Shown: in pieces, positions 1 through 64,000 of the stretch | How the letters are laid out: each line of letters opens with the position of its first letter | Position numbering within the stretch: position 1 is the stretch's first letter | Origin: a virus | Reading direction: 5' to 3' (one strand) | Length of the DNA stretch: 64,000 nt | IMG/VR virus record: IMGVR_UViG_3300037247_001239 | Location: 1-64,000 of that record | The notes under the pieces: model-generated | Seen by the model: only the letters and a program-made list of their open reading frames with translations | What the model was told of the DNA's origin: nothing | The model's database searches: none | Program-made: the position numbers and the translations under genes

Positions 1-282
1 CTCGACCTTCCTGACGACTGCATCCGGGGCGAAGTGATCCTTATTATTGCCCCAGAACAACTGACCAATCTGGTTGATGGCACCACAGAATCTATTACGA
101 GCCTCTGTCATTCCGTCACGCTCGGCCCGTAGCCGCTCGACCTCGGTTTCCAGGTCAAGAGCAATCTCCTGCATTCGGTCAGCTTCACCTTGCAGCCACT
201 TGACCTCTTTCTCCAAGCATCTTTTACACGGCGCGTGGTCCGTGGTCTGACCGCAAGCACATTGCTTCCAATAGCCTGCCAT
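1..282 (-). CDS. Small zinc-ribbon/coiled-coil protein, 3' part cut by window edge
   Basis: An open frame begins at ATG 282 and runs off the left edge, so only the first 94 codons are seen. The N terminus holds paired cysteines (CxC near residues 8-10 and CKRC near 19-22), consistent with a small zinc ribbon. It is followed by a charged, heptad-like stretch rich in E, R and L that should form a coiled coil. The start overlaps the stop of the gene upstream by one base (TGATG), typical of translational coupling. I do not recognise a family; the layout suits a small phage accessory protein. Confidence 0.65.
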   Translation of the reverse strand, partial: MAGYWKQCACGQTTDHAPCKRCLEKEVKWLQGEADRMQEIALDLETEVERLRAERDGMTEARNRFCGAINQIGQLFWGNNKDHFAPDAVVRKVE

Positions 283-473
283 CACTCACTCCTTTTCTTC
301 GCGGCCTCGGTGGCTTGGTCCATGAATTCTTGGCTCGAATTCGCTCTGCCCTCCAGCACGGCCTCCACGCCGTTCGAGAAGATACCGAAACACTTTCGGC
401 AACGAATAGTTGGCTGGTGAGGCGACCTGTTCTCATCCGTCAGGCGGACGCCGCAACTGATGCATTTACTCAT
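282..473 (-). CDS. Small zinc-finger protein
   Basis: 63 residues with two CxxC knuckles (CISC near the N terminus and CRKC in the middle), a likely single zinc site. The ATG at 473 follows an AGGGG ribosome-binding site and overlaps the stop of the preceding gene (TGATG). A GTG three bases further out is possible. Function unknown. Such stand-alone zinc knuckles are frequent in phage early operons. Confidence 0.65.
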   Translation of the reverse strand: MSKCISCGVRLTDENRSPHQPTIRCRKCFGIFSNGVEAVLEGRANSSQEFMDQATEAAKKRSE

Positions 474-931
474 CACTCACCCCTTTCTGCTTCCAGCACC
501 TTGTACGCGGCCAGGGCAATTGCCTTGGGCATGGCTTCGGGGGGCGGGCCTTCTATCTTCACCCTGCCGCAAGACTGCTGCCCTCTCCAAAACTCAACAT
601 GAGAATAACGCTGGCTAGAATACATTGAGCTAACTACATCCCACTCTGGCCTACTCACCAGCCAGTCCAGCAACTTCAGAGCGGCGTCGATGTCGATGTC
701 GGGGCGGGGAACATGAGAAGAATTGGCTTGCAATGCCCGTTGACGCGGGTCTGACAAATCACATTCAACCCAATCCGGAGACTCAAGCCATTGTGAATCG
801 GGTTTCACTAATGTCCGCCGCAGAGGTCCGTCTGGACTCTTATAGTCCAAGTCGTGCCACCTCATCCACTTCCACCCTCTCCACTCCGCCAACTTGTCAC
901 AGAGTTTTGTGTCTGATTCAGGTTTACTCAT
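473..931 (-). CDS. Phage ABA-sandwich-like protein
   Basis: 152 residues. The ATG at 931 is chosen over a longer frame (967) because GGAGAAG lies just upstream and the longer start would overlap the previous gene. The layout resembles the small phage ABA-sandwich family: an N-terminal helix with GWKW, a central segment beginning with D-rich IDIDAA, and a C-terminal strand followed by a PPPEAMPKAIALAA helix. These proteins are common in phage early regions and have no known function. Family assignment is by pattern only. Confidence 0.6.
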   Translation of the reverse strand: MSKPESDTKLCDKLAEWRGWKWMRWHDLDYKSPDGPLRRTLVKPDSQWLESPDWVECDLSDPRQRALQANSSHVPRPDIDIDAALKLLDWLVSRPEWDVVSSMYSSQRYSHVEFWRGQQSCGRVKIEGPPPEAMPKAIALAAYKVLEAERGE

Positions 932-932
932 G

Positions 933-1121
933 TTACTTCTCCAATGCCTTTGCAATGAAGGGTGCATCCACGTCCTCTACCCTGGTGGTATCGACTCCCG
1001 ATTCACGCAGCAGCCACGCAGCCATCGTTATCTCGTCGTAGCAATCCACAATGCGAGCCACGGCCCACAGTACACCGTCATCAAAAGTGAGGTCCGCAGT
1101 ACGTGCGTCTGATTCAGCCAT
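933..1121 (-). CDS. Small acidic phage protein, unknown function
   Basis: 62 residues, acidic, predicted helical, with ATG at 1121 after GAAAGGAACC. It contains FDDGVLWAVARIVDCYDE in the middle. It sits in the leftward operon two bases upstream of the start of the ABA-sandwich-like gene. No domain recognised. Confidence 0.6.
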   Translation of the reverse strand: MAESDARTADLTFDDGVLWAVARIVDCYDEITMAAWLLRESGVDTTRVEDVDAPFIAKALEK

Positions 1122-1137
1122 CGTCGGTTCCTTTCAA

Positions 1138-1278
1138 CTAAAAGCATTCTTCACACACAGGCTCGTCTGCTTCACCTTCAGGCAGGGCTGCTTCACACCC
1201 CAGGCAAATAAGTCGCCCGCATCGACAACATCCAACAATAATGTCAGTTGGTTTACCACAAATTTCACACTCAGCCAT
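1138..1278 (-). CDS. 46-residue cysteine-rich zinc protein
   Basis: A short ORF with eight cysteines in pairs (CEIC, CCRC, CLGC, CEEC), spaced like a cross-brace (B-box/RING or FYVE-like) double zinc site. ATG 1278 lies inside the last codons of the upstream gene, an 8-bp overlap. The cysteine density and the coupled start are the main evidence that it is real. Function unknown; a protein- or nucleic-acid-binding adaptor is possible. Confidence 0.6.
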   Translation of the reverse strand: MAECEICGKPTDIIVGCCRCGRLICLGCEAALPEGEADEPVCEECF

Positions 1279-1750
1279 CGTCGGTCACCTCATATCTCAC
1301 TTGGCCGAGGACTTCGGCGACGATGAACATGGGGGGAGTGATGTCCTTGGGACTCAAAGCCAGTGCACCACTGAGTCCACCATCAAGATAGGAGACTCGG
1401 CCGGCTTTATCACGGCATCGCGGCCAGTGGGGATCGCCGGGTCTACGGTAACACATCGCCCACGTGTTCAGCGGCAATTGGTCAAGCCTTTGGACCGGAG
1501 GCTCGGGTGGTCCCTCGGGTGGCAACGTCTGCACGGGGCCGAGAACTTCGAGGGCTCTGTAGTCTTCAGGGTGGTTGCTCCGCCAAGTCGGCTCACCAGT
1601 GTGCAAAGACCAGACGTTGCCCCTGGAATCCTTGTATCGTTCGGCTGTTGCTTCTCCGGTTGCAGTGCACTTTACCAATACCATCGGCCCGATCTCCTCC
1701 AAACTCTGGACCACTGGCTCGGCCGGTACGAACGTCACTTCGAGTTTCAT
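1271..1750 (-). CDS. Hypothetical protein in replication operon
   Basis: 159 residues, ATG 1750 preceded by GGAGCAAACC. Proline-rich centre (PPEGPPEPP) between two folded-looking parts, with no motif I can name. Located between the SSB-like gene and the small zinc protein in one unbroken leftward operon, so a role in early metabolism of phage DNA or host takeover is possible but unproven. Confidence 0.55.
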   Translation of the reverse strand: MKLEVTFVPAEPVVQSLEEIGPMVLVKCTATGEATAERYKDSRGNVWSLHTGEPTWRSNHPEDYRALEVLGPVQTLPPEGPPEPPVQRLDQLPLNTWAMCYRRPGDPHWPRCRDKAGRVSYLDGGLSGALALSPKDITPPMFIVAEVLGQVRYEVTDDG

Positions 1751-1813
1751 GGTTTGCTCCTAGCCCCAGGCCGGCGACCGGGCGACGAGCACGGCCGCAG
1801 CGCGGGGATTGCG

Positions 1814-2437
1814 TTAGAACGGTATGTCGCTGGCAGCCGAAGCACCTGCTGGGGCATCAGCGGGTGCTTCGGCTGGCGGTGTTGCCTTGGGCGTTGGAGT
1901 AGGTGCTTTGGCGGGCGGTGGCGTGGCAGGGGCACCAGACGGGGGCGGAGTCTCCGCACGGGCCACGTTGCCTGCCAATGCCGCCAACTCACCGCCGTAC
2001 CGATTATCCAACGCCTGTGCATCTTCGGCGGACATTTGGCCGCCTTGCGGCACCTCCTCGTAGCCGTTGATCCAGACAATGTGATAGCTGCCGTCGTTTT
2101 TGTACTTGTTCAGCTCGGTGGTAAATCCACATGGAGTCGGCTGCCACGTTTTCTCCTGGAGGCTTACGGATGACCTGTCCCAGCCACAATGCCGAATCAA
2201 TGCAGTCGCTTGTATTTGATTCAGCTTGTTGCGGTTCTCGTCTGTGCCCCAAAGCCATAAGGCCCCGTCTATCTCGAATTCGTTGGGCCGGCAGTCCATC
2301 CAAGCCTTTTCGTCGGGGTCCCAGTATTCGTCGATGCGAGCCGTGATGTTCAACACGATCGCCCCGCTGGGCACCTTTCCAAACTTGTAGGCAGTGATTT
2401 GCCCACGACATCCTCCAGCCCAGTGCATTGGCTGCAT
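1814..2437 (-). CDS. SSB-like protein with DIPF tail
   Basis: 207 residues. The N-terminal ~135 residues look like a compact nucleic-acid-binding domain rich in aromatic residues (YKF, DEYWDPDEKAW, ALWLWGTDENRNKLNQ). This is followed by a low-complexity Pro/Ala linker and a C-terminal SDIPF. That arrangement, with an acidic-hydrophobic DIPF tip, is the signature of bacterial SSB proteins, whose tail recruits repair and replication partners. It lies next to the Sak4-like ATPase and RecB-like nuclease, as expected for an annealing/recombination module. ATG 2437 follows AAAGGAATAGG. The tail is the strong evidence; the fold is inferred. Confidence 0.65.
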   Translation of the reverse strand: MQPMHWAGGCRGQITAYKFGKVPSGAIVLNITARIDEYWDPDEKAWMDCRPNEFEIDGALWLWGTDENRNKLNQIQATALIRHCGWDRSSVSLQEKTWQPTPCGFTTELNKYKNDGSYHIVWINGYEEVPQGGQMSAEDAQALDNRYGGELAALAGNVARAETPPPSGAPATPPPAKAPTPTPKATPPAEAPADAPAGASAASDIPF

Positions 2438-2440
2438 GAC

Positions 2441-3304
2441 CTATTCCTTTCCAAATAAGAGTTTCCAAATTTCGGGATTTCCTTTGTCGTACTTCACGCG
2501 ATTGGCCAATGTACGACTCTTGGCCAAATGGGTTGGTAGTTGTGTCGGGTAAATGCTGCGAGTACCCGTACCTTGTGCCTTGCCGTCCTCGTTAACGGCG
2601 GTGTCGTAGCCGATGAACAGCAAATGGTCGCACCACTCCTGCACTCGCGACCGCAACTGGCCGGTGTTTTTTGGTTGCTGTAATCGGTGTTCGTAGCGCA
2701 ACCAGTCTTCGCCGCCAGGATTGGGGACTGTCACGACGCAATCGTGGCACACACCGATAACGTGCTTGCCTGCACGCACCAGGGCATCGAGATCACCCAG
2801 GATTTGCAAAAACGTCTCGTAGACGTGGGTGTAGCCTTTGCCAAAGCCATAGCCCTCGACAGACTTCACAAATTGCCCCTTTTCGTGTTTGACGTTGGCC
2901 AGTGTCCACGTCACGGCAAAATCCTGTAGGGTTGTGAACGAGTCCACCACCACGGCGTCGTATCGCCCCGTCAATCCTCGGTCATGCAGCACGGCTCGCA
3001 CATCCTCAAACGTGCGGGGAATTATTCGATCCACGTCGAGGAACTTACTGGACTCTTCCACGTCAACAAACAAAGGAACAATTTGCACCTGCGTCAATAG
3101 CGAACACAGTTCGGTCTTACCGATACCGCCCGTACCGTAGACCACAATCCGTTGGGCACCGCGGCTGACCCCCGTCTCCACTTCCAGACGGTTCGGCTGA
3201 ATCCCTTCCGTTCCCGTAGGGACAGGACCCATTGGTCCCGTAGGCTTAGACGGCTGCGTGACGGGCGACGGCTTGGTCGCCATCGGCCCGGTAGGTTTAC
3301 TCAT
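2441..3304 (-). CDS. Sak4/AAA_24-type RecA-like ATPase
   Basis: 287 residues. A disordered N terminus carries repeated TGPM segments. Walker A is GTGGIGKT at residues 57-64 and a Walker B-like YDAVVVDSF lies near 114-122. The length and the pattern after Walker B fit the AAA_24 family, whose phage members (Sak4) are RecA-core ATPases that promote single-strand annealing or recombination with a phage SSB. The SSB-like gene directly downstream and the PD-(D/E)XK nuclease directly upstream support this. Start at 3304 overlaps the nuclease stop by 8 bases. Confidence 0.8.
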   Translation of the reverse strand: MSKPTGPMATKPSPVTQPSKPTGPMGPVPTGTEGIQPNRLEVETGVSRGAQRIVVYGTGGIGKTELCSLLTQVQIVPLFVDVEESSKFLDVDRIIPRTFEDVRAVLHDRGLTGRYDAVVVDSFTTLQDFAVTWTLANVKHEKGQFVKSVEGYGFGKGYTHVYETFLQILGDLDALVRAGKHVIGVCHDCVVTVPNPGGEDWLRYEHRLQQPKNTGQLRSRVQEWCDHLLFIGYDTAVNEDGKAQGTGTRSIYPTQLPTHLAKSRTLANRVKYDKGNPEIWKLLFGKE

Positions 3305-4172
3305 CAGAAAGTCCTTTCAGTTCGGGATGAACATTCGATACAAACTCAAACCCCTCTGGCGCCACACCAGAGGACAAATCGGTCTTGCTGCTACATAAGC
3401 CGAAGTAGCTGCAAAATCCGCACGTATCGCGGGTAACGGTCCTGTACCACCGATTGTTTCGCTGTGCCTCGCGTAACGTCTTCTGAATGTCCCACAGTTC
3501 CGCTCGGCACTCCTCAATCTCCTGGTCCAGTCGTGGTATCTCCACGCGGGCGTAGTAGAAATCGGGCCGCTTGGCAATGTCGTCGATGATTCGCTGACTC
3601 CACTCGTCGGGCGTCATCGGTCTGGACTGGAGGACGTAGCTTTTGGCGGTGTCGCCTGTTTGGCGGGGCATACCATCTTTTTTCAACACGCGCTGACCGT
3701 CGGCATTCAGCACTATTTTCAGCCCAGTCCTATCCAGTAACGGCACCCTCGTCGGCTTGATGCTGGGTTTGCGAATCACGTCGTAAAACACCGTACTTAC
3801 ATCGTGGCCGAGTTCCCTTGCCGCATGGACGTAGATGGAGATTTGCAGGTCGTTCTGAAGGCGAAGCCAATAGTCGCTACCCAATGCCAAATCCTCGGAG
3901 GCGGTCTTGTGTTCCATCACGGCAAGTCGGCTGTCTTCCATCCGCACGATGCCGTCGATGACGCCAGCCAATTCGAAGAGCTGCGACGGTTTGCCCGTCG
4001 CGGGATTTCGCAACGGCAATCGAAACGACTGTTCGGTGGCGATTACCTTCAATTTGGAAGCACCCCATCGCCAGTCGTAGCCACTCAACAGGGCCGCCAC
4101 CATAGCACGTTCGTATTGCCACTCCAGGTCAGTCGTATGCTCGGCAAGCGATGGCGATTGCATCCTTGACAT
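3297..4172 (-). CDS. RecB/Cas4-like PD-(D/E)XK nuclease, C-terminal main part (frameshifted)
   Basis: 291 codons are open from ATG 4172. They carry the catalytic core of a RecB/AddB/Cas4-type nuclease: VIDG with Asp73, MEHK with Glu87 and Lys89, and a Q-rich LQNDLQ helix. Three cysteines near the C terminus (251, 254, 260, in CGFCSYFGLC) belong to a 4Fe-4S cluster. The N-terminal His motif and the fourth cluster cysteine are missing here but present in the adjacent ORF at 4129-4332 in another frame. The two therefore look like one exonuclease gene, broken or frameshifted near 4130. It probably processes DNA ends for the Sak4-like annealing system. Confidence 0.8.
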   Translation of the reverse strand: MSRMQSPSLAEHTTDLEWQYERAMVAALLSGYDWRWGASKLKVIATEQSFRLPLRNPATGKPSQLFELAGVIDGIVRMEDSRLAVMEHKTASEDLALGSDYWLRLQNDLQISIYVHAARELGHDVSTVFYDVIRKPSIKPTRVPLLDRTGLKIVLNADGQRVLKKDGMPRQTGDTAKSYVLQSRPMTPDEWSQRIIDDIAKRPDFYYARVEIPRLDQEIEECRAELWDIQKTLREAQRNNRWYRTVTRDTCGFCSYFGLCSSKTDLSSGVAPEGFEFVSNVHPELKGLSDE

Positions 4173-4332
4173 CCTTTCCCTGTTTCAGAGCGTCCAGCCC
4201 CAAATGAAACGCCGCGCCGATTCGCAGTGCCCTGGGGTCGGTTACGGGACGCAGACCCAACTCATAGGCGTAGTGGTTCCGCTTGCGGCAAATCTTGAAA
4301 CTCTGCGAACGCGAATTAGTCAGCAGTTGCAT
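4129..4332 (-). CDS. RecB/Cas4-like nuclease, N-terminal part
   Basis: 67 codons from ATG 4332, preceded by GAAAGGAAAA. The segment SFKICRKRNHYAY with Cys15 and GAAFHLGLDAL with His43 matches the start of Cas4/AddB-type nucleases: the first iron-sulfur cysteine and motif I histidine. It ends at a TGA followed by C. Skipping one base there would join it in frame to the 291-codon ORF (...YD-D-LEWQYER). This is either a +1 programmed shift, a mutation or a sequence error; which one cannot be told from the window. Confidence 0.7.
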   Translation of the reverse strand: MQLLTNSRSQSFKICRKRNHYAYELGLRPVTDPRALRIGAAFHLGLDALKQGKDVKDAIAIACRAYD

Positions 4333-4346
4333 GGGTTTTCCTTTCG

Positions 4347-4547
4347 TTACTGATCTGCCTTCTCGGCGATCCCCTCCATCTGTTGCAATATCAGCTTCCA
4401 CTGGTGTGCCCAGTCCATGTCCAGCCTCCCCTCATCGTGCAGCTTCGGCCCAGCCAACCGCCAGAGGTAGATTGCGCTGTTGGCCAGCTTCATGCCGCTG
4501 CTCGGCTCGACTTCCCGCGGCGGGTCAACACGTGGTTCGCTAGACAT
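4347..4547 (-). CDS. Small helical protein, unknown function
   Basis: 66 residues using ATG 4547, which overlaps the end of the upstream gene (GATGTCTAG). Pro/Glu-rich N terminus, then a helical DWAHQWKLILQQ segment. It lies directly upstream of the nuclease gene, which suggests coupled expression. No family recognised. Confidence 0.5.
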   Translation of the reverse strand: MSSEPRVDPPREVEPSSGMKLANSAIYLWRLAGPKLHDEGRLDMDWAHQWKLILQQMEGIAEKADQ

Positions 4548-4884
4548 CTGCTTTACCAGTGAGCGCAGCGACCTTCTTTTCGAGTTCCGCCAGCTTTGCG
4601 ACCGCTGCATTACGCTCCTGGCGGTCCCGGTCCGACTTTTTTGTCAGTTGGTCAATGTCCAATTCTGCGGCCTCTTCCTCGTCGATGAGTTGCGAGTCCG
4701 TGATGAATTGGGGAAAAGAAAGGTCGGAGGCACCACACTTCACAGCGTACTTATTAGGCTCGCTGAATTTGGTGTCCTTCTCTTCAACCGGTGTTGCTTC
4801 GGAAAGCATTTTGAAGAAAGCACCTGTGTCCGCCCCCTCGGCCAGCAAGAGTTTCGTGTACCCAATCTCGATAAGCAGTCGCAT
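4540..4884 (-). CDS. Coiled-coil hypothetical protein
   Basis: 114 residues; ATG 4884 lies after an AAAGGAGACATAAC-type leader. The first half is mixed alpha/beta (LLIEIGYTKLLLAEGAD). The second half, from about residue 75, is a charged heptad-rich helix (RDRQERNAAVAKLAELEKKVAAL) predicted to form a coiled coil. Function unknown. Confidence 0.6.
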   Translation of the reverse strand: MRLLIEIGYTKLLLAEGADTGAFFKMLSEATPVEEKDTKFSEPNKYAVKCGASDLSFPQFITDSQLIDEEEAAELDIDQLTKKSDRDRQERNAAVAKLAELEKKVAALTGKADV

Positions 4885-4918
4885 GTTATGTCTCCTTTAA
4901 GGTTGGTCGATGGGTGGT

Positions 4919-5233
4919 TCAGGCATCGGGGTCTCCGGCCGGCTGCTTGGCCTTGGCGATAGCGGCTTCCGCTTGGTCGAAATCCAGGGCTTGCGTTTCT
5001 TCGCCCCCGAGGCATTTGACCTGGCACAACAAGTCCTCGCACGCGGCCAGCAAGTCCGGGGCCGCGGCTATCAGCGCGGCGTCTGCGGCCTTGAACTCTC
5101 GTGGATATACGGGTGACAGTTCGCAGATGGAACCATATCCAGGTCCGCTCGGTCCCCAGATTAGACCTGGTTTGCCATCTTCATAATGTGGGTCCGTGTT
5201 CACAATCCACGGTCCTGGCGTATGCTTGCTCAT
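4919..5233 (-). CDS. Ea22-like phage protein (HTPGPW/LIAAAPDLLAAC family)
   Basis: 104 residues beginning with HTPGPW and containing ALIAAAPDLLAACEDLL, the pairing that defines a widespread, functionally undefined family of small phage accessory proteins (ead/Ea22-like). ATG 5233 follows GGGAGTTGAC, nearly the same leader used by the rightward operon. Two relatives occur in this window, at 13340-13609 and 17768-18043. Confidence 0.7.
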   Translation of the reverse strand: MSKHTPGPWIVNTDPHYEDGKPGLIWGPSGPGYGSICELSPVYPREFKAADAALIAAAPDLLAACEDLLCQVKCLGGEETQALDFDQAEAAIAKAKQPAGDPDA

Positions 5234-5234
5234 G

Positions 5235-5369
5235 TCAACTCCCTTCCGTTTCCGTCACCACCGACTTCACCTCCACCACGTCGCCGCACTCGGGACACGC
5301 GTCCGGAGCCCAGCCCTCGGTGGTGCCCTCGTAATCGCAGTCGCGGTTCATGCACCTAAGCCGCAGCAT
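5235..5369 (-). CDS. 44-residue zinc-ribbon protein
   Basis: ATG 5369 lies inside the last codons of csrA (14-bp overlap). Four cysteines in a rubredoxin-like ribbon (C..DC and CPEC flanking GWAPDA) suggest one zinc. It ends one base before the next gene's start. A longer upstream frame exists but would overlap all of csrA, so it is rejected. Function unknown. Confidence 0.6.
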   Translation of the reverse strand: MLRLRCMNRDCDYEGTTEGWAPDACPECGDVVEVKSVVTETEGS

Positions 5370-5529
5370 CGTCGGGGCCTTTCTGTATGGCATTGTCTCT
5401 GACAATCGGCACTTCCCGGGGAGCCTCGATCCCCAGCCGCACAATACCGCCATACACGCCAATAACTGTGATGGTGATGTCGGGGCCGATGTGAATCTTC
5501 TCGCCCCGTTTCCTACTAAGACACAACAT
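5356..5529 (-). CDS. csrA: CsrA-like RNA-binding global regulator
   Basis: 57 residues, close to normal CsrA length. The first strand MLCLSRKRGEKIHIG and the RNA-binding second region VRLGIEAPREVPIVR match CsrA almost residue for residue, including the arginine that contacts GGA in target RNAs. ATG 5529 is set by an excellent AGGAGGAAATC leader. CsrA dimers bind GGA motifs in mRNA leaders and block or alter translation. In a phage it could reprogram host carbon-storage and motility regulation or control its own GGAG-led genes. Identity is very likely; the role is inferred. Confidence 0.92.
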   Translation of the reverse strand: MLCLSRKRGEKIHIGPDITITVIGVYGGIVRLGIEAPREVPIVRDNAIQKGPDDAAA

Positions 5530-5624
5530 GATTTCCTCCTGATAAATTGGGGCCGCGGCCTCCTGCTTTGGCCCCGCGGGTCCATCCACGGCGTCCATGC
5601 CGTTGCCTTCCTCATGCCGGTGTC

Positions 5625-5789
5625 CTATAGTTCCTTGTTTGTCGCTTGCGGTATGCCTGCCCTTTCCCTCGGAGTCTCGTGCTTGTAGCAATCCTGACAA
5701 AGCACTGGAAACCCATGTCCCTCTTCAAAGCAAATACCGCAATGCGAGCACTGTAAGCCCTCGACCATAGCGTCTGCGATCTCGCCCAT
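5625..5789 (-). CDS. 54-residue phage zinc-finger protein
   Basis: Start at ATG 5789 after GAAAGGAAGAACCG; a longer frame is rejected because it lacks a ribosome-binding site and overlaps its neighbour. CSHCGICFEEGHGFPVLCQDC forms a CxxC...CxxC zinc site of a kind often seen in small phage proteins. Its leader shares a hairpin-plus-SD element with the gene starting at 6078. Function unknown. Confidence 0.65.
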   Translation of the reverse strand: MGEIADAMVEGLQCSHCGICFEEGHGFPVLCQDCYKHETPRERAGIPQATNKEL

Positions 5790-5797
5790 CGGTTCTT

Positions 5798-5821
5798 CCT
5801 TTCGTGTGCCGGCCATGCCGG
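5798..5821 (-). promoter_or_regulatory. Repeated leader hairpin plus SD, copy 1
   Basis: On the minus strand CCGGCAT-GGCCGG can fold as a short hairpin and runs straight into ACACGAAAGG, the ribosome-binding site of the gene starting at 5789. Nearly the same sequence, with two extra bases in the loop, precedes the gene starting at 6078. Confidence 0.5.
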
Positions 5822-5829
5822 TTCGTCCT

Positions 5830-6078
5830 TTACTCAACGTTTTCGGATTCTTCCAGTTCAAATGGTTCGCCGCGCTGGCCTGCTTCGTGTGCGGCTCGCA
5901 AGACCTCTGGCAGCTTGTATACAAACTTCAAGTCCCGCCCGAGATTTGCGTCCTCTGGACATTCTGATAGATTACAGCCCTGGGCCACACACTGGTCATC
6001 CACAAATACCTCGCACCTGGACTGGTACTCGTCGCCAGGATCGTTCTTCTTTCCGCTATACTCAATCTTCACTCTCAT
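5830..6078 (-). CDS. Hypothetical protein
   Basis: 82 residues from ATG 6078, after ACGAAAGGCGATAGCT. Starts with MRVKIEYSG and contains paired cysteines (CEVF..QCVAQGC...C) in the centre, then a helical VYKLPEVLRAAHEAGQ segment and an acidic tail. No family recognised. It shares its leader hairpin with the neighbouring zinc-finger gene. Confidence 0.6.
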   Translation of the reverse strand: MRVKIEYSGKKNDPGDEYQSRCEVFVDDQCVAQGCNLSECPEDANLGRDLKFVYKLPEVLRAAHEAGQRGEPFELEESENVE

Positions 6079-6086
6079 AGCTATCG

Positions 6087-6112
6087 CCTTTCGTGTGCCG
6101 GCCTCATGCCGG
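6087..6112 (-). promoter_or_regulatory. Repeated leader hairpin plus SD, copy 2
   Basis: Second copy of the leader at 5798-5821: CCGGCAT-GAGGCCGG hairpin followed by CACACGAAAGG, directly upstream of the gene starting at 6078. The 9-base segment next to the SD is identical in both copies. Confidence 0.5.
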
Positions 6113-6296
6113 GGCTTCCTGTTCGTGATTGAAAACGCACGGCGGACGGCCGTCTGGCGACTCAGCGGGAAGTCGCAAGCCACCCGGGACTCAACGGGGT
6201 GTTTATAATACCCGTGTCGTTTCGGGCCGCGGACGAACCGCCATCCCGTGTACCGCCCGCACGTGCTTTTTGTAAGCGTTCATAAGAAACTTTGGG

Positions 6297-6704
6297 TTAG
6301 CCGGTAGGCAGCAACGTTCCGTAGTGGCGTTTCTTGTGGCATGACCGACAAAGCCATTGCACATCGTCGGAACTATAATCCTCGTGATGACCCTCAATCC
6401 TTGCTGTCCTTCTGCATACACTGCATTGCTTTGGCCGGACCTTTTTGCCCTGCTTCAGCGCTTCGGCAAGACGCGAAGCAGCAGCCTTCTTTACTTTCGG
6501 GTCTTCTTCAAATGAGATATTCCTATCGTTCAGCACTTTAGCCCCTGCCCTCGCGCTGCATGAGTACCTGCAATACTTTCCCTTTCCTCGTTTCAATTCA
6601 GAGAGGGATACCCAGAAAGATGTGCCGCAGCCAATGCACCTTTGCTTAACACAACGAAATCGACGCGAATCTCGCTTAAGTGTACGACCACCAGAATCAA
6701 TCAT
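6297..6704 (-). CDS. HNH-like zinc-finger endonuclease or DNA-binding protein
   Basis: 135 residues from ATG 6704 after GGAAAGGAAACAC. Two cysteine clusters are visible: CIGC...CRYSC in the N-terminal half, and CSVC...IEGHHEDYS...WLCRSCHKKRH in the C-terminal half. The second is the beta-beta-alpha metal layout of small phage HNH-type proteins (GHHxDY and CxxCH). It may be a free-standing homing-type nuclease or an inactive DNA-binding relative. Confidence 0.65.
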   Translation of the reverse strand: MIDSGGRTLKRDSRRFRCVKQRCIGCGTSFWVSLSELKRGKGKYCRYSCSARAGAKVLNDRNISFEEDPKVKKAAASRLAEALKQGKKVRPKQCSVCRRTARIEGHHEDYSSDDVQWLCRSCHKKRHYGTLLPTG

Positions 6705-6762
6705 CAGTGTTTCCTTTCCCAACCGCCCGCCGTGCTTTCGCGGGGCAGGCCACCTCGCTTGT

Positions 6763-6880
6763 AAAGTGCCCCCGACAGGAATCGAACCTGCCTCGCTTGC
6801 CATTGTTACGACGGAATCGAACCGCCAGCGGGGAATGTCCCATGGCCAACAAGGGCGTCATAGGGGCCACCTCCCAGGAC
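6763..6880 (-). other. Two orphan tRNA T-arm-like hairpins (degenerate tRNA remnants?)
   Basis: Two perfect T-arm look-alikes lie on the minus strand, at 6775-6791 and 6810-6826. Each has a TTCGATT loop on a five-pair stem (one with a wobble), the same loop as in the tRNA at 6955-7027. I could not build a full cloverleaf around either: the acceptor pairing GCCCC/GGGGC exists but the spacing (about 100 nt) is too long. They may be remnants of tRNA genes. Confidence 0.3.
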
Positions 6881-6954
6881 CCCGTTGCAACGCTCCTTTC
6901 GTTCGTCCCTCTGCTGCACGCAGACAGGAACCGCACCATTGCGGCCGTTGCAAG

Positions 6955-7027
6955 TGCCGGGCCGTGGAATCGAACCACGATTACTGGCTTATGAGACCAG
7001 CGAGATCACCAGACCTTCCCACCCGGT
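6955..7027 (-). tRNA. tRNA-Met (anticodon CAU)
   Basis: 73-nt cloverleaf on the minus strand. Anticodon stem CTGGT/GCCAG with loop CTCATAA gives anticodon CAT. T-arm CGTGG-TTCGATT-CCACG is perfect. The acceptor ACCGGGT/GCCCGGC pairs six of seven, with an unpaired A1-C72, and the D-arm is weak (one mismatch). CCA is not encoded. The 1:72 mismatch recalls initiator tRNA, but the anticodon stem lacks the three consecutive G-C pairs of initiators, so initiator, elongator and Ile2 cannot be separated by eye. Confidence 0.72.
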
Positions 7028-7116
7028 ATTGTCCTCCTTGGTTGTTCTCAAGTGCCGGCTTTCCACCGACTTGGCCCTCTGGACTGTCACGTCTTTCGCC
7101 GGCCCCTCCGACACGA

Positions 7117-7338
7117 CTACCGGCGCTCGCTTGTGGCGTTCCGGCTTGCCTTTTGCATGGTTCGGCTGTTCGTGGAGCCGCACCCGACGTTGGGGTGCCG
7201 AGCACTCGTGTTCTCCTCGAAGTCCAGGCGCTCTTCCACCGCCGCCAACTCGCCGCGCTCGAGGGCACGCTCGACCTCGCGCCGCCGCGACTCTTCGGCG
7301 TCAACGCACGTTTGGCCGTCGGGAATGGTCAGTGGCAT
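7117..7338 (-). CDS. Small charged protein, unknown
   Basis: 73 residues from ATG 7338, after ACAGGAGCACACC. The middle is a charged helix (ESRRREVERALERGELAAVEERLDF), the end is Asn/Ser/Arg-rich and probably disordered. Located between the tRNA and the repeat-flanked gene. No family recognised. Confidence 0.5.
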   Translation of the reverse strand: MPLTIPDGQTCVDAEESRRREVERALERGELAAVEERLDFEENTSARHPNVGCGSTNSRTMQKASRNATSERR

Positions 7339-7361
7339 GGTGTGCTCCTGTTACAGGTCTG

Positions 7362-7595
7362 TCACTTAGGTTGGTGCGCTTTGCGGGCAGCGGGCGGGCC
7401 GGAATCGACAGCCGACTTGAGCTTCCTCAGTCTCAACCCGCTGGGTACCAAACGGCTCACGCCGCTGGCCTTGAGCGTTACCCCTGTGAGTGCGTGTCCT
7501 TCCACGCCGCCGCCCGCCGCCCGCAAAACGCACGAATGAAACAGGACGCGCCGGCCGTCCGTTGCCGGCACGCCGGGGTAGATGGTTCGCTTCAT
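7362..7595 (-). CDS. Hypothetical basic protein at the edge of the 35-bp array
   Basis: 77 residues from ATG 7595 (a GTG nine bases further out is also open). Basic and Gly/Val-rich with no recognised motif. The start codon sits two bases from the first repeat block, so the block GAGTGAACC occupies the place of the ribosome-binding site. Anything bound to the repeats would be expected to affect this gene. Moderate confidence that it is coding. Confidence 0.4.
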   Translation of the reverse strand: MKRTIYPGVPATDGRRVLFHSCVLRAAGGGVEGHALTGVTLKASGVSRLVPSGLRLRKLKSAVDSGPPAARKAHQPK

Positions 7596-7596
7596 G

Positions 7597-7706
7597 GGGT
7601 TCACTCGCCACCTTCAGACTCTCTGACTTCTCGGTTCACTCCTCTGCCGCAGACTCTCCGTGCCATCGGTTCACTCATTTCCCACAGACTCTCACTAACC
7701 GCGGTT
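7597..7706. repeat. Left part of the 35-bp phased repeat array
   Basis: Three CAGACTCTC blocks at 7615, 7650 and 7685, exactly 35 bp apart. They alternate with CGGTTCACTC blocks at 7597, 7632 and 7667; a truncated cggtta at 7702 overlaps the stop codon of the ParB-like gene. The 8-bp stretches between blocks are not conserved. It is the same element as the large array at 8469-9091, on the other side of the ParB-like gene. Confidence 0.9.
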
Positions 7707-8442
7707 AGTATTTGCGGACCATCGCCTTGATCTTCTCGAACCTTGCCGCCTGCTCCGCGTCGGCCAGGTCAATGGTCTTGCACTCCAACACGGCAAGGAA
7801 CGCATCCATTATCTGGAGGTTGTCGCGTTGCGTGAGCGGTCCACCTTTCTGTAATGCCAGTTTGGCTGAGGCCGAACCGGCACAGCAGTCCAGGGCTTTT
7901 TTCAGCACGCCAATAAACTTGCCGTTTACGCGGCGGTAGCTGCGGCTCTCCTTCTTCGGTGGCTCGCCCTTCTTGGGTTTCATCTCCGCCAGGCCCTCGA
8001 CAACCCGCGTGAGAATCAACCTCTCCAGCGTGACCGGGTCCATGCACAATATCTTGCTGATGCGCTTCAGGCTGTAGCCCTGCTGCTTCAGCCGATAGCC
8101 AATCCAGGCTTTGTCGCCGGGGTCCAGTTGCCGACCGTGCCTCGCGTTCAGTTCGACTGACTTTGCGAACCACTGCTTTTCGGGAAGCTTCAGAATCTCG
8201 GCCGCAATCTTCGTCTGCTTGGCCTTGCGGTGGATGAGGTAACGGTGTCGGCCGTCCAAACTCAGGAATGGATAGGGTCGTTTTGTCACCCTCACCAGTG
8301 CAATGGGCGGAAAGTTTGCACCCTGCTGGTAGGCATCCCAGTACTGGTTGACGGTAAACCAGTTGGCGTCGGCGTTCACCCGCGGGTAATACGCCGCCTC
8401 GAATCCGATATCGTCAAGCGGAATCATCGTGATTTCCGGCAT
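7705..8442 (-). CDS. ParB-like DNA-binding protein
   Basis: 245 residues from ATG 8442 after AAAGGAGAATGTC. The N-terminal half has the ParB/sulfiredoxin layout: IPLDDI strand, a PPIALV strand, then SLDGRHRYLIHRKAK, matching the DGxHRxxA phosphate-binding motif (Asp63-Arg67). Residues about 97-145 (ELNARHG..LDPGDKAW..YRLKQQGYSLKRISKILCMDPVTL) form a KorB/ParB-type helix-turn-helix. ParB proteins bind clustered sites and often use CTP to spread. This gene lies between two blocks of the same 35-bp repeat, the natural candidate for its binding site. It could act in partition, replication control or transcription regulation. Confidence 0.82.
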   Translation of the reverse strand: MPEITMIPLDDIGFEAAYYPRVNADANWFTVNQYWDAYQQGANFPPIALVRVTKRPYPFLSLDGRHRYLIHRKAKQTKIAAEILKLPEKQWFAKSVELNARHGRQLDPGDKAWIGYRLKQQGYSLKRISKILCMDPVTLERLILTRVVEGLAEMKPKKGEPPKKESRSYRRVNGKFIGVLKKALDCCAGSASAKLALQKGGPLTQRDNLQIMDAFLAVLECKTIDLADAEQAARFEKIKAMVRKY

Positions 8443-8468
8443 GACATTCTCCTTTTGTAAGGTGTCAG

Positions 8469-9091
8469 AAAAACACTCGCATTTCGCAGACTCTCGGTTC
8501 TTCCGGTTCACTCTCACTCGCTATGGTTTACTCACGTGCGTCAGACTCTCTGCGGTCGCGGTTCACTCACCTGTGACAGACTCTCGGTAGTTCCGGTTCA
8601 CTCCGGCCTCCCAGATTCTCTATGAGCACGGTTCACTCGCGGTGGTCAGACTCTCCCCGCCGTCGGTTCACTCCGCCCCCACAGACTCTCGCTCGTTGCG
8701 GTTCACTCGTTGATCCCAGACTCTCGAAGAGCACGGTTTACTCCTTTCTTGCAGACTCTTCCCTCTCTCGGTTCACTCCGATGCGTCAGACTCTCACTCG
8801 TTGCGGTTCACTCACTTGTGACAGACCCTCGGCCGTTCCGGTTCACTCACAGCCAACAGGCTCTCAGCGATCACGGTTCACTCAGCCCGGTCAGACTCTC
8901 AGGAACGTCGGTTCACTCTCTTCCACAGACTCTCGCAGGAGACGGTTTACTCTCTTGGCGCAGACTCTCGGCGCTTGCGGTTCACTCCAGTCTGACAGAC
9001 TCTCGGTTTTCGCGGTTTACTCAAGTGCTTCGGATTCTCAATGGAAGCGGTTCACTCGAGCTTTGCAGACTCTCGCCGATGTCGGTTACTC
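8469..9091. repeat. Main 35-bp phased repeat array (16 regular units plus one irregular)
   Basis: The conserved block CAGACTCTC begins at 8542, 8577, 8612, 8647, 8682, 8717, 8752, 8787, 8822, 8857, 8892, 8926, 8961, 8996, 9031 and 9066. All spacings are 35 bp except one of 34. A second block, CGGTTCACTC, starts 17 bp into each unit. The two 8-bp gaps vary freely. An irregular unit at 8487 has an extra ggtttactc half-site at 8525. Because 35 is not a multiple of three and the gaps are free, this is not coding. Iteron, centromere (parS-like) or operator function is inferred. Confidence 0.95.
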
Positions 9092-10267
9092 CTCCCCATA
9101 CAAATGTTTCAGGGAATATCCCTCATACTCCCCTGGCCAGAGCGGCGGCTGAATCAAGTGTGCGTGTTGCTTGCCGTCCGGATGCTCGAAGATGAAGGGC
9201 GCCGGCGGCTCCTTACCCCAATACTCCCGGTACATGACGTGATGCAAATGAGACAAAAACAGCTTCACCGCCCACCGCCGGGCTCGAAAGTAAATCTGCT
9301 GCGGGGGCAACATCGGGACGCCGCTACCCGGCTGACCCTTGGGAATCTCGTCGTAGCCGTCGCCCTTCTTGGCGCAGGCCCGCACGACCTTGGGAACATA
9401 GCAACCGGACTTCCACGCATAGGCAGATGTGGCCTTGCCGACGCGATTCTCCCGCAGCCCTTGGGCAGCGTACTCCGAAAACTCGCCCGCAAGGTTCTGC
9501 TGCCACAAAGCCGCTTGCTTCTCCCACAGCAACCGCCCGTAGAAACACTTCTCCCGGTTCTTATTTTTGTTGAACGATTCGCCCAGGTGACCCAGGCAGA
9601 TCGTCTTCAACCGGCCATTGTAGGGACGGACGGAGAAAAACTTTACCAGCCCCTTGCTACCCTTCTCTGGAGCTTCTTCCTTGATGGCGTAGCCGTCGGT
9701 CCACACGCTTTGCAGCCTGACCCATTTCTGGCCGCTCCACTCCGACAGCTCTGTAATCTGCTCGTCGGTAATGGTGTCATCAATCCCAAGTTCCTTCAGT
9801 TTCTTTTGTGCGAGTTTACTGCCAGGCCACTTGAGGCTAGGGTCCAGCCCACCGAATCTCCAGATACCTCCTACCGTGGGCGCCTTGCGAATGTCGATGG
9901 TCGCAAGCAGGCCCGCCGAGATCACCGGCCCGATTCCGGTCTGGGCCAACATCCAGCGGCCAACAGCATAGCTCTTGGCAAACTCCGCCAAGAACCCTTT
10001 GATCGTGGCCTCCAGCCTGGACTCAGTGCTCTCCATCCATTCGATAAGCTCGTACGGTTCGCCCGCTAACTTTTCTGTCCTACCCTGGTGTGCGGCCCTG
10101 ATTCGCGCCCGTTGGAATGAGTAATACCTGTCCGTCAGGTAACGGGCGCCGGCGATCGAAATACCAGCCACCTTCCGTTTCAGTTCCCGCGAAAGCATCA
10201 CGGCAAAGTCACTTTCGCCGTTGCGGTCCGCGTCTTCAGGTGGGGCAGCTTCACAAACCTGCGACAT
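9086..10267 (-). CDS. Helix-hairpin-helix protein related to the IS110/IS116 transposase C-terminal domain
   Basis: 393 residues from ATG 10267 after ACAGGAGATTCCC. After an N-terminal helical, arginine-rich segment comes LAQTGIGPVISAGLLATIDI (residues 108-127) and IWRFGGLDP. Further on is NGRLKTICLGHL. These are the HhH and following elements of the Transposase_20 domain of IS110-family enzymes. The RuvC-like DEDD catalytic domain that precedes this in real IS110 transposases is absent, and a ~200-residue extension follows. It is therefore probably a DNA-binding protein of phage origin rather than a mobile element. Its stop codon lies within the last repeat of the 35-bp array. Confidence 0.65.
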   Translation of the reverse strand: MSQVCEAAPPEDADRNGESDFAVMLSRELKRKVAGISIAGARYLTDRYYSFQRARIRAAHQGRTEKLAGEPYELIEWMESTESRLEATIKGFLAEFAKSYAVGRWMLAQTGIGPVISAGLLATIDIRKAPTVGGIWRFGGLDPSLKWPGSKLAQKKLKELGIDDTITDEQITELSEWSGQKWVRLQSVWTDGYAIKEEAPEKGSKGLVKFFSVRPYNGRLKTICLGHLGESFNKNKNREKCFYGRLLWEKQAALWQQNLAGEFSEYAAQGLRENRVGKATSAYAWKSGCYVPKVVRACAKKGDGYDEIPKGQPGSGVPMLPPQQIYFRARRWAVKLFLSHLHHVMYREYWGKEPPAPFIFEHPDGKQHAHLIQPPLWPGEYEGYSLKHLYGEE

Positions 10268-10438
10268 GGGAATCTCCTGTTTGGAAACAAGCACCCCGCG
10301 GCCAGCCCGCCGCCGACCGCAGGGTGTGGAAGCGACCACTCGAATCAGAGCCGACCAAAGCCAGAAGGCGAGTCGTCGCTGGGAAAGTCAGAAGCATGGT
10401 CGGCTCTCGTTCACGGGTTTTCGTTCCGCGTGAAAAGC

Positions 10439-10468
10439 AGAATAGCAGACAGGCCACTTTCCCGTCAA
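10439..10468 (-). promoter_or_regulatory. Sigma70-type promoter for the leftward early operon
   Basis: Minus strand TTGACG (10468-10463), 18-bp spacer, TATTCT (10444-10439). It is about 170 bp upstream of the first leftward gene and back-to-back with the rightward promoter at 10521, so this is a divergent control region. Confidence 0.6.
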
Positions 10469-10492
10469 GACGACGTTTGGATATTTTTTGCC

Positions 10493-10510
10493 GGACCAGC
10501 AAAATGGTCC
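10493..10510. promoter_or_regulatory. Inverted repeat between divergent promoters (operator candidate)
   Basis: GGACCA, six bases, TGGTCC: a perfect dyad lying between the leftward -35 (10468) and the rightward -35 (10521). Position and symmetry fit a repressor operator; the XRE protein at 14733 is one possible ligand. Binding is inferred only. Confidence 0.45.
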
Positions 10511-10520
10511 TGCCGTAATC

Positions 10521-10549
10521 TTGACACGTTCGGCCGAATTGGCTAGGTT
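10521..10549 (+). promoter_or_regulatory. Sigma70-type promoter for rightward genes
   Basis: TTGACA (10521-10526), 17-bp spacer, TAGGTT (10544-10549), about 95 bp upstream of the gene at 10644. The -10 side (GGCTAGGTTGGCG) is repeated at 10911-10923. Confidence 0.7.
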
Positions 10550-10643
10550 GGCGGACACGCCCTGATTGCGGTGCCAGTCGCCTGGCAACAGATGTCCGCG
10601 TTCGGCCGCCCGTTTTTCGTCCCCCCTCACAAGGAGCAATGTC

Positions 10644-10883
10644 ATGTGTGACCCCCCTACCGTCACGCCATTGACTGGCGAGCAGCTTTTGGCTCTCCGG
10701 TCAATGGACGACCCCGATATGTTCACCCGCGAAGAACTTTACGATCTGCGGAGACGGGCCCTTAGTCGGATCCACCCAAGCCAAGATGATGGTTGGGCCC
10801 GAGCCTTTCAGCGCCTCGCCGACGCGGCCGACATCCTGGACGCCTTTTATGGTCGTTCATCGGTGCAAAAAGGTCCCGCCTGA
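10644..10883 (+). CDS. Small protein, first gene of rightward operon
   Basis: 79 residues from ATG 10644, after AAGGAGCAATGTC. Contains FTREELYDLRRRALSRIHPSQ, followed by a helical WARAFQRLADAADILDAFY segment. No family recognised. Being the first gene after a strong promoter next to the early leftward promoter, a regulatory or host-takeover role is plausible. Confidence 0.6.
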   Translation: MCDPPTVTPLTGEQLLALRSMDDPDMFTREELYDLRRRALSRIHPSQDDGWARAFQRLADAADILDAFYGRSSVQKGPA

Positions 10884-10890
10884 TTGTTTC

Positions 10891-10919
10891 TTGACTCGGC
10901 GGGCCGTATCGGCTAGGTT
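10891..10919 (+). promoter_or_regulatory. Second copy of the rightward promoter
   Basis: TTGACT (10891-10896), 17-bp spacer, TAGGTT (10914-10919). The 13-base -10 region is identical to that of the promoter at 10521. It lies just after the stop of the first gene, ahead of a ~340-bp stretch without a convincing gene. Confidence 0.65.
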
Positions 10920-11263
10920 GGCGAATGCCAGCCGCCTGGTCGACTCAAATACCGCCTCACCGAAGAGGCAGGGCCCATCCCGGAGGTCCGAGGGGGTCGC
11001 AACCTTTGATGCTACTCTGGTTGCCGGTCGCAAGACCGAGAGGCATCGCGCCAGGCCCGCCATCCGGCTGGAGACGTTCCAGGAGCCCGCGACAACTGGC
11101 AAGAACCGAAGCTAGAGCGGAAAGTCCGCTTGGGCACCCGCATACGAAAGCGGCTCGGCATTCGGGTTGTCGCACCCATTGCCCACGACCAGGGCAGTAC
11201 GTGGAAGGCTAGCGATGTAGCCACGTCAAAAATCCAGAACGGAGGCCCTGGGGGAATTGCAGC
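10920..11263. other. Gene-poor leader between promoter and HNH gene
   Basis: Open frames here lack ribosome-binding sites and natural amino-acid composition. The stretch follows a good promoter and may be an untranslated leader or small RNA. I found no structure I can name. Confidence 0.3.
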
Positions 11264-11752
11264 ATGGGTGCATACCAAAAGCGCAACAGGCGATTGGAAA
11301 AGCTCGGTTACGAGTCCTATGAGGAGTATCTACAAAGCAACCTCTGGAATTCCATTCGCAGCCGCGTTATGACCCGAGACCAGCAGAAATGCCGCATTTG
11401 TGGAGGTCGGGCGTCGAATGTCCACCATTGGGGCTACCGCGAACCCACCCTGCTGGGGAAGTGCTTACTGGAGTTGTGGGCACTCTGCCGCAAATGCCAC
11501 CTGTTTATCGAGTTCGAGAAAAACGGCGAAAAAGCCAAATTTGGCAGTGCTCGTAGGCGACTGAAAATACTCTGCCGTCTAAAGGGATTGACATTTGACT
11601 CGGTCAACCCGCGGTGGGATGGAAAACCACCCCCTAAACGACGAAAACGGCGGCGATGCCAATTCTGCGGCATACGAAAGACCTTGGGCACGTTCCGCAC
11701 TACAGAAAACCCTGTCTGCCGTAAATGTGAGAAGGAACTCGCAATAGTATAG
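11264..11752 (+). CDS. HNH endonuclease
   Basis: 162 residues. CRICGGRASNVHHWGY at about residues 43-58, followed by LCRKCHLFIEFE, gives the zinc-supported HNH (beta-beta-alpha metal) core. A second zinc ribbon (CQFCGIRK...CRKC) sits at the basic C terminus (KRRKRRR). It is probably a free-standing homing-type nuclease that cuts DNA. The ATG at 11264 has only a poor ribosome-binding site, so the exact start is uncertain. Confidence 0.75.
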   Translation: MGAYQKRNRRLEKLGYESYEEYLQSNLWNSIRSRVMTRDQQKCRICGGRASNVHHWGYREPTLLGKCLLELWALCRKCHLFIEFEKNGEKAKFGSARRRLKILCRLKGLTFDSVNPRWDGKPPPKRRKRRRCQFCGIRKTLGTFRTTENPVCRKCEKELAIV

Positions 11753-11968
11753 CCACCCGGCGCCCAACCCCCATCTACACAAATCCTACACAATTGCAAA
11801 TAGCAACCACTTACCAGCAAGCAACTTATCCCGTCGCACCGCTCCCCTGATGGTGACGTGCATAATGGGCGGGTGAAAATCACGGCGGCGGCGTGGACAG
11901 TGACACGTGACACGACTCGGGTGTGCCCATGGTCAGTGCCGAGCAGTTCGCATGGGAGCCGGTGCAAT

Positions 11969-11988
11969 TCCGGCCCGCCGTGACCTTT
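11969..11988 (+). repeat. 20-bp direct repeat, copy 1
   Basis: Exact 20-base match to 12167-12186, reading TCCGGCCCGCCGTGACCTTT. Copy 1 lies upstream of the gene at 12022, and copy 2 lies 45 bp before the start at 12212. Each is therefore upstream of a start codon. Confidence 0.6.
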
Positions 11989-12021
11989 GGATCTGTCCTA
12001 TTTTTGGAAAGGGGGATTCTG

Positions 12022-12354
12022 ATGGCATGGGATCAAACAGGTGATCTGAAGACTTGGGCGGCAGCCGACAGGGCCATGGCGGCGACCCAGGCAGCGCTCA
12101 GAGCCAGAGAGGAAGCCAAGCAGGCCGAATCCGAAAAGGGGCCGGTTGAGAAACCTGACGGCGGTGTCCGGCCCGCCGTGACCTTTACCCCCACCCATAA
12201 GGGGCGATCCGATGGACCACCGAATAGTGACTGCCGCTCAATTGAAAGAAGGCTACTACGAAAAAGTCGGCCCAATAATCGTCCATCGTGGTTTCAGACT
12301 CTTGGGGAGCAGGGAAGACGGGACATTCGCTGTAGAGGTGCCAGAAGCCCGTGA
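12022..12354 (+). CDS. Ala/Glu-rich small protein, 3' end doubtful
   Basis: 110 codons from ATG 12022, after AAAGGGGGATTCTG. The first ~60 residues look real (helical, Ala/Glu/Gln-rich). The last ~48 codons overlap another well-supported gene (12212) in a different frame and have unnatural Arg/Ser/Pro composition. An undetected frameshift or lost stop is possible. Function unknown. Confidence 0.45.
   Translation: MAWDQTGDLKTWAAADRAMAATQAALRAREEAKQAESEKGPVEKPDGGVRPAVTFTPTHKGRSDGPPNSDCRSIERRLLRKSRPNNRPSWFQTLGEQGRRDIRCRGARSP
12167..12186 (+). repeat. 20-bp direct repeat, copy 2
   Basis: See copy 1 at 11969-11988. This copy lies inside the 12022 reading frame and encodes the same RPAVTF peptide that copy 1 would encode in its frame. 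Confidence 0.6.
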
Positions 12355-12400
12355 ATCGTACGACTATTTTGACATGCGGTGCCCTCAGCCACGAGCATGA
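12212..12400 (+). CDS. Small hypothetical protein
   Basis: 62 residues from ATG 12212, after AAGGGGCGATCCG. Starts MDHRIVTAAQLKEGYYEKVG; alternating beta-strand pattern with VEVPEARESYDYFD. Its stop overlaps the next start (ATGA), indicating coupled translation. No family recognised. Confidence 0.6.
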   Translation: MDHRIVTAAQLKEGYYEKVGPIIVHRGFRLLGSREDGTFAVEVPEARESYDYFDMRCPQPRA

Positions 12401-12717
12401 CCATGAACCGCCGAACCTCATTCAAGACCATGCTGGGCGCCATCGTCGCGGCACTCTGGCCCGCAAAGGCGACCGATACCCAGGAGTGCCATGCTGCGTG
12501 TCACTCGTCTAAATGCCACGTCTGGGGGTACGTCTCGCCAGGGCACTTACGGGCTTGGCACTGCCCCCCAACGGTAAATGTTGTCCTCTCGCAACGTACC
12601 CGGATCCCCTCGCGTGTCGGGAAGACCATGTTTCCGGAATGCCACGACTGTGACTTGAATGGAGGAACGATATTGTGCGTTCCGTGTGGTGACAGACGAG
12701 TATTCGACCAGACGTAG
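12397..12717 (+). CDS. Exported protein with Tat-like leader
   Basis: 106 residues from ATG 12397 (ATGA overlap). The N terminus NRRTSFKTMLGAIVAALWPA has the twin arginine, S/T-x-F-K and hydrophobic core of a Tat signal, with AKA near a cleavage point. The mature part has several Cys/His (CHAACHSSKCH, CHDC, CVPC), suggesting a metal-binding exported protein. Exported proteins of this kind are unusual in a phage early region. Function unknown. Confidence 0.55.
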   Translation: MTMNRRTSFKTMLGAIVAALWPAKATDTQECHAACHSSKCHVWGYVSPGHLRAWHCPPTVNVVLSQRTRIPSRVGKTMFPECHDCDLNGGTILCVPCGDRRVFDQT

Positions 12718-12727
12718 GGAAGATTCC

Positions 12728-12952
12728 ATGGACCAGCACGCCAACCCCCAGCGCCGTAAGCCGCCCCTGCCCAGCGCCGAAGAATTGGGCCTGCCGCGAC
12801 TGGTCGACCGCGACGGCATTCGCTGCCTGCCGGATGCACCTCAGTGGTGGGAGGAGTACCCGCCTGTCGGGGACGGCATTGTCGAGTGTATTATCGATAC
12901 CGAGGTGCGGCTGAAGAGGCCCGGCGCGGTGTTCTACCATGCCCATGAGTAA
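12728..12952 (+). CDS. Small hypothetical protein
   Basis: 74 residues from ATG 12728, after TAGGGAAGATTCC. Proline-rich start (RRKPPLPSAEELGLP) and an acidic DGIVECIIDTEVRL segment. Overlaps the next gene by 8 bases. No family recognised. Confidence 0.55.
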   Translation: MDQHANPQRRKPPLPSAEELGLPRLVDRDGIRCLPDAPQWWEEYPPVGDGIVECIIDTEVRLKRPGAVFYHAHE

Positions 12953-13121
12953 GTCCCAGCAGAAGAAAGCCCGGAAACGTGAGGCCAAGCTGCTCTACCA
13001 GTTGGCCGAACTGCATCGGCGCCGGGCAGCGTGCAGCGTGTTTCTGGCCAGGCTGTACGAGGTGAAGGCCCGTAACGCTTTCGTAACGCCAGCAACGTTA
13101 CAGAGGAGTGAGGATGCTTGA
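12945..13121 (+). CDS. Small basic helical protein
   Basis: 58 residues from ATG 12945, overlapping the upstream stop. Lys/Arg-rich start (SKSQQKKARKREAKLL) followed by an amphipathic helix. Could be nucleic-acid binding; function unknown. Confidence 0.5.
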   Translation: MSKSQQKKARKREAKLLYQLAELHRRRAACSVFLARLYEVKARNAFVTPATLQRSEDA

Positions 13122-13347
13122 CAGTGAACTACAGGCAGAATTAGGAAAGCGCATAGCCAGAACGGAGGCACTGTTGCGAATGTTCCGCCGCGACTCGGCC
13201 GCCGCCCATCGACGCCGCTGTGCCATCCACCAAGGCGTCCGGGAGACCGATACCCAGAACTGTCAGCACGACTGGGACCCAGTAATGCAGTGGTGCAGAC
13301 GCTGTGGGCTGGATAAGTTCGAGACCATGGAGAACCGCCATGCCTGA
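13114..13347 (+). CDS. Small protein with zinc-like Cys/His end
   Basis: 77 residues from ATG 13114, with AGAGGAGTGAGG as ribosome-binding site inside the previous gene's end. N-terminal helix (ELQAELGKRIARTEALLRMF), then a C-terminal CQHDWDPVMQWCRRCG motif typical of small phage zinc proteins. Function unknown. Confidence 0.55.
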   Translation: MLDSELQAELGKRIARTEALLRMFRRDSAAAHRRRCAIHQGVRETDTQNCQHDWDPVMQWCRRCGLDKFETMENRHA

Positions 13348-13609
13348 TCACTCGCCCGAACCGTGGTTGATCTCAGCATACGGGAGACACTTAGGTGGTC
13401 GACCGTGGACAGTTCTTTCTCACCCAACAGGTGGTGCCCAAGTTGTTGCCGGATGCGAGACAGAAAAAGACGCCAAACGTATCGTCGCCTGCGTCAACGC
13501 CTGTAAAGAGATCTCGACCGACGCGTTGGAGAGCGTCGGCAAACCCATGGACGGCGGCACAGTCGGGCTTGCCCTCTGCTGGGCAAGTAAAGCATCTTAC
13601 CCAACTTAA
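13340..13609 (+). CDS. Ea22/HTPGPW-like phage protein
   Basis: 89 residues from ATG 13340, overlapping the upstream stop. HSPEPW at the start and EKDAKRIVACVNACKEISTDALES in the second half match a branch of the HTPGPW family. Two relatives lie at 4919 and 17768. Function unknown. Confidence 0.6.
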   Translation: MPDHSPEPWLISAYGRHLGGRPWTVLSHPTGGAQVVAGCETEKDAKRIVACVNACKEISTDALESVGKPMDGGTVGLALCWASKASYPT

Positions 13610-13970
13610 CCAGCGGATGCACAGTGGATGTGGCATCGCACCCGGGGTAGGCCAGCCGCATCACCCCCAGTACGCCGGCCGGGGAAATTCACGAGCGATG
13701 GCACCCTGGCGGGCGGTGCTCAGAACAGGGTCGCACCCGGGGAGGTGAGGTCGACTGCGTGGGTGTAGCTACAATCATGGGGGGAGCCGGGAGCGTGGGG
13801 GGGCAGGCCGGGGGTGCCTTCTACCAGCCTGGTTACATGGAGGCTACATGGAGAGGGCACGGTCGACCGATTGTGCGGCACCGTTCCGCAGTGCACATTC
13901 GAGGCTGAAATTGTCGTAACTCGTGAAGCCGAAACCACTTACGTCGCCTCACATCTGGGGGCCTTTCACC

Positions 13971-14014
13971 CCAAACGCTGGCCAAAACCCTGCCAAAGTC
14001 TGACCAAAGCTCGA
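13971..14014. repeat. Four 11-bp phased CCAAA repeats
   Basis: CCAAA begins at 13971, 13982, 13993 and 14004, exactly one helical turn (11 bp) apart, with a loose CTG-like second half. They are the inverted counterpart of the TTTGG series at 14082-14158. Confidence 0.7.
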
Positions 14015-14081
14015 CCACTTCGCGGATGAGGTGGCGTCGCGCCGATCGCATTGACGGTCTGGCTTGGCGCTGCGCGACGGT

Positions 14082-14158
14082 TTCGGCGAAGTCTTGTCGG
14101 TGGTTTGCTCAGGTTTTGGCGGGAGTTTGGCGGGTGCTCGGCGGTGGTTTGATCGCAT
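14082..14158. repeat. 11-bp phased TTTGG(CGG) repeats
   Basis: Units in register at 14082 (ttcggcg), 14093 (ttgtcgg), 14104 (tttgctc), 14115 (tttggcggg), 14126 (tttggcggg), 14137 (ctcggcgg) and 14148 (tttgatcg), all 11 bp apart. Orientation is opposite to the CCAAA arm. Helical phasing of T-tracts implies bent DNA or side-by-side protein binding. Confidence 0.65.
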
Positions 14159-14378
14159 CGGCGAAGGCGACTTCGGGCCGAGCATCGGCGCGTCGGCCGA
14201 CTTGACTTCACCCACCGCGACGCCGGTCAGTTGCGGTCGATCACATCGGCCAGCTCGCCCTGCGATTTCTGGGGATCCTGATTTCTGGCCACTCCCAAAA
14301 CAGCCAATCCAGAATTATTCTCGCCTTGTAACGTGTTGGCTTATCTCGACTTACAACTCGACTTGCAATAGCACAGTC

Positions 14379-14406
14379 TTGACACGTTTGGGATTGCCGA
14401 TATGAT
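14379..14406 (+). promoter_or_regulatory. Strong sigma70 promoter for the 14.4-20.2 kb operon
   Basis: TTGACA (14379-14384), 16-bp spacer, TATGAT (14401-14406), 41 bp upstream of the ATG at 14447. The best promoter match in the window. Its -35 context (TCTTGACACGTT) is shared with the promoter at 10521. Confidence 0.8.
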
Positions 14407-14446
14407 ATCGGGCGAGTCGAAACCGAAACCCTATCGGAGTTGAATC

Positions 14447-14731
14447 ATGAAAATGCGAAGCGAAGACTTTGCAGCAATGCGGGAGGCAATCGCAAATAGC
14501 TTCCCCCGGGAGTGCAAGACTCCAGGAAAGCGGCTGACCTTTGCGGAGTGGCGTTTGGAGTATTGTGCACGCGGACTATCGGAGGAACGGTTCCGGTGGG
14601 ATTGCTTGCACGCCTCCGGCTACAATACCCGCCCCCTCTATGCCTACCTGCATGACAGCCACATCGACACAGCGCTTAGGCGCATCATCGTACTACTAGC
14701 CAACGCCCCTCCTGCACTCCTGGAGGTCTAA
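14447..14731 (+). CDS. Phage hypothetical protein, first gene after strong promoter
   Basis: 94 residues, ATG 14447 after TCGGAGTTGAATC. Begins MKMRSEDFAAMREAI and contains RLTFAEWRLEY and ERFRWDCLHASGYN, a pattern that recurs in small phage proteins of unknown role. As the leader gene of the operon and upstream of an XRE regulator, it may be regulatory. Confidence 0.65.
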   Translation: MKMRSEDFAAMREAIANSFPRECKTPGKRLTFAEWRLEYCARGLSEERFRWDCLHASGYNTRPLYAYLHDSHIDTALRRIIVLLANAPPALLEV

Positions 14732-14732
14732 C

Positions 14733-14942
14733 ATGCGTCGCCCCGCCCTCATCCCGTCCGCTTTGCGATCCGCCCGAGAAGACCGGGACTGGTCGCAGCA
14801 AACCTTAGCTGTGAAGCTCGGCATCACGGTGACCACGGTTTGCAGGTGGGAAACGGGCGTGAACGTGCCGAACCTACCCACCCTTCGCCGGGTTGCGAAG
14901 GCGCTCGGCGTTACCCTCAGTACCCTAGTCGAGGAGAGTTGA
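14733..14942 (+). CDS. XRE/Cro-type transcription regulator
   Basis: 69 residues, one helix-turn-helix domain and nothing else: LRSAREDRDWSQQTLAVKLGITVTTVCRWETGVNVPNLPTLRRVAKALGV. All Cro/cI-family landmarks are present (SQQTLA, VCRWETG, P.LPTLRRVA). It binds DNA and probably represses a phage promoter; targets may be the dyad at 10493 or its own promoter. It starts one base after the previous stop. Confidence 0.85.
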   Translation: MRRPALIPSALRSAREDRDWSQQTLAVKLGITVTTVCRWETGVNVPNLPTLRRVAKALGVTLSTLVEES

Positions 14943-14946
14943 GACG

Positions 14947-15141
14947 ATGCCAGAATTACTGAAACTGTATGGCGGCGAGCCTGCCCCGCACACGGTTGAA
15001 AAATGCCCCAATACCGGCAAGCTCCTGTTCTGGCCACAATTGGACGGGCCGCACGGTGATGCCCACACCCTGTACTGCCAGCTCTGTGGCGTAGCCGTTC
15101 GGAAGGAGCCGTATCCAGAAGAGACGCGCACTCACCCCTAA
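14947..15141 (+). CDS. Small protein with CxxC
   Basis: 64 residues, ATG 14947 preceded by the recurring GAGAGTTGAGACG cassette. HTLYCQLCGVAVR near the C terminus and KCPNTGKL near the centre suggest one zinc site. Function unknown. Confidence 0.55.
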   Translation: MPELLKLYGGEPAPHTVEKCPNTGKLLFWPQLDGPHGDAHTLYCQLCGVAVRKEPYPEETRTHP

Positions 15142-15157
15142 CCCCCCCCACTACAAT

Positions 15158-15186
15158 GCCCCCGCGCTGCAGTAACAGCCGGGGGC
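15158..15186 (+). terminator. GC-rich intergenic hairpin
   Basis: GCCCCCG (15158-15164) pairs with CGGGGGC (15180-15186) around a 15-base loop. There is no U-run, so it is more likely an mRNA-stabilising or attenuating hairpin than a classical terminator. It is one of a series in this operon. Confidence 0.4.
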
Positions 15187-15216
15187 GTGGCCCTCAACTG
15201 AGAAGGAGTTGAAAGC

Positions 15217-15402
15217 ATGTCTACTCTACCTTCCCCGCCCGCTCTGGGCAAGCCAATCCTCTGTTGCTGGTGTGATCGGCCCGCCAGCGCCGCCCCCGTG
15301 ATCTATGCGGGCATGTCCCACCCGACGTGTCTCGACCACTCAATTCGCTACAACACCCTCCCGCCGCGGCCTCATAAGAACAGCAAAGGGGGTGCGGTAT
15401 GA
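15217..15402 (+). CDS. Small Cys-rich protein
   Basis: 61 residues, ATG 15217 after AGAAGGAGTTGAAAGC. CCWCDRPASAAPVI...SHPTCLDH gives a Cys/His zinc site. Its stop overlaps the next start. Function unknown. Confidence 0.55.
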   Translation: MSTLPSPPALGKPILCCWCDRPASAAPVIYAGMSHPTCLDHSIRYNTLPPRPHKNSKGGAV

Positions 15403-15962
15403 GAAGCATACGCCTAGAACCCCGCGACGTACCGGCCGTATTCCGCCGAGCTTTCCCGGAGTACAGGGGCCGCACGTTTGCAGTCGAGACCCGCAACGAA
15501 GTGGAGTTCTCCGACAACTACTGGTCCGGCGGTACAAAATACACCTATCGCGGCCTAGACCTGGCAACCGGGGAGGCGCACGACCCGTTGATCGGCAACG
15601 AATCGGGTGGCCACCCCTGCCAGCCAGCATCCCCTACCGTCAAGCTAGAACCGGGGAAAGCCATAGTCTGCCACAAGATATTCTGCGGGAAGGATCACGG
15701 GCTCGTGTTCTATATCCACCCCGATAACCTCAGCAAACTGCTGCCGGCCCCGGCCGAACTACCGAACGACCAGCGGGCAGTATTGGAGGTGATTTGCAGT
15801 ATCAAGGGCGGGCAGTATCGACGGGATGAATTCGACCGGGCCGGGCTGGGCGAGTACTCCGCCGAGCATCCCGGGATTGTGGCCCTGGCATCGGCCGGGC
15901 TGGTCAAGATCAACCGGGCGGGAGCCGTATCGGTCACCGTTGCCGGTCGCAACGCACGTTGA
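15399..15962 (+). CDS. Hypothetical protein (187 aa)
   Basis: ATG 15399 overlaps the upstream stop (ATGAG). N-terminal RLEPRDVPAVFRRAFPEYRGRTFAVE and YWSGGTKYTYRGLDL, then a basic/hydrophobic middle (AIVCHKIFCGKDHGLVFYI) and a C-terminal winged-helix-like segment (DQRAVLEVICSIKGGQYRRDEF). Looks like a folded two-domain protein. No named family or function. Confidence 0.6.
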   Translation: MRSIRLEPRDVPAVFRRAFPEYRGRTFAVETRNEVEFSDNYWSGGTKYTYRGLDLATGEAHDPLIGNESGGHPCQPASPTVKLEPGKAIVCHKIFCGKDHGLVFYIHPDNLSKLLPAPAELPNDQRAVLEVICSIKGGQYRRDEFDRAGLGEYSAEHPGIVALASAGLVKINRAGAVSVTVAGRNAR

Positions 15963-15977
15963 CGACCCCGCCCCCGC

Positions 15978-15997
15978 GCTCCCTGGCAACAGGGAGC
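15978..15997 (+). terminator. Perfect hairpin with GCAA tetraloop
   Basis: GCTCCCTG-GCAA-CAGGGAGC: eight base pairs closed by a GNRA tetraloop, between the 15399 and 16050 genes and upstream of the initiation cassette. No U-run follows. Confidence 0.5.
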
Positions 15998-16049
15998 CGG
16001 CGGGCTGGCCGTTGGAGCCAGCGTAACCCTAGCAAAGGAGAGTGAGACG

Positions 16050-16328
16050 ATGAGAACCATTCCCATGAGCCGCAAGCATCAGGGACTGCATATCGAAGCA
16101 CCCGGTTGCATCGTGAACATCCGGAACCTAAACGACAGTGAGGGCCAGCCTATAACCTTCATTGACGTAAACGCTGACGGCGACCGATATTCGGGCGAGC
16201 CTGAATGGTGGTGTATAGATGCTGGTGCGATTCTGGGAGTCCGAGGGATCGGCATCCGCATCGTCCAAGGCATTGACAAGCCAACGGAAAGATACGTTCC
16301 ACTAGACGAACGAGTACCCATACCCTAA
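16050..16328 (+). CDS. Hypothetical protein
   Basis: 92 residues, ATG 16050 after AACCCTAGCAAAGGAGAGTGAGACG. Beta-rich (CIVNIRNLNDSEGQPITFIDVNADG...WWCIDAG). No family recognised. Confidence 0.55.
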   Translation: MRTIPMSRKHQGLHIEAPGCIVNIRNLNDSEGQPITFIDVNADGDRYSGEPEWWCIDAGAILGVRGIGIRIVQGIDKPTERYVPLDERVPIP

Positions 16329-16415
16329 ATACCCTTGACAACCCCCGGCCCCCGCGCCTCCCGGTGGCGGCGCGGCGCCGGTAGTTGTACCCTGACCCTA
16401 GAAGGAGTTGAGACT

Positions 16416-16637
16416 ATGAACATGCGAGATTTCATCCGCCAGAACCGGGCCGAGATTGACGTGGCGATCGACCGCGCGGTGGGCTTTGTCCCGCGCACGG
16501 CAAGCTGCGATTGCCCAAAGTCGGGCACAGACCACCACCACCAGCCAGAACAACGCAACGATAACGAGCGGCGGCAATGGATATTGAACGATGAAGGTTT
16601 CTATAACTGGGCGCGGCGTGAGGGCGTCCCAATCTAG
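16416..16637 (+). CDS. Small hypothetical protein with His cluster
   Basis: 73 residues, ATG 16416 preceded by CCCTAGAAGGAGTTGAGACT. MRDFIRQNRAEIDVAIDRA helix, then CDCPKSGTDHHHQ, then NDEGFYNWARREGV. The last motif resembles the C terminus of other small phage proteins. Function unknown. Confidence 0.55.
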   Translation: MNMRDFIRQNRAEIDVAIDRAVGFVPRTASCDCPKSGTDHHHQPEQRNDNERRQWILNDEGFYNWARREGVPI

Positions 16638-16686
16638 CCGCCCCGCCTCCCGGTAGTTGTTACCCTAACAGACTGGAGTTGAGACT

Positions 16687-17325
16687 ATGAACCTACCCGA
16701 AAAGTACCGCCCGCGCACCTGGCAGGATGTGGTGGGCCAAGAGAAGCTGGTCGCAGACCTTCAGCGGATCCGCGACAACGGCGGGCTGGGCGGCAACGCC
16801 TACTGGCTCAGCGGCAAGAGCGGGACCGGCAAGACCACGATCGGCCGGCTGATTGCGGCAGAGGTGGCCGACGACTATTGCACAGACTATCTCCACGCCC
16901 GGGAGTTGACCCCCGCGCTGTTGCGCGACATTGACCGGGCTATGGCTTACCGCGGCATTGGCCAGAAGGGCGGCCGGGCGTGGGTGGTTGACGAATGCCA
17001 CCTGTTGACGGATCGGCAGGTGGGGGCGTTGTTGGACCTGACCGAACCGATACCGGATCATATCGTGTGGGTCTTCACCACAACTACGGCGGGCCAGCTC
17101 AAATTCGACTGGCTTGACGACGCGGGCCCGCTCTTGTCCCGTTGCATCCGCCCCAAGATGGCCACAAACCTCGCCCAACCTTTTGCCGAACGAGCACGGG
17201 AGATCGCCGTCTCCGAGGGCCTGGACGGGCGGCCGATCAGCTACTATGTGGAGCGCGTCAAGCAGAACCGAAACAACCTGCGCGCCGTGTTACAGGAAAT
17301 CCAGCAGGGGAGAATGCGACCGTAG
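16687..17325 (+). CDS. Clamp-loader-like AAA+ ATPase (RFC/DnaX-related)
   Basis: 212 residues. It opens with LPEKYRPRTWQDVVGQE, the RFC/DnaX box. Walker A is GKSGTGKT near residues 43-50 and Walker B is VVDECH near 99-104, followed by an FTTTTAG sensor-1-like strand and LLSRC. It lacks the C-terminal collar domain, being about two-thirds of normal length. Known relatives open sliding clamps or act as DNA-replication ATPases. With no polymerase or clamp in the window, its partner may be the host's or lie elsewhere. ATG 16687 follows GGAGTTGAGACT. Confidence 0.8.
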   Translation: MNLPEKYRPRTWQDVVGQEKLVADLQRIRDNGGLGGNAYWLSGKSGTGKTTIGRLIAAEVADDYCTDYLHARELTPALLRDIDRAMAYRGIGQKGGRAWVVDECHLLTDRQVGALLDLTEPIPDHIVWVFTTTTAGQLKFDWLDDAGPLLSRCIRPKMATNLAQPFAERAREIAVSEGLDGRPISYYVERVKQNRNNLRAVLQEIQQGRMRP

Positions 17326-17356
17326 CCCCGCCCGCAAGGGCACAACAAAAGGTGAG

Positions 17357-17719
17357 ATGATGGGAACCGACGAACCGCGCGACTTCATGCTGATGACGGC
17401 CCAGGAGCTAGCAGAGTACAGCGGCAAGGTCTATCAGGCCCGCTGCCAAGTGCGTGGGCGTGGCGGCAAGCTGCACCCCATCGACATCGAGGCGCCGACC
17501 GCAGAGCTACGAGAGGCTGGCGTAGCCAACACTCAGCGCGTCGGTCGCCTAGAGTCGCGCGAGGATACGACATACTGGCGCCAGCAGACCGGCCCCAAGT
17601 GGGCTCAGGCGTTCGGCGGGATCTCTGGCCGCTGTGCCACAAACCCCGAGGACGTACCCGACGAGATGATGACCGCCGAGACGTTTTGGCGGGATCATTC
17701 AAACAGCAACAGCGGATAG
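17357..17719 (+). CDS. Hypothetical protein
   Basis: 120 residues. Two adjacent ATGs (17357, 17360) follow AAAAGGTGAG. Sequence is hydrophilic with KVYQARCQVRGRGGKLHPIDIEAPTAELREAG and WAQAFGGISGR. No family recognised. Confidence 0.5.
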   Translation: MMGTDEPRDFMLMTAQELAEYSGKVYQARCQVRGRGGKLHPIDIEAPTAELREAGVANTQRVGRLESREDTTYWRQQTGPKWAQAFGGISGRCATNPEDVPDEMMTAETFWRDHSNSNSG

Positions 17720-17767
17720 CCATCCCGCCCAGCGCTTCGCCGGGCATAACCCCCAAGAGGTGAAAAG

Positions 17768-18043
17768 ATGTACGAATACACTCCCGGACCGTGGGAAACC
17801 GTTGCCGGGCCAACCGATGGCGACCTCGCAGTCTGTGAGCCAGAGGGAGGCGACGAAATTGCTATAGTCACTAACGGATCAATTTGTGACCGTGATTTAA
17901 TCGCCGCCGCGCCTGAGTTGCTGGAAGCGTGCCAAGCTGCACTCCCAGCATTATCAGCCCATGAGCAAACGGGCTGCGATTGTCCTGATAGCGATGCTGC
18001 CCGACTACTCCGCGCAGCCATTGCCAAAGTCGAGAACGCCTAA
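17768..18043 (+). CDS. Ea22/HTPGPW-like phage protein
   Basis: 91 residues, ATG 17768 after AAGAGGTGAAAAG. YTPGPWETV at the start and CDRDLIAAAPELLEACQAALPAL in the second half identify the family clearly. Closest in-window relative is 4919-5233. Function unknown. Confidence 0.7.
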   Translation: MYEYTPGPWETVAGPTDGDLAVCEPEGGDEIAIVTNGSICDRDLIAAAPELLEACQAALPALSAHEQTGCDCPDSDAARLLRAAIAKVENA

Positions 18044-18134
18044 CACCCCGCCAGCGCCTCGCCGGGGTCGCGTCCGGCGGCGGGCCTTGCGTTTCGAGTT
18101 TACCATCACTACCCTAATGTGAGGAGTTGAGACC

Positions 18135-18599
18135 ATGAGTACCGTCGAAGACGTGTTCGGGCCCGTTATCAGCCGCTACACCCGCCGAGAGGCGATCGAG
18201 GACGGGATTCTCGTACAGCTCAGCGGACCGGGCTGCACCATGGACCAGGAAATACAGGACATGGTGGCTGAGGCCGGCTTCAAGTGGCCTATGGCCATGA
18301 CTACCACGGCATTCGTCGAGGTCGTAACGCCTATCGAGGGCGAGGGCAACGAGAAGCTGGCCCCCTGCCAGGACATCATGGGCCGGCTGTGGGATGTGCT
18401 CTGGATGCTCAAGTGTGCCATCCGCTCGGCCCCAGGCGGAACCGAACTCCGCTTCGCCCTGTCTGTGGTGCCCAACGTGCCCGAGAGCTACAGCAAGGAC
18501 CACCCGCCCAAGCCGAGGCAGGTGACGCTCAAACTCGTGTCGGGCCCGGGCGACAACGCAGAGCCCGTGCTGACGATCATGCTGCCGGATGAGGACTGA
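18135..18599 (+). CDS. DUF6573-like phage protein
   Basis: 154 residues, ATG 18135 after GAGGAGTTGAGACC. VISRYTRREAIEDGILVQLS, AGFKWPMAMTTTAFVEVV, DIMGRLWDVLWMLKCAIR and a final LKLVSGPGD block follow the order of the DUF6573 family, which occurs widely in phages and integrative elements and has no known biochemical role. Confidence 0.75.
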   Translation: MSTVEDVFGPVISRYTRREAIEDGILVQLSGPGCTMDQEIQDMVAEAGFKWPMAMTTTAFVEVVTPIEGEGNEKLAPCQDIMGRLWDVLWMLKCAIRSAPGGTELRFALSVVPNVPESYSKDHPPKPRQVTLKLVSGPGDNAEPVLTIMLPDED

Positions 18600-18615
18600 A
18601 CCGCCCCGGCCCCGA

Positions 18616-18635
18616 GTGCTCCCGCTGGGGAGCAC
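18616..18635 (+). terminator. Perfect intergenic hairpin
   Basis: GTGCTCCC-GCTG-GGGAGCAC, eight pairs with a 4-base loop, followed within 10 bases by the ACCC/GGAGTTGAGACG initiation cassette of the gene at 18656. No U-run. Confidence 0.5.
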
Positions 18636-18655
18636 GTAACCCTGGAGTTGAGACG

Positions 18656-18796
18656 ATGGACCCAGTAGAACTCCTGGCAAACGCTGAGCACAACCTTGGC
18701 AGTGCCCTCAAAGTGCGACTATGGTCGTTTGTAGAAGTCGCCCGGGAGCAGTTGCAGGCCGCCATTAAGGAGCTTGACGTTGACGAGAACGACTAA
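18656..18796 (+). CDS. 46-residue helical protein
   Basis: Short ORF with a full cassette leader (CCTGGAGTTGAGACG) before ATG 18656. Predicted to be a single long helix (ANAEHNLGSALKVRLW...EQLQAAIKELDVD). Support rests on the leader and spacing; function unknown. Confidence 0.5.
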   Translation: MDPVELLANAEHNLGSALKVRLWSFVEVAREQLQAAIKELDVDEND

Positions 18797-18841
18797 CCGG
18801 GCCGCCGGGTTGCAGGCGGTGAACCAAATGGAGGTGAGACG

Positions 18842-19129
18842 ATGGAACGCAAAACACCCTACATTGCCGCCCTGGCAATACACGTCGACAAGCTCCCGCC
18901 GGCCTTGCGGGCCGAGTTGCGCGATGCAAAGTGCAGTGATTGCAGTCGCCCCGTCCTGGTGTACGGTCCGAGTTACGATCGGGTGGAATCGGCAGTAGGG
19001 GCACTCGACCCCGTGTGTGAGGAGTGCATGGAAACACGGTGGGCAGGAATGGAAGAGATTGCAGTCGTCTCGACTGTCACCCCGAGAGTTGCGCGGGAGT
19101 TTGCGAAAGCAGAAGCAGAGCGGAATTGA
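18842..19129 (+). CDS. Small zinc-binding protein
   Basis: 95 residues, ATG 18842 after TGGAGGTGAGACG. CSDCSRPVLV and CEECMETRWAG give a CxxC...CxxC site. The final third is helical. Function unknown. Confidence 0.55.
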   Translation: MERKTPYIAALAIHVDKLPPALRAELRDAKCSDCSRPVLVYGPSYDRVESAVGALDPVCEECMETRWAGMEEIAVVSTVTPRVAREFAKAEAERN

Positions 19130-19227
19130 CGAGTAGTGCCCCCGCGCCGCGCAACCCGCCGCCGGCTGTTGAACATGGAACGGCACGGGCACAAGAAAGG
19201 CTACGTTACCACTGAAAGGAGCTGACC

Positions 19228-19644
19228 ATGTCTGAAGGCAAATTGCGTTTTGGCGACGAAAATCCAAGCGTTAAGAAACTTAGAGAACTTCTCGGAGTCT
19301 CTGATTTCGAGGAAGTCACAGTCGTTACACCACAATTCGAGCGTCCAGACGGCAAGGAGATTACGTTTCGGCCGGAGAAATCCGCAGAGTTCTTTGACAA
19401 GCTCCAGAAGGCTCCCGATGATTTGCTGATTGATATCGGCATGGGTCGATGGAATGACCGCCTTCTGCTGTTTCCCCATGAGTGGTACGACTGCATCCCA
19501 GAGGGTTATATTGTCAGAGACATCAACGAGGAAGACGAGCCGTTCAAGCACGGGGAGACAGATAACGATATCCGGTTTGGTTGTCTGGCTTATGGTTTTG
19601 CACGCGAACCTAGCAATCCACTGGACACAAACCGGGTTACGTGA
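19228..19644 (+). CDS. Hypothetical acidic protein
   Basis: 138 residues, ATG 19228 after AAAGGAGCTGACC. Acidic, mixed alpha/beta, with IDIGMGRWNDRLLLFPHEWYDCIPEGY. Composition is less GC-driven than neighbours (more AT at third positions), perhaps a recent arrival. No family recognised. Confidence 0.6.
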   Translation: MSEGKLRFGDENPSVKKLRELLGVSDFEEVTVVTPQFERPDGKEITFRPEKSAEFFDKLQKAPDDLLIDIGMGRWNDRLLLFPHEWYDCIPEGYIVRDINEEDEPFKHGETDNDIRFGCLAYGFAREPSNPLDTNRVT

Positions 19645-19662
19645 CCTGCGAAAGGAGATGAG

Positions 19663-19944
19663 ATGAGTGATAGATTACCAGAGGTATGGAAGTTCCGGCT
19701 CAACATTGATGATCGGTCAGAACTTCAGATGCCAGTCGGAGCCAAGGTACTGCACATTGCGGAACAGCAAGGCGTTGCGCGCCTTTGGGCTCTAGTTGAT
19801 CCAGATGCACCGTTAGAGTTCCGTAAATTCCGCCTTGCCGGTACGGGGCACCCAATCCAGAATGGCTTCGCGCTGAAGCATCACGGCAGCTTCTTGATGA
19901 GAGGAGACAAGCTTGTCTTCCATTTGTTTGAGGATGTGTCGTAA
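19663..19944 (+). CDS. DUF7352-like phage protein
   Basis: 93 residues, ATG 19663 after AAAGGAGATGAG. VWKFRLNIDD, MPVGAKVLHIAEQQG, LWALVDPDAP, GTGHPI and LVFHLFE follow the conserved order of this small phage family of unknown function. Confidence 0.75.
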   Translation: MSDRLPEVWKFRLNIDDRSELQMPVGAKVLHIAEQQGVARLWALVDPDAPLEFRKFRLAGTGHPIQNGFALKHHGSFLMRGDKLVFHLFEDVS

Positions 19945-19967
19945 GGTATTCAGCGAAAGGAGATGAG

Positions 19968-20198
19968 ATGAGCAACGAAAGCCCCGAGATCCGCACCACG
20001 GTGGAACAAGAGGCCGTCAAACTGTTGACTCAGTGCCTGCACGACGCGAGCGACGGCACTCTCCGATACCAGCACCCCCAGGCTAATGCAAGGATAGAAC
20101 GTACTGTCCGCCTGATAATCGACGCTGCGGTAGCCCAAGCGAAAGTCCCCGCAGTCTTCCCGATTGAAGCCAAACAACCCCCGGGCAAGGGCGCTTAG
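19968..20198 (+). CDS. Small hypothetical protein, last gene of rightward operon
   Basis: 76 residues, ATG 19968 after AAAGGAGATGAG, the same leader as the previous gene. Two helical segments (EQEAVKLLTQCLHDAS and ERTVRLIIDAAVAQAK). It faces the leftward glycosyltransferase gene across a 53-bp gap. Confidence 0.55.
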   Translation: MSNESPEIRTTVEQEAVKLLTQCLHDASDGTLRYQHPQANARIERTVRLIIDAAVAQAKVPAVFPIEAKQPPGKGA

Positions 20199-20251
20199 GG
20201 TCGCCTGCCGGTCGACGGTCTCAACTCCCGTCGGCCGGCCGCCCGGGCTTA

Positions 20252-20995
20252 CTAACCCTGCACCAGTTCAGGCACCCCCTCGCTGGGTGCGGACTGCGGT
20301 GTACCCCCGTATAGGGCCAGAACTTGGCGAAGGTACGCACGATGTTGGTCTCCCAGCCACCACTGACCTCGGGCCCACTCCTGGCCGAAGTGCCGCAGAG
20401 TGTGCTGGGCGTCCCACGTCGAGCCAGGGTGGGCAAACCGCACGTAGACGGCCGGATCGTTGGCCAGCATCGTGAAGCCCGGCCAGTTGCCCAGGAACAC
20501 GCTGTCCTCTTCCTTGCCCTGGTGAGGGTAACGGGCGTCGGTCTTGGGGTGCAGGATGCTACCGTGGATCCCCGTGTTGTCGAAGAACCGCACGGCCGCG
20601 GTGTCGCTGCCCCAGTCGTAGCACAACTGATACTGAAGGAGCACGGGAGACCCGGGGTTCTGCTTCCATGCCTCGACCTGGAGGGCCATGCGGTCTTCGC
20701 GGTAGTGATCGTCATCATCCCACTGGGTCACCACGTTCCCATGAGCCTTGTCCAGCCCGATGTTACGAAGCTCCCCGAGCGACTTCTTACTCTGGACTGC
20801 CACCACGCGGACGTTGTCCGTAGAGAAGGGCAGCAGATCAAAGCATCCATCGGCGACGATGAGCAGTTCCCGGCAGTCTGCCGGATACGTCTGGCGGTGA
20901 AAACAGTCAATCGCCGCGGGCAGGAACTTGGCCACTCGGCCCTCTTCTTTTCCCGTGACGCAAACGGCGGTAACGAACGGCGGCTGGTTTTTCAT
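20252..20995 (-). CDS. Family 2-type glycosyltransferase
   Basis: 247 residues. GT-A fold landmarks: FVTAVCVTGKEE at the start, REL-LIVADGC, SLGELRNIGLDKA, and the metal/nucleotide-sugar motif VTQWDDDDHY near residues 90-99. A Trp-rich region follows. It probably transfers a sugar from a nucleotide donor, to host surface glycan, virion protein or DNA base. It overlaps the Tat-leader gene stop by 4 bases, so the two are co-translated. No membrane segment seen. Confidence 0.8.
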   Translation of the reverse strand: MKNQPPFVTAVCVTGKEEGRVAKFLPAAIDCFHRQTYPADCRELLIVADGCFDLLPFSTDNVRVVAVQSKKSLGELRNIGLDKAHGNVVTQWDDDDHYREDRMALQVEAWKQNPGSPVLLQYQLCYDWGSDTAAVRFFDNTGIHGSILHPKTDARYPHQGKEEDSVFLGNWPGFTMLANDPAVYVRFAHPGSTWDAQHTLRHFGQEWARGQWWLGDQHRAYLRQVLALYGGTPQSAPSEGVPELVQG

Positions 20996-21375
20996 TCCAA
21001 ACTCCTTAGAGTGATACAGTTTTGGGACGTGATAATCTCCGCTTTGTCTCCAGCCTGGCGATACTGGCCGAGCGACCTGCGAGCTCTCCGCATTGTGGCA
21101 CAGTATTCGGTGCGAGTGAACCCCCTAGGGTTCTCGCTGAACATATGGACGCTGAGCTTCGCCGGAGACAAATGGCTTTGTGTTGGGGATGGTTCAGCCG
21201 ACGCTTTATTGGATGCCACAAGCTCCACGCCTGGCGACATGAGCTTGGCCAATTCGTGGAGCGACACCATCACCGGCGCTTTCTTTTGCGGGCGCGCAAA
21301 TGCGGCGCCGGGCAACACGCCCACGCTTCCCACAGCAACCCCCATGCACTCACGACGACTGATTCGACTTTCCAT
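20992..21375 (-). CDS. Small exported protein with Tat-like leader
   Basis: 127 residues from ATG 21375 after AAAGGAAATCGTG. ESRISRRECMGVAVGSVGVLPGAAFA is a twin-arginine leader with AFA cleavage site. The mature part contains MVSLHELAKLMSPG and a basic middle. It is a partner of the downstream glycosyltransferase by coupled translation. Second Tat-type leader in this window (compare 12397). Function unknown. Confidence 0.6.
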   Translation of the reverse strand: MESRISRRECMGVAVGSVGVLPGAAFARPQKKAPVMVSLHELAKLMSPGVELVASNKASAEPSPTQSHLSPAKLSVHMFSENPRGFTRTEYCATMRRARRSLGQYRQAGDKAEIITSQNCITLRSLE

Positions 21376-21405
21376 CACGATTTCCTTTCCTGTTGAGGGT
21401 TTCCA

Positions 21406-22464
21406 ATGCAGCCCATTGTACTGAAGAAGGGGGCAACTGCATACGGCTATGTCAGGGTAAGTACCGATCGCCAGGAAAACTCGCCCCAAGCCCAGGCCAA
21501 GATACTCAACGACTGGGCAGCCGAGCAAGGCTACCCCATCGAACTGGCCTACGACACGGGCGTGTCGGCCGCCAAACTGGAATTCGAGAAACGGCCCGCT
21601 GGGCGAGAATTACTGCGACGGATCCAGCCCGGCGACGTGATAGCGGCGGTCCGGCTCGACCGCTTGTTTCGTCGCGGGCAAGAGATTGCCCTGTTGCGCC
21701 GTCTGGCCCAGCAGGACATCCGGATAGTCACCGTCGTCGACAGCCTGCCCGACACCAGCACACCTGTTGGCAAATACATCCAGGGCAATTTCGTGCTGAT
21801 GCACGAACTGGAGGCCGCCATCATTGGGGCCCGCATCCGGGAGACCATGGCCTGGCGGAAATCCATGGGCCTGCCCGTCAACGGGGCGGGCAAGTACGGC
21901 CACAAGATCGTGCCCGGCGAGAAGGGGCAGGTGTTCGAGGTCGACGAGGAGGAGATGCAACTGATCCGCCAGGCATCCGAGCGGAGACTTGCCGGCGAAT
22001 CGTGCCAAGACATTGCCACAGACTTTGGTTGGGACCGTTGCCGGGTAGCACGGGTGACGTTGCAGTATTGGCTGGCCAACGACATCGAACCACCCGAACA
22101 ATCGTTCCGAAAACGGCCCACCCCAGAAGAAGAAGAGCAACGTCGCCTAGAGCGAATAACCTGGGCGCAGGACAAGCCGGTCTGGATCATCCACGGCCAG
22201 AGGTGCAAGCGGCTGGTCTATGACGACGTAGACCAAGACTGCCCCGACTGCGGCGTGAGCCAGGGCATGTACCACGTCCCCGGGTGTAGCCAGGAAGAAT
22301 GTCCGCTCTGCAAGGGCCAGGCCGCCACCTGCAACTGCAAACCACGGCTACCACACAAGAGGCCCAAACGGAAAGAGAAGCCCGTCAAGCGGAAGGCAAA
22401 GCCTACTTGGAAGGACGCGGGGTGGATTGACTCTCCCGAGCCGCCTTCCGACGTTGCTGGATAA
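21406..22464 (+). CDS. Serine recombinase (integrase/resolvase family)
   Basis: 352 residues. The catalytic resolvase domain comes first: YGYVRVSTDRQ with Ser19, then DVIAAVRLDRLFRRGQE, DTSTPVGKYIQGNFVLMHELEAAIIGARIRE. A recombinase linker and HTH-like segment (SCQDIATDFGWDRCRVARVTL) follow. The end is a Cys-rich zinc ribbon (CPDCGVS...CPLCKGQ...CNC) and a Lys-rich tail. It is shorter than phage large serine integrases but has the same order of parts. Likely integrates or inverts DNA. The 3' end overlaps the convergent 22403 gene by 62 bp. No attachment site could be identified. Confidence 0.85.
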   Translation: MQPIVLKKGATAYGYVRVSTDRQENSPQAQAKILNDWAAEQGYPIELAYDTGVSAAKLEFEKRPAGRELLRRIQPGDVIAAVRLDRLFRRGQEIALLRRLAQQDIRIVTVVDSLPDTSTPVGKYIQGNFVLMHELEAAIIGARIRETMAWRKSMGLPVNGAGKYGHKIVPGEKGQVFEVDEEEMQLIRQASERRLAGESCQDIATDFGWDRCRVARVTLQYWLANDIEPPEQSFRKRPTPEEEEQRRLERITWAQDKPVWIIHGQRCKRLVYDDVDQDCPDCGVSQGMYHVPGCSQEECPLCKGQAATCNCKPRLPHKRPKRKEKPVKRKAKPTWKDAGWIDSPEPPSDVAG

Positions 22465-25400
22465 GCAGGTTCAGAATTGACAGGTCCTCGACTAGATCCG
22501 GGTGGGCATCCTTCTGGTCCTTCGGAAGGTAAAGGCGAGTAAACTCCCTGATCTCGGGGTGCGCCTCCAGGAGTTCCATCTGGGCCCGCTCCATTTCTCG
22601 GAGCTTCTGAGCTGGCAAGTCAACCGTGTGAAATTTGAGCCCCGTAGTCAAGTCAGCCAAGCGAGCCGAACGACTCTTTCGGGTATCCAGAGCCCTCCTG
22701 GTCTCGAAAATCTGCCGAGAGAAAGGGCTGCGGGTTAGCATGAAGTCTACCTCGGGTTGCCCAGTGATCGGCCGCAGATCCTTGAGCTTGCGCCCAGTCC
22801 ACATCTGGCGGCCAGCAAACGCCTCCACGGGAGACAGCAGCAGGGGGTGTATGTCCGAAGCGAACCGGCGGGCCGTTGCACCCATCGCGGGACGGCCACC
22901 AGTAAACTGAAAGCGGCTTAGGTCTTCTAGGGGTAGTCCAGCCTGAGTTAGGAAGGTGGCCTTTTCGGCAGGACCACCCCAGCGAACTGCCATCCGTTCT
23001 CGCATCCACGGAGGCAGATACCCACCCTCGCCCGACTCTCGTTGAATACCCGCCAGCAACCGCGTCGTCTGGGCAGCACGCCCACCAGGCCGGCTGATAA
23101 CCAACTCAATCTGGCGGGGAATGTTGTTGCGCGCCCATCGCCAGAAGGGGATCATTCGGGTCATCACCTGCCGCTCGAACTTTGACGCCTGGCCGTAGTC
23201 GAATTGGGTACGAAACGTGATGTGTCTCGCCTGTGCCGGACTGTAGCCCCGCTTTCGCAGCCGGTCGTAAGGCCCGGCCCGTAACAGAAACTCGATGAAC
23301 CCGTATGCTTTCTCTCCCATTGCAGCCGGGATGTTCTGCCGTCCGGTCACAACCTCCCCGCTGGGCAGCCGCACGCCCCGCACTCCTCGACTGGCTGTGG
23401 GGTCGAGCATCCGCCACGCTGAACCGGCCTTACGTTCTGCGGGCAAGTTTTGGTAGGGCCTAAAGATCCCACCCAAGAAACCCCGGGGGACCGCCCCCAA
23501 TTCTTCAGTGACCTCGGCACCGGCCACCTGGATCGAACCGGCCCCCCGTAGTAGGTCGCTGTCAAGAACTTCGTCGATGTGAGTCAGGGGCGTCTTACCG
23601 CCGCTATGAACGTGCTTTGCCGCATCCCCAATACCGCCCAGTACATCCTTGAGGCCCATCACGCCCTCGGACCACCACTGCCAGGTACCGCCAGCCAGGT
23701 TGCGGGTATGGAAGGCTGGGGCCATGACCAGCCAGCCCTTATACATCGAGTTGATCTTGTCGTAGGTCTCGCCTATCTTGCCAATGTTTAACGGACGCAT
23801 CGACTCGACATAAGCCTCCATGACCCGTTCGGTGCGAGCATCGGTCATCAAGTCGTTGAGTTTGGGTATCGCCTCGTCTAGCGGACCGTCGAACTCACCG
23901 GGATACTTGCGTTTGGCGAAGTTCAGCAGGCCCTCTTCAGTGAAGCCGGCGTTTTGCCAGACCTCTCGCAAACTCTTGCCGTCAGTGATCGCCTCCCCTG
24001 CCTTCCACACCACCTTCTCGCCCGCCAGGAAGTGGTGCGCCGCCAGTACGGTACCCAGCGATCGGGAGATGTGTGTAACGTAGTCGCCCAGATCGTCGAC
24101 CATCCGACGATCGAAAAGTCCGGTCTTGAGGATCTCCGGGGGCAGCCCGGCAAAATAGTCCACCACCCGCCCCAGCCGTGGTCCCAGTTCCTTGCCGCCG
24201 ATCGTCTCCCCGACTCGCCAGTTGTCTCCCTGTTTAGCCAAGTCCTCGGGCGATAGGCCAGCCCGCATCAACTCTGGTTCGATATGCTTGCTCCAAAGGT
24301 ACGCCTGTTGCATCTCCCGGACATTCAGCTTCTCAGTAGGGATGCCTCTGGAATCAAGAACGTCGCGCAAGCCATCTTGGAACGCCTTCGTACCCCGCAC
24401 GTTCTGGCTAGCGGTAATCCATTGGTCTTGGGCTGTTCGGTTCACCGCCGCCGTGCGACCAGGCCACTCACGCAAGAGCGGGTTCCGGGGGGAGGCAAAG
24501 GGGAAGTAATGTCCAAACAGCTTTTCGTAGTCTTTGGCAGCCTGGGCGTCCTTCCGTTGGGCCGCCAGCGAACTGGCACGCCGGGGATGGTAGCCCTGCA
24601 TGAACATATCGTCCAGGTTTTTGACGTTGGCCCCCAGTTGCTTCAGCATCCCATACTGGCCGTCAAGGATCTCCATGTTGGCGTTGAGGTACGTGTGAAA
24701 CCTCTGCGAGAACTCGCTGACCTGGGCCTCCCATGCCGCTGCGGGAGTGTTCTGCGGGGTGCCCAAATACTTGAGGATGTCCTCGTGTAATACCTGCATC
24801 CCATCAGCCTGCCGCAACAACTCACCGCCCTTTTCCTGGGCGTCTCGGGCAAACACCTCGAAACCCACTTGGTCCCCGGCCGCCGCCCGGCTCTTAGCCA
24901 GATCATCCCACATCTTCGTCAATGACGCGGTTTCGGCCCGCATTGCCGGCATAACGTCCAGGGACAAGTCCGCCAGTTGGGCGGAGTGGGAGAACATCGC
25001 GTCTTTTGCCATCTGGGCGGCACCCACCGGCGTACCCCATGCCTTGTGGCTGAAGGCGTAGCGAGCCCAGGGCACCACCGAGAGCGGCGAGTACCACAGC
25101 TTTTCCAGGGTCTTCGCCGACAACTCGCCTTTACCTAGCGTGGCAAAGGGGGCCTTTCCAGGCAGCCCGAAGCCCAACAGGGCTCGCTCACCGCTGCGGA
25201 TCTCGCCGGCCATTTCGGCGGCCGTGCGACCCATCACCCGCTGATATTGTCTTCCGCCCAGACTGCCCACCGTCTTTCCAGTGCCACGAACCTTTTCCAG
25301 TTGGGCCAGTCGCTCTTGAAACTGAGGAAGGGCCTTCTTTAGCGTGCCAGACATTTTGATGCCACGAAACGCCTCCAGGCCCTTGGTCGTCAGCGCACCA

Positions 25401-25807
25401 GTGGGGCCCCGAACCAACATTAGCGGATCGGTGACCACCTCCGCCCCCAGGCCGGCTACGTCCCAGACGAAGTCCTCGAAGGAATTGAACAGTCCGGGAC
25501 GGTTGCGTGGGGCTCCAGCGTACATCTCCAGCAGGTCACGCCCCCAAACCCGCTCGTCTGGATCGGTCCAGCCCATGGTGTCCGAGCCGGGCACCAGATT
25601 CAATAGGGCCTCAGGCTTACCTGCAAGCAATCCCCGAACCGCTGCCCCGGGCTTGTCGAGAGTTAGCCCCAGCCACTCCAGGCCGCCAACCGCCTTCTGG
25701 CCAGCCCAGCCCAGCAGCGATTCCTCCTGTTCAGGCGTCAATGTAGGCACCGGCGGCCGTACTCGTGCAGCGGCCAGACCCAGGGGATCGAGATAGTTGG
25801 GAGGCAT
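22403..25807 (-). CDS. Very large virion-associated protein (1134 aa)
   Basis: 1134 residues, ATG 25807. Mostly helical with many amphipathic segments, for example DRLRKRGYSPAQARHITFRTQFDYGQASKFERQ and MTRMIPFWRWARNNIPRQIELV near residues 880-930. Size, position at the end of the tail cluster and helical character match the large internal or ejection proteins of podoviruses, which enter the cell with the DNA. No catalytic motif seen. Antisense-overlaps the serine recombinase end. Confidence 0.6.
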   Translation of the reverse strand: MPPNYLDPLGLAAARVRPPVPTLTPEQEESLLGWAGQKAVGGLEWLGLTLDKPGAAVRGLLAGKPEALLNLVPGSDTMGWTDPDERVWGRDLLEMYAGAPRNRPGLFNSFEDFVWDVAGLGAEVVTDPLMLVRGPTGALTTKGLEAFRGIKMSGTLKKALPQFQERLAQLEKVRGTGKTVGSLGGRQYQRVMGRTAAEMAGEIRSGERALLGFGLPGKAPFATLGKGELSAKTLEKLWYSPLSVVPWARYAFSHKAWGTPVGAAQMAKDAMFSHSAQLADLSLDVMPAMRAETASLTKMWDDLAKSRAAAGDQVGFEVFARDAQEKGGELLRQADGMQVLHEDILKYLGTPQNTPAAAWEAQVSEFSQRFHTYLNANMEILDGQYGMLKQLGANVKNLDDMFMQGYHPRRASSLAAQRKDAQAAKDYEKLFGHYFPFASPRNPLLREWPGRTAAVNRTAQDQWITASQNVRGTKAFQDGLRDVLDSRGIPTEKLNVREMQQAYLWSKHIEPELMRAGLSPEDLAKQGDNWRVGETIGGKELGPRLGRVVDYFAGLPPEILKTGLFDRRMVDDLGDYVTHISRSLGTVLAAHHFLAGEKVVWKAGEAITDGKSLREVWQNAGFTEEGLLNFAKRKYPGEFDGPLDEAIPKLNDLMTDARTERVMEAYVESMRPLNIGKIGETYDKINSMYKGWLVMAPAFHTRNLAGGTWQWWSEGVMGLKDVLGGIGDAAKHVHSGGKTPLTHIDEVLDSDLLRGAGSIQVAGAEVTEELGAVPRGFLGGIFRPYQNLPAERKAGSAWRMLDPTASRGVRGVRLPSGEVVTGRQNIPAAMGEKAYGFIEFLLRAGPYDRLRKRGYSPAQARHITFRTQFDYGQASKFERQVMTRMIPFWRWARNNIPRQIELVISRPGGRAAQTTRLLAGIQRESGEGGYLPPWMRERMAVRWGGPAEKATFLTQAGLPLEDLSRFQFTGGRPAMGATARRFASDIHPLLLSPVEAFAGRQMWTGRKLKDLRPITGQPEVDFMLTRSPFSRQIFETRRALDTRKSRSARLADLTTGLKFHTVDLPAQKLREMERAQMELLEAHPEIREFTRLYLPKDQKDAHPDLVEDLSILNLLIQQRRKAARESQSTPRPSK

Positions 25808-25820
25808 TTAGGTGGACCTT

Positions 25821-27299
25821 CTATCTACTCGGCCGCCAACCACTTTGCGGCCCCTGGTTACTCGGCCGCCACTTGGCAGCGCCTGGATCAACCTGCATGA
25901 CTCTCGCCCTGGCAGCTTCGCTGGTTTGGGCAGGTTTCGGCGGCCCACCTCCGAATGCTTTATTGATCTGGTAGGCCAGATTTGCCAACAACCCTGGCGG
26001 CGTGTACCAAGATTCACTGGTCTTCTTGAGGTTTTCCCACGTTGTCGGGTCCCTGGTTGCCTTGATTAGCCTTTTGCTCTCCTCTACATCCTCGACAGGT
26101 ACTCCAGCACGCTCCTCTAACTGCGCGACCGTTTCCTCATCGTCGTTTGCACGCGCTTCATCGTAAGTTGCCACTTCAGCCGGGGTAAGGTTTGCTTCAA
26201 CAATCTTGCGGTTCCGCTTCAGCACGGAAGACATGCCTTCAGCAGCGGCCTGCCCTGCCGCTCCCGGAAGGCCAAACATCGGGCCAAGCCGCTCCATGAG
26301 TTCCTGCGGGACCTGCCCTCCGCCCTGAATGATGGCCGTTATCATCGAGGCGGCAGCCTTCGCTTGGTCCGACTTCACTTGTGCGTCCGCCCGCATCTGC
26401 TGTGCCTCCGGCATCGCCAGCAATGCGTCCGGCCCGGCCAGCATCGCCAAGTCTTCCGGCGAGGTCGTGCCCAAGGCCACGCGGGTCTCCAGCGGCGACT
26501 CGCCCCGGGCCCGCGCCATCACCAGTTCGCGGCGTTTGGCGTCGGGCACACGGGCTTCCTTCCGTTCGGCAAACTTCTCTTCCCGTCGAGTCTTGAGCGC
26601 CGCACGGGCCCCTGCACTTTCGTCCCGACTTAGGGGGTTCGCGTTGGCCTTCTGCCGTAGCCGTAGGATCTCTTGTTCCGAGGGTTGATATGCTTCGGGG
26701 ATGGGCCCGCGCTTGGCAGCCGCCGCGGCAATGACTGCGTCAAGTCCTCTGATCCGTTCCTGCATGGCTAGGTCGGGCAGCGGGAGAGGTGCATCCGAGA
26801 CCCCGGCCCCAGAAGTCCCGTAGCCTCCTGGCCCAGAGTCCAACGGCATTGGCACGCCACCGCCGAAGAGTCCGGGGCCGAAGGGCGCCATCTCGGCATA
26901 CGCCTCCGCCTTGGCCTGGGCGACAATGCCCTCTACATCCAGTGGAGGAGGGGCCGGCGGCGGGTCCGGCAAGACGTTCCAGACGGGCTGTGGTTGTGGC
27001 TGCGCGCCGGGAAACGGGCCTTGAGGCACGGCCTGTGGCGGCGGCGCGCCGGGCATCTGGGGCGGCGGACCACCGAACGGTCCCTGGGGTGGACCCTGTG
27101 CCTGCACGCCCACTGGCTGTTGTGGCAAAGGAACACCACCCATCGCACCCGGAACGGGGACGGGGGCGGGAATTCCCGGTGGGGGCGGCGTTGCCATCGA
27201 CAGGGGCACCCATCGTCCATCGGCAAGCTGCACCATGGGCTCCGACTGGGGACCCCCAGGTTGCATCATTGCGGGCATGGGCCCGGGAAACTGTGTCAT
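25821..27299 (-). CDS. Pro/Gly/Gln-rich structural protein
   Basis: 492 residues. The first ~130 are almost pure Pro/Gly/Gln/Met (disordered). The second half is helical and charged (RLRQKANANPLSRDES, KTRREEKFAERKEA, PAEVATYDEARANDDEETVAQLEE). Likely a virion protein made with the neighbouring Gln-rich proteins; perhaps an internal-core protein. No family recognised. Confidence 0.5.
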   Translation of the reverse strand: MTQFPGPMPAMMQPGGPQSEPMVQLADGRWVPLSMATPPPPGIPAPVPVPGAMGGVPLPQQPVGVQAQGPPQGPFGGPPPQMPGAPPPQAVPQGPFPGAQPQPQPVWNVLPDPPPAPPPLDVEGIVAQAKAEAYAEMAPFGPGLFGGGVPMPLDSGPGGYGTSGAGVSDAPLPLPDLAMQERIRGLDAVIAAAAAKRGPIPEAYQPSEQEILRLRQKANANPLSRDESAGARAALKTRREEKFAERKEARVPDAKRRELVMARARGESPLETRVALGTTSPEDLAMLAGPDALLAMPEAQQMRADAQVKSDQAKAAASMITAIIQGGGQVPQELMERLGPMFGLPGAAGQAAAEGMSSVLKRNRKIVEANLTPAEVATYDEARANDDEETVAQLEERAGVPVEDVEESKRLIKATRDPTTWENLKKTSESWYTPPGLLANLAYQINKAFGGGPPKPAQTSEAARARVMQVDPGAAKWRPSNQGPQSGWRPSR

Positions 27300-27309
27300 T
27301 TCGTTCTCC

Positions 27310-28374
27310 TTACGTCCACCAGGGATTTTGCCCCAGGAGCATGTTCAAGACGGTCTGCTGCTGCATCCGGTTCAGTTGATCCGCATTCGCCTGCTGCTGG
27401 ATTGACTGCCCGGCCCACCCCTGGGCCTCTTGTTCACGGGCCTGCTGGCCGGCGAGCATCTGCTGCATGTTGGCGAACTGGTGTTGCTGGGCTATCTGCG
27501 GACCGGCCATCTGGGCGCCGGCCATCTGCTGGCCCCACTGGTTCGCCTGGCCCTGCTGAATGGACGGGCTCTGCAACGAGTTGAAGCCTCTCGCACCCTG
27601 CCCGCCCGTGAGTCCAGATCGCGTCGGTACGCCCATCGCCATGGCCAGGTTACCCTGGGCCTGGGTGAAGTCTTGCGAGAACATGGGCTGGGGGGTGATC
27701 GAGGTCTGGATGTTCGTGGGCTGGCCTGCGACACCAGGCGCGCCGCCGCCAGGTGCGCCACCGCCCCCAAGGACGGACGATTGGCCGCCGCCCATCGGTT
27801 GCTGACCACCACCCTGCTGGTCAAGTATGTACTGCGGAGTCTTATGTCCGCCAGGCCCTGGATTGCCGAACATCCGTAGGGATCGTTCTTCTGACGTTAG
27901 CTTCGACCAATCAAGGGGTGGGCCACCCTCTGGGAGTCCATACCACGCATTGCTGCCTGGTCGCGGAGAGCCGCCTCCGCCGGCTGCTCCGAATCCGCCC
28001 ACTCCAGATTGCGGGGTGCCAAACTTATTCCTCAGCACGCCGCTGGCGTCAGGCAGGTAGGGACCTTGCTGTCCGCCTTGCTGCCCGCCCTGCTGCATCC
28101 AGGGAAAGGTGTCCGGGAGACCGCCGCTCATGCCGCCTTGCTGTTGCCCACCGCCCGCGCCGCCGACCGGCTGCTGGCCACCGCCCGGAGCCTTGGCCAA
28201 CCACTCTTCCCAGGACAATCCAGCCTTCTTGCCGCCAGGGCGGGTCAAATAGCCCTCTGCCACCCCGGGCACTTTTGCCCAGTCCACTGGGCGTCCCCCA
28301 AAGGGGCTGCCGCCCAGCTTACGACTGCTCCCCGCGGGCTTCGGTACTGTAGGTGTCTGTGGAAAAGTGGCCAT
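27310..28374 (-). CDS. Gly/Gln-rich structural protein
   Basis: 354 residues, low complexity (GGGQQ and GQQGG tracts) with a C-terminal Gln-rich helix (QQHQFANMQQMLAGQQAREQ). Overlaps the next gene's stop. The three adjacent Gln-rich genes appear to be members of one expanded virion-protein set. Confidence 0.5.
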   Translation of the reverse strand: MATFPQTPTVPKPAGSSRKLGGSPFGGRPVDWAKVPGVAEGYLTRPGGKKAGLSWEEWLAKAPGGGQQPVGGAGGGQQQGGMSGGLPDTFPWMQQGGQQGGQQGPYLPDASGVLRNKFGTPQSGVGGFGAAGGGGSPRPGSNAWYGLPEGGPPLDWSKLTSEERSLRMFGNPGPGGHKTPQYILDQQGGGQQPMGGGQSSVLGGGGAPGGGAPGVAGQPTNIQTSITPQPMFSQDFTQAQGNLAMAMGVPTRSGLTGGQGARGFNSLQSPSIQQGQANQWGQQMAGAQMAGPQIAQQHQFANMQQMLAGQQAREQEAQGWAGQSIQQQANADQLNRMQQQTVLNMLLGQNPWWT

Positions 28375-29096
28375 TATGCAAACCTCCCCAACATGCCGGC
28401 GAAGTCACCGAACTGTTGCTGTTGGCGTAGACCCTGCTGTTGGTTCATCATCTGCCAGAGTGCCGCCCAGCCCAGCCCGGCCTGCGACTGTGCCTGCTGG
28501 GCGCCCAGTTGCAACGGGGCCGCCTGTTGGTAATACTGCTCGGCCAACTGGCCCATCATCGGCTGGATGGCCTGGGCGAAGGCATCGCCACCTGCACCGC
28601 CACCGGCCCACTGTGGCGCCTGGGGCATCTGGGGAGCCGCTGCCGGGCCGCCGAACTGCGGTTGCGTGATCCCCGTGCTGATCTGCGGAGGCGCAGGGGC
28701 GGCCGCTGGAGGCGGCTGGGGTGCTGTGCCACCGCCTCCAGCGCCGGCGTAGCTCGGCAAAGTCCACGCACTTGCCCCGTAAGACCCCAGGGGATCGTAC
28801 CCTGGCATCATGTTGAGCATCTGCTGAAGGTCCATGGCCTGGGGCAGAGGCGGGGGTTGCGGCGCCAGGACGGGGTTCTGCGATGCCCACCGCCCGGCCT
28901 CGGCCGAACTCTGTGCCATCTGGGTCGAAGTGGGGCCAGCGCCGCCCTGCGGGACGGTGCCTTGCGGCACACCGCCAACTATGCCGCCGCCGATTGGCCT
29001 GGGGGCTATGCCCTGGACAGATTGCCAGTATTCCAGATTGCCCCCCCTGGGGGAGCCGCCAAAAGGATTCTGGTTCGATTGAGCGAATTGAGGCAT
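28374..29096 (-). CDS. Pro/Gln-rich structural protein
   Basis: 240 residues, Pro/Gln/Gly/Ala-rich, with a C-terminal helical QLGAQQAQSQAGLGWAALWQMM stretch similar to those of its neighbours. Likely an internal virion or tail component. Function unknown. Confidence 0.5.
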   Translation of the reverse strand: MPQFAQSNQNPFGGSPRGGNLEYWQSVQGIAPRPIGGGIVGGVPQGTVPQGGAGPTSTQMAQSSAEAGRWASQNPVLAPQPPPLPQAMDLQQMLNMMPGYDPLGSYGASAWTLPSYAGAGGGGTAPQPPPAAAPAPPQISTGITQPQFGGPAAAPQMPQAPQWAGGGAGGDAFAQAIQPMMGQLAEQYYQQAAPLQLGAQQAQSQAGLGWAALWQMMNQQQGLRQQQQFGDFAGMLGRFA

Positions 29097-29111
29097 GATG
29101 CCCTCCGTGTG

Positions 29112-29669
29112 TTAGCCGACCCCTGCGCCGTAGTTCGTGGTAAAGCCCGGTGCTTGCTGCGGCGGCTGCATCATGGGCTGAAGGGCCTGAAGCATGGCGT
29201 ATAAGTTTGCAGATTTTGCTTCGTTCCCGAGTTGCATCAAATCGCGTGCCGACTGCGCACCGACGCCGGTCTGGTACATGCTGGCCGCGGCCGGAAAATG
29301 TGCTCCCTGGATCTGCGCTGCGGCCGGGGCGTACGCCTGATACATACTCGCCTGAGATTGGGGTACCACCGCCTGGGCCGTTTGCGCGAGATCCCAGGGG
29401 TTCTGTTGGAGCTGGTTCAGAAATCCTAACTGTGCCCCGTACATACTGGCTTCCGCCCCTTGCCGCCCCTGCATACCGGCGGCCTGGACGTACGGCGTCT
29501 GTTGAGCGTACGGCGTCGGCGTCCAAGCGTTGGACTGCATAGCGGCAAGTACTTGCGGCCACTGCTGTCCGCCCTGTATTTGCTGCCGCACTGCTCCCAT
29601 CTGTGCATTGCGTGCCGCCCCACCGCCACCTGGACCAGCGCCACCAATGTTTACATTCGGATCTGCCAT
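29112..29669 (-). CDS. Gln/Ala-rich structural protein
   Basis: 185 residues; ATG 29669 after TAGGAGGAACGAACG. Repeated AQ-rich helical segments (QASMYQAYAPAAAQIQG, EASMYGAQLGFLNQLQQN, AASMYQTG) with ASMY recurring three times. Probably a virion core or tail protein related to the two downstream genes. Confidence 0.5.
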   Translation of the reverse strand: MADPNVNIGGAGPGGGGAARNAQMGAVRQQIQGGQQWPQVLAAMQSNAWTPTPYAQQTPYVQAAGMQGRQGAEASMYGAQLGFLNQLQQNPWDLAQTAQAVVPQSQASMYQAYAPAAAQIQGAHFPAAASMYQTGVGAQSARDLMQLGNEAKSANLYAMLQALQPMMQPPQQAPGFTTNYGAGVG

Positions 29670-29681
29670 CGTTCGTTCCTC

Positions 29682-31457
29682 CTAATCGTTATCAGGTCCC
29701 ACCCGCTTTATCATCACCATCACGACGCCCGGACTGCGGAAGTCCTCTTCGGCGTGGACGAGTGCGGGGGTGGCGTGTGCGTGTCCGTCGTCCGTTAGCG
29801 AGTGGGTCAGTATCGGCGTGGTGTGCAGATGGGCCGACTCGACCACCGCGTGAGTCAGTATCGGCGTGGTATGGCTGTGCGAGGTCTCCAATATCTCGTG
29901 GATAAACGCTGGCGTGGTGTGGTGATGCAGTTGCACCGAGTGGGAAAGGATCACGCTGGTACTGGTGGCCCCTACATTAAACACGCCTTCACTGTATCCC
30001 GTTGCCGGACTAAAGCCCACTTTGTAGAACCACGTCACCTCTGAGGTGTCACCAGCGCTATCCGTCGCTGGCGAGCCGGCCGGACCACTGACCCCACCGA
30101 TACCGCTGATAAAGTAACCATCGTCCGGGCCGCGGTGAGCGTGATCCAGGTGATCTTCTATAATCACGGCCGAACTACTCACATCGGACGAAGCGTGATC
30201 CGAGATAATCAGGTTCGTGGTCTCAAGGGACACGGAGGTGGAGGCATGGTCCTGCACCGAGAGGTTCGTCTTGGTGGTGGTGACGTGCTCCGCATCGTGA
30301 TCGTTGACCTCAATCCCGGTAGTGTTGACGGTTGTATCCTGGGGGGCGTGGGGCAGCGGGCGGATCGGGTGTCGGCCCAGCAACCCGCCGGGCGTGCCGT
30401 AATCGCCGCCAGCCGCGTAGCCGATCAGGTACCGTCCCGCCCCCTCCGTGCTGGAGGTTATCAGCGACCAGCCTCCGGGGATGCTCCCCACCCCGCCCAG
30501 CCACGGCTTGACCGAGCCGATCTTCTCGTCGTAGACGTTGGCCGTGATGACGACCCTGGAGCCCGCGTTCCAAGTGTAGCCGAAGACGGTATCCTTCTGG
30601 CCGTTGGGGTCGGTGCCCGGCCCGGAGGGCGCCAGCGCAGAGTAGGTTCGCGTGGTATCCACGCTGCCGTTGAGCATCGCGGTGGTGGGATTGAAGGCAA
30701 TCCGTCCCATCACGTTGGTCTGCCCCGTCACCCACGTCCAGCCGGTGGTGATCTTGCCCGCCCCCAGTTTTAGCCCATGGCCAGGCCCGCCCCCCCAGGG
30801 GAGGCCGTGCTGGTCCTGCATAAGCTGAAAGATGTAATCGCCCACCGCCGGCAGGTCCGACTCCTGCATGTAGAAGACTCGGGTGGGGATGTCGGTCAGG
30901 TCCCGGCCCTTGGAGTCTCCGCAAACGGTGCCGTCGGCGTAGTAATGTTCCGGATCCACCCCCGCGGCCAACTCTCCGGCTCGAGTGTCGGTGAAGTTGC
31001 CCACCCCATCGACCCTGACCCATCGCCCAGCCCAGATCGGCCCGTCGAACCGCGAAACTCCTTGTTCGACGTGTAGCGCGTAGCCCTGTTCGCCCATTAG
31101 GTTGCCGGTCCCGTCGTCGGCGTTGGTCACCGACAACACGGCCCGGGTGATCGAGGGGTCGGCCATCGGCAACGTCGGACGCAGCGCACTGCTGCCGGTG
31201 TGGGGCGAATAGCCCCGCGACTCTCGGGGCAGCCCGCCGATCAGCCGCAGGCTACCCCGGTGGGTCATAAAGGCATTGGGCTGCGCGAGGGCCTGGGCCG
31301 CATTGGCCCCCGCCAGGTTTCCGCCGGTGGGGGTACTGGGAACCCAGGAATGCTCCCGATCGCCGGTCGGCACATCGGAGGCGCGGAAATCGGGCTGCCC
31401 CTGCTGCTGTTGCAGGGCTGCGAGAAATCGGCTGTATCCACCCTCTAGGAGACTCAT
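29682..31457 (-). CDS. Tail fibre with His-rich metal-binding tip repeats
   Basis: 591 residues. N-terminal ~370 residues are Gly/Ser/Thr-rich beta structure. Around 380-450 come repeats with spaced DHA motifs. From residue 511 there are four ~16-residue repeats built on HxH-TTP-xxx-H (HHHTTPAFIH, HSHTTPILTH, HLHTTPILTH, HAHATPALVH). HxH pairs in trimeric phage needles and fibres (for example T4 gp12/gp37) coordinate metal ions along the axis. This protein probably forms such a trimeric tip. Located just after the nozzle gene, as expected. Confidence 0.7.
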   Translation of the reverse strand: MSLLEGGYSRFLAALQQQQGQPDFRASDVPTGDREHSWVPSTPTGGNLAGANAAQALAQPNAFMTHRGSLRLIGGLPRESRGYSPHTGSSALRPTLPMADPSITRAVLSVTNADDGTGNLMGEQGYALHVEQGVSRFDGPIWAGRWVRVDGVGNFTDTRAGELAAGVDPEHYYADGTVCGDSKGRDLTDIPTRVFYMQESDLPAVGDYIFQLMQDQHGLPWGGGPGHGLKLGAGKITTGWTWVTGQTNVMGRIAFNPTTAMLNGSVDTTRTYSALAPSGPGTDPNGQKDTVFGYTWNAGSRVVITANVYDEKIGSVKPWLGGVGSIPGGWSLITSSTEGAGRYLIGYAAGGDYGTPGGLLGRHPIRPLPHAPQDTTVNTTGIEVNDHDAEHVTTTKTNLSVQDHASTSVSLETTNLIISDHASSDVSSSAVIIEDHLDHAHRGPDDGYFISGIGGVSGPAGSPATDSAGDTSEVTWFYKVGFSPATGYSEGVFNVGATSTSVILSHSVQLHHHTTPAFIHEILETSHSHTTPILTHAVVESAHLHTTPILTHSLTDDGHAHATPALVHAEEDFRSPGVVMVMIKRVGPDND

Positions 31458-33538
31458 TAACGCTCTACTCCGTCAATACGCAGTTCGTAAAACTCCGCCC
31501 GCTGTTCGCCCGAAACGCCCTTTAGTTCGACCTCGATACTGCGTTGCGCTGGCCCACTAGGATCGAACCCGTCGTCAAACCGGGTTTGCAACACACCCTC
31601 GTCGCGTTCTAAATTAAACTGCATGTTCCCCGAGCCGGCCTTCACCTCCATCCCCACGTTGTCGCTGTAGGCTATGTGGGCCGTCTCCACCACGGTGCTG
31701 TGGTTGAAATACTTCCGCACGTTCACCTTGCCGGTTCTGGACAGCGGCTTGAACCGCAGCAGTATCCGGCGAGTCTGCTGCACTTCTTCCTCTGGCAGGC
31801 TGAACGCGCCCCACTTGGCCTCGTATTGAATGCCGCCAATCTGGAACCTGTTGCCCACCGCCGGCGTGGTGCCGAACGCATTCTGCACCGTGATGGTGGT
31901 GCTGGTGGCGTTGATCGAGGCAATTCGCCGAGCCTGGTAGTCGCCATCGGCGTCCAGCACGTACAGTGGCGCCCCCACGCTTTGCGGCGAGGCGTGCCAT
32001 TTGCTGAAATCCAGGTCGGCCGCACTGGCGGTGATGGTAGTGGTGTCCGCGGCCGTCACCGTGCCCCGTGTGGTCTGCGAGACGGACAACAGCGTCTTGT
32101 CGTGCGCCCCCAGTCCCGGCGACGGCCCGTCCAGCACGCCTTCGGAGATCACGGCCACCGAGTTCTCCATTGCCACCAACGCCCGGTCTTGCCCGTCGAT
32201 CGGCACCAGGGCCGACGCGCCCAGCTTGTAGGGATACCGCTCGTGGTGCCACTGGCCGAGCTGGTAGTCGAACGCAAACACGTCCTGGGGCCACCAGTCC
32301 TCGTCCACCGCTACGATGCAGCGGATGGTGTGCTCCTCCGGTGAGTGTTCCAGGTGGAACCACCGTGATGCCGACCAGTTGACCCGTTCCCGCCACCAGT
32401 CCTCGATCGCCGAGGAGACCGACACGGGCTCGCTGCCGTCAAACAGGTAGCAGCCCTGTTGGTCCAGGATGAACGCCGCCCCCTGCACCTTGGCAAAGCA
32501 CCGCTGATTCAAACACCCCCGCTTGGCCGCCAGCATGGCGATCGCGTCCCGCCGTGGGTCGCCAGCGGTGGATACCTGATAGATGTGCCGCTGCTTCAGC
32601 AGGAACAGATAGGGGCCCAGCGCCAATTCGCCGGTCAATCGGTCGCCGTCCTCTTGCAATGTCAGTGCGTTGGTCGTAGGGCAACTCTCCGGCTCATCGG
32701 CCTCGGAGAACTGCACAGTGTTCTGTTTGGCCGCGCTGGTGCTGATCGAATACCAGTTGCCCACGCTACCGAACCCGACCGCGGGCTTGGCGGTCAGGGT
32801 CAGCGACGTGTTGCTGTCAACCGAGCTGATCTTGGTGCCCTTCAGCCCGGAGGCGAACAACGTCCGTCCGACCATCTGCTGGGTCAGCCGGGCCCCGGTG
32901 ATCCTGACGTAGGTGGTGGTGGTCGAAGCGGTGCAGTCGCCTACATCGTAGTCCACCGGTACGCCCCACCAGGAGCGGTTCTGGTAGCTCTCCACCACGC
33001 TGGCCCAGTCGGGCGGCTGGGTGAACCGCATGGCATTGGGCCAACCCTCGGGGGTCAGGTAGCGGATGGCCTGCTGGTTTACGAGCGTGCCGTCCGTGCG
33101 AACGCTGGTAGCAACGGCACCCGCATCGGCCACGTCCCGGTAGTAGGTGATGAATTGGCCTCGGGTATTGCGCCATACCTCTGTTTTTGTAGCCCTCCCG
33201 CCCGGCTGGGGCACGTTGGTGTAGCGAAAGCCCGTCGTCTTGGTCCCGGTGGTGAGAGTCAGGCTGGTCAAGGCCGAGAAGTTGCCCGGAATCCCGGCAT
33301 CGTCCACGTAGCGGCAGTAGACTTTGTAGGCCCCCCAGATCGTACCAGCGGTAGTGAGGGCGGCCACGGTGCAGACGGTCGACGGCGAGGTCACGCCGGC
33401 ATCTTCGGCCAGGGCAGTCTGGCCGTCCCATCGCTGGGGCTTGTCCAGACCGTTGGCGAGGTATGCCGCCCCGTCAGAAGCCACCGCCATCGAAACGGCG
33501 TGCAGCCGGCTCATTCCTGTCTTGATTGTTGCCACCAC
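31457..33538 (-). CDS. Tail nozzle/stabilisation-like beta-propeller protein
   Basis: 693 residues. Starts with SRLHAVSMAVASDGAAYLANGLDKPQRWDG, then many beta repeats, with DRLTGELALGPYLFLLKQRHIYQVS and GCYLFDGSEPVSVSSAIEDWWRE in the centre, the layout seen in tail nozzle/DNA-stabilisation proteins of podoviruses. The usual N-terminal tail-gene segment is missing here and appears separately at 35961-36134. The fibre gene starts at its stop. Confidence 0.65.
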   Translation of the reverse strand: MVATIKTGMSRLHAVSMAVASDGAAYLANGLDKPQRWDGQTALAEDAGVTSPSTVCTVAALTTAGTIWGAYKVYCRYVDDAGIPGNFSALTSLTLTTGTKTTGFRYTNVPQPGGRATKTEVWRNTRGQFITYYRDVADAGAVATSVRTDGTLVNQQAIRYLTPEGWPNAMRFTQPPDWASVVESYQNRSWWGVPVDYDVGDCTASTTTTYVRITGARLTQQMVGRTLFASGLKGTKISSVDSNTSLTLTAKPAVGFGSVGNWYSISTSAAKQNTVQFSEADEPESCPTTNALTLQEDGDRLTGELALGPYLFLLKQRHIYQVSTAGDPRRDAIAMLAAKRGCLNQRCFAKVQGAAFILDQQGCYLFDGSEPVSVSSAIEDWWRERVNWSASRWFHLEHSPEEHTIRCIVAVDEDWWPQDVFAFDYQLGQWHHERYPYKLGASALVPIDGQDRALVAMENSVAVISEGVLDGPSPGLGAHDKTLLSVSQTTRGTVTAADTTTITASAADLDFSKWHASPQSVGAPLYVLDADGDYQARRIASINATSTTITVQNAFGTTPAVGNRFQIGGIQYEAKWGAFSLPEEEVQQTRRILLRFKPLSRTGKVNVRKYFNHSTVVETAHIAYSDNVGMEVKAGSGNMQFNLERDEGVLQTRFDDGFDPSGPAQRSIEVELKGVSGEQRAEFYELRIDGVER

Positions 33539-33544
33539 GGTCCC

Positions 33545-34012
33545 CTACGAGGGATTCTGCCGAGCTACTAACTCCCCTGATATCGTTTGCGCTATCACAT
33601 GCCGGGCGTCTGGCCTGGGAAAGTAGTGCATCGCCACGATTCGCCCGTCGCCGTTCGCACTGGGCGAATAGCTGGCAGGCGTGGCGTAGAAATGCGTGAT
33701 CCCGTAGGCCGTTACGCCCCCTAGTTTCCAGGCGAACACTCCGACGTGATCGCCGGGGACGGTTGGCGTGTAGCTGGTGCTGGCACTCACCCAACTGTGG
33801 ATGGTGCCCGAAATGGCGGCGTTGGAGGTGTTCAGTATTCGCGTCACACCGGTGGGGGTGTAACGCCAGAGACTTACCTTGCACTGGCCTTCACTCAGTG
33901 CAGGGGCGGCGTAGCCGTAGAGCGTCGGGGCGACGGCCAACGGCGGCGCATACTCGAACTTGACCGTCATGGCGGTGCTGGTAACGTATTCGCCTTGATG
34001 TTGAGTGCTCAT
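33545..34012 (-). CDS. Small structural protein
   Basis: 155 residues, beta-rich (MTVKFEYAPPLAVAPTLYGYAAPALSEGQ...TVPGDHVGVFAWKLGG). Ends six bases before the nozzle gene. Probably a tail protein. No family recognised. Confidence 0.5.
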   Translation of the reverse strand: MSTQHQGEYVTSTAMTVKFEYAPPLAVAPTLYGYAAPALSEGQCKVSLWRYTPTGVTRILNTSNAAISGTIHSWVSASTSYTPTVPGDHVGVFAWKLGGVTAYGITHFYATPASYSPSANGDGRIVAMHYFPRPDARHVIAQTISGELVARQNPS

Positions 34013-34026
34013 TCTTGTCGCTCAAC

Positions 34027-35031
34027 TCAACTTATCTTTGTCGCAGTAATCGGTCGTCGGACCGCGGCCGGCATTATGCCGCTTTTCATTGCGGCGAGTA
34101 GGCCGGCCGCTTCGAGATAGTTCTCCACCACGATAACTTCCGGCGGTATTACATCGTGGCAGTACGTCGCATTTTCGCGTACGGCGATCACCGGGATACC
34201 GGCCTGAAGGCACGCACGGTGGGGCCTGCCAATGCAACCGAACGGAGACACCAAACATGCTACTTCCGCCACGGAGAACCCGGAATGCGGATCGAGTCGG
34301 GGCGCACGATGGAGTCCCTTTAGTACGCAGTACAGATAGCACGTCGATACGCATTCAGCGCCCATCCGCGGGTCGACTACTTTGTCCCAAACAGGTAGTC
34401 GCTGATCGTCAACCGGAGCATGTGCCACGGGTTTGTCGAGCGCCTCGGAAATCAACCGCGAGCAAATCGCTTCGACGCCGCCCCAGGGATTCAGCCCACC
34501 GCTCCGAAGGTAATGCTGCTCAACACTCCGCTCCACGTCGATTGGCGTCGCAATGGCCAGGGCGTCGAATCGTCGGGATTTGACCTGCGCCACGAGTGCC
34601 TCCCATCCGTGAACTTCCCCGCTGGCCACCGTCCCCAGGCGAGCAATCATTTTCAGTGGGGTCTCCAATTCCACGATTTCGGCATCAAGGCCCAAGGTTG
34701 TCCGGGCCGCCGACACTGCATTGACCGTCTCCGGCTTGACCGGAGCATTCACTGCCACCAAAACCCGGTTTGCCGACACCGGCCGCAGGCGGAGTTGTCC
34801 TTCGAGAAAACGATCCAAGGTCGACCCCTCGACATACCAGGAGTTCTCCGGCATCTCGTTGATGTCCGAGGCGTTGACGACGTTCGGGTGCAGAATCAAC
34901 AGGTCGCAGACGGAAGCCAGGAGCCTCGCAACGGGGGTTGCGTCGCCAGCATGTCCGCCGATCTCCGCGCCGATGCCGGTGGGGACGATCAGGACCACAT
35001 TGAACTCAGAGCCTGTCGATGAATAGCTCAT
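34027..35031 (-). CDS. DUF3326-family protein
   Basis: 334 residues. NVVLIVPTGIGAEIGGHAGDATPVARLLASVCDLLILHPNVVNASDINEMPENSWYVEGSTLDRFLEG is the diagnostic start of DUF3326, a family known from cyanobacteria and other bacteria, with no settled function. The rest is present at full length. It is unusual in a tail gene cluster. It overlaps the SpeD-like gene by 26 bp, so the two are co-translated and likely act together. Confidence 0.85.
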   Translation of the reverse strand: MSYSSTGSEFNVVLIVPTGIGAEIGGHAGDATPVARLLASVCDLLILHPNVVNASDINEMPENSWYVEGSTLDRFLEGQLRLRPVSANRVLVAVNAPVKPETVNAVSAARTTLGLDAEIVELETPLKMIARLGTVASGEVHGWEALVAQVKSRRFDALAIATPIDVERSVEQHYLRSGGLNPWGGVEAICSRLISEALDKPVAHAPVDDQRLPVWDKVVDPRMGAECVSTCYLYCVLKGLHRAPRLDPHSGFSVAEVACLVSPFGCIGRPHRACLQAGIPVIAVRENATYCHDVIPPEVIVVENYLEAAGLLAAMKSGIMPAAVRRPITATKIS

Positions 35032-35371
35032 TCACTACATCCCCTCGGAACCACTGGGTGGTAAGTTCCCTGACGACAACCGGATCAAATGGTTTACAGG
35101 AAAACACGTTGACGCGAACCGCTCGCTGGAGGTCGAGCGCATGGATGGTGATGTTGCTTGTGCGAATGAACTGGACAGCGGTCGTGCCCTTGATGTGCGG
35201 TTCAGTTTCTCGCCACCAGGGCAGTGTCCAGTAATCATCCCACCATCGCAACGGCCCTCGGACCATCTCGATGCGTCGGCACAATTCTTTGCAGTACCGC
35301 CGGATACTCCGTCGCGTAAACGTGGAGGCTTCACAGTTGTGCAGATCAAGTATCAGTTCCTTCCCATACAC
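35006..35371 (-). CDS. speD: SpeD-like pyruvoyl-dependent decarboxylase (S-adenosylmethionine decarboxylase homologue)
   Basis: 121 residues, typical SpeD length. GKELILDLHNCE begins the fold. TSNITIH (Ser72, His77) aligns with the ESHxSIH self-cleavage site whose Ser becomes the pyruvoyl group. VFSCKPF holds Cys92, the second catalytic residue. The usual Glu before the Ser is Thr. Known members make decarboxylated AdoMet for spermidine; phage homologues with altered pockets have been reported as arginine or ornithine decarboxylases, so the substrate is open. Start is a GTG (35371) with a weak leader. Pairing with DUF3326 suggests a small auxiliary metabolic module. Confidence 0.8.
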   Translation of the reverse strand: MYGKELILDLHNCEASTFTRRSIRRYCKELCRRIEMVRGPLRWWDDYWTLPWWRETEPHIKGTTAVQFIRTSNITIHALDLQRAVRVNVFSCKPFDPVVVRELTTQWFRGDVVNELFIDRL

Positions 35372-35568
35372 TTCGCACCCAGGGTAAACCTTTCCGTAGT
35401 TTGTGGTTCACACGCAATCGGTGGCCCGTGACCGTCAATCGGTGGCCCGTGATCGTACCCCGCAAGCTCAAAGCCGCGGACTGCATTCCATAAGCACCGC
35501 AGTCCAACGCGAACCCCTTGATAGCGATAGCGAAACCTACCGCAACCAACAAATATCGGACCTGGCAT
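35353..35568 (-). CDS. Small hypothetical protein before SpeD
   Basis: 71 residues, ATG 35568 after AAGGAGAAAGCT. Overlaps the SpeD start. Contains a short internal duplication (GPPIDGHGPPI). No family recognised. Confidence 0.45.
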   Translation of the reverse strand: MPGPIFVGCGRFRYRYQGVRVGLRCLWNAVRGFELAGYDHGPPIDGHGPPIACEPQTTERFTLGAKCMGRN

Positions 35569-35578
35569 AGCTTTCTCC

Positions 35579-35959
35579 TTAACTACGTTCGGTAATTCTG
35601 GGCCTCCCCTTCGGGACCCGCAACAACTTATTTCTACCCAGGGTGTCATGCAGCAATCGGCATAACTCCGTGAGTATGGGTTCTTTCTCTTCCTCAGTTT
35701 TGCTGCCAAACACTTCTCTTGCCAGCATGGGAGCCGCTTCGAAGATGCCATGCAATAATTCGTGCAGGATGGTTTCCAGGATGTCATCGCTGCCGCGCTT
35801 GCGTACCTGCTTCCCAACTAAAATCCGAATCGCGCGTGGGCAATAGACGATCTGCCCCTGTGCGCACTCGGCAACATCGCGGTCAACCTCCTGATCAAGC
35901 GCCACGTACTCCACCGGGTATTCTATTCCCGCAATGTTCAGCTTGTCTGGCCATCCCAT
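35579..35959 (-). CDS. Zinc metallopeptidase-like protein (HExxH)
   Basis: 126 residues. ILHELLHGIFE gives the HExxH zinc motif (His66, Glu67, His70) in a long helix, with an upstream CPRAIRILVGK strand, as in SprT/ImmA-type minimal metalloproteases. A third ligand is not clear. Could cleave a host regulator or process a virion protein. Lies between the tail gene fragment and the SpeD module. Confidence 0.65.
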   Translation of the reverse strand: MGWPDKLNIAGIEYPVEYVALDQEVDRDVAECAQGQIVYCPRAIRILVGKQVRKRGSDDILETILHELLHGIFEAAPMLAREVFGSKTEEEKEPILTELCRLLHDTLGRNKLLRVPKGRPRITERS

Positions 35960-35960
35960 T

Positions 35961-36134
35961 TCACGCCTCGAACTTCACCGGTCTGATCCCCGCCCGAACT
36001 TCGAGCACCCCGGGCGTACGGCAGCGCAGGTTTTTCATCACCCGCGCATCGCCCGGCTTGCCGACCAACGGGCCCCGGTTGCTGACCAAGCCCGTGAAGT
36101 CGCGGATCGCAATCGTGTTGCGGGGACGTTCCAT
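35961..36134 (-). CDS. N-terminal tail-nozzle-like fragment
   Basis: 57 residues from ATG 36134. RPRNTIAIRDFTGLVSNRGP...GDARVMKNLRCRTPGVLEVRAGI is the kind of start used by tail nozzle proteins (strand-loop, N-x-R, then VRxG). The rest of such a protein starts 2.4 kb downstream at 33538. The SpeD, DUF3326 and peptidase genes lie between. Split gene or separate small tail protein are both possible. Confidence 0.5.
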   Translation of the reverse strand: MERPRNTIAIRDFTGLVSNRGPLVGKPGDARVMKNLRCRTPGVLEVRAGIRPVKFEA

Positions 36135-36403
36135 TAGGAAGCCATGTGGCTCTTTGCTTGCAGGCTTGTGATAACCGCTGCGACTCTTGACTTCAGCCAC
36201 GTCGTCGTGGCGGTAGTGCTGGTTGCCGTTACCACGGCGCAGGTCGGCATACTCGTCTTGGCGGTGTTCAACACCACTGCCGCCGAGGCAGAGAAACTGG
36301 TCTTCAGCGTGTTGGCGTCAATCGCCGTGGCCACGGCCGCCCCTGTACCATGCGCCGCGCAGGCGTAGCTCAGGGCCCGTTTTACTTGGTCACTTAGTGC
36401 CAT
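36134..36403 (-). CDS. Small Ala/Thr-rich structural protein
   Basis: 89 residues. ALSDQVKRALSYACAAHGTGAAVATAID start, then a Thr/Ala-rich beta stretch. Its stop overlaps the next start by a base. Expected virion component; no family recognised. Confidence 0.5.
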   Translation of the reverse strand: MALSDQVKRALSYACAAHGTGAAVATAIDANTLKTSFSASAAVVLNTAKTSMPTCAVVTATSTTATTTWLKSRVAAVITSLQAKSHMAS

Positions 36404-36414
36404 CGAATTCTCCT

Positions 36415-37569
36415 TTAGGTTAAGTCCGTCCCAATCGGTGCGGTGAGCCGGCGTCTTATCCGCCGGCCCCCGCCCATTACTTGCGGCTGGCGGGTTCGCT
36501 GGTCGTTCTGTCTGCCTCGCCGCAGCTCCTCCTCGTAGAGCGCCACGTACTCGACCTTGTTCTTGAGGTTCCGCTGCACGGCCAGCCGCTTGCGAATACA
36601 GGCCAGCATCGCGTTGGCCAGCGAGAGGTTGATGTCCACCGGGTCGGTAACAACGTACTTCACGTTGTTGCGAGCGGTGGTGGTGCCGTCCAAGGTCAGC
36701 GCGGTGGCGCTGGTGTAGGTGGCAATGATCCGCTCATCGCTGTAAGGGTAGAGCCCGTCCAGGCCGGTGGGGGTGTTGGTCCCGTCCGTGCCGATCCGCA
36801 ACACCGAGCCGGCCATCTTGCTGTCGAACGTGGTACTGCTGCCGGTCACCACCCCGGCGGCCGTGACACTGATCGTGCCCACGGTCTCGGCGACGTCGTG
36901 GCCCGTGTACCTCAACTGCCGGCCCCGCCGCTGGTAGATGTAGTCCACCGTCTTGGCCGCGTCGGCGGCCGGGTGGAGGTAGAGCCCGTAGCTGCCGTGC
37001 AGATCCTCCACCTCCCGCACACAGAACGCCCGCATGGCACCGGCCGTGCTGCGGTAGCGGTCCAGGGCCATCATCTCATCGTAGCTGACCTCCTCGACTC
37101 CCCACCACTCTGACTCCGGCTGGGGCTGTATCATGTTCAGGAAGTCGTGCTCCAACGTGTAACAGGTGGGGTATACCTGGTAGGACGTGCCCGAGGCCAC
37201 CGCTTGGCCGGGGTTCATCGTGCTGTCCAGCACCAGGCTGGTGTTGTTGGTCCGCGTCTGGACCCGGTGGGTCGCATCGCCGATCCTCACGGTGGCGTCG
37301 GCCGCCCAACTCGGCCAAGAGCCAGTGGCCAGGGTCAGGACCCGGCTGGTGTTGTTGTAGCCTACCGTCCCGGTGGAATAGGTGGCCTTCAACTGCACCC
37401 GCCCGTGCCGGTGCAGCCAGCTCCAACCGAACGCCTCGCCCAGTTCGCGGTACGCCTCGTGGATCACACGGCGCACGTCCCGCATGGCGCTAATCACATT
37501 GGCGCCGCCCAGGAAATCCTGCGCAGAGGCCACGCAATCGTAGTATGTGAACAGTTGAGGTTGACTCAC
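36415..37569 (-). CDS. Head-tail adaptor/tail tubular A-like protein
   Basis: 384 residues. The N-terminal ~70 residues are helical (DVRRVIHEAYRELGEAFGWSWLHRHGRV) and the middle is beta with DYIYQRRGRQLRYTG. The C terminus has LANAMLACIRKRLAVQRNLKNKVEYVALYEEELRRG. This matches the adaptor that sits under the portal in T7-like phages. Position (portal upstream, nozzle downstream) supports it. Confidence 0.65.
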   Translation of the reverse strand: MSQPQLFTYYDCVASAQDFLGGANVISAMRDVRRVIHEAYRELGEAFGWSWLHRHGRVQLKATYSTGTVGYNNTSRVLTLATGSWPSWAADATVRIGDATHRVQTRTNNTSLVLDSTMNPGQAVASGTSYQVYPTCYTLEHDFLNMIQPQPESEWWGVEEVSYDEMMALDRYRSTAGAMRAFCVREVEDLHGSYGLYLHPAADAAKTVDYIYQRRGRQLRYTGHDVAETVGTISVTAAGVVTGSSTTFDSKMAGSVLRIGTDGTNTPTGLDGLYPYSDERIIATYTSATALTLDGTTTARNNVKYVVTDPVDINLSLANAMLACIRKRLAVQRNLKNKVEYVALYEEELRRGRQNDQRTRQPQVMGGGRRIRRRLTAPIGTDLT

Positions 37570-37874
37570 GCCTTGTGCCCCTGGAAGTCAAGGTTCAGCA
37601 CGGCATCGGTACTGGCCTCACGGATCACCCGGATGTCCGCCACTGGACCCGCCGGGTACTCCACGTCGCCCGACGACATAAGGTTTCCCGTATTAGCCAT
37701 AGGAGAGGTGTTGTGCCGGTAGCGAATGCCGGCCCCCGTGGGCTGCATCCGCACCGTGACCGCCTCGGCCGGGACGGTGACCAAGTCACTCAAGAGCCGG
37801 GCCGTGCTGGTGACCGCCATCTGCTGGTACAGCAGATGCTGGTACGAACTGCCAATCGCAAATTGATATCCCAC
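37566..37874 (-). CDS. Small structural protein
   Basis: 102 residues, beta-rich (VTSTARLLSDLVTVPAEAVTVRMQPTGAGIRYRHN). It lies between portal-associated and adaptor genes, with 4-bp overlap downstream. Probably a head-completion protein; not identified. Confidence 0.5.
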   Translation of the reverse strand: MGYQFAIGSSYQHLLYQQMAVTSTARLLSDLVTVPAEAVTVRMQPTGAGIRYRHNTSPMANTGNLMSSGDVEYPAGPVADIRVIREASTDAVLNLDFQGHKA

Positions 37875-37887
37875 TGTGGTTTCCCTT

Positions 37888-38373
37888 TCAATCTTTCCCG
37901 GAGGCCCGCCGCCGATGCGACTGCTCCAGGTCCGCGCGTTCTTGTGTGCTGACCTGTTGGCCGGCCAACTCCTTATCGACCGACTCCTGCACGACGTCGT
38001 CGGCCACCTCGTAGGGTTCGTCCCACGGGTCGGGTGTATCGACGGGCCGGGCCCTGACCTTCACAGCCCCGTCGCAACTGTAGCCTCCCTGCTCGCAGGC
38101 CCGCCTCGCGTCCGCGGTCGTGTCCATCCACGCCTTGGGGTCGCCCAGGCTGTCGGCAAGCTGCGAAATGTAGCGGCCCGAGGGGGTCACACCCGCGGCG
38201 GCTGCCCTTCGATACGCTATCTGGCGGCTCATCTCGTCGCTGCCGAACCCATCGTCGTCGTGTGTACCCTTGAGAAACTGCGAGTCCGTGCCCTGGATGG
38301 CTGGTATCGGTATCGTTCCCCGCAGTTCGCGGCGGCGTTTGGCACGATATTGTTTTTGTTCGACGGTAGCCAT
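37888..38373 (-). CDS. Portal-associated hypothetical protein
   Basis: 161 residues; hydrophilic, charged start (EQKQYRAKRRRELRG), DDDGFGSDEMSRQIAYRRAAA and an acidic tail. Sits directly after the portal gene. No family recognised. Confidence 0.5.
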   Translation of the reverse strand: MATVEQKQYRAKRRRELRGTIPIPAIQGTDSQFLKGTHDDDGFGSDEMSRQIAYRRAAAAGVTPSGRYISQLADSLGDPKAWMDTTADARRACEQGGYSCDGAVKVRARPVDTPDPWDEPYEVADDVVQESVDKELAGQQVSTQERADLEQSHRRRASGKD

Positions 38374-38381
38374 GGTTTACC

Positions 38382-40355
38382 TCACATCGGCTGGGGCGCC
38401 GGCTGCTGTCCGGGTTGTGGCGGACCGGGCGCTGGCTGCTGGCCCGGCATCTGCGGTTGCATCGGCGGCGGGGCCAGCATCATGTCGTCCAACCGCATCC
38501 CGTAGGCATCGCCCAGGAACCGCACCAAGGCGTTCCAGGGCGCCGGGTTTATGGCAACGTACTGAAGCAGCGTCGGCCCCAGCGCCTGCATCAACATCTC
38601 GGCGTTGGCCGTCATCGTCTGCTTATTTCGCCGCTGGGCCGTGCCCGCCTCGATCCGGTAGGAGAGTTCCGCGGCGGCCACCTCTGGCGGCGCGTTGACC
38701 AACTGCTGCCACGCCTGGGTGAACGGACCGGGCTGAGCCCCCAACACGGTCTCCTGCTGCTGTTCGCCGAACAGTGGGGCCACCACCTCGCCAGGGACCA
38801 GCACCCGGGTCGCGAACCCCTCGGCTCTGGCCAACCTTGACTGCCAGTCCTCGGCACACTCCGACATATCCTCCGGCCGGTTCATACTGTGGCCCTGGCG
38901 AATCTGGGCCTCGGAGGCCGAACGAATCTGGGTGCCACCCTGGGCACCCTGCAACAGGGATGTCATGCCAGTAGATTTCTCAAACGCCAACTCGACCATC
39001 TGGACTACTTTCAATAGGTCCGCGTGGAGTTGCTTGAACTCCACTTGGGCGAACTTCTTTTGAAGGTCTTCGGCGACGTGGCCCTTGACTTGGATGATCT
39101 GCAGATCGACGCCACTCTTCAGCCAATTGGTAAAGTCCTCTTCCAGTCCCGCGTCACAGACCAGCCCCAACTTACAGGCAGCCCGCACCCGGCCCATCAT
39201 AAAGCTATAGGTTCGGTCGATGAATTCCTGTAACGGCAACGCCGCCTTGATGGGACTCTGGGCCCAACACGAATCGGTGTCGGGATAGAAATCGCAGACC
39301 ACGAACGGCCAGGGATTGGACTGTTCTTGATGGAAGGGGATGGGCCACTCCAGGCGGGCCTTGATCTCGGCGTCGGTCGCAGTCTCCATGACCTCCGGCG
39401 GAAGGTTGGCCGGGTACGGCAGGCCCGGTACGATCACCAGCCAACAGTTGTGGCCCAGCGACTCGACTATCTGGGCCAGCCGGCCCACACCGCTGTCCAG
39501 TTCGCGCAGGGCGTCGTCGCCACCCAGGAGCTTCTGTCCCAGCCCCAGGCCACGGGTCCACATGATGTCGTACTCGGCTACATCACCCTGGCGATCGTCG
39601 CCCGTTCGCCCATCGTCCGCTACCGGTGGTTCCCCCTCTTCCTGTCCCGCCTGGTTCTGGTAGGAATGGATGCGGCCCTGCAGCTCCTTGCGGGGCAGGC
39701 CATACTGTTCGGCCAGCCGCCACACGCTGCTACGGCGGTGTCGGCTGCACCAGCCCGCCTCGTTCAGGCGGTCGGCGTCGGGGTCGATGTTCAGGTCGTT
39801 CACGCTGCCGTACATGGCCGCGGGGATCAGCCCGCCCGTACTGCCCGGGACCATCTCGATCCACTGCACACCGCGGCCCTTGACCAGGGCCTCGATCAGA
39901 CTGCGGCGGCACTCGCCCCGGTAGTCGTACTCGGTGGGCGTGTAGTTCAGCCACCACTGCATCAGCCAGGCCCGGGTGCGGTCCTGGATGGCCAGCGGCC
40001 CCGGTGGCATCGGTTGCCCCGGCGGCATCCCGAACATCTCCGGCGGCGGATCGTGCCTCGACGGCTCCACCTGCCGGTGTGGCACCTGGTGGAACACGAA
40101 CGGCAGGAACGTGGCCACGTAGTCGAACGTCAGGTTGCGGCGGATCTTGTAGATCGGCTCCTGCAGCTCCGGATACTCTTCCCCATCCACCGGCAGCGGC
40201 GGTTTATACAGGTCCCCGTAGTCTGCCCCCAAGAAATCCCAGCAGCGCGCAGCCATCTTCCCGAACCGGCGGTGCTTGACCTCGGCCGCGACGTTCAGTT
40301 GTCGCCGCCAGAGGCCCACGATACTGCTCAGGATGTCCCTAGGACTAGACGGCAT
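38382..40355 (-). CDS. Portal protein (podovirus type)
   Basis: 657 residues. N terminus ILSSIVGLWRRQLNVAAEVKHRRFGKMAARCWDFLG, central QWIEMVPGSTGG, and the stem region (KSTGMTSLLQGAQGGTQIRSASEAQIRQGHSM). It ends in a Pro/Gln-rich tail. Size and order fit podovirus head-to-tail connectors. It forms the ring through which DNA enters, next to the terminase, with an adaptor downstream. Confidence 0.85.
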   Translation of the reverse strand: MPSSPRDILSSIVGLWRRQLNVAAEVKHRRFGKMAARCWDFLGADYGDLYKPPLPVDGEEYPELQEPIYKIRRNLTFDYVATFLPFVFHQVPHRQVEPSRHDPPPEMFGMPPGQPMPPGPLAIQDRTRAWLMQWWLNYTPTEYDYRGECRRSLIEALVKGRGVQWIEMVPGSTGGLIPAAMYGSVNDLNIDPDADRLNEAGWCSRHRRSSVWRLAEQYGLPRKELQGRIHSYQNQAGQEEGEPPVADDGRTGDDRQGDVAEYDIMWTRGLGLGQKLLGGDDALRELDSGVGRLAQIVESLGHNCWLVIVPGLPYPANLPPEVMETATDAEIKARLEWPIPFHQEQSNPWPFVVCDFYPDTDSCWAQSPIKAALPLQEFIDRTYSFMMGRVRAACKLGLVCDAGLEEDFTNWLKSGVDLQIIQVKGHVAEDLQKKFAQVEFKQLHADLLKVVQMVELAFEKSTGMTSLLQGAQGGTQIRSASEAQIRQGHSMNRPEDMSECAEDWQSRLARAEGFATRVLVPGEVVAPLFGEQQQETVLGAQPGPFTQAWQQLVNAPPEVAAAELSYRIEAGTAQRRNKQTMTANAEMLMQALGPTLLQYVAINPAPWNALVRFLGDAYGMRLDDMMLAPPPMQPQMPGQQPAPGPPQPGQQPAPQPM

Positions 40356-40815
40356 CGCCGGCCTCTACCGGGGTTTGTTTGGGGGGCCGTCCTCTGCGAG
40401 GCTTGGTGGGCTCGGAGCTTGGGAGGACAGTTTCCGACGGGGCGTTGCCCCCCGGCGGAACATGCACGTCGGCCAACAGCCGGGCGAACTCCGCACAAGC
40501 GGCCACCGCCTCCTGCGACTGCTTCACGGCCAGGCGAACCTTTTCTTCCGAGTCGGCCAGCTTGTACAGACCGTAGTGATCGTTCTCGAAGAGCGTCGGC
40601 TTCCTGCCACCGGGGTCATCGACATGCCGGCACATCGTCCAGCACTGGGGGAGGCCCCGTCTGAACGTGACGATGTCACACGTCTGGCCCGACACCTCCA
40701 CTACAAAGCCCATCATCCTGCGCGAGGTCTCCATCTGTGCCGGGTGCCTGACAAAGTAAACCCGGTCTCCTTGTTCCATCTGGGGGCCCTTCCACCCTTG
40801 TTTTTCTTCATTCAT
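40345..40815 (-). CDS. Protein with AT-hook-like tail between terminase and portal
   Basis: 156 residues from ATG 40815 after TAGGAGTATCGTG. DRVYFVRHPAQMETSRRMMGFVVEV start, helical centre, then KPRRGRPPKQTP, an AT-hook-like DNA-binding motif. Overlaps the portal start by 11 bp. It may bind DNA during packaging; function unknown. Confidence 0.6.
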   Translation of the reverse strand: MNEEKQGWKGPQMEQGDRVYFVRHPAQMETSRRMMGFVVEVSGQTCDIVTFRRGLPQCWTMCRHVDDPGGRKPTLFENDHYGLYKLADSEEKVRLAVKQSQEAVAACAEFARLLADVHVPPGGNAPSETVLPSSEPTKPRRGRPPKQTPVEAGDAV

Positions 40816-40840
40816 CACGATACTCCTACTGGTATGGCGG

Positions 40841-42508
40841 CTACACGACGGCTGGCTGCCGTCTCCTGCGACTGGCGTTCTTTTGCTTCTTCTCCCACAT
40901 CCGTTCGGCGGCGGTCTGGGTCTTGACGGGGATCTGTTCGGGACGCTGGTAGCGGGGCGCGACCGATGCCCCGTACTCCAGGGCCTCAATCAGGTCGGAC
41001 AACCGCAGCTTGACCCGCTTGTCGGGCCGCTTGCGATCGTAGTACGCCTCCTGGATTTCCTTATGCAGTTCGGGGCAGATGTTCTTGAAAACCCGCAGCT
41101 TGGCACTGCCCTCAAACGGCCCGCACTCCCGTACCCGCATCCAGTCCAGCAGGGCCTCTTCGCGGAACATGATGTCATCGCTGCCGGCAAAGAACCCGGC
41201 CAGCGGCCCCATCACCCGCGGTTCGACGCCATGGTCTTTCAGCGCCTGCCAATACTGTTCGGCCACGCTGCGGTCGTCCTGTCCGGCCCGCCCTTGGCGG
41301 CCGAATCGCTTGTCGATCACCATCGCCTCGAACTTCCAGTCGCCTTGCCGCTCGGCCACCAACTCCGCCCAGCGGTTGGCATTGGCATTCTTCAGTGGGA
41401 AGGCGTCGTAGATCCAGATATGTTTCTCGTCCGGATCAATGGCCGCGAAGATGGTACCCGCCCGCTGGCGGCCCGGGTCCAGGAACACGTACCGCGCCCA
41501 GTCCTCCGGAATATCAAACGGTTCGCACCCGTGTTCACCCTCCGGGCGGTAGCACGAATAGACCCGGCGGCCAAACAGCGAGAACCGACCGTAGAACTTG
41601 ACCTCCAGGTCTTCCTCGGTCGTCAGGCTACGGCGAAACTCTTCCTTGGCCTCCGGCGAAAGGAACGGGTTGTCGGAAATCTGGACCTCAAACGACTCAA
41701 TGTTCTGCGTGGAGTCGGCGGCCCGCTCGTAGAGTTCGGCCAGTTGGGGCGTCGACACGTCGGGCGTGGCCGACCAGATCCCCACCCCTTCGCGGTCGAC
41801 CAGCCGGGCGTTGCTCTCGGCGTAGAACGCCAGGTTGTCGAATTCCTCGTCGAACCAGACTATATCGAGCTGGATGCCCCGCGGCGGGTCGGAACCGCCA
41901 CTGCGAAACCACATCTCCCAGCCGTTAGTCAGCGTTACCATCCGCGGGATGCCCCGCTTGCGTTCCTCCCATGCAATGTTTCGGATCATCCTGGGGGGGA
42001 TCAACGGCTCGCTGGGCCGCCACTCGGCGCGGCGTGCGAGATCGTCCGGGTCGAGCCGCGCGGGGTCATCGGTGCGCGGCCGCAGTGCCCGCAGCTTCCC
42101 GGTCTGCCGGTCCCGGACGGTATTGAACGCACCCGGCCTGCCCAGCAGAGACCAGATCGGGTTGCCCAAATGCTCTACGTCCTTCCCCACGATCAGCACG
42201 CGCCCGTCCCTCTTGCGATACTTGTCGTGTGGGTCCTGGCCGGTCACGGCCCTCGCTATTTCGGCGGCCACGGCCACGCTCTTGCCGGCCCGGTTACTGC
42301 CCACCGCCAGCCGCCAATGGGCTCGGGATCGGTGAAACTCCTCCAGCCCGGGCAATGGACAGTAGGCCAGCAGACCTTCCCGTTGACGTTGGACCAACTG
42401 CACAGCCAGCGCGCGAATCTCGGCCATCTTCAGCCGCCTCAACGGCGAAGGGCTGCGAGGAGGCGGTTTGGGCGTCCCCTCTACCATGCTGGTCCAGTCA
42501 ACCGTCAT
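40841..42508 (-). CDS. terL: Terminase large subunit
   Basis: 555 residues. Walker A GSNRAGKS at 70-77, Walker B DIVWFDEE at 215-222, then TPDVST coupling region, and the RNase H-like nuclease with YVFLDPGRQRAGTIFAAID near 337-355. Two-domain packaging motor: ATPase drives DNA into the head and the nuclease cuts at the end. It starts two bases upstream of the small-subunit candidate stop. Confidence 0.93.
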   Translation of the reverse strand: MTVDWTSMVEGTPKPPPRSPSPLRRLKMAEIRALAVQLVQRQREGLLAYCPLPGLEEFHRSRAHWRLAVGSNRAGKSVAVAAEIARAVTGQDPHDKYRKRDGRVLIVGKDVEHLGNPIWSLLGRPGAFNTVRDRQTGKLRALRPRTDDPARLDPDDLARRAEWRPSEPLIPPRMIRNIAWEERKRGIPRMVTLTNGWEMWFRSGGSDPPRGIQLDIVWFDEEFDNLAFYAESNARLVDREGVGIWSATPDVSTPQLAELYERAADSTQNIESFEVQISDNPFLSPEAKEEFRRSLTTEEDLEVKFYGRFSLFGRRVYSCYRPEGEHGCEPFDIPEDWARYVFLDPGRQRAGTIFAAIDPDEKHIWIYDAFPLKNANANRWAELVAERQGDWKFEAMVIDKRFGRQGRAGQDDRSVAEQYWQALKDHGVEPRVMGPLAGFFAGSDDIMFREEALLDWMRVRECGPFEGSAKLRVFKNICPELHKEIQEAYYDRKRPDKRVKLRLSDLIEALEYGASVAPRYQRPEQIPVKTQTAAERMWEKKQKNASRRRRQPAVV

Positions 42509-42509
42509 C

Positions 42510-42827
42510 TTAATCTTCGTCTATCTTGAGTAGTTCCCGTATCTTGGCCTTGATCGCCCGTTCAACCTCATCCTTATCCTGGCCTTCACCACCAGAGGCA
42601 TCTGTAACAGTTGCGTGCCCGATGAGCCGCAACACGTTCGTCAACAACCTTTCGCGTGAGGGCGACTTTGCAGGCAATTCGCAGTAGTCGGTGAACAGCA
42701 GCTTGGCTATGCCCTCGTATCCACCAAACTCGCGAATAATGCAGGCCAGCATCGGCCTGATATCACACTCACTTCCCTTGGCCTTTGCGATCCCTTCGAG
42801 CGTTTCGTCCGGTTGGAGTTGCGTCAT
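42510..42827 (-). CDS. Candidate small terminase subunit
   Basis: 105 residues, mostly helical, with a charged C-terminal helix (ERAIKAKIRELLKIDED) of the type that oligomerises in small terminases. No clear HTH can be read. Position directly upstream of terL is the main evidence. Overlaps the OB-fold gene by 4 bp. Confidence 0.5.
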   Translation of the reverse strand: MTQLQPDETLEGIAKAKGSECDIRPMLACIIREFGGYEGIAKLLFTDYCELPAKSPSRERLLTNVLRLIGHATVTDASGGEGQDKDEVERAIKAKIRELLKIDED

Positions 42828-43186
42828 GCCCGGTCCCCTCCGAACACCATCTCCGGCTCAGGTGACTGCACCGACCGGATGTTGCGGCACAGCACCACCA
42901 TCCGCCGCCGGGCGCCCCGCCCGCCGTTGTTCCACTCGTAGTGTTTCAGTTCACCCTCCAGCACCACGTTGCATCCCTTCCGCCAGCGGGCTATCTCCTG
43001 GGCCTGTTGGCCCACGAACCGTACGGGCAGGTTGCCGTCCCCCGCCCAGACCTCCGCCTCGCAGAAGTGCCCTTGGCCCGGCTTGATCTGCTTCAATACC
43101 GGTGTGGTCTCCAGCCGCCCGGTGAGTCTCACGAACGCTTGGGCTCGTTGATCTTCGGGTAGGGCATCCGGTCTACGCTCAGCCAT
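42824..43186 (-). CDS. OB-fold single-strand DNA-binding protein
   Basis: 120 residues from ATG 43186, after GCGAGGGACAGCG. RLTGRLETTPVLKQIKPGQGHFCEAEVWAGDGNLPVRFVGQQAQEIARWRKGCNVVLEGELKHYEW is an SSB/PriB-type OB fold, with the GCNVVLEGELKHYEW strand pair as hallmark. It lacks the acidic tail of SSB. This is a second ssDNA-binding candidate beside the one at 1814-2437, placed in the packaging region. Confidence 0.7.
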   Translation of the reverse strand: MAERRPDALPEDQRAQAFVRLTGRLETTPVLKQIKPGQGHFCEAEVWAGDGNLPVRFVGQQAQEIARWRKGCNVVLEGELKHYEWNNGGRGARRRMVVLCRNIRSVQSPEPEMVFGGDRA

Positions 43187-43467
43187 CGCTGTCCCTCGCA
43201 TTTCTCACACCCGTAACGGCTGCCGACACACTCGCACTGCCCGAACGGCGCGCCGTGGAGGACCAGCACGCGGGCCGCCTCCAGGTGACGCACTGCCCGC
43301 CGAACGTCGACGTGGTGGCAGTAGGGCAGGTTGCCGATTTCTGCCAGGTCATTACGAATCGCCTCCAGTCCCTTGGCCAGCCTCACCAGGTGGCGACGGC
43401 CCGCAAACGTTTTGGACAAATGCCACGGGACCAACCGGCCCGTAGCGTCGTACTCACGCCGGTCCAT
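43129..43467 (-). CDS. Hypothetical protein with Cys cluster
   Basis: 112 residues. Central helix (KGLEAIRNDLAEIG) and a C-terminal QCECVGSRYGCEKCEGQRW zinc-like cluster. Overlaps both neighbours by 14-58 bp, coupled translation likely. Function unknown. Confidence 0.55.
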   Translation of the reverse strand: MDRREYDATGRLVPWHLSKTFAGRRHLVRLAKGLEAIRNDLAEIGNLPYCHHVDVRRAVRHLEAARVLVLHGAPFGQCECVGSRYGCEKCEGQRWLSVDRMPYPKINEPKRS

Positions 43468-44227
43468 CTCGCAACACCGGGATCGAGGGATCGGGCGACA
43501 TCGGTTCCTCGAACCGAGCTTCGCCCGGCTGTTGAAAACCGGGTCGCTCCACGCACTGGCTTTGCCAATGCCCAGCCCAGGTGTCGAAACTCACGTAGAT
43601 CGGTATCCCGGCCGCCCGACACCGCAGCGAAAACTCCACGTCGCTGCTGTGCCGCAGGTCGTCCTCCCGGGGCGAGGTAAACGTATCCTTGAAGTACGGT
43701 TCCTTGAGTCGCTTGAAGATCGAGGTGTCCATCAGCATCGAACCGGCCCCCACCGCCTCCACGCTGGCGAACCCCCGTTGCTGCTGGGCCAGTTCGCGGC
43801 TCAGGCGCGTCAGCGAGCCCTTGGGCGTCTTGACAAAAATGTGGATCGGGTGCCCCGGCGCGCCGCCGCAATAGGGCACGGCCACGATCGAGCCGGGATG
43901 TGCCTTGATGAACGGCCACGCCTCGTGCCACCACGCCTTGGTCCCCTCGGCCGGCATCCCTTCCGGGTTCCACTTCACGTAGCGGTCCAGCGCCATGTCC
44001 GGGTCCAGCCAGAGGATGTGCGTACACTCGTGCCTCAGCGCGAAGCTCACGCAGTTGTTGCGGCACATCGCTACGCGGTGGTTGGTGATGTTGAATGACA
44101 GCACCTCTGTCAGTTCGGGGCTGACTCGTGGAAGGGTGAACCCAAAGTGAAACAGCCAGGTCCCCATGTCGGCGGCCTCCAGGTTCCATCCCGTAGGCCG
44201 GGCAATACACAGTCTGTAACGCTCCAT
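43454..44227 (-). CDS. GT-A type glycosyltransferase-like protein
   Basis: 257 residues from ATG 44227. HILWLDPDMALDRY (about 70-83) carries the DxD metal motif; GSIVAVPYCGG and GAGSMLMDTSIFKRL, then SDVEFSLRCRAAGIPIYVS, follow the GT-A layout. No membrane segment. Its gene lies after the capsid decoration candidate, apart from the other sugar genes by one structural block. It may glycosylate virion proteins. Confidence 0.7.
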   Translation of the reverse strand: MERYRLCIARPTGWNLEAADMGTWLFHFGFTLPRVSPELTEVLSFNITNHRVAMCRNNCVSFALRHECTHILWLDPDMALDRYVKWNPEGMPAEGTKAWWHEAWPFIKAHPGSIVAVPYCGGAPGHPIHIFVKTPKGSLTRLSRELAQQQRGFASVEAVGAGSMLMDTSIFKRLKEPYFKDTFTSPREDDLRHSSDVEFSLRCRAAGIPIYVSFDTWAGHWQSQCVERPGFQQPGEARFEEPMSPDPSIPVLRDGPA

Positions 44228-44319
44228 GGCTGGCGCGTCCTTTCGTTCTGTTGGCTGGTGTTGTTGGCTGGTGTAAAAGTCGCCCCCCCGGTACCGGAGT
44301 ACCGGGGGAGCGCAGTGGT

Positions 44320-44868
44320 TTAAGCGTGGTGCGAGACCACGGACAGCCCGCGGGTCACACGGATAATCATGTTGGTTGCGGATGCCCCGGCCGTGGTAAC
44401 AGCCGTACCGACCACAACGTCCCCGGCAGCAGCGCGGTACGCTTTCCCCGACGCTCCTGCCTGGATAGCCATCCCGGCGGTGAACGAGGTGCTGGTCTTC
44501 AACACCCGGCACAGGCCCTCTTCGACGACAAAACAGACATCGTTGTCAACAATGCTGCTGAGTCCCGAGATTCTGTTGTAGTCGTCCAGCGGCTTGCCCA
44601 GCTCACCGTCGCCGGTAGCCACGCCGTCGATCTTGGCCCCCCACTCGTCCTTGGTTGCACTCTGGAACGAGTAGAACTTCAGCGCGGGCGTGATGGCCGA
44701 CCCCTTGGCGTTCTGCACCGCCCGGAGCGTAACCCGCCCTCCCCCGCCGTGCAGTACATCGGGCACCTCGAAGGTCTGCCCGATAATCTCCTTGGCCGCG
44801 TCATCAACCGGGGTGGTCACCTCCGCGAAGAGGGTCGAGCCCCGCTGAAACGGCAAAATTCTATTCAT
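44320..44868 (-). CDS. Capsid decoration or minor head protein candidate
   Basis: 182 residues; beta-rich with GVATGDGELGKPLDDYNRISGLSSIVDNDVCFVVEEGLCRVLKTSTSFTAGMAIQAGASGKAYRA and a C-terminal VVVGTAVTTAGASATNMIIRV. Immediately after the major capsid gene, where decoration proteins are usually found. Identification by context. Confidence 0.55.
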   Translation of the reverse strand: MNRILPFQRGSTLFAEVTTPVDDAAKEIIGQTFEVPDVLHGGGGRVTLRAVQNAKGSAITPALKFYSFQSATKDEWGAKIDGVATGDGELGKPLDDYNRISGLSSIVDNDVCFVVEEGLCRVLKTSTSFTAGMAIQAGASGKAYRAAAGDVVVGTAVTTAGASATNMIIRVTRGLSVVSHHA

Positions 44869-44880
44869 CTTGACCCTCCT

Positions 44881-45981
44881 TTACGCACTGTTGTTGAGTT
44901 TGGCGAAGAACGCGGGCGAGTCGTAGCGCATCTGACCGTAGAAGTCGATCAAGATCTTCTGTGCCCCGCCGTAGTCGATATCGAAGTCTTTGGTGATGTC
45001 CCAAAGGGTCTTCTGCATCGAGAGAAGCTCCATGTTCTTCCACGAGAGGCCGTAACAGGCCCGCGGGGTGCAGCCAAATTCCGCCATAAATGCAATTCCG
45101 TCTATTCGTATGTGACGAAATCCCAACTTGACGAGATCCTGGTCCTGGTCACCCACCACCATCCGTTCCTTCTCCTCCAGGGAGGTCAGCGCCTCCTCGT
45201 AAGAGATCGGGTCGGTCAGCCAGAGGTCGGGCGTGACCCCGTGCATCGCCTCCATGAAGGTGCGGGCTTTTCTCTGGGCCTCCCGCCAGGTGTTGATCCA
45301 GGTCTTGGTCGTGGCCGTGAGCTTGGTTGCCTTGTAATTGACCACCATCGGGTGCCAGAAATGGTAAGCAAGGTCTGGCGTACCCATGGGATACGTGTCA
45401 GTGGAGGTGGCGTTGTTGGCCGCACCCCCGTAGGTTCCCAAGTCCATGGTCAGGTTGGCGTAGGTACCAGTGACGCTCGCGTGCCAAGTGTTGGAGTCGA
45501 TCACTGTACTGGAGGTCTGGAACAACGTCTCCAGCCCGTCCAGGCCGTCCGAGTTGGACGAGTCCTGGGAGTTGTTGTAGATTTCGGTCCGCGCGAAATA
45601 CTCCTGGCAGTTCTCCTGGACCTTCTCCACCACGGTGGCGAGCAGTTTGTACCGGGCGGTCTTGTCGCCCTGGAACATCAACTTCTCGCCCTTGGAAATC
45701 AACTCGCCCTTGTTCAGGGTCGAGTAGCCCGCCGAGGCTTTCTTGTGGCGGTTGACCCTCACGAACGACGCCGGCTCCAGGTCACCGGACCGGGAAGGCG
45801 GATCGCGTTGGTAGACCGTCAACCAATCGAAGTCGGCGGCGCTTGCGCCGTACTTGATGCGGCCATTCTTGCGAAGCATCGCTGGAATGACCGTCTTGCG
45901 CATCCCCACCTCGGTAATCTTCTGGAGGTGATCGGTGATAACACCGATTGCGGGACGACTCCATGCTACTAAACCAGCCAT
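44881..45981 (-). CDS. Major capsid protein (HK97 fold, podovirus type)
   Basis: 366 residues, ATG 45981 after AAGGAGCAGCTA. Length, long N-terminal helix region (ITDHLQKITEVGMRKTVIPAMLRK), the E-loop-like QGDKTARYKLLATVV segment and the P-domain helix (KTWINTWREAQRKARTFMEAMHG) fit a phage major capsid protein. The Gln-rich scaffold candidate directly upstream and the terminase downstream agree. Confidence 0.8.
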   Translation of the reverse strand: MAGLVAWSRPAIGVITDHLQKITEVGMRKTVIPAMLRKNGRIKYGASAADFDWLTVYQRDPPSRSGDLEPASFVRVNRHKKASAGYSTLNKGELISKGEKLMFQGDKTARYKLLATVVEKVQENCQEYFARTEIYNNSQDSSNSDGLDGLETLFQTSSTVIDSNTWHASVTGTYANLTMDLGTYGGAANNATSTDTYPMGTPDLAYHFWHPMVVNYKATKLTATTKTWINTWREAQRKARTFMEAMHGVTPDLWLTDPISYEEALTSLEEKERMVVGDQDQDLVKLGFRHIRIDGIAFMAEFGCTPRACYGLSWKNMELLSMQKTLWDITKDFDIDYGGAQKILIDFYGQMRYDSPAFFAKLNNSA

Positions 45982-46082
45982 TAGCTGCTCCTTAGCAGTT
46001 GTTTTTCAGTGTCGTGTGACAATTCATGGCGGTGGGGCGGCATGGCTGGCGACGGGTGGGGTGGGGTCTGTGGCTTATAAGC

Positions 46083-46131
46083 GGCGACCACGGACGGGCT
46101 CCCGATGGGGAGGTGTCCGTCCGCGGTCGCC
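46083..46131. terminator. Long stem-loop between scaffold and capsid genes
   Basis: GGCGACCACGGACGG (46083-46097) pairs with CCGTCCGCGGTCGCC (46117-46131) at 14 of 15 positions around a 19-base loop. No U-run on either side. Likely an mRNA processing or protection element adjusting capsid versus scaffold expression. Confidence 0.6.
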
Positions 46132-46172
46132 TAACACCAGCCGCCCCCACCCGGTCGGCTGGTGCTTTTGAT

Positions 46173-47279
46173 CTATCCCAGTTGTCCTTGTGTGGCTTCT
46201 CGCTGTGCGGCAAGTTTTGCTAGGTGTTCACCCATACCGCCCGGCGTGCCACCCCATTTTTCCAGGTCCGCCCGGTACTCCGCCTCGGGGTCGCCGGCGA
46301 CCGGCGCGGCCACGGCCGGTTGGTGGACGGCGGCGGGCTTCACTGCTTGCGTTGACTGGGCCGGCTGGGCCTGCTGTTGCTGGATCCGCCGCTCCATCAA
46401 TATCAGCCGGGCATGACTGAATGCGTTGACTCGGTTGGGCGCAGCCTGCATCCCCATGGCCTGTTGTTGTGCGGCTTCCGCCTGCATGATCTGTCCCGCG
46501 ATCTCCATCCACTCCGCACCGTCGGGGGTCACGTTGTTGGGGTCCTGACGGTTGGCCTGTGGGTTGCGAAATGCCCAAGATGCGTTGGCCTCCACAATCT
46601 GGCCGATCGCCGCGGCCTCCTGCTGCTGGGCCGTCTGTTGCTGATTGATCTGTTGAACTACAGGCGCGGAGAGTTGCTGCACCGGCTCGGCCAGCGCCTC
46701 GTTGCGGTGGTAGGCGAAGTCGTAGGCCGCCCGTTGGATCTTTTGGGTGGCATCTTCCAGGCTGCGCTTCACGTCCGGCGGGGCGTTCTCGCCTTCGCGG
46801 GCCACGATGTCTTGCCAGCGGCGGATGTCATCCCACTCGGGCGACTGCTGCGCGGTCGGCTGTGGCTGCTGGACTTGCTGGCGTTGCTGCATGAACTCCC
46901 GGAAAGCGGGCTCGTGCCCTCTCACCGAGCGGCCGTACTCGGCGTCGGCGTCGCGGCGGCCTACCAGGCGGTAGGCTTCAACCAGGCCGGTGATCGTGGC
47001 GTTATCGCCGGTGTACTTCTCGCCGAGCTTCTCGCCCCAGCCCTCGTCGATGAATCGAGTCAGCTTCAGGGCCTCGTCATCGGTGGCTGTGGGCTCGCCG
47101 TCAGTCGGTCCGGCAGCGGTGGGCTGGACTGGCTGAGGTTCTGCGGGTGGCGCGGCGGGCTCGACCGGTGGGGCGGCGGGCGGAGTCTCGGGCGGAGTCT
47201 CGGGCGGCGAGGCCGGGGCCTCGGCGGCCACGAGCGCGGCCACCAGATCGGGAGATGCGGTAGTTGGATCCTCGGACAT
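46173..47279 (-). CDS. Scaffolding protein candidate
   Basis: 368 residues from ATG 47279, just after GGGGGACGAT; an ATG 33 bases upstream is also open. The first ~75 residues are Pro/Ala-rich and disordered. The middle is helical, Gln-rich (QQRQQVQQPQPTAQQ, INQQQTAQQQEAAAIGQ). It ends in a charged helix (YRADLEKWGG). Size, disorder, helical content and position just upstream of the capsid gene match podovirus scaffolds. Confidence 0.6.
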   Translation of the reverse strand: MSEDPTTASPDLVAALVAAEAPASPPETPPETPPAAPPVEPAAPPAEPQPVQPTAAGPTDGEPTATDDEALKLTRFIDEGWGEKLGEKYTGDNATITGLVEAYRLVGRRDADAEYGRSVRGHEPAFREFMQQRQQVQQPQPTAQQSPEWDDIRRWQDIVAREGENAPPDVKRSLEDATQKIQRAAYDFAYHRNEALAEPVQQLSAPVVQQINQQQTAQQQEAAAIGQIVEANASWAFRNPQANRQDPNNVTPDGAEWMEIAGQIMQAEAAQQQAMGMQAAPNRVNAFSHARLILMERRIQQQQAQPAQSTQAVKPAAVHQPAVAAPVAGDPEAEYRADLEKWGGTPGGMGEHLAKLAAQREATQGQLG

Positions 47280-47416
47280 ATCGTCCCCCATGTACCAAGG
47301 GCTGCTGGTCATGGTGGGGGACTCAGCGGAGCGGCGCGGCTATGCCACTCCGCCGCCAGTGTAGCGGACACTGGAGAGTAGTGCAATACCCCTGCCCAGG
47401 TTTTCTGGAAAACTGG

Positions 47417-48286
47417 CTAGGGGACTATTTGCCAGTTCTTTTGGGTGGCCTGAGTGGCCAGGGGGGATGGGGTTTGAGGGGGTGAGTCAGCTGGCCCGCA
47501 CTCGTAGATGGTCTTGATGGCGGGGTCGGCGTAGTGCATCTCTGCCAGCTTGACTGCCTGCTCGTGCTTGCCGGGTGTCGCCGTGCCCCCTAAGTTCCAT
47601 TTATCAATCAACTTACGTCGATTCTCTTCCCACACCCGGGCGTTCTCCGGCTGGGTCGCGGGGTCGACGGTGGCGTGGCGGGTGTGCTGAATGGGGATGT
47701 CTACCTGGCGGATAGTGCCAGGGTTGAGCGATTCCACGGTCAACCCCAGATCCATATCCTCGCAGAGCTGGGGGGCATATTGAGGATCGAAAAGCCAAAG
47801 TAGTGAATAGCACGGATTGCTCACCCGCCGGAAGTCGAGCTGCACCATCAAACACCACCCCTCGATATAGGGGGGGTCGTTGGGGCCGCCCCAGCAGCCG
47901 TCGGACCCCACTGTCGTGAGGCTCGGCCCCACCAGCTTGGCGCCGGCGTCCAGGGCCGCCACCAGCGGTTCGGCCCACCGCCCCTGAATCACCACGTCGT
48001 CGTTCAGCACGGCCACGCAGTCGTCAGTCTCGGCCTCCAGCACCCGCCAGCCGAGGTTGCAGGCCGGCGTGTAGCCGATCTTCTCGCCCACGTCGATGAT
48101 GGTCACCCGCCAGCCGTTGTCCCGCAGGCACAGCGCCTGGGGTACCACGGCAGCGTGCCGCCAGTCCTCGTGATGGTTCACCACCAGTACCAGGTGGCAG
48201 GGTTCGGTGTGCTCGGCCAGCGAGGCCAGCATGTTTTTCAGTAGCGGCTGGGCGCCACAGGTGGGAACGATGATGTGGACTGCCAT
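47417..48286 (-). CDS. Family 2 glycosyltransferase
   Basis: 289 residues from ATG 48286, overlapping the radical-SAM stop. VHIIVPTCGAQPLLKNMLASLAEH start, VVNHHED, and CVAVLNDDVVIQGRW with the DxD-like DDV motif. WCLMVQLDFRRV and a C-terminal acceptor region follow. It probably transfers a sugar from a nucleotide donor. First member of the island spanning to 53.8 kb. Confidence 0.8.
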   Translation of the reverse strand: MAVHIIVPTCGAQPLLKNMLASLAEHTEPCHLVLVVNHHEDWRHAAVVPQALCLRDNGWRVTIIDVGEKIGYTPACNLGWRVLEAETDDCVAVLNDDVVIQGRWAEPLVAALDAGAKLVGPSLTTVGSDGCWGGPNDPPYIEGWCLMVQLDFRRVSNPCYSLLWLFDPQYAPQLCEDMDLGLTVESLNPGTIRQVDIPIQHTRHATVDPATQPENARVWEENRRKLIDKWNLGGTATPGKHEQAVKLAEMHYADPAIKTIYECGPADSPPQTPSPLATQATQKNWQIVP

Positions 48287-49326
48287 CACAAAAACTCCGC
48301 ATGGGTCTTGGGCTGCACCGCGTCTTTCAGCTCCCGGTTGATATGATCCGCCCGACAGAACGGCACGCACTTCTGCACGTCGGTCCGCTCGATCAGGTCC
48401 TGCTTCTCCTGCGACTCCCAAATCTCTGCCAGAGGATGCTCCAGTACGTTGCCGATCTCCATCCCCGCCACGTCCCGGTAGTGGCAGCAGAGCGGCATCG
48501 AGCCGTCTGCCTGGACCACGCCCACGAAATGGGCCCCGTGGCAGAGCTTGTAGGGCCGCCGCCAGTTGGCAAAGTGCCGGTACTTCTGTTCGGAGGCCAG
48601 TACCTTGAACGTCTCCGTCTCGTATTGCCGGCAGACGGGCAGCACGTCGTCGATGTCCGTCTCGTCGTACAGGCAGGGCCGGAACTGGATGTAGTCGGCA
48701 CCCCTATTTCTGACCTCTTTTGTTGCACTGAGCATTCCGCGTTTTGTCTCGGCCGAGGTGAGGTACCCCACGCCAATCGTACAATCGGCATCGGCGGCCG
48801 TCTTGGAGGGACGCAACGCCCCTATCGCGTTCAGCGCTTCATCAAACCCGTCCACCCCATGTACCGCTTGGTACATCACCGAATCGCTAGCATCCAGACT
48901 TACCCGAATCCACTCACAAGCCCGGACCAGGGTTTTCATTTGCTGCACTTCCTGGAGGGCACGCTCAAGACCACGCAAGGGACCCGCCGTGCCTATCAAC
49001 GTCCCGTTCGTAATCAGCCCCACCCTCAGCCCCTGTTGGGCCGCAAACCCGCACAGTTCCGCACAATCCTCGTGCATCAACGGCTCGCCCCCGCCGGTGA
49101 ACATCACCCCCTGCACCCCGTACTCGGCCATCTCGACCAGGATGTGACGGGCGTCGTCGGCGTTCATCTCGCGCCCGGCCCGTCCGCCGATACACTGCGG
49201 ACACTTGTGGTTGCAGCGGTCGGTCAGGTCCAGTTCCATCGTCACCGGCGGCGGGACCTTGCCGTCGCGGTACGCCACGACCCGGTCGGCCCAGGCCCAG
49301 AGCTTGTTGGTTCCGAAGATGTTCAT
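48286..49326 (-). CDS. Radical SAM enzyme with SPASM-type C-terminal cysteines
   Basis: 346 residues from ATG 49326. ELDLTDRCNHKCPQC gives the CxxxCxxC 4Fe-4S site (38, 42, 45). MFTGGGEPLMHE is the SAM-binding GGE motif. The end carries several cysteines (CHGAHFVGVV...LCCHY...CVPFCR), like the SPASM domain for auxiliary clusters. Enzymes of this type modify peptides or sugars. Placed between glycosyltransferases, a sugar or protein modification is likely. The start is chosen after GAAGAAG. Confidence 0.85.
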   Translation of the reverse strand: MNIFGTNKLWAWADRVVAYRDGKVPPPVTMELDLTDRCNHKCPQCIGGRAGREMNADDARHILVEMAEYGVQGVMFTGGGEPLMHEDCAELCGFAAQQGLRVGLITNGTLIGTAGPLRGLERALQEVQQMKTLVRACEWIRVSLDASDSVMYQAVHGVDGFDEALNAIGALRPSKTAADADCTIGVGYLTSAETKRGMLSATKEVRNRGADYIQFRPCLYDETDIDDVLPVCRQYETETFKVLASEQKYRHFANWRRPYKLCHGAHFVGVVQADGSMPLCCHYRDVAGMEIGNVLEHPLAEIWESQEKQDLIERTDVQKCVPFCRADHINRELKDAVQPKTHAEFL

Positions 49327-49466
49327 CGCTTCTTCTTTTCTCGACTCTTTCTGGACTTCCTTACTACTGCGGTAGCCTTGGCCCCCGAGCCGGTCGACTC
49401 GTGGACGTGCTCCCACATTCTGTGTTCCTTCGCCGACAGTTTTTTACCGCCTAGTTTCTTGGGCAT
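49323..49466 (-). CDS. 47-residue Lys/Arg-rich protein
   Basis: Short ORF from ATG 49466, ending by overlap with the radical-SAM start and starting inside the end of the LicD-cytidylyltransferase gene. Very basic (KKLGGKKLSAKEHRMW...RKSRKSREKKKR). Translational coupling on both sides supports it. Perhaps a small RNA-binding protein; function unknown. Confidence 0.45.
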   Translation of the reverse strand: MPKKLGGKKLSAKEHRMWEHVHESTGSGAKATAVVRKSRKSREKKKR

Positions 49467-50439
49467 CGTTTTGCCTCCGTATCCTGGCCTTCAACTCGGT
49501 CGAGTTGTAGCCCGGGGTGTACGGCACCTCGACCAGCTTCCCGCCCCAGTGTGGCAGGGCGTCTATCACGAGTTGCCGAGACGCCGCCTGAACACCTTCC
49601 CGCCAATCGTCGCCGTGTACCACGTAGGCCGGCTTGTGGGCCAAGAGGCTCCGGAGGTAGTCTCCCTGACACGTCACGTGGGCCACGCCCTTCAGTCCCG
49701 TGGCCACCGCCAGCCGTGCGGAATAGCCGAACGCCGGCTCTGGCTTGTATTTGCAAATTGCCTCGTCGGATAGCAGCCCTATCCAAACCTCCTTTGCGTC
49801 CAGCGAGGCAGCCACACTCAATACGTTCAGGTGTCCCGGATGCACCACGTCCAGACACATCGGCACGTAGGCGATGTCCTGTTTTGTCAAGAAGTGCGGC
49901 TTGTACGCTCGATGCTCGCACGGCTGATTGTACTCTGTGTCGGGAACTTCCCACTGGTCGTAAAGTTCGTGGAGGATGTACACATAATCGCTGGGTACAT
50001 TGAACAGCCTGCCGTATAGCACCCCCGGCCGCCATGCGCCAAACGCCTCGGCGGCAAGCACGATACAAAACGGATCGGGGCTGCCGTGGGTAGGGTTGTA
50101 GCGGTACGGCCCGAGCTTGGTAAACGCCGTCAGGTCGCCGTGTTCGCCGTACCCCTTGAACTTCACCGCGTAGGGCCGCCCGTCCCAGTAGCCGGCGTGG
50201 CGGTGGTCGATCACCTCGGTCTGGATCCCCCGCCGCTGTATGGCCTTGACAATCGCCTCGACGGCCGGCTCGAACTCCTCGGCCCTCGCCCAGAGGTCGA
50301 TGTCGCGGTCGATTGCAATGAACTTGTCCTCACGGGTCCAGCCCAACAGCGTGCCGGCCCCCAAGCAGAACGGCAGCCTAACATCCTTCAGGGCATCGGC
50401 CACATGGAACAGCAGCTTGCAGGCGTTGTGTTCGTTCAT
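49444..50439 (-). CDS. LicD-like domain fused to cytidylyltransferase-like domain
   Basis: 331 residues. First part: LGAGTLLGWTREDKFIAIDRDIDLWARAEE (about 26-55) is the LicD/fukutin nucleotidyltransferase-like site with D-x-D. Second part: LDVVHPGHLNVLSVAASLDAKEVWIGLLSDEA (HxGH at 200-203), YKPEPAFGYSARLAVATGL, VVHGDDWREG and PGYNSTELK follow the CTP:phospho-alcohol cytidylyltransferase order. Such domains make and attach phosphocholine, phosphoethanolamine or aminoethylphosphonate-type groups to glycans. A fusion could make the CDP donor and transfer it in one protein. Start overlaps the upstream stop. Confidence 0.8.
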   Translation of the reverse strand: MNEHNACKLLFHVADALKDVRLPFCLGAGTLLGWTREDKFIAIDRDIDLWARAEEFEPAVEAIVKAIQRRGIQTEVIDHRHAGYWDGRPYAVKFKGYGEHGDLTAFTKLGPYRYNPTHGSPDPFCIVLAAEAFGAWRPGVLYGRLFNVPSDYVYILHELYDQWEVPDTEYNQPCEHRAYKPHFLTKQDIAYVPMCLDVVHPGHLNVLSVAASLDAKEVWIGLLSDEAICKYKPEPAFGYSARLAVATGLKGVAHVTCQGDYLRSLLAHKPAYVVHGDDWREGVQAASRQLVIDALPHWGGKLVEVPYTPGYNSTELKARIRRQNDAQETRR

Positions 50440-51785
50440 CCGGTTGCGCTCACGGTCTGTTGTCGAAACGCGAGATTGCCAATACACCCCCGGCAGCAAT
50501 CATGTCGAGTCCTAGGGAACCCGGCCAGCAACTCCAGGTATCCCACCTGTAGACGGCAGTGGCTCTCGGGATACCGGGCCAGATCCAGGCCAAACTCATT
50601 CGCCACCGTGACCAGCATTGCGCAGCCGTAGACGCGGTCGCCCAGCAACGCCGGACCCTCGCACCCGCATCGGGCCGGCAGCACCTCGCTGCCGGCCAGT
50701 TCACGGGGGATCAGGTAGTGCCGCCGCCGGGGCGCCACCTCGACCTTGGCCCCGTACCGTTCTTGCAGCCGCCGAATGGCCCGGTTGTTGTCGCCATAGT
50801 ACGAAATCCGCAACGTCGACAGCGATTCCATCAACCCATCGGTCACCCGGTCGACGGGATCCCCATTCGTAAACAGGTTCACCTGGTCGCCCAGTCCCGA
50901 CTCCCGCAACAGCCGGGCTCCCTCCTCGACGTGCGGCCACAGCAGCGGTTCGCCACCGGTGAGGATCAGCGAGCGGTAGGGCGGATAGCCAGACGCCTTG
51001 GTGAGCTGGATCCATTCCACAAGGTCGTTCAGCGATAGTTCGTAGTCGGGGGCCCACCGGCGAAACCCCCGCTGCGAACACTCGGGGCAGTCCCGCGTGC
51101 AACGGGCGGTGGTGAAGAAATTGAAATGATTGTTCTGGTGGTCCAGCACGGGCAGCCTATTCGTGAGATAGTTCTTCGGCGGCTGCATCCGGCCAATCCG
51201 CAGATTCTCCAGGTTGCCCCCGAGGATCCGCTGGTCGCGCGGCGGATGATCAACGTGCATCAAGGGAAACTGCCGCAACTCCACGGTCTCGATCCCACGC
51301 TCCCTCCGCCGCAACGCTAGGATGTCGTCCTCGCCGCCGTGGCCGGTCAGCCGCTCGTCCCAACCGCCCACCCGCAACCAGTCGGCCGCGGTCATGGCCA
51401 CCCAGCTACCGGTCCCGTCCTCTCGGATTGGCAGCCCCAGCCACCCTTTCCAGTCCAGCTCGCCGGCCCTCTCCGCAGGCAGGTTGCGACACTTGGCCCA
51501 CACGGCCGTGCCGTCCGCAACCGTGCGCCGCGTATGCTCGACCAGTCCCGGGGGCACCAGCATATCTACGTCGGTGCAGACGATCGCCCGGGAGGAAGAC
51601 AGGGCCGCAAGAATCCCGTCGTTGCGGGCCTTGGCTCGGCTGAACTCGTCTAGTTTAATTGCCATGTGGAGATTGATTAGTTCGTAGCCAAGTGTTTTTT
51701 GCAGCGTGGCCTTGAAGCGATCCCGGACTTCGTCGGAGATCCCCACGGCAGCAACCACGATTCCCAACGGGCGGTTATCCATCAT
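50436..51785 (-). CDS. Glycosyltransferase-radical SAM fusion protein
   Basis: 449 residues. N-terminal domain: CTDVDM with D-x-D at 72-74, GGWDERLTGHGGEDDILALRRRE (140-162), the acceptor-side motif of galactosyltransferase-like GT-A enzymes. From residue ~215 a radical-SAM domain starts: ARCTRDCPECS with CxxxCxxC at 229, 233, 236, LILTGGEPLLWP, then a Cys-rich C terminus (CGCEGP, CCRGCIG) for further clusters. The combination suggests the sugar is added and then chemically altered by the same protein. Partner of the separate radical-SAM gene at 48286. Confidence 0.85.
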   Translation of the reverse strand: MMDNRPLGIVVAAVGISDEVRDRFKATLQKTLGYELINLHMAIKLDEFSRAKARNDGILAALSSSRAIVCTDVDMLVPPGLVEHTRRTVADGTAVWAKCRNLPAERAGELDWKGWLGLPIREDGTGSWVAMTAADWLRVGGWDERLTGHGGEDDILALRRRERGIETVELRQFPLMHVDHPPRDQRILGGNLENLRIGRMQPPKNYLTNRLPVLDHQNNHFNFFTTARCTRDCPECSQRGFRRWAPDYELSLNDLVEWIQLTKASGYPPYRSLILTGGEPLLWPHVEEGARLLRESGLGDQVNLFTNGDPVDRVTDGLMESLSTLRISYYGDNNRAIRRLQERYGAKVEVAPRRRHYLIPRELAGSEVLPARCGCEGPALLGDRVYGCAMLVTVANEFGLDLARYPESHCRLQVGYLELLAGFPRTRHDCCRGCIGNLAFRQQTVSATG

Positions 51786-52438
51786 AGATGGTGCTTTCGT
51801 CTAATGTACGCACTGCTGGCCGGGCCGTAATCCTGCGCGCTGATCCCCCGGTCAAGGTAATGGGCGTCGAATAGAACATCGTCCACCAGCACGCCCCGCC
51901 AGTCAGCCTCAAGCATTGTCAGCCAGCAGTCCCAGTCGATGAAACTCCTGAGATGCTCGTCCCAGCCGCGAAACGCAGGGGCACGCATCAGGCTCATCAC
52001 GCTGATACTGTTGCGACCCCTGAGATGTTTCCAGGTAAACGGTTCTGCCACGATGATCTTGCCGTCCGGTACCTTGCATTCGCCGCCCGCGTGGACGACC
52101 CGGTAGTGCCCGTAGGCCACGCCCACCGTGAGGTCCTCCTTGATAGCCTGATACAAACGCCGCAAAGCATCCTGGTGCAAAACAACATCATCGTCGCAGA
52201 AGAACAGGAAGGGTTGCGTGGCCTTCCGCCAGCCTCGGTTGCGTTTCTCCGACGCGCCCCCCGGCCCCAGCTCGATAATGATCTCCGCCGGCCTGTTCTC
52301 CACGATCGCCCGTATCACCGGCAAACAGAAGAAGTCTTGCCTCGACTCCTGGAGGGTCACGATCACGCTGATCGGCAAGGTTTCAGATTCGTTTTTCAGA
52401 CACACCGTACTTCTCTTTCTGCACGTAGGGAAGATCAT
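51782..52438 (-). CDS. Family 2 glycosyltransferase
   Basis: About 218 residues. VIVTLQESRQDFF and EIIIELGPGGASEKRNRGWRKA, then PFLFFCDDDVVLHQDALRRLY with the DDD metal motif, SLMRAPAFRGWDE and IDWDCWLTM. Start is uncertain: an ATG at 52438 is used, but a later GTG or TTG near 52400 could be true, since the upstream gene ends at 52383. Overlaps the next gene by 4 bp. Confidence 0.8.
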   Translation of the reverse strand: MIFPTCRKRSTVCLKNESETLPISVIVTLQESRQDFFCLPVIRAIVENRPAEIIIELGPGGASEKRNRGWRKATQPFLFFCDDDVVLHQDALRRLYQAIKEDLTVGVAYGHYRVVHAGGECKVPDGKIIVAEPFTWKHLRGRNSISVMSLMRAPAFRGWDEHLRSFIDWDCWLTMLEADWRGVLVDDVLFDAHYLDRGISAQDYGPASSAYIRRKHHL

Positions 52439-53045
52439 GACCACGAAAGCCCTCGATTTGCTCACAGGTAAGCGACGTAATCTTCATCGCAGGTTTGCCG
52501 ATGGCCGCAATCAGGTACCCGTCGCCGGTGACCTTCGGAGCGAATTGCCTGAACACGCTGCTGCGGCACACGTAACAGGCATGTACCGTGGACACCCTTC
52601 CGGCACGGCACGCACAGGGGAAGTCGCGTTCGTTGGACACACGGAGCGAGGCGCCCACACCAACTCGTTTGAGCATTACCGCCGCCGCGTCGGTCTCTTC
52701 CAGTAACGCAACCATACTGCCCAGCCATCCCCAAGGCACCAGGATGTCGTTGTCGTGCTTCACGATGTACTCCGAGTCGTCGGCGATATGTTCCAGCGCT
52801 GCCAGCATCCCGCCGAAGTCGCCGGTGTTCTCCGGCAAGTGGATCGCGCGGACCCGGCTGTACCACTTGCTCGGCATTGCGGCGATCCAGTCCAGCCACT
52901 CACGGGTCCCGTCGGTCGACGCCTGGTTGATGACCAGGTGCTCGTAGTCGGGGTAGTGCGTGTTGTTGCGTATGGCCGCCACCGTCTGGACGGTGTACTC
53001 CAAGCGGTTGCGAGCCCGGGTCACGATGCTTACTTTGCCGTTCAT
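52383..53045 (-). CDS. Family 2 glycosyltransferase
   Basis: 220 residues. KVSIVTRARNRLEYTVQTVAAI start, HLVINQASTDGTREWLDW, YIVKHDNDILVPWGWLG with the D-x-D motif, and a terminal CxxC pair around ACRAGRV...ACYVCRS. Part of the four-gene sugar cluster; 3-4 bp overlaps with both neighbours imply one translation unit. Confidence 0.82.
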   Translation of the reverse strand: MNGKVSIVTRARNRLEYTVQTVAAIRNNTHYPDYEHLVINQASTDGTREWLDWIAAMPSKWYSRVRAIHLPENTGDFGGMLAALEHIADDSEYIVKHDNDILVPWGWLGSMVALLEETDAAAVMLKRVGVGASLRVSNERDFPCACRAGRVSTVHACYVCRSSVFRQFAPKVTGDGYLIAAIGKPAMKITSLTCEQIEGFRGHDLPYVQKEKYGVSEKRI

Positions 53046-53764
53046 GCAGAAGCCACCTCGTCCCAGTCAATCAATGGGCTCAACCACTGCGCCTCGCAGT
53101 GCGTGGCGTAGGCGGGTACGGCCGAGCCGATGGTAGCTCCCAGCCTGCACAACTCTCGGAATATATCGAAATCCGGGGGCACGATTTCCCCCTTGCTCAT
53201 CTCGTAGAACACCCCCGCGTCCTTCCGCAGCGTCCCCAGCCGGCACGCAAACGTCATGGTGGTGGAGTTGGTCAGCTTGAAGTGACAGCGTGGCCCCAGG
53301 TAGAGTCGCGTGTTCTCCGCCCTGAAGGCGACCAACGGGTTGGGGCCGCCATCGAGATACTTGTCCGGATGGTCGTAGAGTGTGAGGTAGTGAAAGTCCA
53401 GGGCCATCCCCTCGTGGATCACCTCCGCCGCGCCCGGCCGGTGCAGGTAGTCGTCCTCTACCAGGTAGACGATCTCGTCGTCGGAGGCGTCGAGGCTGAG
53501 GGTGTAGTCCAGTGCCCGCAAAAACGCCTCGGCGCCGTTGGCGGCCTGGATGGGGCAGAGGTGAGCGGGTTCGTGCGGGCAAAGAACCGTAAGAAAGGCG
53601 TCAAATTGGACAGGGGTACCAAAACCATGGGCAACGAAATGGAGGCTGGCCTTGCTGCCAAGCACCTTGACGCAGCTAGCCAAGCACTCTTTCTTAGAAA
53701 ACCACCCTGGCCGCGGCTTGCCCGTATCCTTCTCGGGAGAGATCCGGTACACAATCTGCATCAC
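53042..53764 (-). CDS. GT-A type glycosyltransferase
   Basis: 240 residues. IVYRISPEKDTGKPRPGWFSKKECLASC start, DEIVYLVEDDYLHRPGAAEVI (E-D-D metal motif), TNSTTMTFACRLGTLRKDAGVFYE and a C-terminal WLSPLIDWDEV. Likely a nucleotide-sugar dependent transferase, last of the island on this strand (its most upstream gene). Confidence 0.72.
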   Translation of the reverse strand: MMQIVYRISPEKDTGKPRPGWFSKKECLASCVKVLGSKASLHFVAHGFGTPVQFDAFLTVLCPHEPAHLCPIQAANGAEAFLRALDYTLSLDASDDEIVYLVEDDYLHRPGAAEVIHEGMALDFHYLTLYDHPDKYLDGGPNPLVAFRAENTRLYLGPRCHFKLTNSTTMTFACRLGTLRKDAGVFYEMSKGEIVPPDFDIFRELCRLGATIGSAVPAYATHCEAQWLSPLIDWDEVASA

Positions 53765-54027
53765 ATCACCTCCAATTCCCTGAGTTTCTGGAGCAACCCC
53801 GGGGGCGGCGGTCCCTCATTGAAGTTGCAGGTCCCGTCGTCGCCGCGAATCAGCCGCAACGTGAAGTCGTACGCACGGGCCGCCTCTTCCGGGCTATCGA
53901 AGTAACCCAGGTTCAGATGGCGATCGCCACCCCAGCGGATCTTGGCCCTCCACCGCCGGTTGGTGCAGTGCCAGGAAACTCCGCGATAATGTGGTGCATC
54001 GCTGGGCGGCTGATGCTTCTTCGTCAC
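53761..54027 (-). CDS. AP2-domain DNA-binding protein
   Basis: 88 residues from GTG 54027, overlapping the preceding TGA. YRGVSWHCTNRRWRAKIRWGGDRHLNLGYFDSPEEAARAYDFTLRLIRGDDGTCNFNEG is a complete AP2/ERF-type domain (YRGV, WRAKI, LGYF, EEAARAYD, NFN). In phages these usually belong to homing endonucleases; here there is no nuclease part, so it is a stand-alone DNA-binding protein or a remnant. Located between the sugar island and the adhesin genes. Confidence 0.85.
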   Translation of the reverse strand: MTKKHQPPSDAPHYRGVSWHCTNRRWRAKIRWGGDRHLNLGYFDSPEEAARAYDFTLRLIRGDDGTCNFNEGPPPPGLLQKLRELEVM

Positions 54028-54028
54028 G

Positions 54029-54238
54029 TCAGGTTCTCCGCAAAACGTCCTCCGACCCGCTCCCGCGCGCCATGGTGGTCTCGGCCGAGCGGGCCGCCTT
54101 CCCCAACGTAGCCTCGGTGGTGGCAACGCGACGGATCGTGGTGGGGAGGGTGACTGGGGGCGCCACGCCCAAGCCAGTCCACGTCCCACTGGCAAAGGTA
54201 TCGCTCGCAAACGTGTTGCTGGCGAAGCTGTTTTTCAT
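54029..54238 (-). CDS. Small protein with SFASxTFAS repeats
   Basis: 69 residues from ATG 54238. NSFASNTFASDTFASGTW repeats FAS three times. This kind of start recurs in small phage structural proteins, so it may be the end of the fibre cluster. Function unknown. Confidence 0.5.
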   Translation of the reverse strand: MKNSFASNTFASDTFASGTWTGLGVAPPVTLPTTIRRVATTEATLGKAARSAETTMARGSGSEDVLRRT

Positions 54239-57117
54239 CCGTAGCTCACCCCAGTCCGATCTCCATCTTCTGTCACGGTCACAGTAACCCGTGTAGTACT
54301 TCCGTCGACCCCCTTGAAGACCTCCGTTCCCGTCCCGGCCCCCGAGACCTTGCCCGCACACGCCGCCGCGATAATCCGCAATGCCGCCTGGATCGACTTG
54401 CCGTCGATGGGCGTGTCGGTCTGGAGCACATCGACCATCTCGGTATTGACCTGGGCGGGCGTGGCCAGCAAGGCGTGGGCCGTATCCATTTCCGCCTTCG
54501 TGGGCCCATCATAGTCTGACAATGCTGCGTCAGCCTCAGCGTTGATGTTCGTGAGGTTGATCGCCGCATCCTGCGTCAGGCTCGTTGTCGTGCCGTTGTC
54601 GGTGATCGAGCAGTTGCCCCGGACGACTACTGTCAGGCTCGTACAGGTCGCGTCTATGATAAGCTGCCCATCTGTTTCAATCGATATAATGGTCGTGGCA
54701 ACAGCATTGTTGATCTGAACCCCCCCCGAACCGTGCCGCATATACAGGTCTATATCTGCAACACTATTGATGTTCACGATGGGTGTGCCGCTGCCAGCAA
54801 CGGCAGACGACCAATAATCGAAGTGGCAATCCGCACGGATTGTCAAAGTTCCAGCGGCAAGAAGACAGCTTACCGATGTAACTTCCAATCCCGTAATTGC
54901 AGAGAGAACACAGCATTCGGCTTGGAACCGCCCCGTCCCGCCTTGGGCACCTGTAATCAGCACGTGCCTGAAGTGGCTGTTATCCACATCCTGAGAGCCA
55001 AGATTGACCGAGTTCGCCATCATTTCGCCAATACCGATGAATTCATAGTCCTCCATCGTCGCGGTGAGGGTGACAGACGAATTGTTGACAAGGTAGATGC
55101 GGTCTACGCCAAGACTGTCCGCGATAGTCTTTGCTGCGGCAATCGTCGATACCTTGTTCGCCCAAGTGCCATCGGTCCCGTTCACCGTGTTCGTGTTCGC
55201 TGCGGCGTCGTCAAGATAGACACCGGGACCGTAGGGACCCGCGTAGGCTGAGCCAAAAGTTCCTACTAAAGTTGCTGCGATATCAGCACCCTTCCATGCA
55301 CCATCTGTGTTGACAGTAGGACTTCCGGTTAGGTTGTTGACAATACTCTTGTAAGACCCTCTGATCTCAACGCTAGCGTCTGCACCGTTCAGCGTCACTG
55401 TCCCGAGACGACCATTGATGGTAATTGTATCACCAGACTGCAATCCAGAGACCGTAATACTGTCCATCCAGTTGCGCCATTCAGCGGTGATAGCCTGACC
55501 AGCGGTCTTTGTGAAAGTCGGGGCACCAGCTCCCGCAACGTTGCTATAGCAATTATGGTATTCATAGTCACCCGCAAGAGTTTGAGTGACAGTACCGCTG
55601 AACGCACAGAAATCAAAGTGCCCAATCTGAACCGACATTGTGCCGACATCGCAACCCTCATAATGGACTTCCGTTGCTGATGTCCCAACTCCTGTTACAT
55701 GAGCACCCTGGAAATAAGCCCCGTTTACATCCTGACCGCCGAGCGCAAGCGTCCAGTTGTCGCCAAAGTACGATTCATTGACCGTACTTTCTGCCAAAGT
55801 GAACGAGGAACCGTTGATGATGTGGAAATCCATCAAATTAACGGCAGAATTACCTGAAAGCGTCTTTGCATCGGCCAAGGTTAGCACTGCCTTGTCAGCT
55901 ACACCATTAACAAAAGGCTCTGTTCCTGCCACACCATTAACGGTATTCACCCAAACCCGTCCATTGGCGTATCCAACTGACTGGCCGATGTTCACCGCCT
56001 TTACCAACACCTTATCGACGCTCAGGTTAGAAGGTGTTGTGGTGTCGGTCTCGAAGCGGATGTAAACCTTACCTAACTCTGTTCCTGTTCCCGTATGTTT
56101 AAGCAATAGAGGTAGATCAAGGGCCTTGAATGTTGACCCTCCAGACCCTTCCACCGTGCCTATAATCTCCCAATCTGAACCAACGTGATCGAATGCCTTA
56201 ACCTTAATTTCATCAGCATTTCCGCTTACATTGGCAAGTATTGAAACCTCACTGGCCGTACGACCACCACCTACCGAAGCCCCGTAAACAATGTCTATGT
56301 CGTTGGGGCCGGCATCGTCGATGTCATGCACCACGCCATCCGCCGCTTCAAGATTTGCAAAGGTAGTAGCACCCTGCACCGAACCCACGAACACTTCGCC
56401 CTTGATCGACGATACAATAGTCTCCGATCCTGTAAACGTCTCGGACACAAAAGTATCTGTGATGACAACCTCATTCACTGTCTGGCTGATGATCGCGAAG
56501 GCACCGTTGTAATTCACGGTACCCGCGATCGTTACCTCACGGCCCGCAATAAATGCATGGCCTGTGACCGGAATACCGACCAGACCGCCGCCCTTATCTA
56601 CCGCAGCGGCATTGTCGATAGTGTCCGTTGTTGTATTGTCCTCGGATATGTTGATATTTACCGAGCCGCCTGACGCCGCGCCGATATTGTCAACTTGTGA
56701 CTGCGTAGCCGGCATTTGGCTGCTCTCCGTTGCATCGACGAGGATGTCGTTCAGTGCCGAGTTACGGAATCCAATCACCGGTCCGATCCACGGCAAAATG
56801 CCGGTCGCGAATCCCGAGAACCATCCGAAACCCTCCGCATCGTTGTTGATCGAACCCCCGCCCGATGCGGGAATCTCAATCGAGTACATCCCATTGCCCT
56901 TATTTGTCCAATCGTACACTCCGGCAGTCGTCGGCGTTACGGCGGTCTGTGTGTAGGCTCCAGCAGTTGTGACGAAGTTCCAAACTAGGTCCATGCCTGC
57001 CTGGTCATAGGTTACGGACTCCTCCCGCGTCTTGAAATCTGTGTCGTCAATTAACGCGACGATATTCACCGGTACTGCCGCTAGGGCTGCATCAACGTCC
57101 ATCCATATCGCAGGCAT
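54235..57117 (-). CDS. Large adhesin/tailspike-like beta-helix protein
   Basis: 960 residues from ATG 57117 (overlaps upstream stop). After a ~150-residue N-terminal head, the protein is beta-repeat rich. Two ~130-residue blocks resemble one another: both contain VNGxxGT..., a variable helix, NxSxxTL, then GxxxxxxxLGGQDV or LGSQDV and a VxITG or HVTG strand. A C-terminal helix (DGPTKAEMDTAHALLATPAQVN) is a trimerisation-like element. It probably binds host surface glycans. Confidence 0.65.
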   Translation of the reverse strand: MPAIWMDVDAALAAVPVNIVALIDDTDFKTREESVTYDQAGMDLVWNFVTTAGAYTQTAVTPTTAGVYDWTNKGNGMYSIEIPASGGGSINNDAEGFGWFSGFATGILPWIGPVIGFRNSALNDILVDATESSQMPATQSQVDNIGAASGGSVNINISEDNTTTDTIDNAAAVDKGGGLVGIPVTGHAFIAGREVTIAGTVNYNGAFAIISQTVNEVVITDTFVSETFTGSETIVSSIKGEVFVGSVQGATTFANLEAADGVVHDIDDAGPNDIDIVYGASVGGGRTASEVSILANVSGNADEIKVKAFDHVGSDWEIIGTVEGSGGSTFKALDLPLLLKHTGTGTELGKVYIRFETDTTTPSNLSVDKVLVKAVNIGQSVGYANGRVWVNTVNGVAGTEPFVNGVADKAVLTLADAKTLSGNSAVNLMDFHIINGSSFTLAESTVNESYFGDNWTLALGGQDVNGAYFQGAHVTGVGTSATEVHYEGCDVGTMSVQIGHFDFCAFSGTVTQTLAGDYEYHNCYSNVAGAGAPTFTKTAGQAITAEWRNWMDSITVSGLQSGDTITINGRLGTVTLNGADASVEIRGSYKSIVNNLTGSPTVNTDGAWKGADIAATLVGTFGSAYAGPYGPGVYLDDAAANTNTVNGTDGTWANKVSTIAAAKTIADSLGVDRIYLVNNSSVTLTATMEDYEFIGIGEMMANSVNLGSQDVDNSHFRHVLITGAQGGTGRFQAECCVLSAITGLEVTSVSCLLAAGTLTIRADCHFDYWSSAVAGSGTPIVNINSVADIDLYMRHGSGGVQINNAVATTIISIETDGQLIIDATCTSLTVVVRGNCSITDNGTTTSLTQDAAINLTNINAEADAALSDYDGPTKAEMDTAHALLATPAQVNTEMVDVLQTDTPIDGKSIQAALRIIAAACAGKVSGAGTGTEVFKGVDGSTTRVTVTVTEDGDRTGVSYG

Positions 57118-57911
57118 TAGACGGCCCCCGCTACTTGTTGCTGGTAGTAATACCAAGGATTGCCTACCGCCGGAGCCGCCGCTGCCGGATACACCTGGCT
57201 GCGGAGACGGGGAATGGCGGAGGGGTCGGCGACGTAAATGCCAATTTCGCTGGATGTAAGAGCACGGTTGTAGAAGTATAGTCCGTTGATCGTTATCCAA
57301 TCCGGTGCAAAAAAGTTGGAGACGCCAATCTTATTGATGTTTGCCCAATCAAACGTCTGAGCCGACACCTTTTCTGGCGACTGCCATACCCCATCGATGT
57401 ACAGATTGTATGCCGTACCCTTCTTCGTTACTGCCCAAACACGACTGCCGGAGATCAAGTCATCGCCAACAGTCCAAGTATGAGAACTACCGTCGTCGAA
57501 ACCGACAATCACAGTACCATTTGATCTGATTTGCAGAAGGCTGTTGGATACTTCACCCGTAGCTTTCCCCAGAAACGTGAACCTCCTGGTCCCGGTCAAG
57601 TCGGGATTGGAGTCTGCTACAGCAACGACCGTCCAATCGCCGGGATCAGCCATTGCCGTAATCAGTGTGTGGTCCGTTTCTGTGTGTTTTAGTCCCCATC
57701 CAAACCGACTCGCCATCCAAGCCGTCGCCGGGTCCATGTTGGTCAGCGTGCCATGGTTGCCGTAACCGCTCCAATCCCGCAGCGTCAACCCCGTCGGCCC
57801 CAAAGTCGGAGCCCACAGGCCCTTGAGTCCGGTCCAGAGATTGGGATTCTCAGACTCGGCAGCGTTGCGAGCGAAGCCCTGTTTGTACGATGGGATTAAG
57901 AGACTGGACAC
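57117..57911 (-). CDS. LamG/concanavalin-like lectin domain protein
   Basis: 264 residues. GLKGLWAPTLGPTGLTLRDWSGYGNHGTLTNM and TVVAVADSNPDLTGTRRFTFLGKATGEVSNSLLQIRSNGTVIVGFDDG, then GTAYNLYIDGVWQ and INGLYFYNRALTSSEI, form the classic LamG-type lectin arrangement used by phage receptor-binding proteins. Expected to recognise a surface sugar. Adjacent to the adhesin gene. Confidence 0.82.
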   Translation of the reverse strand: MSSLLIPSYKQGFARNAAESENPNLWTGLKGLWAPTLGPTGLTLRDWSGYGNHGTLTNMDPATAWMASRFGWGLKHTETDHTLITAMADPGDWTVVAVADSNPDLTGTRRFTFLGKATGEVSNSLLQIRSNGTVIVGFDDGSSHTWTVGDDLISGSRVWAVTKKGTAYNLYIDGVWQSPEKVSAQTFDWANINKIGVSNFFAPDWITINGLYFYNRALTSSEIGIYVADPSAIPRLRSQVYPAAAAPAVGNPWYYYQQQVAGAV

Positions 57912-58504
57912 TATTGACTTTCTGGCACAATTGGCTGAAGGACTTGGTGCATTTCAACATCATCGTCCTCGAAGGGCTCGCTGCACTTGTTCACGACTAT
58001 CAACTGGCCGTGCCGAGTTGTTGAGCGCAGTATGCCTACGGGACCGCACTGAACTGAGGCCCCATCGTGGAGTGTAAGTGAACCAAGAAGTACACATTGG
58101 GCCAAGAACTCGGCTTGCGTGATGCCTCCGACGGCACCGCCGGGAGCATCGGCGTCAACACCAGAATTGCCGGCCACATTACTATTAGCGTCCGCCTCGT
58201 CTGTTGAGGGTGCCCAATAATACTCGACAGTGCCCGGTGTCGTGATCGTCTCGCCCGAGAAATCGACTACGCCTATCAGAAGATACTCAGCGGCCCTGAG
58301 TGCTCCAAGATCAACCTTGTTGCTTTGCCTGGCAGCGGCAGCGGCAACGCCGGCAAGGGTCAGGACTACATCAGCCGTATCTGTGCCAATGTCGTCTGTA
58401 AAATTCGTTGCGTCATCCACTGGGTTCAGGGAGGCGTCCACCCCAAACACGATAGGAGACAGCGAACTACCAGCAGCGTCTTGAACCAACTGTTCAGAGG
58501 GCAT
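57911..58504 (-). CDS. Structural protein with beta-rich repeats
   Basis: 197 residues. Starts PSEQLVQDAAGSSLSPIVFGVDASLNPVDDATNFTDDIG, then a strand/turn-rich region. Upstream of the lectin gene by coupling. Probably a fibre or baseplate component. No family recognised. Confidence 0.5.
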   Translation of the reverse strand: MPSEQLVQDAAGSSLSPIVFGVDASLNPVDDATNFTDDIGTDTADVVLTLAGVAAAAARQSNKVDLGALRAAEYLLIGVVDFSGETITTPGTVEYYWAPSTDEADANSNVAGNSGVDADAPGGAVGGITQAEFLAQCVLLGSLTLHDGASVQCGPVGILRSTTRHGQLIVVNKCSEPFEDDDVEMHQVLQPIVPESQ

Positions 58505-58902
58505 TATCTCCGAGCCTCCTCTACGTGACCTGCTTTGACCTCTCCGCCTAGCACAAGTTCTACCGCTCGGCTCACCTGCTCGGTTTGCAAGGCGGCCAAT
58601 GCGTTGAGAGTGGCCGTGGCACCTGCGAACATCGTTGTCAGGGCCAGTTTTGTGTTCGGGTCGTTGACCAGAATAGTTTGCATTCCCACGATCACTCCAA
58701 ACAACTGCTTGTAGTCAGCGGAGAGGGCATTCCAGTGACTTGGCACTACTGCCCCGAATATCTGCTGGCCCGTGACCGATTCAACGTCAACGGTGCGGTT
58801 GGCCATGTTGAGGCTGACCGCTGCCTCTGTGTCCGTCATGCTGGAATAACCCAGTACGAGCGGATCGTCGGCCAATTCGGCCTTCAGTGCGTCTATATCC
58901 AC
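58504..58902 (-). CDS. Phage protein of unknown function, helical
   Basis: 132 residues, ATG 58902. DIDALKAELADDPLVLGYSSMTDTEAAVSLNMANRTVDVESVTGQQIFGAVVPSHWNALSADYKQ. The sequence pattern recurs next to tail fibre genes in several phages. Overlaps the next gene by one base. Function unknown. Confidence 0.65.
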   Translation of the reverse strand: MDIDALKAELADDPLVLGYSSMTDTEAAVSLNMANRTVDVESVTGQQIFGAVVPSHWNALSADYKQLFGVIVGMQTILVNDPNTKLALTTMFAGATATLNALAALQTEQVSRAVELVLGGEVKAGHVEEARR

Positions 58903-58925
58903 GTCACCCTCCCCCGCCTCAGCGG

Positions 58926-59096
58926 CTACTTACTACAATTTGGACAAGTCCAATACGGTTTAGATTCCAAGATGTGCTCAATACGTGGAGTGTAAACCAT
59001 CTGCTTGCCACATCTCTCGCAACGATGTTTACGCTTAAACGGGTTACCACCCGTAGCGACCTGCTGCTGAAAACGAACCAAGGTGGTTCTTGCCAC
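58926..59096 (-). CDS. Small zinc-ribbon protein
   Basis: 56 residues from GTG 59096 after GGAGGAGGGTGAA; an ATG at 59153 would overlap the previous gene. RKHRCERCGKQMVY...YWTCPNCSK gives a CxxC...CxxC ribbon. Function unknown. Confidence 0.6.
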   Translation of the reverse strand: MARTTLVRFQQQVATGGNPFKRKHRCERCGKQMVYTPRIEHILESKPYWTCPNCSK

Positions 59097-59122
59097 TTCA
59101 CCCTCCTCCCGCCTCGGCGGGC

Positions 59123-60109
59123 TTAGTTGTTCGCGTTCTCTTTCTCCGCCCACTCGCGGATGCGCTGCCAGCGGCGTGAAGCCCTCAACTGATCGTTGGT
59201 TTCGCCGATGCGACTTGGCGCTGCAAAGATACAGGCGCCGTCGGCGTGCACCTTCAACAGGTCCAGTTGCTTCACCACCCAGCGTTCGTAGACGTACTCA
59301 CCACGCATGGGCCGTTGATCCCCGGGGATGTACCCGCCGATCCACCACTGCGGCGAAATGGCCGGGATGATCGGCTTCTTGGGATAGTTCCGCCGCGTCA
59401 GCCGAAGCCCGACCGTCGCCACGTCCATCCACACGTCCAACGCCGTGTGCTGCGACTCCTTGATCGGTGAAAACCAATCATCCGTGCTGAAGTACCATGG
59501 CGTGGATCGGGTGTAGTCCCACTCCCAGGCCGTCAGGTAGAGACTCGGGTTGTACCAATCCAGCAGAGATGCGATGGCGCGGTGGTAGCGATTCACCCGC
59601 ACCGCGTTCTGCCACTCCCGGTATCGAGCACCACGGTCGCCGGCCTCGGGGTTGGCGTGGAAACCGTTCAAGTGCCTGGCCTCGAAATGAGGGATGCGGC
59701 CGAACCAACTCAGCTTCCAGTCGGGCTGAACTTCACGAATCGCGGCGATCACCCGCTTGGCGAGTTTGGCGTGCTCCGCCCATTGCTTTGGGTCGGTAGA
59801 CCACGAGGTAAGCCCCCGGACTCGTTTGTCCTCCAAGTCGATCGACACAATCCCGTGGGGCGGGTCAATCGCCAGGCACCGCTTCTTCAGGTACTCCAAA
59901 TCGACTGGCTCGCCATTCGGACCCTCCCGGAAAAAGTCTTCGCCGAGGTAAGTGAATTTCGGGATCAACGGATCAGAGGGCTTTTCGGTGATCTCTGCCA
60001 GCACGATAAACTCGCCCGCCTCGATCCGCTCCCAGACGGTGGGCTGCTGGGCGGCATAGCCGAGGGCTGTGAACAACGACAAGAACACAAGAAGGATGAG
60101 GGTTTTCAT
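59123..60109 (-). CDS. Secreted hydrolase-like protein
   Basis: 328 residues with a clean signal peptide (LILLVFLSLFTALGYAA). The mature part reads like a TIM barrel: RIEAGEFIVLAEITEK, GIVSIDLEDKRVRGLTSW, DWKLSWFGRIPHFEARHLNG, YHRAIASLLDWYNPSLYLTAWEWDY, and KPIIPAISPQWWIGG. Acidic residues in several of these strands could be catalytic (glycoside hydrolase type), but no exact family is certain. Probably cleaves host surface or environmental glycan. Confidence 0.55.
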   Translation of the reverse strand: MKTLILLVFLSLFTALGYAAQQPTVWERIEAGEFIVLAEITEKPSDPLIPKFTYLGEDFFREGPNGEPVDLEYLKKRCLAIDPPHGIVSIDLEDKRVRGLTSWSTDPKQWAEHAKLAKRVIAAIREVQPDWKLSWFGRIPHFEARHLNGFHANPEAGDRGARYREWQNAVRVNRYHRAIASLLDWYNPSLYLTAWEWDYTRSTPWYFSTDDWFSPIKESQHTALDVWMDVATVGLRLTRRNYPKKPIIPAISPQWWIGGYIPGDQRPMRGEYVYERWVVKQLDLLKVHADGACIFAAPSRIGETNDQLRASRRWQRIREWAEKENANN

Positions 60110-60121
60110 TTTGATTCGCCA

Positions 60122-62068
60122 CTAATTATTCGAGAAGGAGACTTCGATCCAGTCGGTGCCGTCGTAGAGTAACGCCAGGCAATCAGTCCCACTGATTGCC
60201 CTGGTAGCAGCCCCGAGGTGCACGCCGCTGGCGACATCGCTATGGTTGTTAAGCGTTATGGTGTTTGCCTCGGCATTGGCACAGGTGATGTAGAGCAACT
60301 GCCCGGCCATCACGCCGTTTGTCACGGATGGATTTACAGTAAGCGTATAGTCTCCATCCGGATTTATTACGATCACCGATGCGTTAGAAATAATCGCAAC
60401 GCCGGCTCCAGTGATCGACTGTGCGGCAGTGGGGGTAATAACGATCGGGGCCCCCAAAAATCTCGCCGCCTTGTCCCCATCCTCACACAGGCGAACCTCG
60501 ATGTCTACTGCCGGCCCAGTATCTACAAAGATGCCGGCCGCTTTATCGGCCGCACCGTCCAAAACCTCAGCCCAGATTCCAAAAGACGTTCCACTTCCGT
60601 CGTCGTTATCTGCACGGGTGAAGATGCCGCGATTAAAACCAGCATGGTCACCGACGGCTTCCGCCCTAAGCCCGGACGGCTGACCGGATGTCGTGTTGTT
60701 TCTCGTGAAGATGCCGTGTGTCCTGTTCGTGCCGGAGTACCCGTCGAGGAAATTCACCTTCAGGCCGTTCAACCAGTGGGTATCATCCGACCCGGCCCCA
60801 GTCACGCTTATCCGAAACGCATCCTCGTCTTCCGCCCGTGTGGCCGCAAAGGTGTGGGGGAATGTCTTGTTGTCGAACTCTCCCGTGCTATCCAATACGA
60901 CTACTGGGTCACCCTGAATGAAGTAGCCCCGAAAGACATTGTCCATGTAGGCCAGGTTCGTCCGGGCACCCGTATCGTTGCGTGTACCGCTGACAGTCCC
61001 GGTCGCCGTATCGATGTCCATGTAGTAAAGATCGGCGTTGACGTGCGTAACGGCCCAGATGCGATCCTCGACGACCAAGAAGGAGTGGAACCCATCGGTA
61101 TAACCACCAGTGGGCAACTCTCCGAACTCCCGCCAGCTTTTACCCGCGTCAATCGAGCAGACCCAGTAGGATTTCGTCTCGGACTGATAGATGCTGGCGT
61201 AGATCACGCCGTCGTAGACCACCGCGGCACCCATACGGTCGCCGCCTGCACCCAAGTCCTGTGCGGCCAAGGATGCGTCGGTGGTTACCGGGCCAAATTT
61301 CTCGAAAGAGTAGCCCAAGCCGTGCGAGTCATTGGCGACGGCCAGCATCGTATCGAAGCTGGTGTGCACGACGTTGCCGTCCCGGGCACCGTACAAAAGA
61401 TGAACGGAGCCACCCCAGATGAACGCCTCTGGAGGGTGCGTGTCAGCAGAATCGAATCCCTCGAATTTGGTCCCGGTTTCCCACGCAATCACGATGTCCG
61501 TAACGCTGTTGCTGTCTAAGTCCTGCTTCGTCCAGCTTGCCGGTATGTGCGGATTGTCCGTAGCAGTGGCGTGCCCGATAGTCCATCCGGTGTCGTCATC
61601 CATCATACCGAACCACATGTGCCACGGCGTTGCCGACCAGGGGATGTAGAGCACCGTAGGGTCGGAAACATCGTCCTCGTCCGGATCGCCGCCGACGCCG
61701 GTCGGTTCAAGCAGATCAGGTACGTCCGTCCAAGTGCCGGCGAGGTCGGTCGCGTAGGCTACACCGATCTTAAAGGCCCCCGCGTCAGTATACTCATAAA
61801 AGCAGTAGTAGACTCCATCTTGGAACATCAGGTAGGGCTGGAGAATCCCACTCCCATCGTGCACGTTGTCCCCGGAGTCCGTCCAGGTTCGCTGGAGTGG
61901 CAGGTAGCTCATGAAGCCGTCATCGTACTTTGGCTTCAACGGTCGCCAGTCTTGCGATTGGTTATCCCGAAAGCTGCCCCGCCTCCAACTTGGCCCACCG
62001 GCCCCGAACGAGAAGACCGCCAGCCCGACGGCGACGACGATGATGATGAGAAGTGAAAGACGCTTCAT
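60122..62068 (-). CDS. Secreted five-bladed beta-propeller protein (GH43/GH32-like)
   Basis: 648 residues from ATG 62068 after AAAGGAGAACCCC. An N-terminal signal anchor (LSLLIIIVVAVGLAVFSFGAG). Then propeller blades: YLMFQDGVYYCFYEYTD, PTVLYIPWSATPWHMWFGMMD, EAFIWGGSVHLLYGARDG, AAVVYDGVIYASIYQS and DGFHSFLVVEDRIWAVTHV, with aromatic/acidic blade-edge motifs typical of glycosidase folds. The last 200 residues are beta-rich (FDGYSG, GIFTRNNTTS repeat). Probably a surface-acting sugar hydrolase or lectin. Confidence 0.6.
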   Translation of the reverse strand: MKRLSLLIIIVVAVGLAVFSFGAGGPSWRRGSFRDNQSQDWRPLKPKYDDGFMSYLPLQRTWTDSGDNVHDGSGILQPYLMFQDGVYYCFYEYTDAGAFKIGVAYATDLAGTWTDVPDLLEPTGVGGDPDEDDVSDPTVLYIPWSATPWHMWFGMMDDDTGWTIGHATATDNPHIPASWTKQDLDSNSVTDIVIAWETGTKFEGFDSADTHPPEAFIWGGSVHLLYGARDGNVVHTSFDTMLAVANDSHGLGYSFEKFGPVTTDASLAAQDLGAGGDRMGAAVVYDGVIYASIYQSETKSYWVCSIDAGKSWREFGELPTGGYTDGFHSFLVVEDRIWAVTHVNADLYYMDIDTATGTVSGTRNDTGARTNLAYMDNVFRGYFIQGDPVVVLDSTGEFDNKTFPHTFAATRAEDEDAFRISVTGAGSDDTHWLNGLKVNFLDGYSGTNRTHGIFTRNNTTSGQPSGLRAEAVGDHAGFNRGIFTRADNDDGSGTSFGIWAEVLDGAADKAAGIFVDTGPAVDIEVRLCEDGDKAARFLGAPIVITPTAAQSITGAGVAIISNASVIVINPDGDYTLTVNPSVTNGVMAGQLLYITCANAEANTITLNNHSDVASGVHLGAATRAISGTDCLALLYDGTDWIEVSFSNN

Positions 62069-62400
62069 GGGGTTCTCCTTTCCGAGCACTCCCGCTGAAC
62101 GTCGCGGCAGTTGTCCCGTAAATCGCTGATAGCATCCCGGAGTTGACCGCTCTCTTGCAGCCTGTCCTTGTGATGTTGTTCATCACGGGCCACGATGTTG
62201 TCCAGCGTGGTCGTAAACTGCTTCTGTTGTTCGGACATGTATCTTAGGAGATGTTGCAGGGCCCACACGAGCGCGCCCAGCGCGACTGCCAGGGCGCCCT
62301 CCTTCGCGTACGGCACGCTCGACGCCGGGTCGACGGTCTGGGCAAACACTACCAGTGTGGAACCACCGAACAACGCGCCAAATACCAGTAGCATTTTCAT
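62065..62400 (-). CDS. Small membrane protein, holin- or spanin-like
   Basis: 111 residues. LLVFGALFGGSTLVVFAQT signal-like segment, then a second transmembrane helix (EGALAVALGALVWALQHLLRYM) followed by a coiled coil (EQQKQFTTTLDNIVARDEQHHKDRLQE). Either a holin or an inner-membrane spanin; placed in the lysis gene region. Confidence 0.55.
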   Translation of the reverse strand: MKMLLVFGALFGGSTLVVFAQTVDPASSVPYAKEGALAVALGALVWALQHLLRYMSEQQKQFTTTLDNIVARDEQHHKDRLQESGQLRDAISDLRDNCRDVQRECSERRTP

Positions 62401-62681
62401 GCCTCGCTCCTCGGATAGTTGTTTATCAGTGAGCGAATCAGGTCGTCTGGCGTCATTTCGTCAAACAACATCACCGTGAACTCTACAGTACAGCCACGTA
62501 TCCGTTCCTGGCGATAGTTGTCTTGTACCATTACGGGGCAAACAGGTGGATGTGGCAAATCAACGTCAAGCAACGCCTGAGTTTTCATCCGAGGATGAGG
62601 AATAGATATACAGTCGCAATCATCTTTGACGACAATGCGTCTCCCGTCCGCCACGCCGCCGACAAATAGCAGTACGCTCAT
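62397..62681 (-). CDS. Small hypothetical protein
   Basis: 94 residues from ATG 62681, overlapping the previous stop. Starts MSVLLFVGGVADGRRIVVKDDCDCISIPHP and contains a VQDNYRQERIRGCTVEFTVMLFDEMTPDDLIRSLINNYP tail. Typical of small phage proteins with a virion-linked or regulatory role. No family recognised. Confidence 0.55.
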   Translation of the reverse strand: MSVLLFVGGVADGRRIVVKDDCDCISIPHPRMKTQALLDVDLPHPPVCPVMVQDNYRQERIRGCTVEFTVMLFDEMTPDDLIRSLINNYPRSEA

Positions 62682-63040
62682 GCCTCGCTCCTCCGCCGAA
62701 ATCCCCACCGCGCCGGCCCATCGTCGAACAGTTGGATCCGCAAGCCTCCGAGCGTCGAGAGTGAAAACGGTTGACTTACCGTGGCCCTGGGCAGCCGTTG
62801 CAAAACCTCCCAGATGTGCCGACACACCTCCAAGGTATCTCCGTGCCCGGCGTTGGTGACAGTCACCTTCCTGCCGCACACCTCGCATTTCATCTCGGCC
62901 AACTCGGCCAGGCCCTGCAAGCTCTTCTTTCGGAGGGCCTCCATCTTGGCACACGCCCGACGCATATCGTCCATCGAGAAGTTCGCGGTGCCAGGGACGG
63001 TCGTTGTGTCAAGGCGTTCGGTATCGGTCAGGGGCATCAT
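62678..63040 (-). CDS. Small Cys-containing protein
   Basis: 120 residues from ATG 63040 after TGAAAGGACGATG. CEVCGRKVTVTNAGHGDTLEVCRHIW gives a CxxC...CxxxH zinc-like site. Helical start (RRACAKMEALRKKSLQGLAELAEM). Overlaps the holin gene by 4 bp. Function unknown. Confidence 0.6.
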   Translation of the reverse strand: MMPLTDTERLDTTTVPGTANFSMDDMRRACAKMEALRKKSLQGLAELAEMKCEVCGRKVTVTNAGHGDTLEVCRHIWEVLQRLPRATVSQPFSLSTLGGLRIQLFDDGPARWGFRRRSEA

Positions 63041-63249
63041 CGTCCTTTCAGCGGCGAGACCGTGTAGTACCGGATCACCGCCATCAACACGCCTGCACCC
63101 AGCCCCAGGCCCGACACGGCTTCCGGGTACGCTTGGATCCACTCCTCGCCCGCCACCAGCCCGAGCACCGACACGACCGTGGTAGCCGCGGCCAACCGGA
63201 GGGTCTTGCTCTTCCACCAAACCGTGGGCTTGGGCTCGGGCTTAGTCAT
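63037..63249 (-). CDS. Holin-like protein (two transmembrane helices)
   Basis: 70 residues. KSKTLRLAAATTVVSVLGLVAGEEWI and AVSGLGLGAGVLMAVIRYYTVSPL are two membrane helices with charged ends, the class II holin pattern. Expected to permeabilise the inner membrane to start lysis. Context (lysis-type genes) supports it; no endolysin is identified in the window. Confidence 0.7.
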   Translation of the reverse strand: MTKPEPKPTVWWKSKTLRLAAATTVVSVLGLVAGEEWIQAYPEAVSGLGLGAGVLMAVIRYYTVSPLKGR

Positions 63250-63664
63250 CGGGGGACTCCTTGGGGAAAGCCACGTCCGTTATCGTATCTGTGTCCACGA
63301 CAGCCGGGGGCGGAAGCGGAGGATTGCTCGGCAACAATTGGCTCACAAGCGCACCCACCCCACCTCCACCTGCCAATAACGACGCCGCCACGACCAGCTT
63401 GCCCAGCGACCCAAGCGACTTGGGCGCGCCTGCGTAGTGGTTGTGCGTTTCGTTTCCAATCGACACGCCCATGTCCTCACCCTCCGGAACGGACGGCACT
63501 GGACCGCCGGTGAACTTCCCGTCCCGCGTCTGGGCCGCCAAGTGCTCAACGATTCGGTTCTGCCGCTGAATCTTCTCCAGCATCATCCCCTCGTGGCCCA
63601 GCCGCATCCTCGCCCAGTTCAGCTCGAACTTCTGTCTCTGCGCCTCCGTCGCCTGCGTCGGCAT
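63242..63664 (-). CDS. Coiled-coil membrane-anchored protein
   Basis: 140 residues from ATG 63664, after GGAGGAGTTCTATC. Helical N-terminal half (QRQKFELNWARMRLGHEGMMLEKIQRQNRIVEHLAAQ), a Gly-rich transmembrane segment (LGKLVVAASLLAGGGGVGALVSQ) and a Pro-rich tail. Could be a spanin-like or signal-anchor lysis protein. Function unknown. Confidence 0.6.
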   Translation of the reverse strand: MPTQATEAQRQKFELNWARMRLGHEGMMLEKIQRQNRIVEHLAAQTRDGKFTGGPVPSVPEGEDMGVSIGNETHNHYAGAPKSLGSLGKLVVAASLLAGGGGVGALVSQLLPSNPPLPPPAVVDTDTITDVAFPKESPDD

Positions 63665-63824
63665 GATAGAACTCCTCCTCGACTTGCTTGTGGTAGTCGG
63701 CAAGCCACTCACCGTACTTGCCGGCCATCCAGGCGCGGTCCATCGCCACGGAGTCGGCGACGAAACGCTCGTGCGTCTCGACGCCGGCCGTTGCGACGGA
63801 CTCAAGATCGGGGGCGGCGGCCAC
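63546..63824 (-). CDS. Overlapping acidic ORF (N-terminal part plausible)
   Basis: 92 codons from GTG 63824. The first ~55 residues (ESVATAGVETHERFVADSVAMDRAWMAGKYGEWLADYHKQVEEEF) look like a real helical protein. The last 37 are acidic low-complexity and lie entirely inside the 63664 gene in another frame. A frameshift or a 119-bp overlap are both possible. Confidence 0.4.
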   Translation of the reverse strand: MAAAPDLESVATAGVETHERFVADSVAMDRAWMAGKYGEWLADYHKQVEEEFYHADAGDGGAETEVRAELGEDAAGPRGDDAGEDSAAEPNR

Positions 63825-63827
63825 CGG

Positions 63828-64000
63828 CTATGCCGTCTGCCCGGAAGCAATCGGAATACCGATTTGCCCAGACTTGCTCGTCACCTCGCGCACGCCAAGG
63901 CTCTCAACCAGGCTAACCATCTTGCGGTCCGCCTCGTAGGCGTAGTCGAGAACCTTGCCGAACTGGACAAAGTGTTCGTGAGCTTGGGATCCAGCGGAAC
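63828..64000 (-). CDS. 3' end of a protein cut by the window edge
   Basis: Minus-strand frame from the right edge to TAG at 63828, about 57 codons. Contains FVQFGKVLDYAYEADRKMVSLVESLGVREVTSKSGQIGIPIASG. The start lies beyond the window. No domain identifiable. Confidence 0.5.
   Translation of the reverse strand, partial: SAGSQAHEHFVQFGKVLDYAYEADRKMVSLVESLGVREVTSKSGQIGIPIASGQTA

What the first reader, a model, noticed from the sequence alone, without database searches (positions are those of the whole stretch)
7597..9091. 35-bp two-block repeat array flanking a ParB-like gene
About 20 units of CAGACTCTC - 8 bp - CGGTTCACTC - 8 bp repeat at an almost invariant 35-bp period, three on one side of the ParB-like gene and sixteen regular ones on the other. 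The gaps vary freely, so selection acts only on the two blocks, which alternate at 17-18 bp. That is the signature of a densely packed protein-binding array: iterons of an origin, a centromere, or operators. ParB-like protein is the natural ligand, yet the site is unlike a classical palindromic parS. It could be a new phage partition, copy-control or silencing system made of array, ParB-like protein and HhH protein.
Basis: partly seen in the sequence, partly recalled or inferred. Interest (0 to 1): 0.87.

Follow-up and report, generated by a model that had tools for sequence, protein, structure and literature searches.

The report
Phage TIGR-Tas guide-RNA locus with ParB
The repeat array is a TIGR array, a chain of about 20 small two-part guide RNAs used by an RNA-guided DNA-binding protein (TasA) that the phage encodes next to it, so it is a clear new member of the TIGR-Tas family described in 2025 and not a set of DNA sites for the ParB-like protein.

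Summary
On the minus strand, GAGTGAACCG-N8-GAGAGTCTG-N8 repeats with a 35-nt period, 17 units at 8474-9091 and 3 at 7597-7709. The interpretation as protein-binding DNA (centromere, iterons, operators) is wrong.

The 'HhH protein' (9086-10267, minus) is a Tas protein. It passes the curated NCBIfam model TIGR_Tas_endo (E=4.7e-32). A 58-member family profile finds the TasR and TasH structures (7e-27, 1e-17). Its AlphaFold model (pLDDT 89) matches TasH and TasR best of all solved structures. It has no nuclease domain, so it is a TasA. Dual-repeat arrays of 34-38 nt lie beside 132 of 146 viral relatives, on the tas strand. None of these loci encodes a detectable relative of this ParB-like protein.

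The blocks are edge and loop repeats and the freely varying gaps are guide spacers. The arrays begin and end in truncated edge repeats, as published arrays do. A ParB-like gene in a tasA operon with arrays between and after the genes is the published tasParB arrangement (PMC12045711).

Most likely the array is processed into about twenty ~35-nt tigRNAs that direct TasA to DNA without cutting. I found no targets. New member of a known kind; the role of ParB remains open.

The parts
9086..10267 (-). tasA: 393-aa Nop-domain Tas protein without nuclease domain (the 'HhH protein'; weak IS110 C-terminal-domain hit in Pfam)
   Evidence: NCBIfam NF052498 TIGR_Tas_endo 4.7e-32, above cut-off; profile to TasR 9mty 7.4e-27 and TasH 1.2e-17; Foldseek top 9 hits are all TasH/TasR
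8474..9091 (-). TIGR array 1: 17 units, edge repeat GAGTGAACCG, spacer A (8 nt), loop repeat GAGAGTCTG, spacer B (8 nt); starts with truncated edge repeat GAGTAACCG over the tasA stop, ends with truncated GAGTG
7705..8442 (-). tasParB candidate: ParB-like protein of 245 aa (ATG at 8442 after AAGGAG; longer GTG start at 8517 possible), boxes PR / DGRHR / ELNARHGRQLDPGDKA and a helix-turn-helix
   Evidence: phrog_1033 ParB-like E=2.8e-5, HTH_38 weak 0.008; weak similarity (E~0.1) to ParB-like proteins of enterobacterial phages
7597..7709 (-). TIGR array 2: 3 units, starts with truncated edge ACTAACCG over the tasParB stop, ends with edge repeat GAGTGAACCC
7694..7709 (.). 16-bp perfect palindrome ACTAACCGCGGTTAGT formed by the truncated edge repeat and the first spacer of array 2; meaning unknown
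   Evidence: only copy in the window with up to 3 mismatches
7545..7574 (-). terminator-like hairpin (11 pairs, 9 GC) followed by T-rich tail, just after array 2
   Evidence: number of such sites in the region is not above chance; its position is what published TIGR arrays show
10439..10468 (-). weak sigma-70-like promoter match upstream of tasA
   Evidence: 1 found, 0.8 expected by chance

Best explanation
This is a TIGR-Tas locus of a tailed phage, subtype tasA with a ParB-like gene and dual-repeat arrays. tasA, array 1, the ParB-like gene and array 2 lie head to tail on the minus strand and are probably one transcript ending at the hairpin after array 2 (inferred). By analogy with the published systems, the transcript is cut inside each edge repeat into about twenty ~35-nt tigRNAs, each with half an edge repeat, spacer A, the loop repeat, spacer B and the other half edge repeat (inferred). 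A TasA dimer would hold one tigRNA by the matched ends of edge and loop repeat (GAG...CCG and GAG...CTG, the box D and box C equivalents). The two 8-nt spacers would pair with opposite strands of a 16-bp DNA target. As this Tas lacks HNH or RuvC, the complex should bind and bend DNA rather than cut it, blocking transcription or replication, or serving as an RNA-addressed platform for the ParB-like partner. Shown here: membership in the Tas family, the array anatomy and family-wide co-occurrence. Not shown: transcription, processing, targets, the role of ParB.
For: Curated family model TIGR_Tas_endo met by the window protein and matched by all 58 aligned relatives. Profile and structure matches to TasR and TasH. 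A 34-38-nt dual-repeat array beside 132 of 146 viral relatives, shuffled maximum 0.47 against a threshold of 0.5. Edge repeat GAG[CT]GA[AG]CC[AG] and loop repeat GAGAG[AT]ACC[AG] in relatives match the window's blocks. Edge motif on the tas strand 1731 times against 90 on the other. The last base of edge and loop repeat agrees in 94 of 102 loci, and does here (G/G). The characterised Salicola phage CGphi29 locus, read here, shows the same layout: AAGCGAGCCA-N8-AAGACAACCA-N8 at 36 nt after its tas gene. Published definition including the tasA-tasParB operon (PMC12045711).
Against: No expression data. Period is 35 and not 36 nt, because the loop repeat is one base shorter; 10 of the 132 relatives also have 35. 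No self-target in the phage's own record beyond chance and no targets in the other fetched loci. No relative of this ParB-like protein beside other tas genes in the fetched loci, so its membership in the system rests on gene order and the published precedent only.
Confidence: 0.94

Rival explanations
1. Protein-binding DNA array (iterons, centromere or operators) bound by the ParB-like protein: the first reader's view.
For: ParB-like gene lies between two parts of the array; regular spacing.
Against: The same array type accompanies tasA relatives in 132 of 146 viral loci, without any detectable relative of this ParB. Arrays are strand-locked to tas. Blocks are asymmetric and the two repeats covary in their ends as RNA box C/D motifs do. 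The neighbour is a Tas protein.
Confidence: 0.02
2. Remnant or derivative of an IS110 insertion sequence with its bridge-RNA region.
For: The protein hits Pfam Transposase_20 weakly (0.025) and PHROG 'transposase' (8e-16); IS621 matches the family profile at 5e-6.
Against: No DEDD/RuvC domain; profile and fold are far closer to TasR and TasH; IS110 has one bridge RNA, not a 20-unit array; curated Tas model met.
Confidence: 0.01
3. A TIGR-Tas locus in which the ParB-like gene is an unrelated passenger inserted within the array.
For: No relative of this ParB in 159 fetched tas loci; array 2 looks like the continuation of array 1.
Against: The published survey reports parB-like genes in tasA operons with arrays upstream, downstream and between; here both genes end on an edge repeat and are co-directional.
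Confidence: 0.2

Closest known systems
TIGR-TasA with tasParB (Faure et al. 2025, Science, PMC12045711)
   Same: Solo Nop-domain Tas protein, parB-like gene in the same operon, dual-repeat arrays with ~10-nt repeats between and beyond the two genes
   Different: Loop repeat 9 nt so unit 35 nt; sequence relation of this ParB-like protein to the published TasParB could not be tested (supplement not available here)
Salicola phage CGphi29 TIGR-TasH (HQ634153)
   Same: Array of two alternating 10-nt repeats with 8-nt spacers beside a tas gene
   Different: TasH carries an HNH nuclease; repeats AAGCGAGCCA / AAGACAACCA; 36-nt unit
TIGR-TasR (PDB 9mty)
   Same: Same Nop fold and family profile (7e-27)
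   Different: RuvC nuclease domain absent here; TasR repeats carry UG...CCA
IS110 / IS621 bridge-RNA recombinase
   Same: Distant homology of the C-terminal RNA-binding domain
   Different: No DEDD domain, array instead of a single bridge RNA
ParB-parS partition and plasmid iterons
   Same: ParB-like protein encoded next to repeats
   Different: Repeats are asymmetric RNA-type repeats on the coding strand; same arrays exist without ParB

Membership tests
TIGR-Tas | Nop-domain Tas protein of the Tas clade | tested here: met
   NCBIfam NF052498 above cut-off; profile 7e-27 to TasR; Foldseek
TIGR-Tas | Array of two distinct alternating 8-12-nt repeats (edge, loop) with ~8-12-nt variable spacers | tested here: met
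   10-nt and 9-nt repeats, 8-nt spacers, 20 units
[quoted passage not shown]
   GAGTAACCG/ACTAACCG at starts, GAGTG and GAGTGAACCC at ends; terminator-like hairpin at 7545-7574 only suggestive
TIGR-Tas | Box D / box C ends shared and covarying between edge and loop repeats | tested here: met
   GAG...G in both repeats here; last base agrees in 94 of 102 relatives
TIGR-Tas | Array processed into ~36-nt tigRNAs bound by Tas | not testable with these tools
   needs RNA sequencing
TIGR-Tas | tigRNA-directed tandem-spacer DNA binding | not testable with these tools
   no targets found computationally
TasA (nuclease-free Tas) | No HNH or RuvC domain | tested here: met
   Only a weak Transposase_20 match, none at 0.01 for the 393-aa protein; about 40 residues before the Nop core
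tasParB-tasA operon | parB-like gene co-directional with tasA, arrays up/downstream or between | tested here: met
   gene order in window; published description
tasParB-tasA operon | Sequence relation to published TasParB; C-terminal dimerisation; CTPase fold | not tested
IS110 | N-terminal DEDD/RuvC-like domain with catalytic residues | tested here: not met
   no Pfam match to it; N-terminus too short
ParB-parS / iteron array | ParB-dependent presence of the repeats | tested here: not met
   132 loci with arrays, none with a detectable relative of this ParB

The most novel reading that the evidence does not exclude
TasA and the ParB-like protein act together: tigRNAs choose the DNA address and the ParB-like protein loads or spreads there, giving an RNA-programmed centromere or silencing site carried by a phage.
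Probability: 0.15. Interest if true: 0.85.

Novelty: new member of a known kind. Interest (0 to 1): 0.42.

Why it matters
It places an anonymous repeat array in the TIGR-Tas family and shows how common such loci are in phages (494 stretches encoding a relative in one viral-collection scan). This locus has 20 guides, and the tasA-ParB subtype has no known function, so it is a compact test case for what nuclease-free Tas proteins and TasParB do. If ParB is recruited by guide RNA, that would be a programmable partition or silencing mechanism.

Tried and rejected
(1) Chain of 12-codon mini-ORFs joined by GTGA overlaps (35 nt = 36 - 1): rejected, because spacer bases that create in-frame TGA are not avoided (read by eye). 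(2) ParB-binding centromere or iterons: rejected. (3) Remnant IS110: rejected. (4) Self-targeting: spacer A followed by the reverse complement of spacer B, gap 0-2, up to 2 mismatches: 5 hits against 3.9 in shuffled-spacer controls; other geometries also near chance. (5) 3,058 spacer pairs from 102 loci against 1.2 Mb of phage DNA: no convincing excess once near-identical loci are counted once. (6) Array growth by block duplication: units 8 and 15 share 13 of 16 spacer bases, but a block duplication is only weakly supported (p=0.03). (7) Direct searches for the window's proteins and motif in viral contigs gave nothing until a multi-sequence alignment was used. (8) Single-sequence fold was useless (pLDDT 34); alignment-based fold was good. 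(9) Relatives of the ParB-like protein: none found in viral contigs or at E<1e-3 in phage records.

Full report
Observation. The array is real. On the minus strand the unit is GAGTGAACCG-N8-GAGAGTCTG-N8, 35 nt, with 17 units at 8474-9091 and 3 units at 7597-7709. The record is a 74,578-base virus contig; a combined motif has 18 matches, all here and all on the minus strand, with none for the reversed control. Array 1 begins on the stop codon of the upstream gene and array 2 on the stop codon of the ParB-like gene; both end in altered or truncated GAGTG repeats.

What the neighbouring proteins are. The 'HhH protein' first looked like a piece of an IS110 transposase, but a search of solved structures returned a Tas protein, TasR (9mty), and TasH. 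That led to TIGR-Tas (PMC12045711). The membership is firm: the curated model NF052498 TIGR_Tas_endo is met at 4.7e-32 and matched by all 58 relatives aligned. The family profile reaches TasR at 7.4e-27, TasH at 1.2e-17 and IS621 only at 5e-6. The AlphaFold model built from that alignment (pLDDT 88.7, pTM 0.86) has the TasH and TasR structures as its first nine matches, all with probability 1.00. TM-scores are moderate (0.36-0.42 by the query), probably because this protein has a helical insert and the known ones carry nucleases (inference). There is no HNH or RuvC domain, so it is a TasA. The second protein is ParB-like by PHROG profile (2.8e-5), with the sequence boxes typical of ParB N-terminal domains (read directly) and a helix-turn-helix.

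Family evidence that array and tas belong together. Two viral-collection scans with alignments gave 146 viral loci with a TasA relative, and 13 more came from bacterial and archaeal genomes. A period search finds a 34-38-nt array in 132 of the 146 viral loci (101 with 36 nt, 10 with 35 nt); shuffled loci never reach the threshold. The consensus repeats are GAG[CT]GA[AG]CC[AG] and GAGAG[AT]ACC[AG] in most, the window's blocks being GAGTGAACCG and GAGAGTCTG. The edge motif is found 1731 times on the tas strand and 90 times on the other. The last base of the two repeats agrees in 94 of 102 loci, as expected if both are held by a symmetric protein dimer. The characterised Salicola phage locus and a Microcystis phage locus, read with the same tools, show the same layout.

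Why it is not a ParB-binding array. None of the fetched tas loci encodes a detectable relative of this ParB-like protein, yet the arrays are there. The repeats are asymmetric, strand-locked and begin and end in truncated edge repeats as the published RNA arrays do. [quoted passage not shown] The window shows that arrangement.

How it most likely works. By the published mechanism, each unit gives a tigRNA starting and ending within an edge repeat; spacer A pairs with one DNA strand and spacer B with the other. From the reported 8-nt 3' overhangs I infer that the target reads spacer A followed by the reverse complement of spacer B. TasA would bind and bend the target without cutting. What the phage uses it for is unknown: own-genome targets are at chance level and no targets stood out in 1.2 Mb of other phage DNA. 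The function of TasA-type systems and of tasParB is stated as open in the paper.

Departures from the type. The unit is 35 nt because the loop repeat has 9 bases; one unit has lost its loop repeat; there are 20 units where 5-15 are usual. Array 2 begins with a 16-bp perfect palindrome at the parB stop codon (7694-7709), unique in the window, whose meaning I could not test. None of these makes a new kind of system.

Verdict. It is a new member of a known kind, TIGR-TasA with a tasParB-like gene. Interest is moderate: the identity is settled, while the function of this subtype is an open question for which this locus is a good test object.

Noticed in passing
L085:3944-6055 and L090:4025-6163: Two viral tasA genes carry an intein with a LAGLIDADG domain; in L085 it sits at the conserved LKVLC|CWK site of the Nop domain.
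   Followed up: partly
window 7694-7709: 16-bp perfect palindrome ACTAACCGCGGTTAGT at the stop codon of the ParB-like gene; a possible ParB site or a hairpin at the start of array 2.
   Followed up: partly
window 7371-7397 and 7510-7536: 27-nt inverted repeat arms (89% complementary) 112 nt apart, between array 2 and the tRNA-Met gene.
   Followed up: no
window 6297-7027: HNH endonuclease gene (6297-6803) and a tRNA-Met gene (6954-7027) downstream of the locus.
   Followed up: no
L010:5616-5944: Microcystis phage Mvi-JY20 (PP438412) has an unannotated dual-repeat array (ATGCGAGCC / ACGAAACCC, 36 nt) just after a tas gene annotated as hypothetical protein.
   Followed up: partly
window 2441-4172: Neighbouring Sak4-like ssDNA annealing protein and exonuclease genes, a phage recombination module.
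   Followed up: no
L047:3570-6682: A phage locus with about 59-62 array units, the longest seen here.
   Followed up: no

Follow-up and report, generated by a model that had tools for sequence, protein, structure and literature searches.

What does a tailed phage do with a dense set of glycosyltransferase (GT), radical SAM and LicD genes placed among the genes for its head? The question is raised by positions 47417-53764 of the window, the 64,000-nucleotide stretch analyzed here (positions 1 to 64,000 of the 74.6 kb IMG/VR record IMGVR_UViG_3300037247_001239). A sequence-only reading of this island suggested that a complex glycan is built and then chemically modified, a view that our analysis supports. 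We hypothesize that a tailed phage carries here, in its head operon, an exchangeable cassette for glycan tailoring, probably serving virion decoration and carrying a phosphonate (or phospho-alcohol) arm, an account that we hold to be evenly balanced between right and wrong.

Eight leftward genes within the head operon

The island consists of eight leftward genes, nearly all linked by short stop/start overlaps and probably coupled. They encode three family-2 GTs and a fourth protein that is GT-like; two fusions, one joining a GT to radical SAM and the other LicD to a cytidylyltransferase; a radical SAM/SPASM enzyme; and a small basic protein. It sits within a head operon of putative scaffold, capsid and cement genes. 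Domains were called with Pfam and NCBIfam profiles, and the features are as follows:

53761..54210, minus strand: AP2-domain protein without the nuclease part, the island's upstream edge (PF00847, E 4.8e-9); its end overlaps the GT1 start (GTGATG)
53042..53764, minus strand: GT1, probable glycosyltransferase (EDD motif), family unassigned; cyanophage homologues
52383..53045, minus strand: GT2, family-2 glycosyltransferase (PF00535, E 1.2e-18); its ATG overlaps the GT1 stop
51782..52465, minus strand: GT3, family-2 glycosyltransferase (PF00535, E 2e-8); start uncertain, about 52378-52410
50436..51785, minus strand: GT (Glyco_transf_7C-like)-radical SAM fusion with CxxxCxxC (PF04055, E 2.4e-10; PF02709, E 4e-5, in the N-terminal half)
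49444..50439, minus strand: LicD-type phosphotransferase fused to a PntC/Fom1-type cytidylyltransferase (5x3d match, Foldseek, LicD motif); the ORF reaches 50499, and the refined ATG at 50439 overlaps the stop of the GT-radical SAM fusion
49323..49466, minus strand: small basic protein, 47 aa; homologue in L110
48286..49326, minus strand: radical SAM/SPASM enzyme (PF04055, E 5.5e-14; SPASM, E 3.9e-9); refined start ATG 49326 in ORF 48286-49416
47417..48289, minus strand: GT4, conserved glycosyltransferase adjoining the scaffold gene (PF00535, E 2.6e-8); refined start GTG 48289 or ATG 48286 in ORF 47417-48421
46173..47312, minus strand: putative scaffold protein, from position and composition; homologues right before the capsid gene in L109 and L110
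44881..45981, minus strand: putative major capsid protein, from gene order; 67-68% identical in L109 and L110
44320..44868, minus strand: putative capsid cement protein (weak Phage_cement_2 match, E 0.009)
43454..44227, minus strand: GT5, conserved GT-like protein right after the capsid/cement genes (DxD motif; no Pfam match)
40841..42508, minus strand: terminase large subunit (phrog_2, E 3.8e-16)
38382..40355, minus strand: portal (phrog_156, E 3.4e-5)
20252..20995, minus strand: GT6, separate family-2 glycosyltransferase beside an integrase-like gene (PF00535 match at 20633-20824)

The leftward, overlapping 6.3 kb transcription unit described in the sequence-only reading is thus borne out in its ORFs and junctions, as are both radical SAM genes, both fusions, the tiny basic protein and the further GTs at 20252 and 43454, the latter without a Pfam match yet kept at 40-70% identity in three related contigs. 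Of the four island GTs that it counted, three are certain (Pfam Glycos_transf_2) and the fourth, GT1, is only probable and has no family match. Searches of Pfam, NCBIfam and the PDB with GT1 gave no match, and a profile built from its homologues matched no solved structure; its assignment is nonetheless plausible because it has the EDD motif and homologues within glycan clusters of the cyanophages S-SRM01 and Mel-JY01 (32-34% identical, near full length), where they adjoin GTs, a sulfotransferase and a nucleotide-sugar epimerase. The GT-radical SAM fusion has no close relatives among viral contigs or phage records, and its AlphaFold model, made without an alignment (pLDDT 38), was unusable.

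The capsid, scaffold and cement assignments, which draw on position and one weak match, are putative. The putative major capsid protein has no Pfam or PHROG match, neither it nor GT5 has a match among 50,697 phage records, and the terminase has distant matches only among those records (≤27% identity). Scans for sigma-70 promoters and terminators found sites no more numerous than in shuffled sequence, and a transposase search of plasmids gave no match. The phage also carries a serine-integrase-type gene and a putative tailspike with a weak depolymerase-type C-terminus. The island ORFs are not chance occurrences, since their GC by codon position matches that of the head genes (GC3 of 0.77-0.81 and 0.77-0.83, respectively) and the flanking GTs appear to be under purifying selection (for the 43454 GT, dN 0.25 and dS 1.01 between the window and L109).

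Conserved flanks and exchanged cargo

GT4 and GT5 flank the putative scaffold, capsid and cement genes, and GTs in or beside a capsid/tail operon are a mark of virion-glycosylation loci. GT5 occupies the same slot in four contigs (70% identical in L109, 53% in L110 and 40% in L203) and GT4 in three (51% identical in L110 and 59% in L109, where it is partial); the flanking GTs are kept in L109, L110 and L203 wherever positions can be read. The same slot in L110 holds other cargo, namely B12-radical SAM, PIG-L deacetylase, methyltransferase, GT, radical SAM and sulfotransferase-like genes. L110 is the only close relative in which swapped cargo is seen whole; the contigs of L109 and L203 start downstream of it. 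The gene order, which the sequence-only reading had proposed to look for in other phages, recurs in these relatives, and the inactivated genes that it named as contrary evidence are not found there.

An analogous island is present in the complete podophage Podoviridae sp. ctQWt234 (MW202801.1), in which a full-length homologue of the radical SAM enzyme (29% identity) and GTs lie right after the capsid gene in the order radical SAM-GT-PhyH-methyltransferase-NodB-GT; its cargo (PhyH, methyltransferase, NodB) differs, however, and its capsid has no detectable similarity to that of the window. More broadly, the radical SAM/SPASM family was found at 140 viral loci and is enriched near family-2 GT genes, whose density is approximately 6-fold higher within 3.5 kb of the family member (43 per 525 kb) than farther away in the same viral loci (9 per 667 kb).

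The small basic protein has a 60%-identical homologue in L110 (5073-5222), immediately before the GT4 orthologue. It might be imagined as a ribosomal (RiPP-like) peptide substrate of the adjoining radical SAM/SPASM enzyme, perhaps glycosylated by GT4, given that its gene overlaps the SPASM enzyme gene by 4 bases and that the peptide is kept in the same cassette of L110. The L110 peptide abuts GT4 and not a radical SAM gene, however, and no peptide of this kind adjoins the radical SAM homologue of MW202801.1; we consider this role very improbable.

The LicD-cytidylyltransferase fusion

The cytidylyltransferase half of the fusion matches Fom1 bound to HEP-CMP at the level of fold (Foldseek, 51% identity, TMt 0.94), whereas it shares ≤26% identity with the other listed structures (phosphocholine, phosphoethanolamine and glycerol-3-phosphate enzymes); phmmer likewise gives E 5e-37 for 5x3d versus E 1e-6 for 3elb. 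A phosphocholine-type assignment of the fusion was rejected on the same identity values. The HxGH and YVVHGDDW..GVQ signature conserved in PEP-mutase-fused members is present, and among 48 family columns that are ≥95% conserved the window domain keeps 37 and deviates in 11, compared with 44 kept in Fom1 and 22 in ethanolamine-phosphate cytidylyltransferase. In the cytidylyltransferase tree the window sequence forms a very long branch in no supported group. The Pfam match of this half is CTP_transf_like (E 5e-7); the LicD match of the other half (E 4e-4) lies just under the curated cut-off, but its active-site motif G-LLG--R-------DxDID is present and aligned with the LicD proteins of contigs L065, L018, L096, L100 and L106. 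AlphaFold was confident for the PntC half only, the LicD half being weak.

Genomic company points the same way. PntC phosphonyl-tailoring cytidylyltransferases are known with LicD (Rice et al. 2019, PMC6697681), and in bacteria the PntC/Fom1-type domain is usually fused to PEP mutase and often near licD: 26 of 80 bacterial/archaeal loci have a LicD-profile match no more than 5 kb from the cytidylyltransferase, and in L065 and L018 it lies directly upstream. Phage contigs L096 and L100 pair LicD with standalone PntC genes and have no PEP mutase nearby. Viral contig L106 (IMGVR 3300044799_000235) likewise joins LicD to PntC, in an 853-aa GT-LicD-PntC-GT protein whose gene neighbors further GTs as well as putative tail genes; it differs in being a four-domain fusion in another phage, with no radical SAM gene within its 6.3 kb contig. 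The window thus shares with the PntC and LicD systems (PMC6697681) and the Fom1 domain (5x3d) the cytidylyltransferase family (in sequence and predicted fold), the LicD partner and a GT neighborhood, but has LicD and PntC in one polypeptide, within a phage head operon and without PEP mutase.

On sequence, predicted fold and genomic company, the cytidylyltransferase half is a predicted phosphonate-activating enzyme of the PntC/Fom1 kind. PEP mutase (PF13714) is absent from the phage record, so that phosphonate, if it is the substrate, must be supplied by the host. LicD family enzymes often transfer phosphocholine. This background, together with the missing PEP mutase and the loss of some PntC-family residues, would suit a fusion that uses an ordinary phospho-alcohol (phosphocholine, phosphoethanolamine, or glycerol- or ribitol-phosphate) within an otherwise unchanged model. 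We think this substrate rather unlikely, given the far closer match to Fom1 than to phospho-alcohol enzymes and the poor retention of family columns in ethanolamine-phosphate cytidylyltransferase.

Target of the glycan and comparison with known systems

We favor an acceptor on the virion because of the head-operon position, the conserved GT right after the capsid/cement genes and the lack of any membrane-spanning protein: none of the proteins encoded by the islands of the window, L110 and L111 has a membrane-spanning segment. The missing membrane segments are not decisive, since peripheral cytosolic GTs also make host LPS or capsule. The cassette could instead remodel the surface glycan of the infected or lysogenized host, blocking the receptor to other phages or freeing progeny. 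Such a role is known for phage GTs (Gtr-type conversion), pelagimyophage glycan islands have been interpreted in this way (PMC7029224), bacterial LicD/PntC systems act on surface glycans (PMC6697681), and the integrase-type gene and putative tailspike would be in keeping with it. We nevertheless regard host-surface remodeling as distinctly less probable than virion decoration, as a GtrA-like flippase, membrane GT, polymerase and ligase are all lacking and expression from the head operon would be late. A Gtr-type O-antigen conversion system, with its GtrA flippase and membrane-anchored GtrB/GtrC, was itself rejected for an island without membrane proteins.

Hypermodification of phage DNA with a complex glycan is highly unlikely. 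Virus-encoded GTs are capable of such modification (Pyle 2024, as cited in PMC12619734), but the record, which may be incomplete, contains no member of the thymidylate synthase/hydroxymethylase family (PF00303, including hydroxymethylpyrimidine synthase), consistent with the earlier remark that the island exceeds what DNA glucosylation needs. The capsid-operon position also speaks against it, and the PIG-L deacetylase and sulfotransferase-like gene among the relatives' cargo fit glycan decoration. For want of a base-modifying synthase, DNA hypermodification was set aside.

Returning to virion decoration, what we infer of the acceptor, the sugars, phosphonate as actual substrate, the product and the reaction order would run as follows. 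GT4 and GT5 would initiate the glycan, or tether it, on a capsid, cement or fibre protein of the virion from the same operon; its extension, using nucleotide sugars of the host, would fall to GT1, GT2, GT3 and the fusion's GT half. The two radical SAM enzymes may edit the sugars through chemistry of the deoxygenation, epimerization or decarboxylation type. The LicD-PntC protein would first make a CMP-activated phosphonate (of the 2-aminoethyl- or 2-hydroxyethylphosphonate class), which would then go to the LicD domain of the same chain to be attached to the glycan. Tentatively, then, and with the odds against this fuller version, the particle may be coated with a radical-SAM-edited, phosphonate-capped glycan (a virion phosphonoglycan), made with a single-polypeptide LicD-PntC and host-derived phosphonate from a slot swapped in serotype-like fashion.

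The sequence-only reading knew of no characterized phage system of this composition. Within our searches that holds for the exact set, which is not reported in the open papers covered on LicD/phosphocholine, phosphonate genes or radical SAM-GT-sulfotransferase combinations in phages. Phage glycan islands (PMC7029224) and mycobacteriophage capsid glycosylation are, however, known kinds. Che8 and related mycobacteriophages, in the accounts of Freeman et al. 2023 given in PMC11256854 and PMC12619734, likewise have GTs, linked to glycans on capsid or tail proteins; they have a few GTs, whereas the window has a cassette of many enzymes, radical SAM and LicD-PntC among them, whose product is predicted from the genes. 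Pelagimyophage hypervariable glycan regions (PMC7029224) and the S-SRM01 and Mel-JY01 clusters are similarly GT-rich and variable, some with radical SAM genes, but lie with tail-fibre genes or elsewhere, not in the capsid operon, and those examined have no LicD-PntC.

If our account is correct, the capsid operon of some tailed phages would contain glycan loci that can be swapped much as serotype loci are, and these phages could decorate their own particles with phosphonate. A testable role would follow for the recurrent GT/radical SAM clusters of phage metagenomes, and the one-polypeptide LicD-PntC enzyme would allow the still undescribed transfer step in phosphonate tailoring to be tested. 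Phages would also be tied to cell-surface phosphonoglycan chemistry, which has been proposed to limit viral lysis in marine bacteria (PMC8931226).

Layout of the glycan island

The island falls within the 64 kb analysed as the window, from a source record of 74,578 bases, and comprises eight genes:

53042-53764, leftward, GT1, putative glycosyltransferase (GT)
52383-53045, leftward, GT2
51782-52465, leftward, GT3
50436-51785, leftward, GT-radical SAM fusion, an orphan
49444-50439, leftward, LicD-cytidylyltransferase
49323-49466, leftward, basic protein
48286-49326, leftward, radical SAM/SPASM protein
47417-48289, leftward, GT4

The sequence-only reading had counted four GTs here, of which GT2, GT3 and GT4 are certain by Pfam; GT1 matched nothing among profiles or PDB structures and is a putative glycosyltransferase named solely from its EDD motif and homologues inside cyanophage glycan clusters. 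The further GTs that it placed at 43454 and 20252 are both real. Since most junctions have overlapping stop and start codons (ATGA or GTGATG at AP2-GT1, GT1-GT2, GT3-fusion, fusion-LicD, basic-radical SAM and radical SAM-GT4; 23 bases between the basic gene and the end of the LicD-cytidylyltransferase gene), the island is very probably a single translationally coupled unit. Nor does it look like a fresh insert, because codon-position GC in its genes equals that of the head genes. Directly upstream, a 1021-aa fibre-like gene (54235-57300) has a GC3 of 0.58 versus 0.77–0.83 in its neighbors, which suggests recent acquisition. At the island's upstream edge lies an AP2-domain protein without a nuclease domain (53761-54210); as AP2 domains are frequent in phage homing endonucleases, it may mark the route of cargo entry.

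Head-operon position and exchange of cargo

Putative tail spike or fibre genes flank the island on one side and putative capsid genes on the other. Because scaffold-like, putative capsid and cement-like genes (the last a weak PF09956 match), GT5 (43454-44227), three small genes, terminase and portal run on downstream, the island appears to lie within the head operon, capsid and scaffold being putative assignments from gene order. Elsewhere, a DUF3326 protein (34030-35031, E 1e-76) occupies the structural region, an unexpected site for that family; the product of 60122-62089, a likely tailspike, weakly matches the C-terminal domain of phage depolymerases (E 0.001), a hint that the host has a capsule; and a separate GT adjoins a serine integrase/invertase-like gene (20252-22464; phrog_95, E 3e-34), which suggests a temperate phage.

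The viral contigs L109 and L110 encode capsid proteins 67–68% identical to that of the window, and GT5 led to a third, more distant relative, L203. GT5 follows capsid and cement in all four contigs (identity to the window 70% in L109, 53% in L110 and 40% in L203), GT4 precedes the scaffold in L110 (51%) and L109 (59%), and the basic protein is retained in L110 (60%). Between these conserved flanks the cargo has been swapped in L110, the one relative allowing full comparison (the L109 and L203 contigs start downstream of the cargo), for a B12-binding radical SAM protein, a PIG-L deacetylase, a putative methyltransferase, a GT2, a radical SAM protein and a sulfotransferase-like gene; the methyltransferase and sulfotransferase, lacking Pfam matches, are named from sequence features only.

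The radical SAM/SPASM protein is 29% identical over its full length to a protein encoded by the complete genome of Podoviridae sp. ctQWt234 (MW202801.1), in which the gene order is capsid, one small gene, radical SAM, GT, PhyH, methyltransferase, NodB and GT. In a profile scan, relatives of the radical SAM/SPASM protein were encoded at 140 viral loci, some of them near-duplicates; GT2 matches there have a roughly sixfold higher density up to 3.5 kb from the radical SAM gene (43 in 525 kb) than farther off (9 in 667 kb). Pfam neighbors include a GT and a methyltransferase in one locus (L120) and portal and a MocA-type oxidoreductase in another (L114). Given this company, the pairing of SPASM-radical SAM genes with GTs is recurrent in phage glycan islands, and it sits in the capsid region of at least three phages (window, L110 and MW202801.1).

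A PntC-like cytidylyltransferase and its donors

By sequence and structural model, the LicD-CYTIDYLYLTRANSFERASE protein is PntC-like, that is, related to phosphonate-activating cytidylyltransferases. Candidate stretches encoding its relatives in genome_contigs numbered 539; in the 80 loci retained, the match is almost always confined to residues ~204–351 (42–57% identity). Among the 24 whose sequence was read, cytidylyltransferase-PEP mutase fusions account for 23 (with a degenerate PEP mutase motif in L018), and one, L015, is standalone; a separate licD gene lies immediately upstream in L018 and L065. LicD-profile matches within 5 kb of the cytidylyltransferase in 26 of the 80 loci agree with the LicD genes noted beside PntC (PMC6697681). 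The best solved-structure match is the Fom1 cytidylyltransferase (5x3d, E 5e-37), followed by ethanolamine-phosphate cytidylyltransferase (E 1e-6). The AlphaFold model, confident in its PntC half, superposes on 5x3d bound to HEP-CMP (2-hydroxyethylphosphonate-CMP) with TMt 0.94, rmsd 1.6 and 51% identity, all other listed structures reaching at most 26%. Across 48 columns conserved over 93 PEP-mutase-fused sequences, the window domain keeps 37 and ethanolamine-phosphate cytidylyltransferase 22.

In two phage contigs (L096, L100) a standalone PntC gene is adjacent to licD or one gene away, with no PEP mutase in the available stretch, and L106 (2730-5291) carries the order GT-LicD-PntC-GT in one 853-aa protein, with additional GTs and putative tail genes as neighbors. 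The PEP mutase motif occurs in 21 of 25 viral matches. Five viral contigs (L099, L103, L104, L091 and L105) encode a PntC-PEP mutase fusion and a B12-binding radical SAM enzyme, the first three also LicD; this set would amount to phage-encoded phosphonate synthesis and tailoring. As the 74,578-base record, which may be incomplete, holds no PEP mutase, nucleotide-sugar epimerase or NTP_transferase-family sugar nucleotidyltransferase, the window phage's donors would be host-made.

A proposed route to a modified virion glycan

Phages are known to carry glycan islands and GT-rich hypervariable regions and to glycosylate capsids (PMC7029224; Freeman 2023 and Pyle 2024 as cited in PMC11256854 and PMC12619734); in the open papers searched, we found no report of LicD-PntC as a single polypeptide, or of a radical SAM/LicD-PntC cassette in a capsid operon. 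Lipid-linked Gtr conversion would fit poorly with islands that encode no membrane-spanning protein in the window, L110 or MW202801.1, an absence that is no argument against cytosolic LPS-type GTs. DNA hypermodification is disfavored by a record without a thymidylate-synthase-family gene. The complex glycan that the sequence-only reading proposed would, in the best-supported model, for which we infer acceptor, step order and product, be begun by GT4 and GT5 on a virion protein and lengthened by the cargo GTs; the radical SAM enzymes would modify its sugars, and LicD-PntC would activate and transfer a putative phosphonate-class group.
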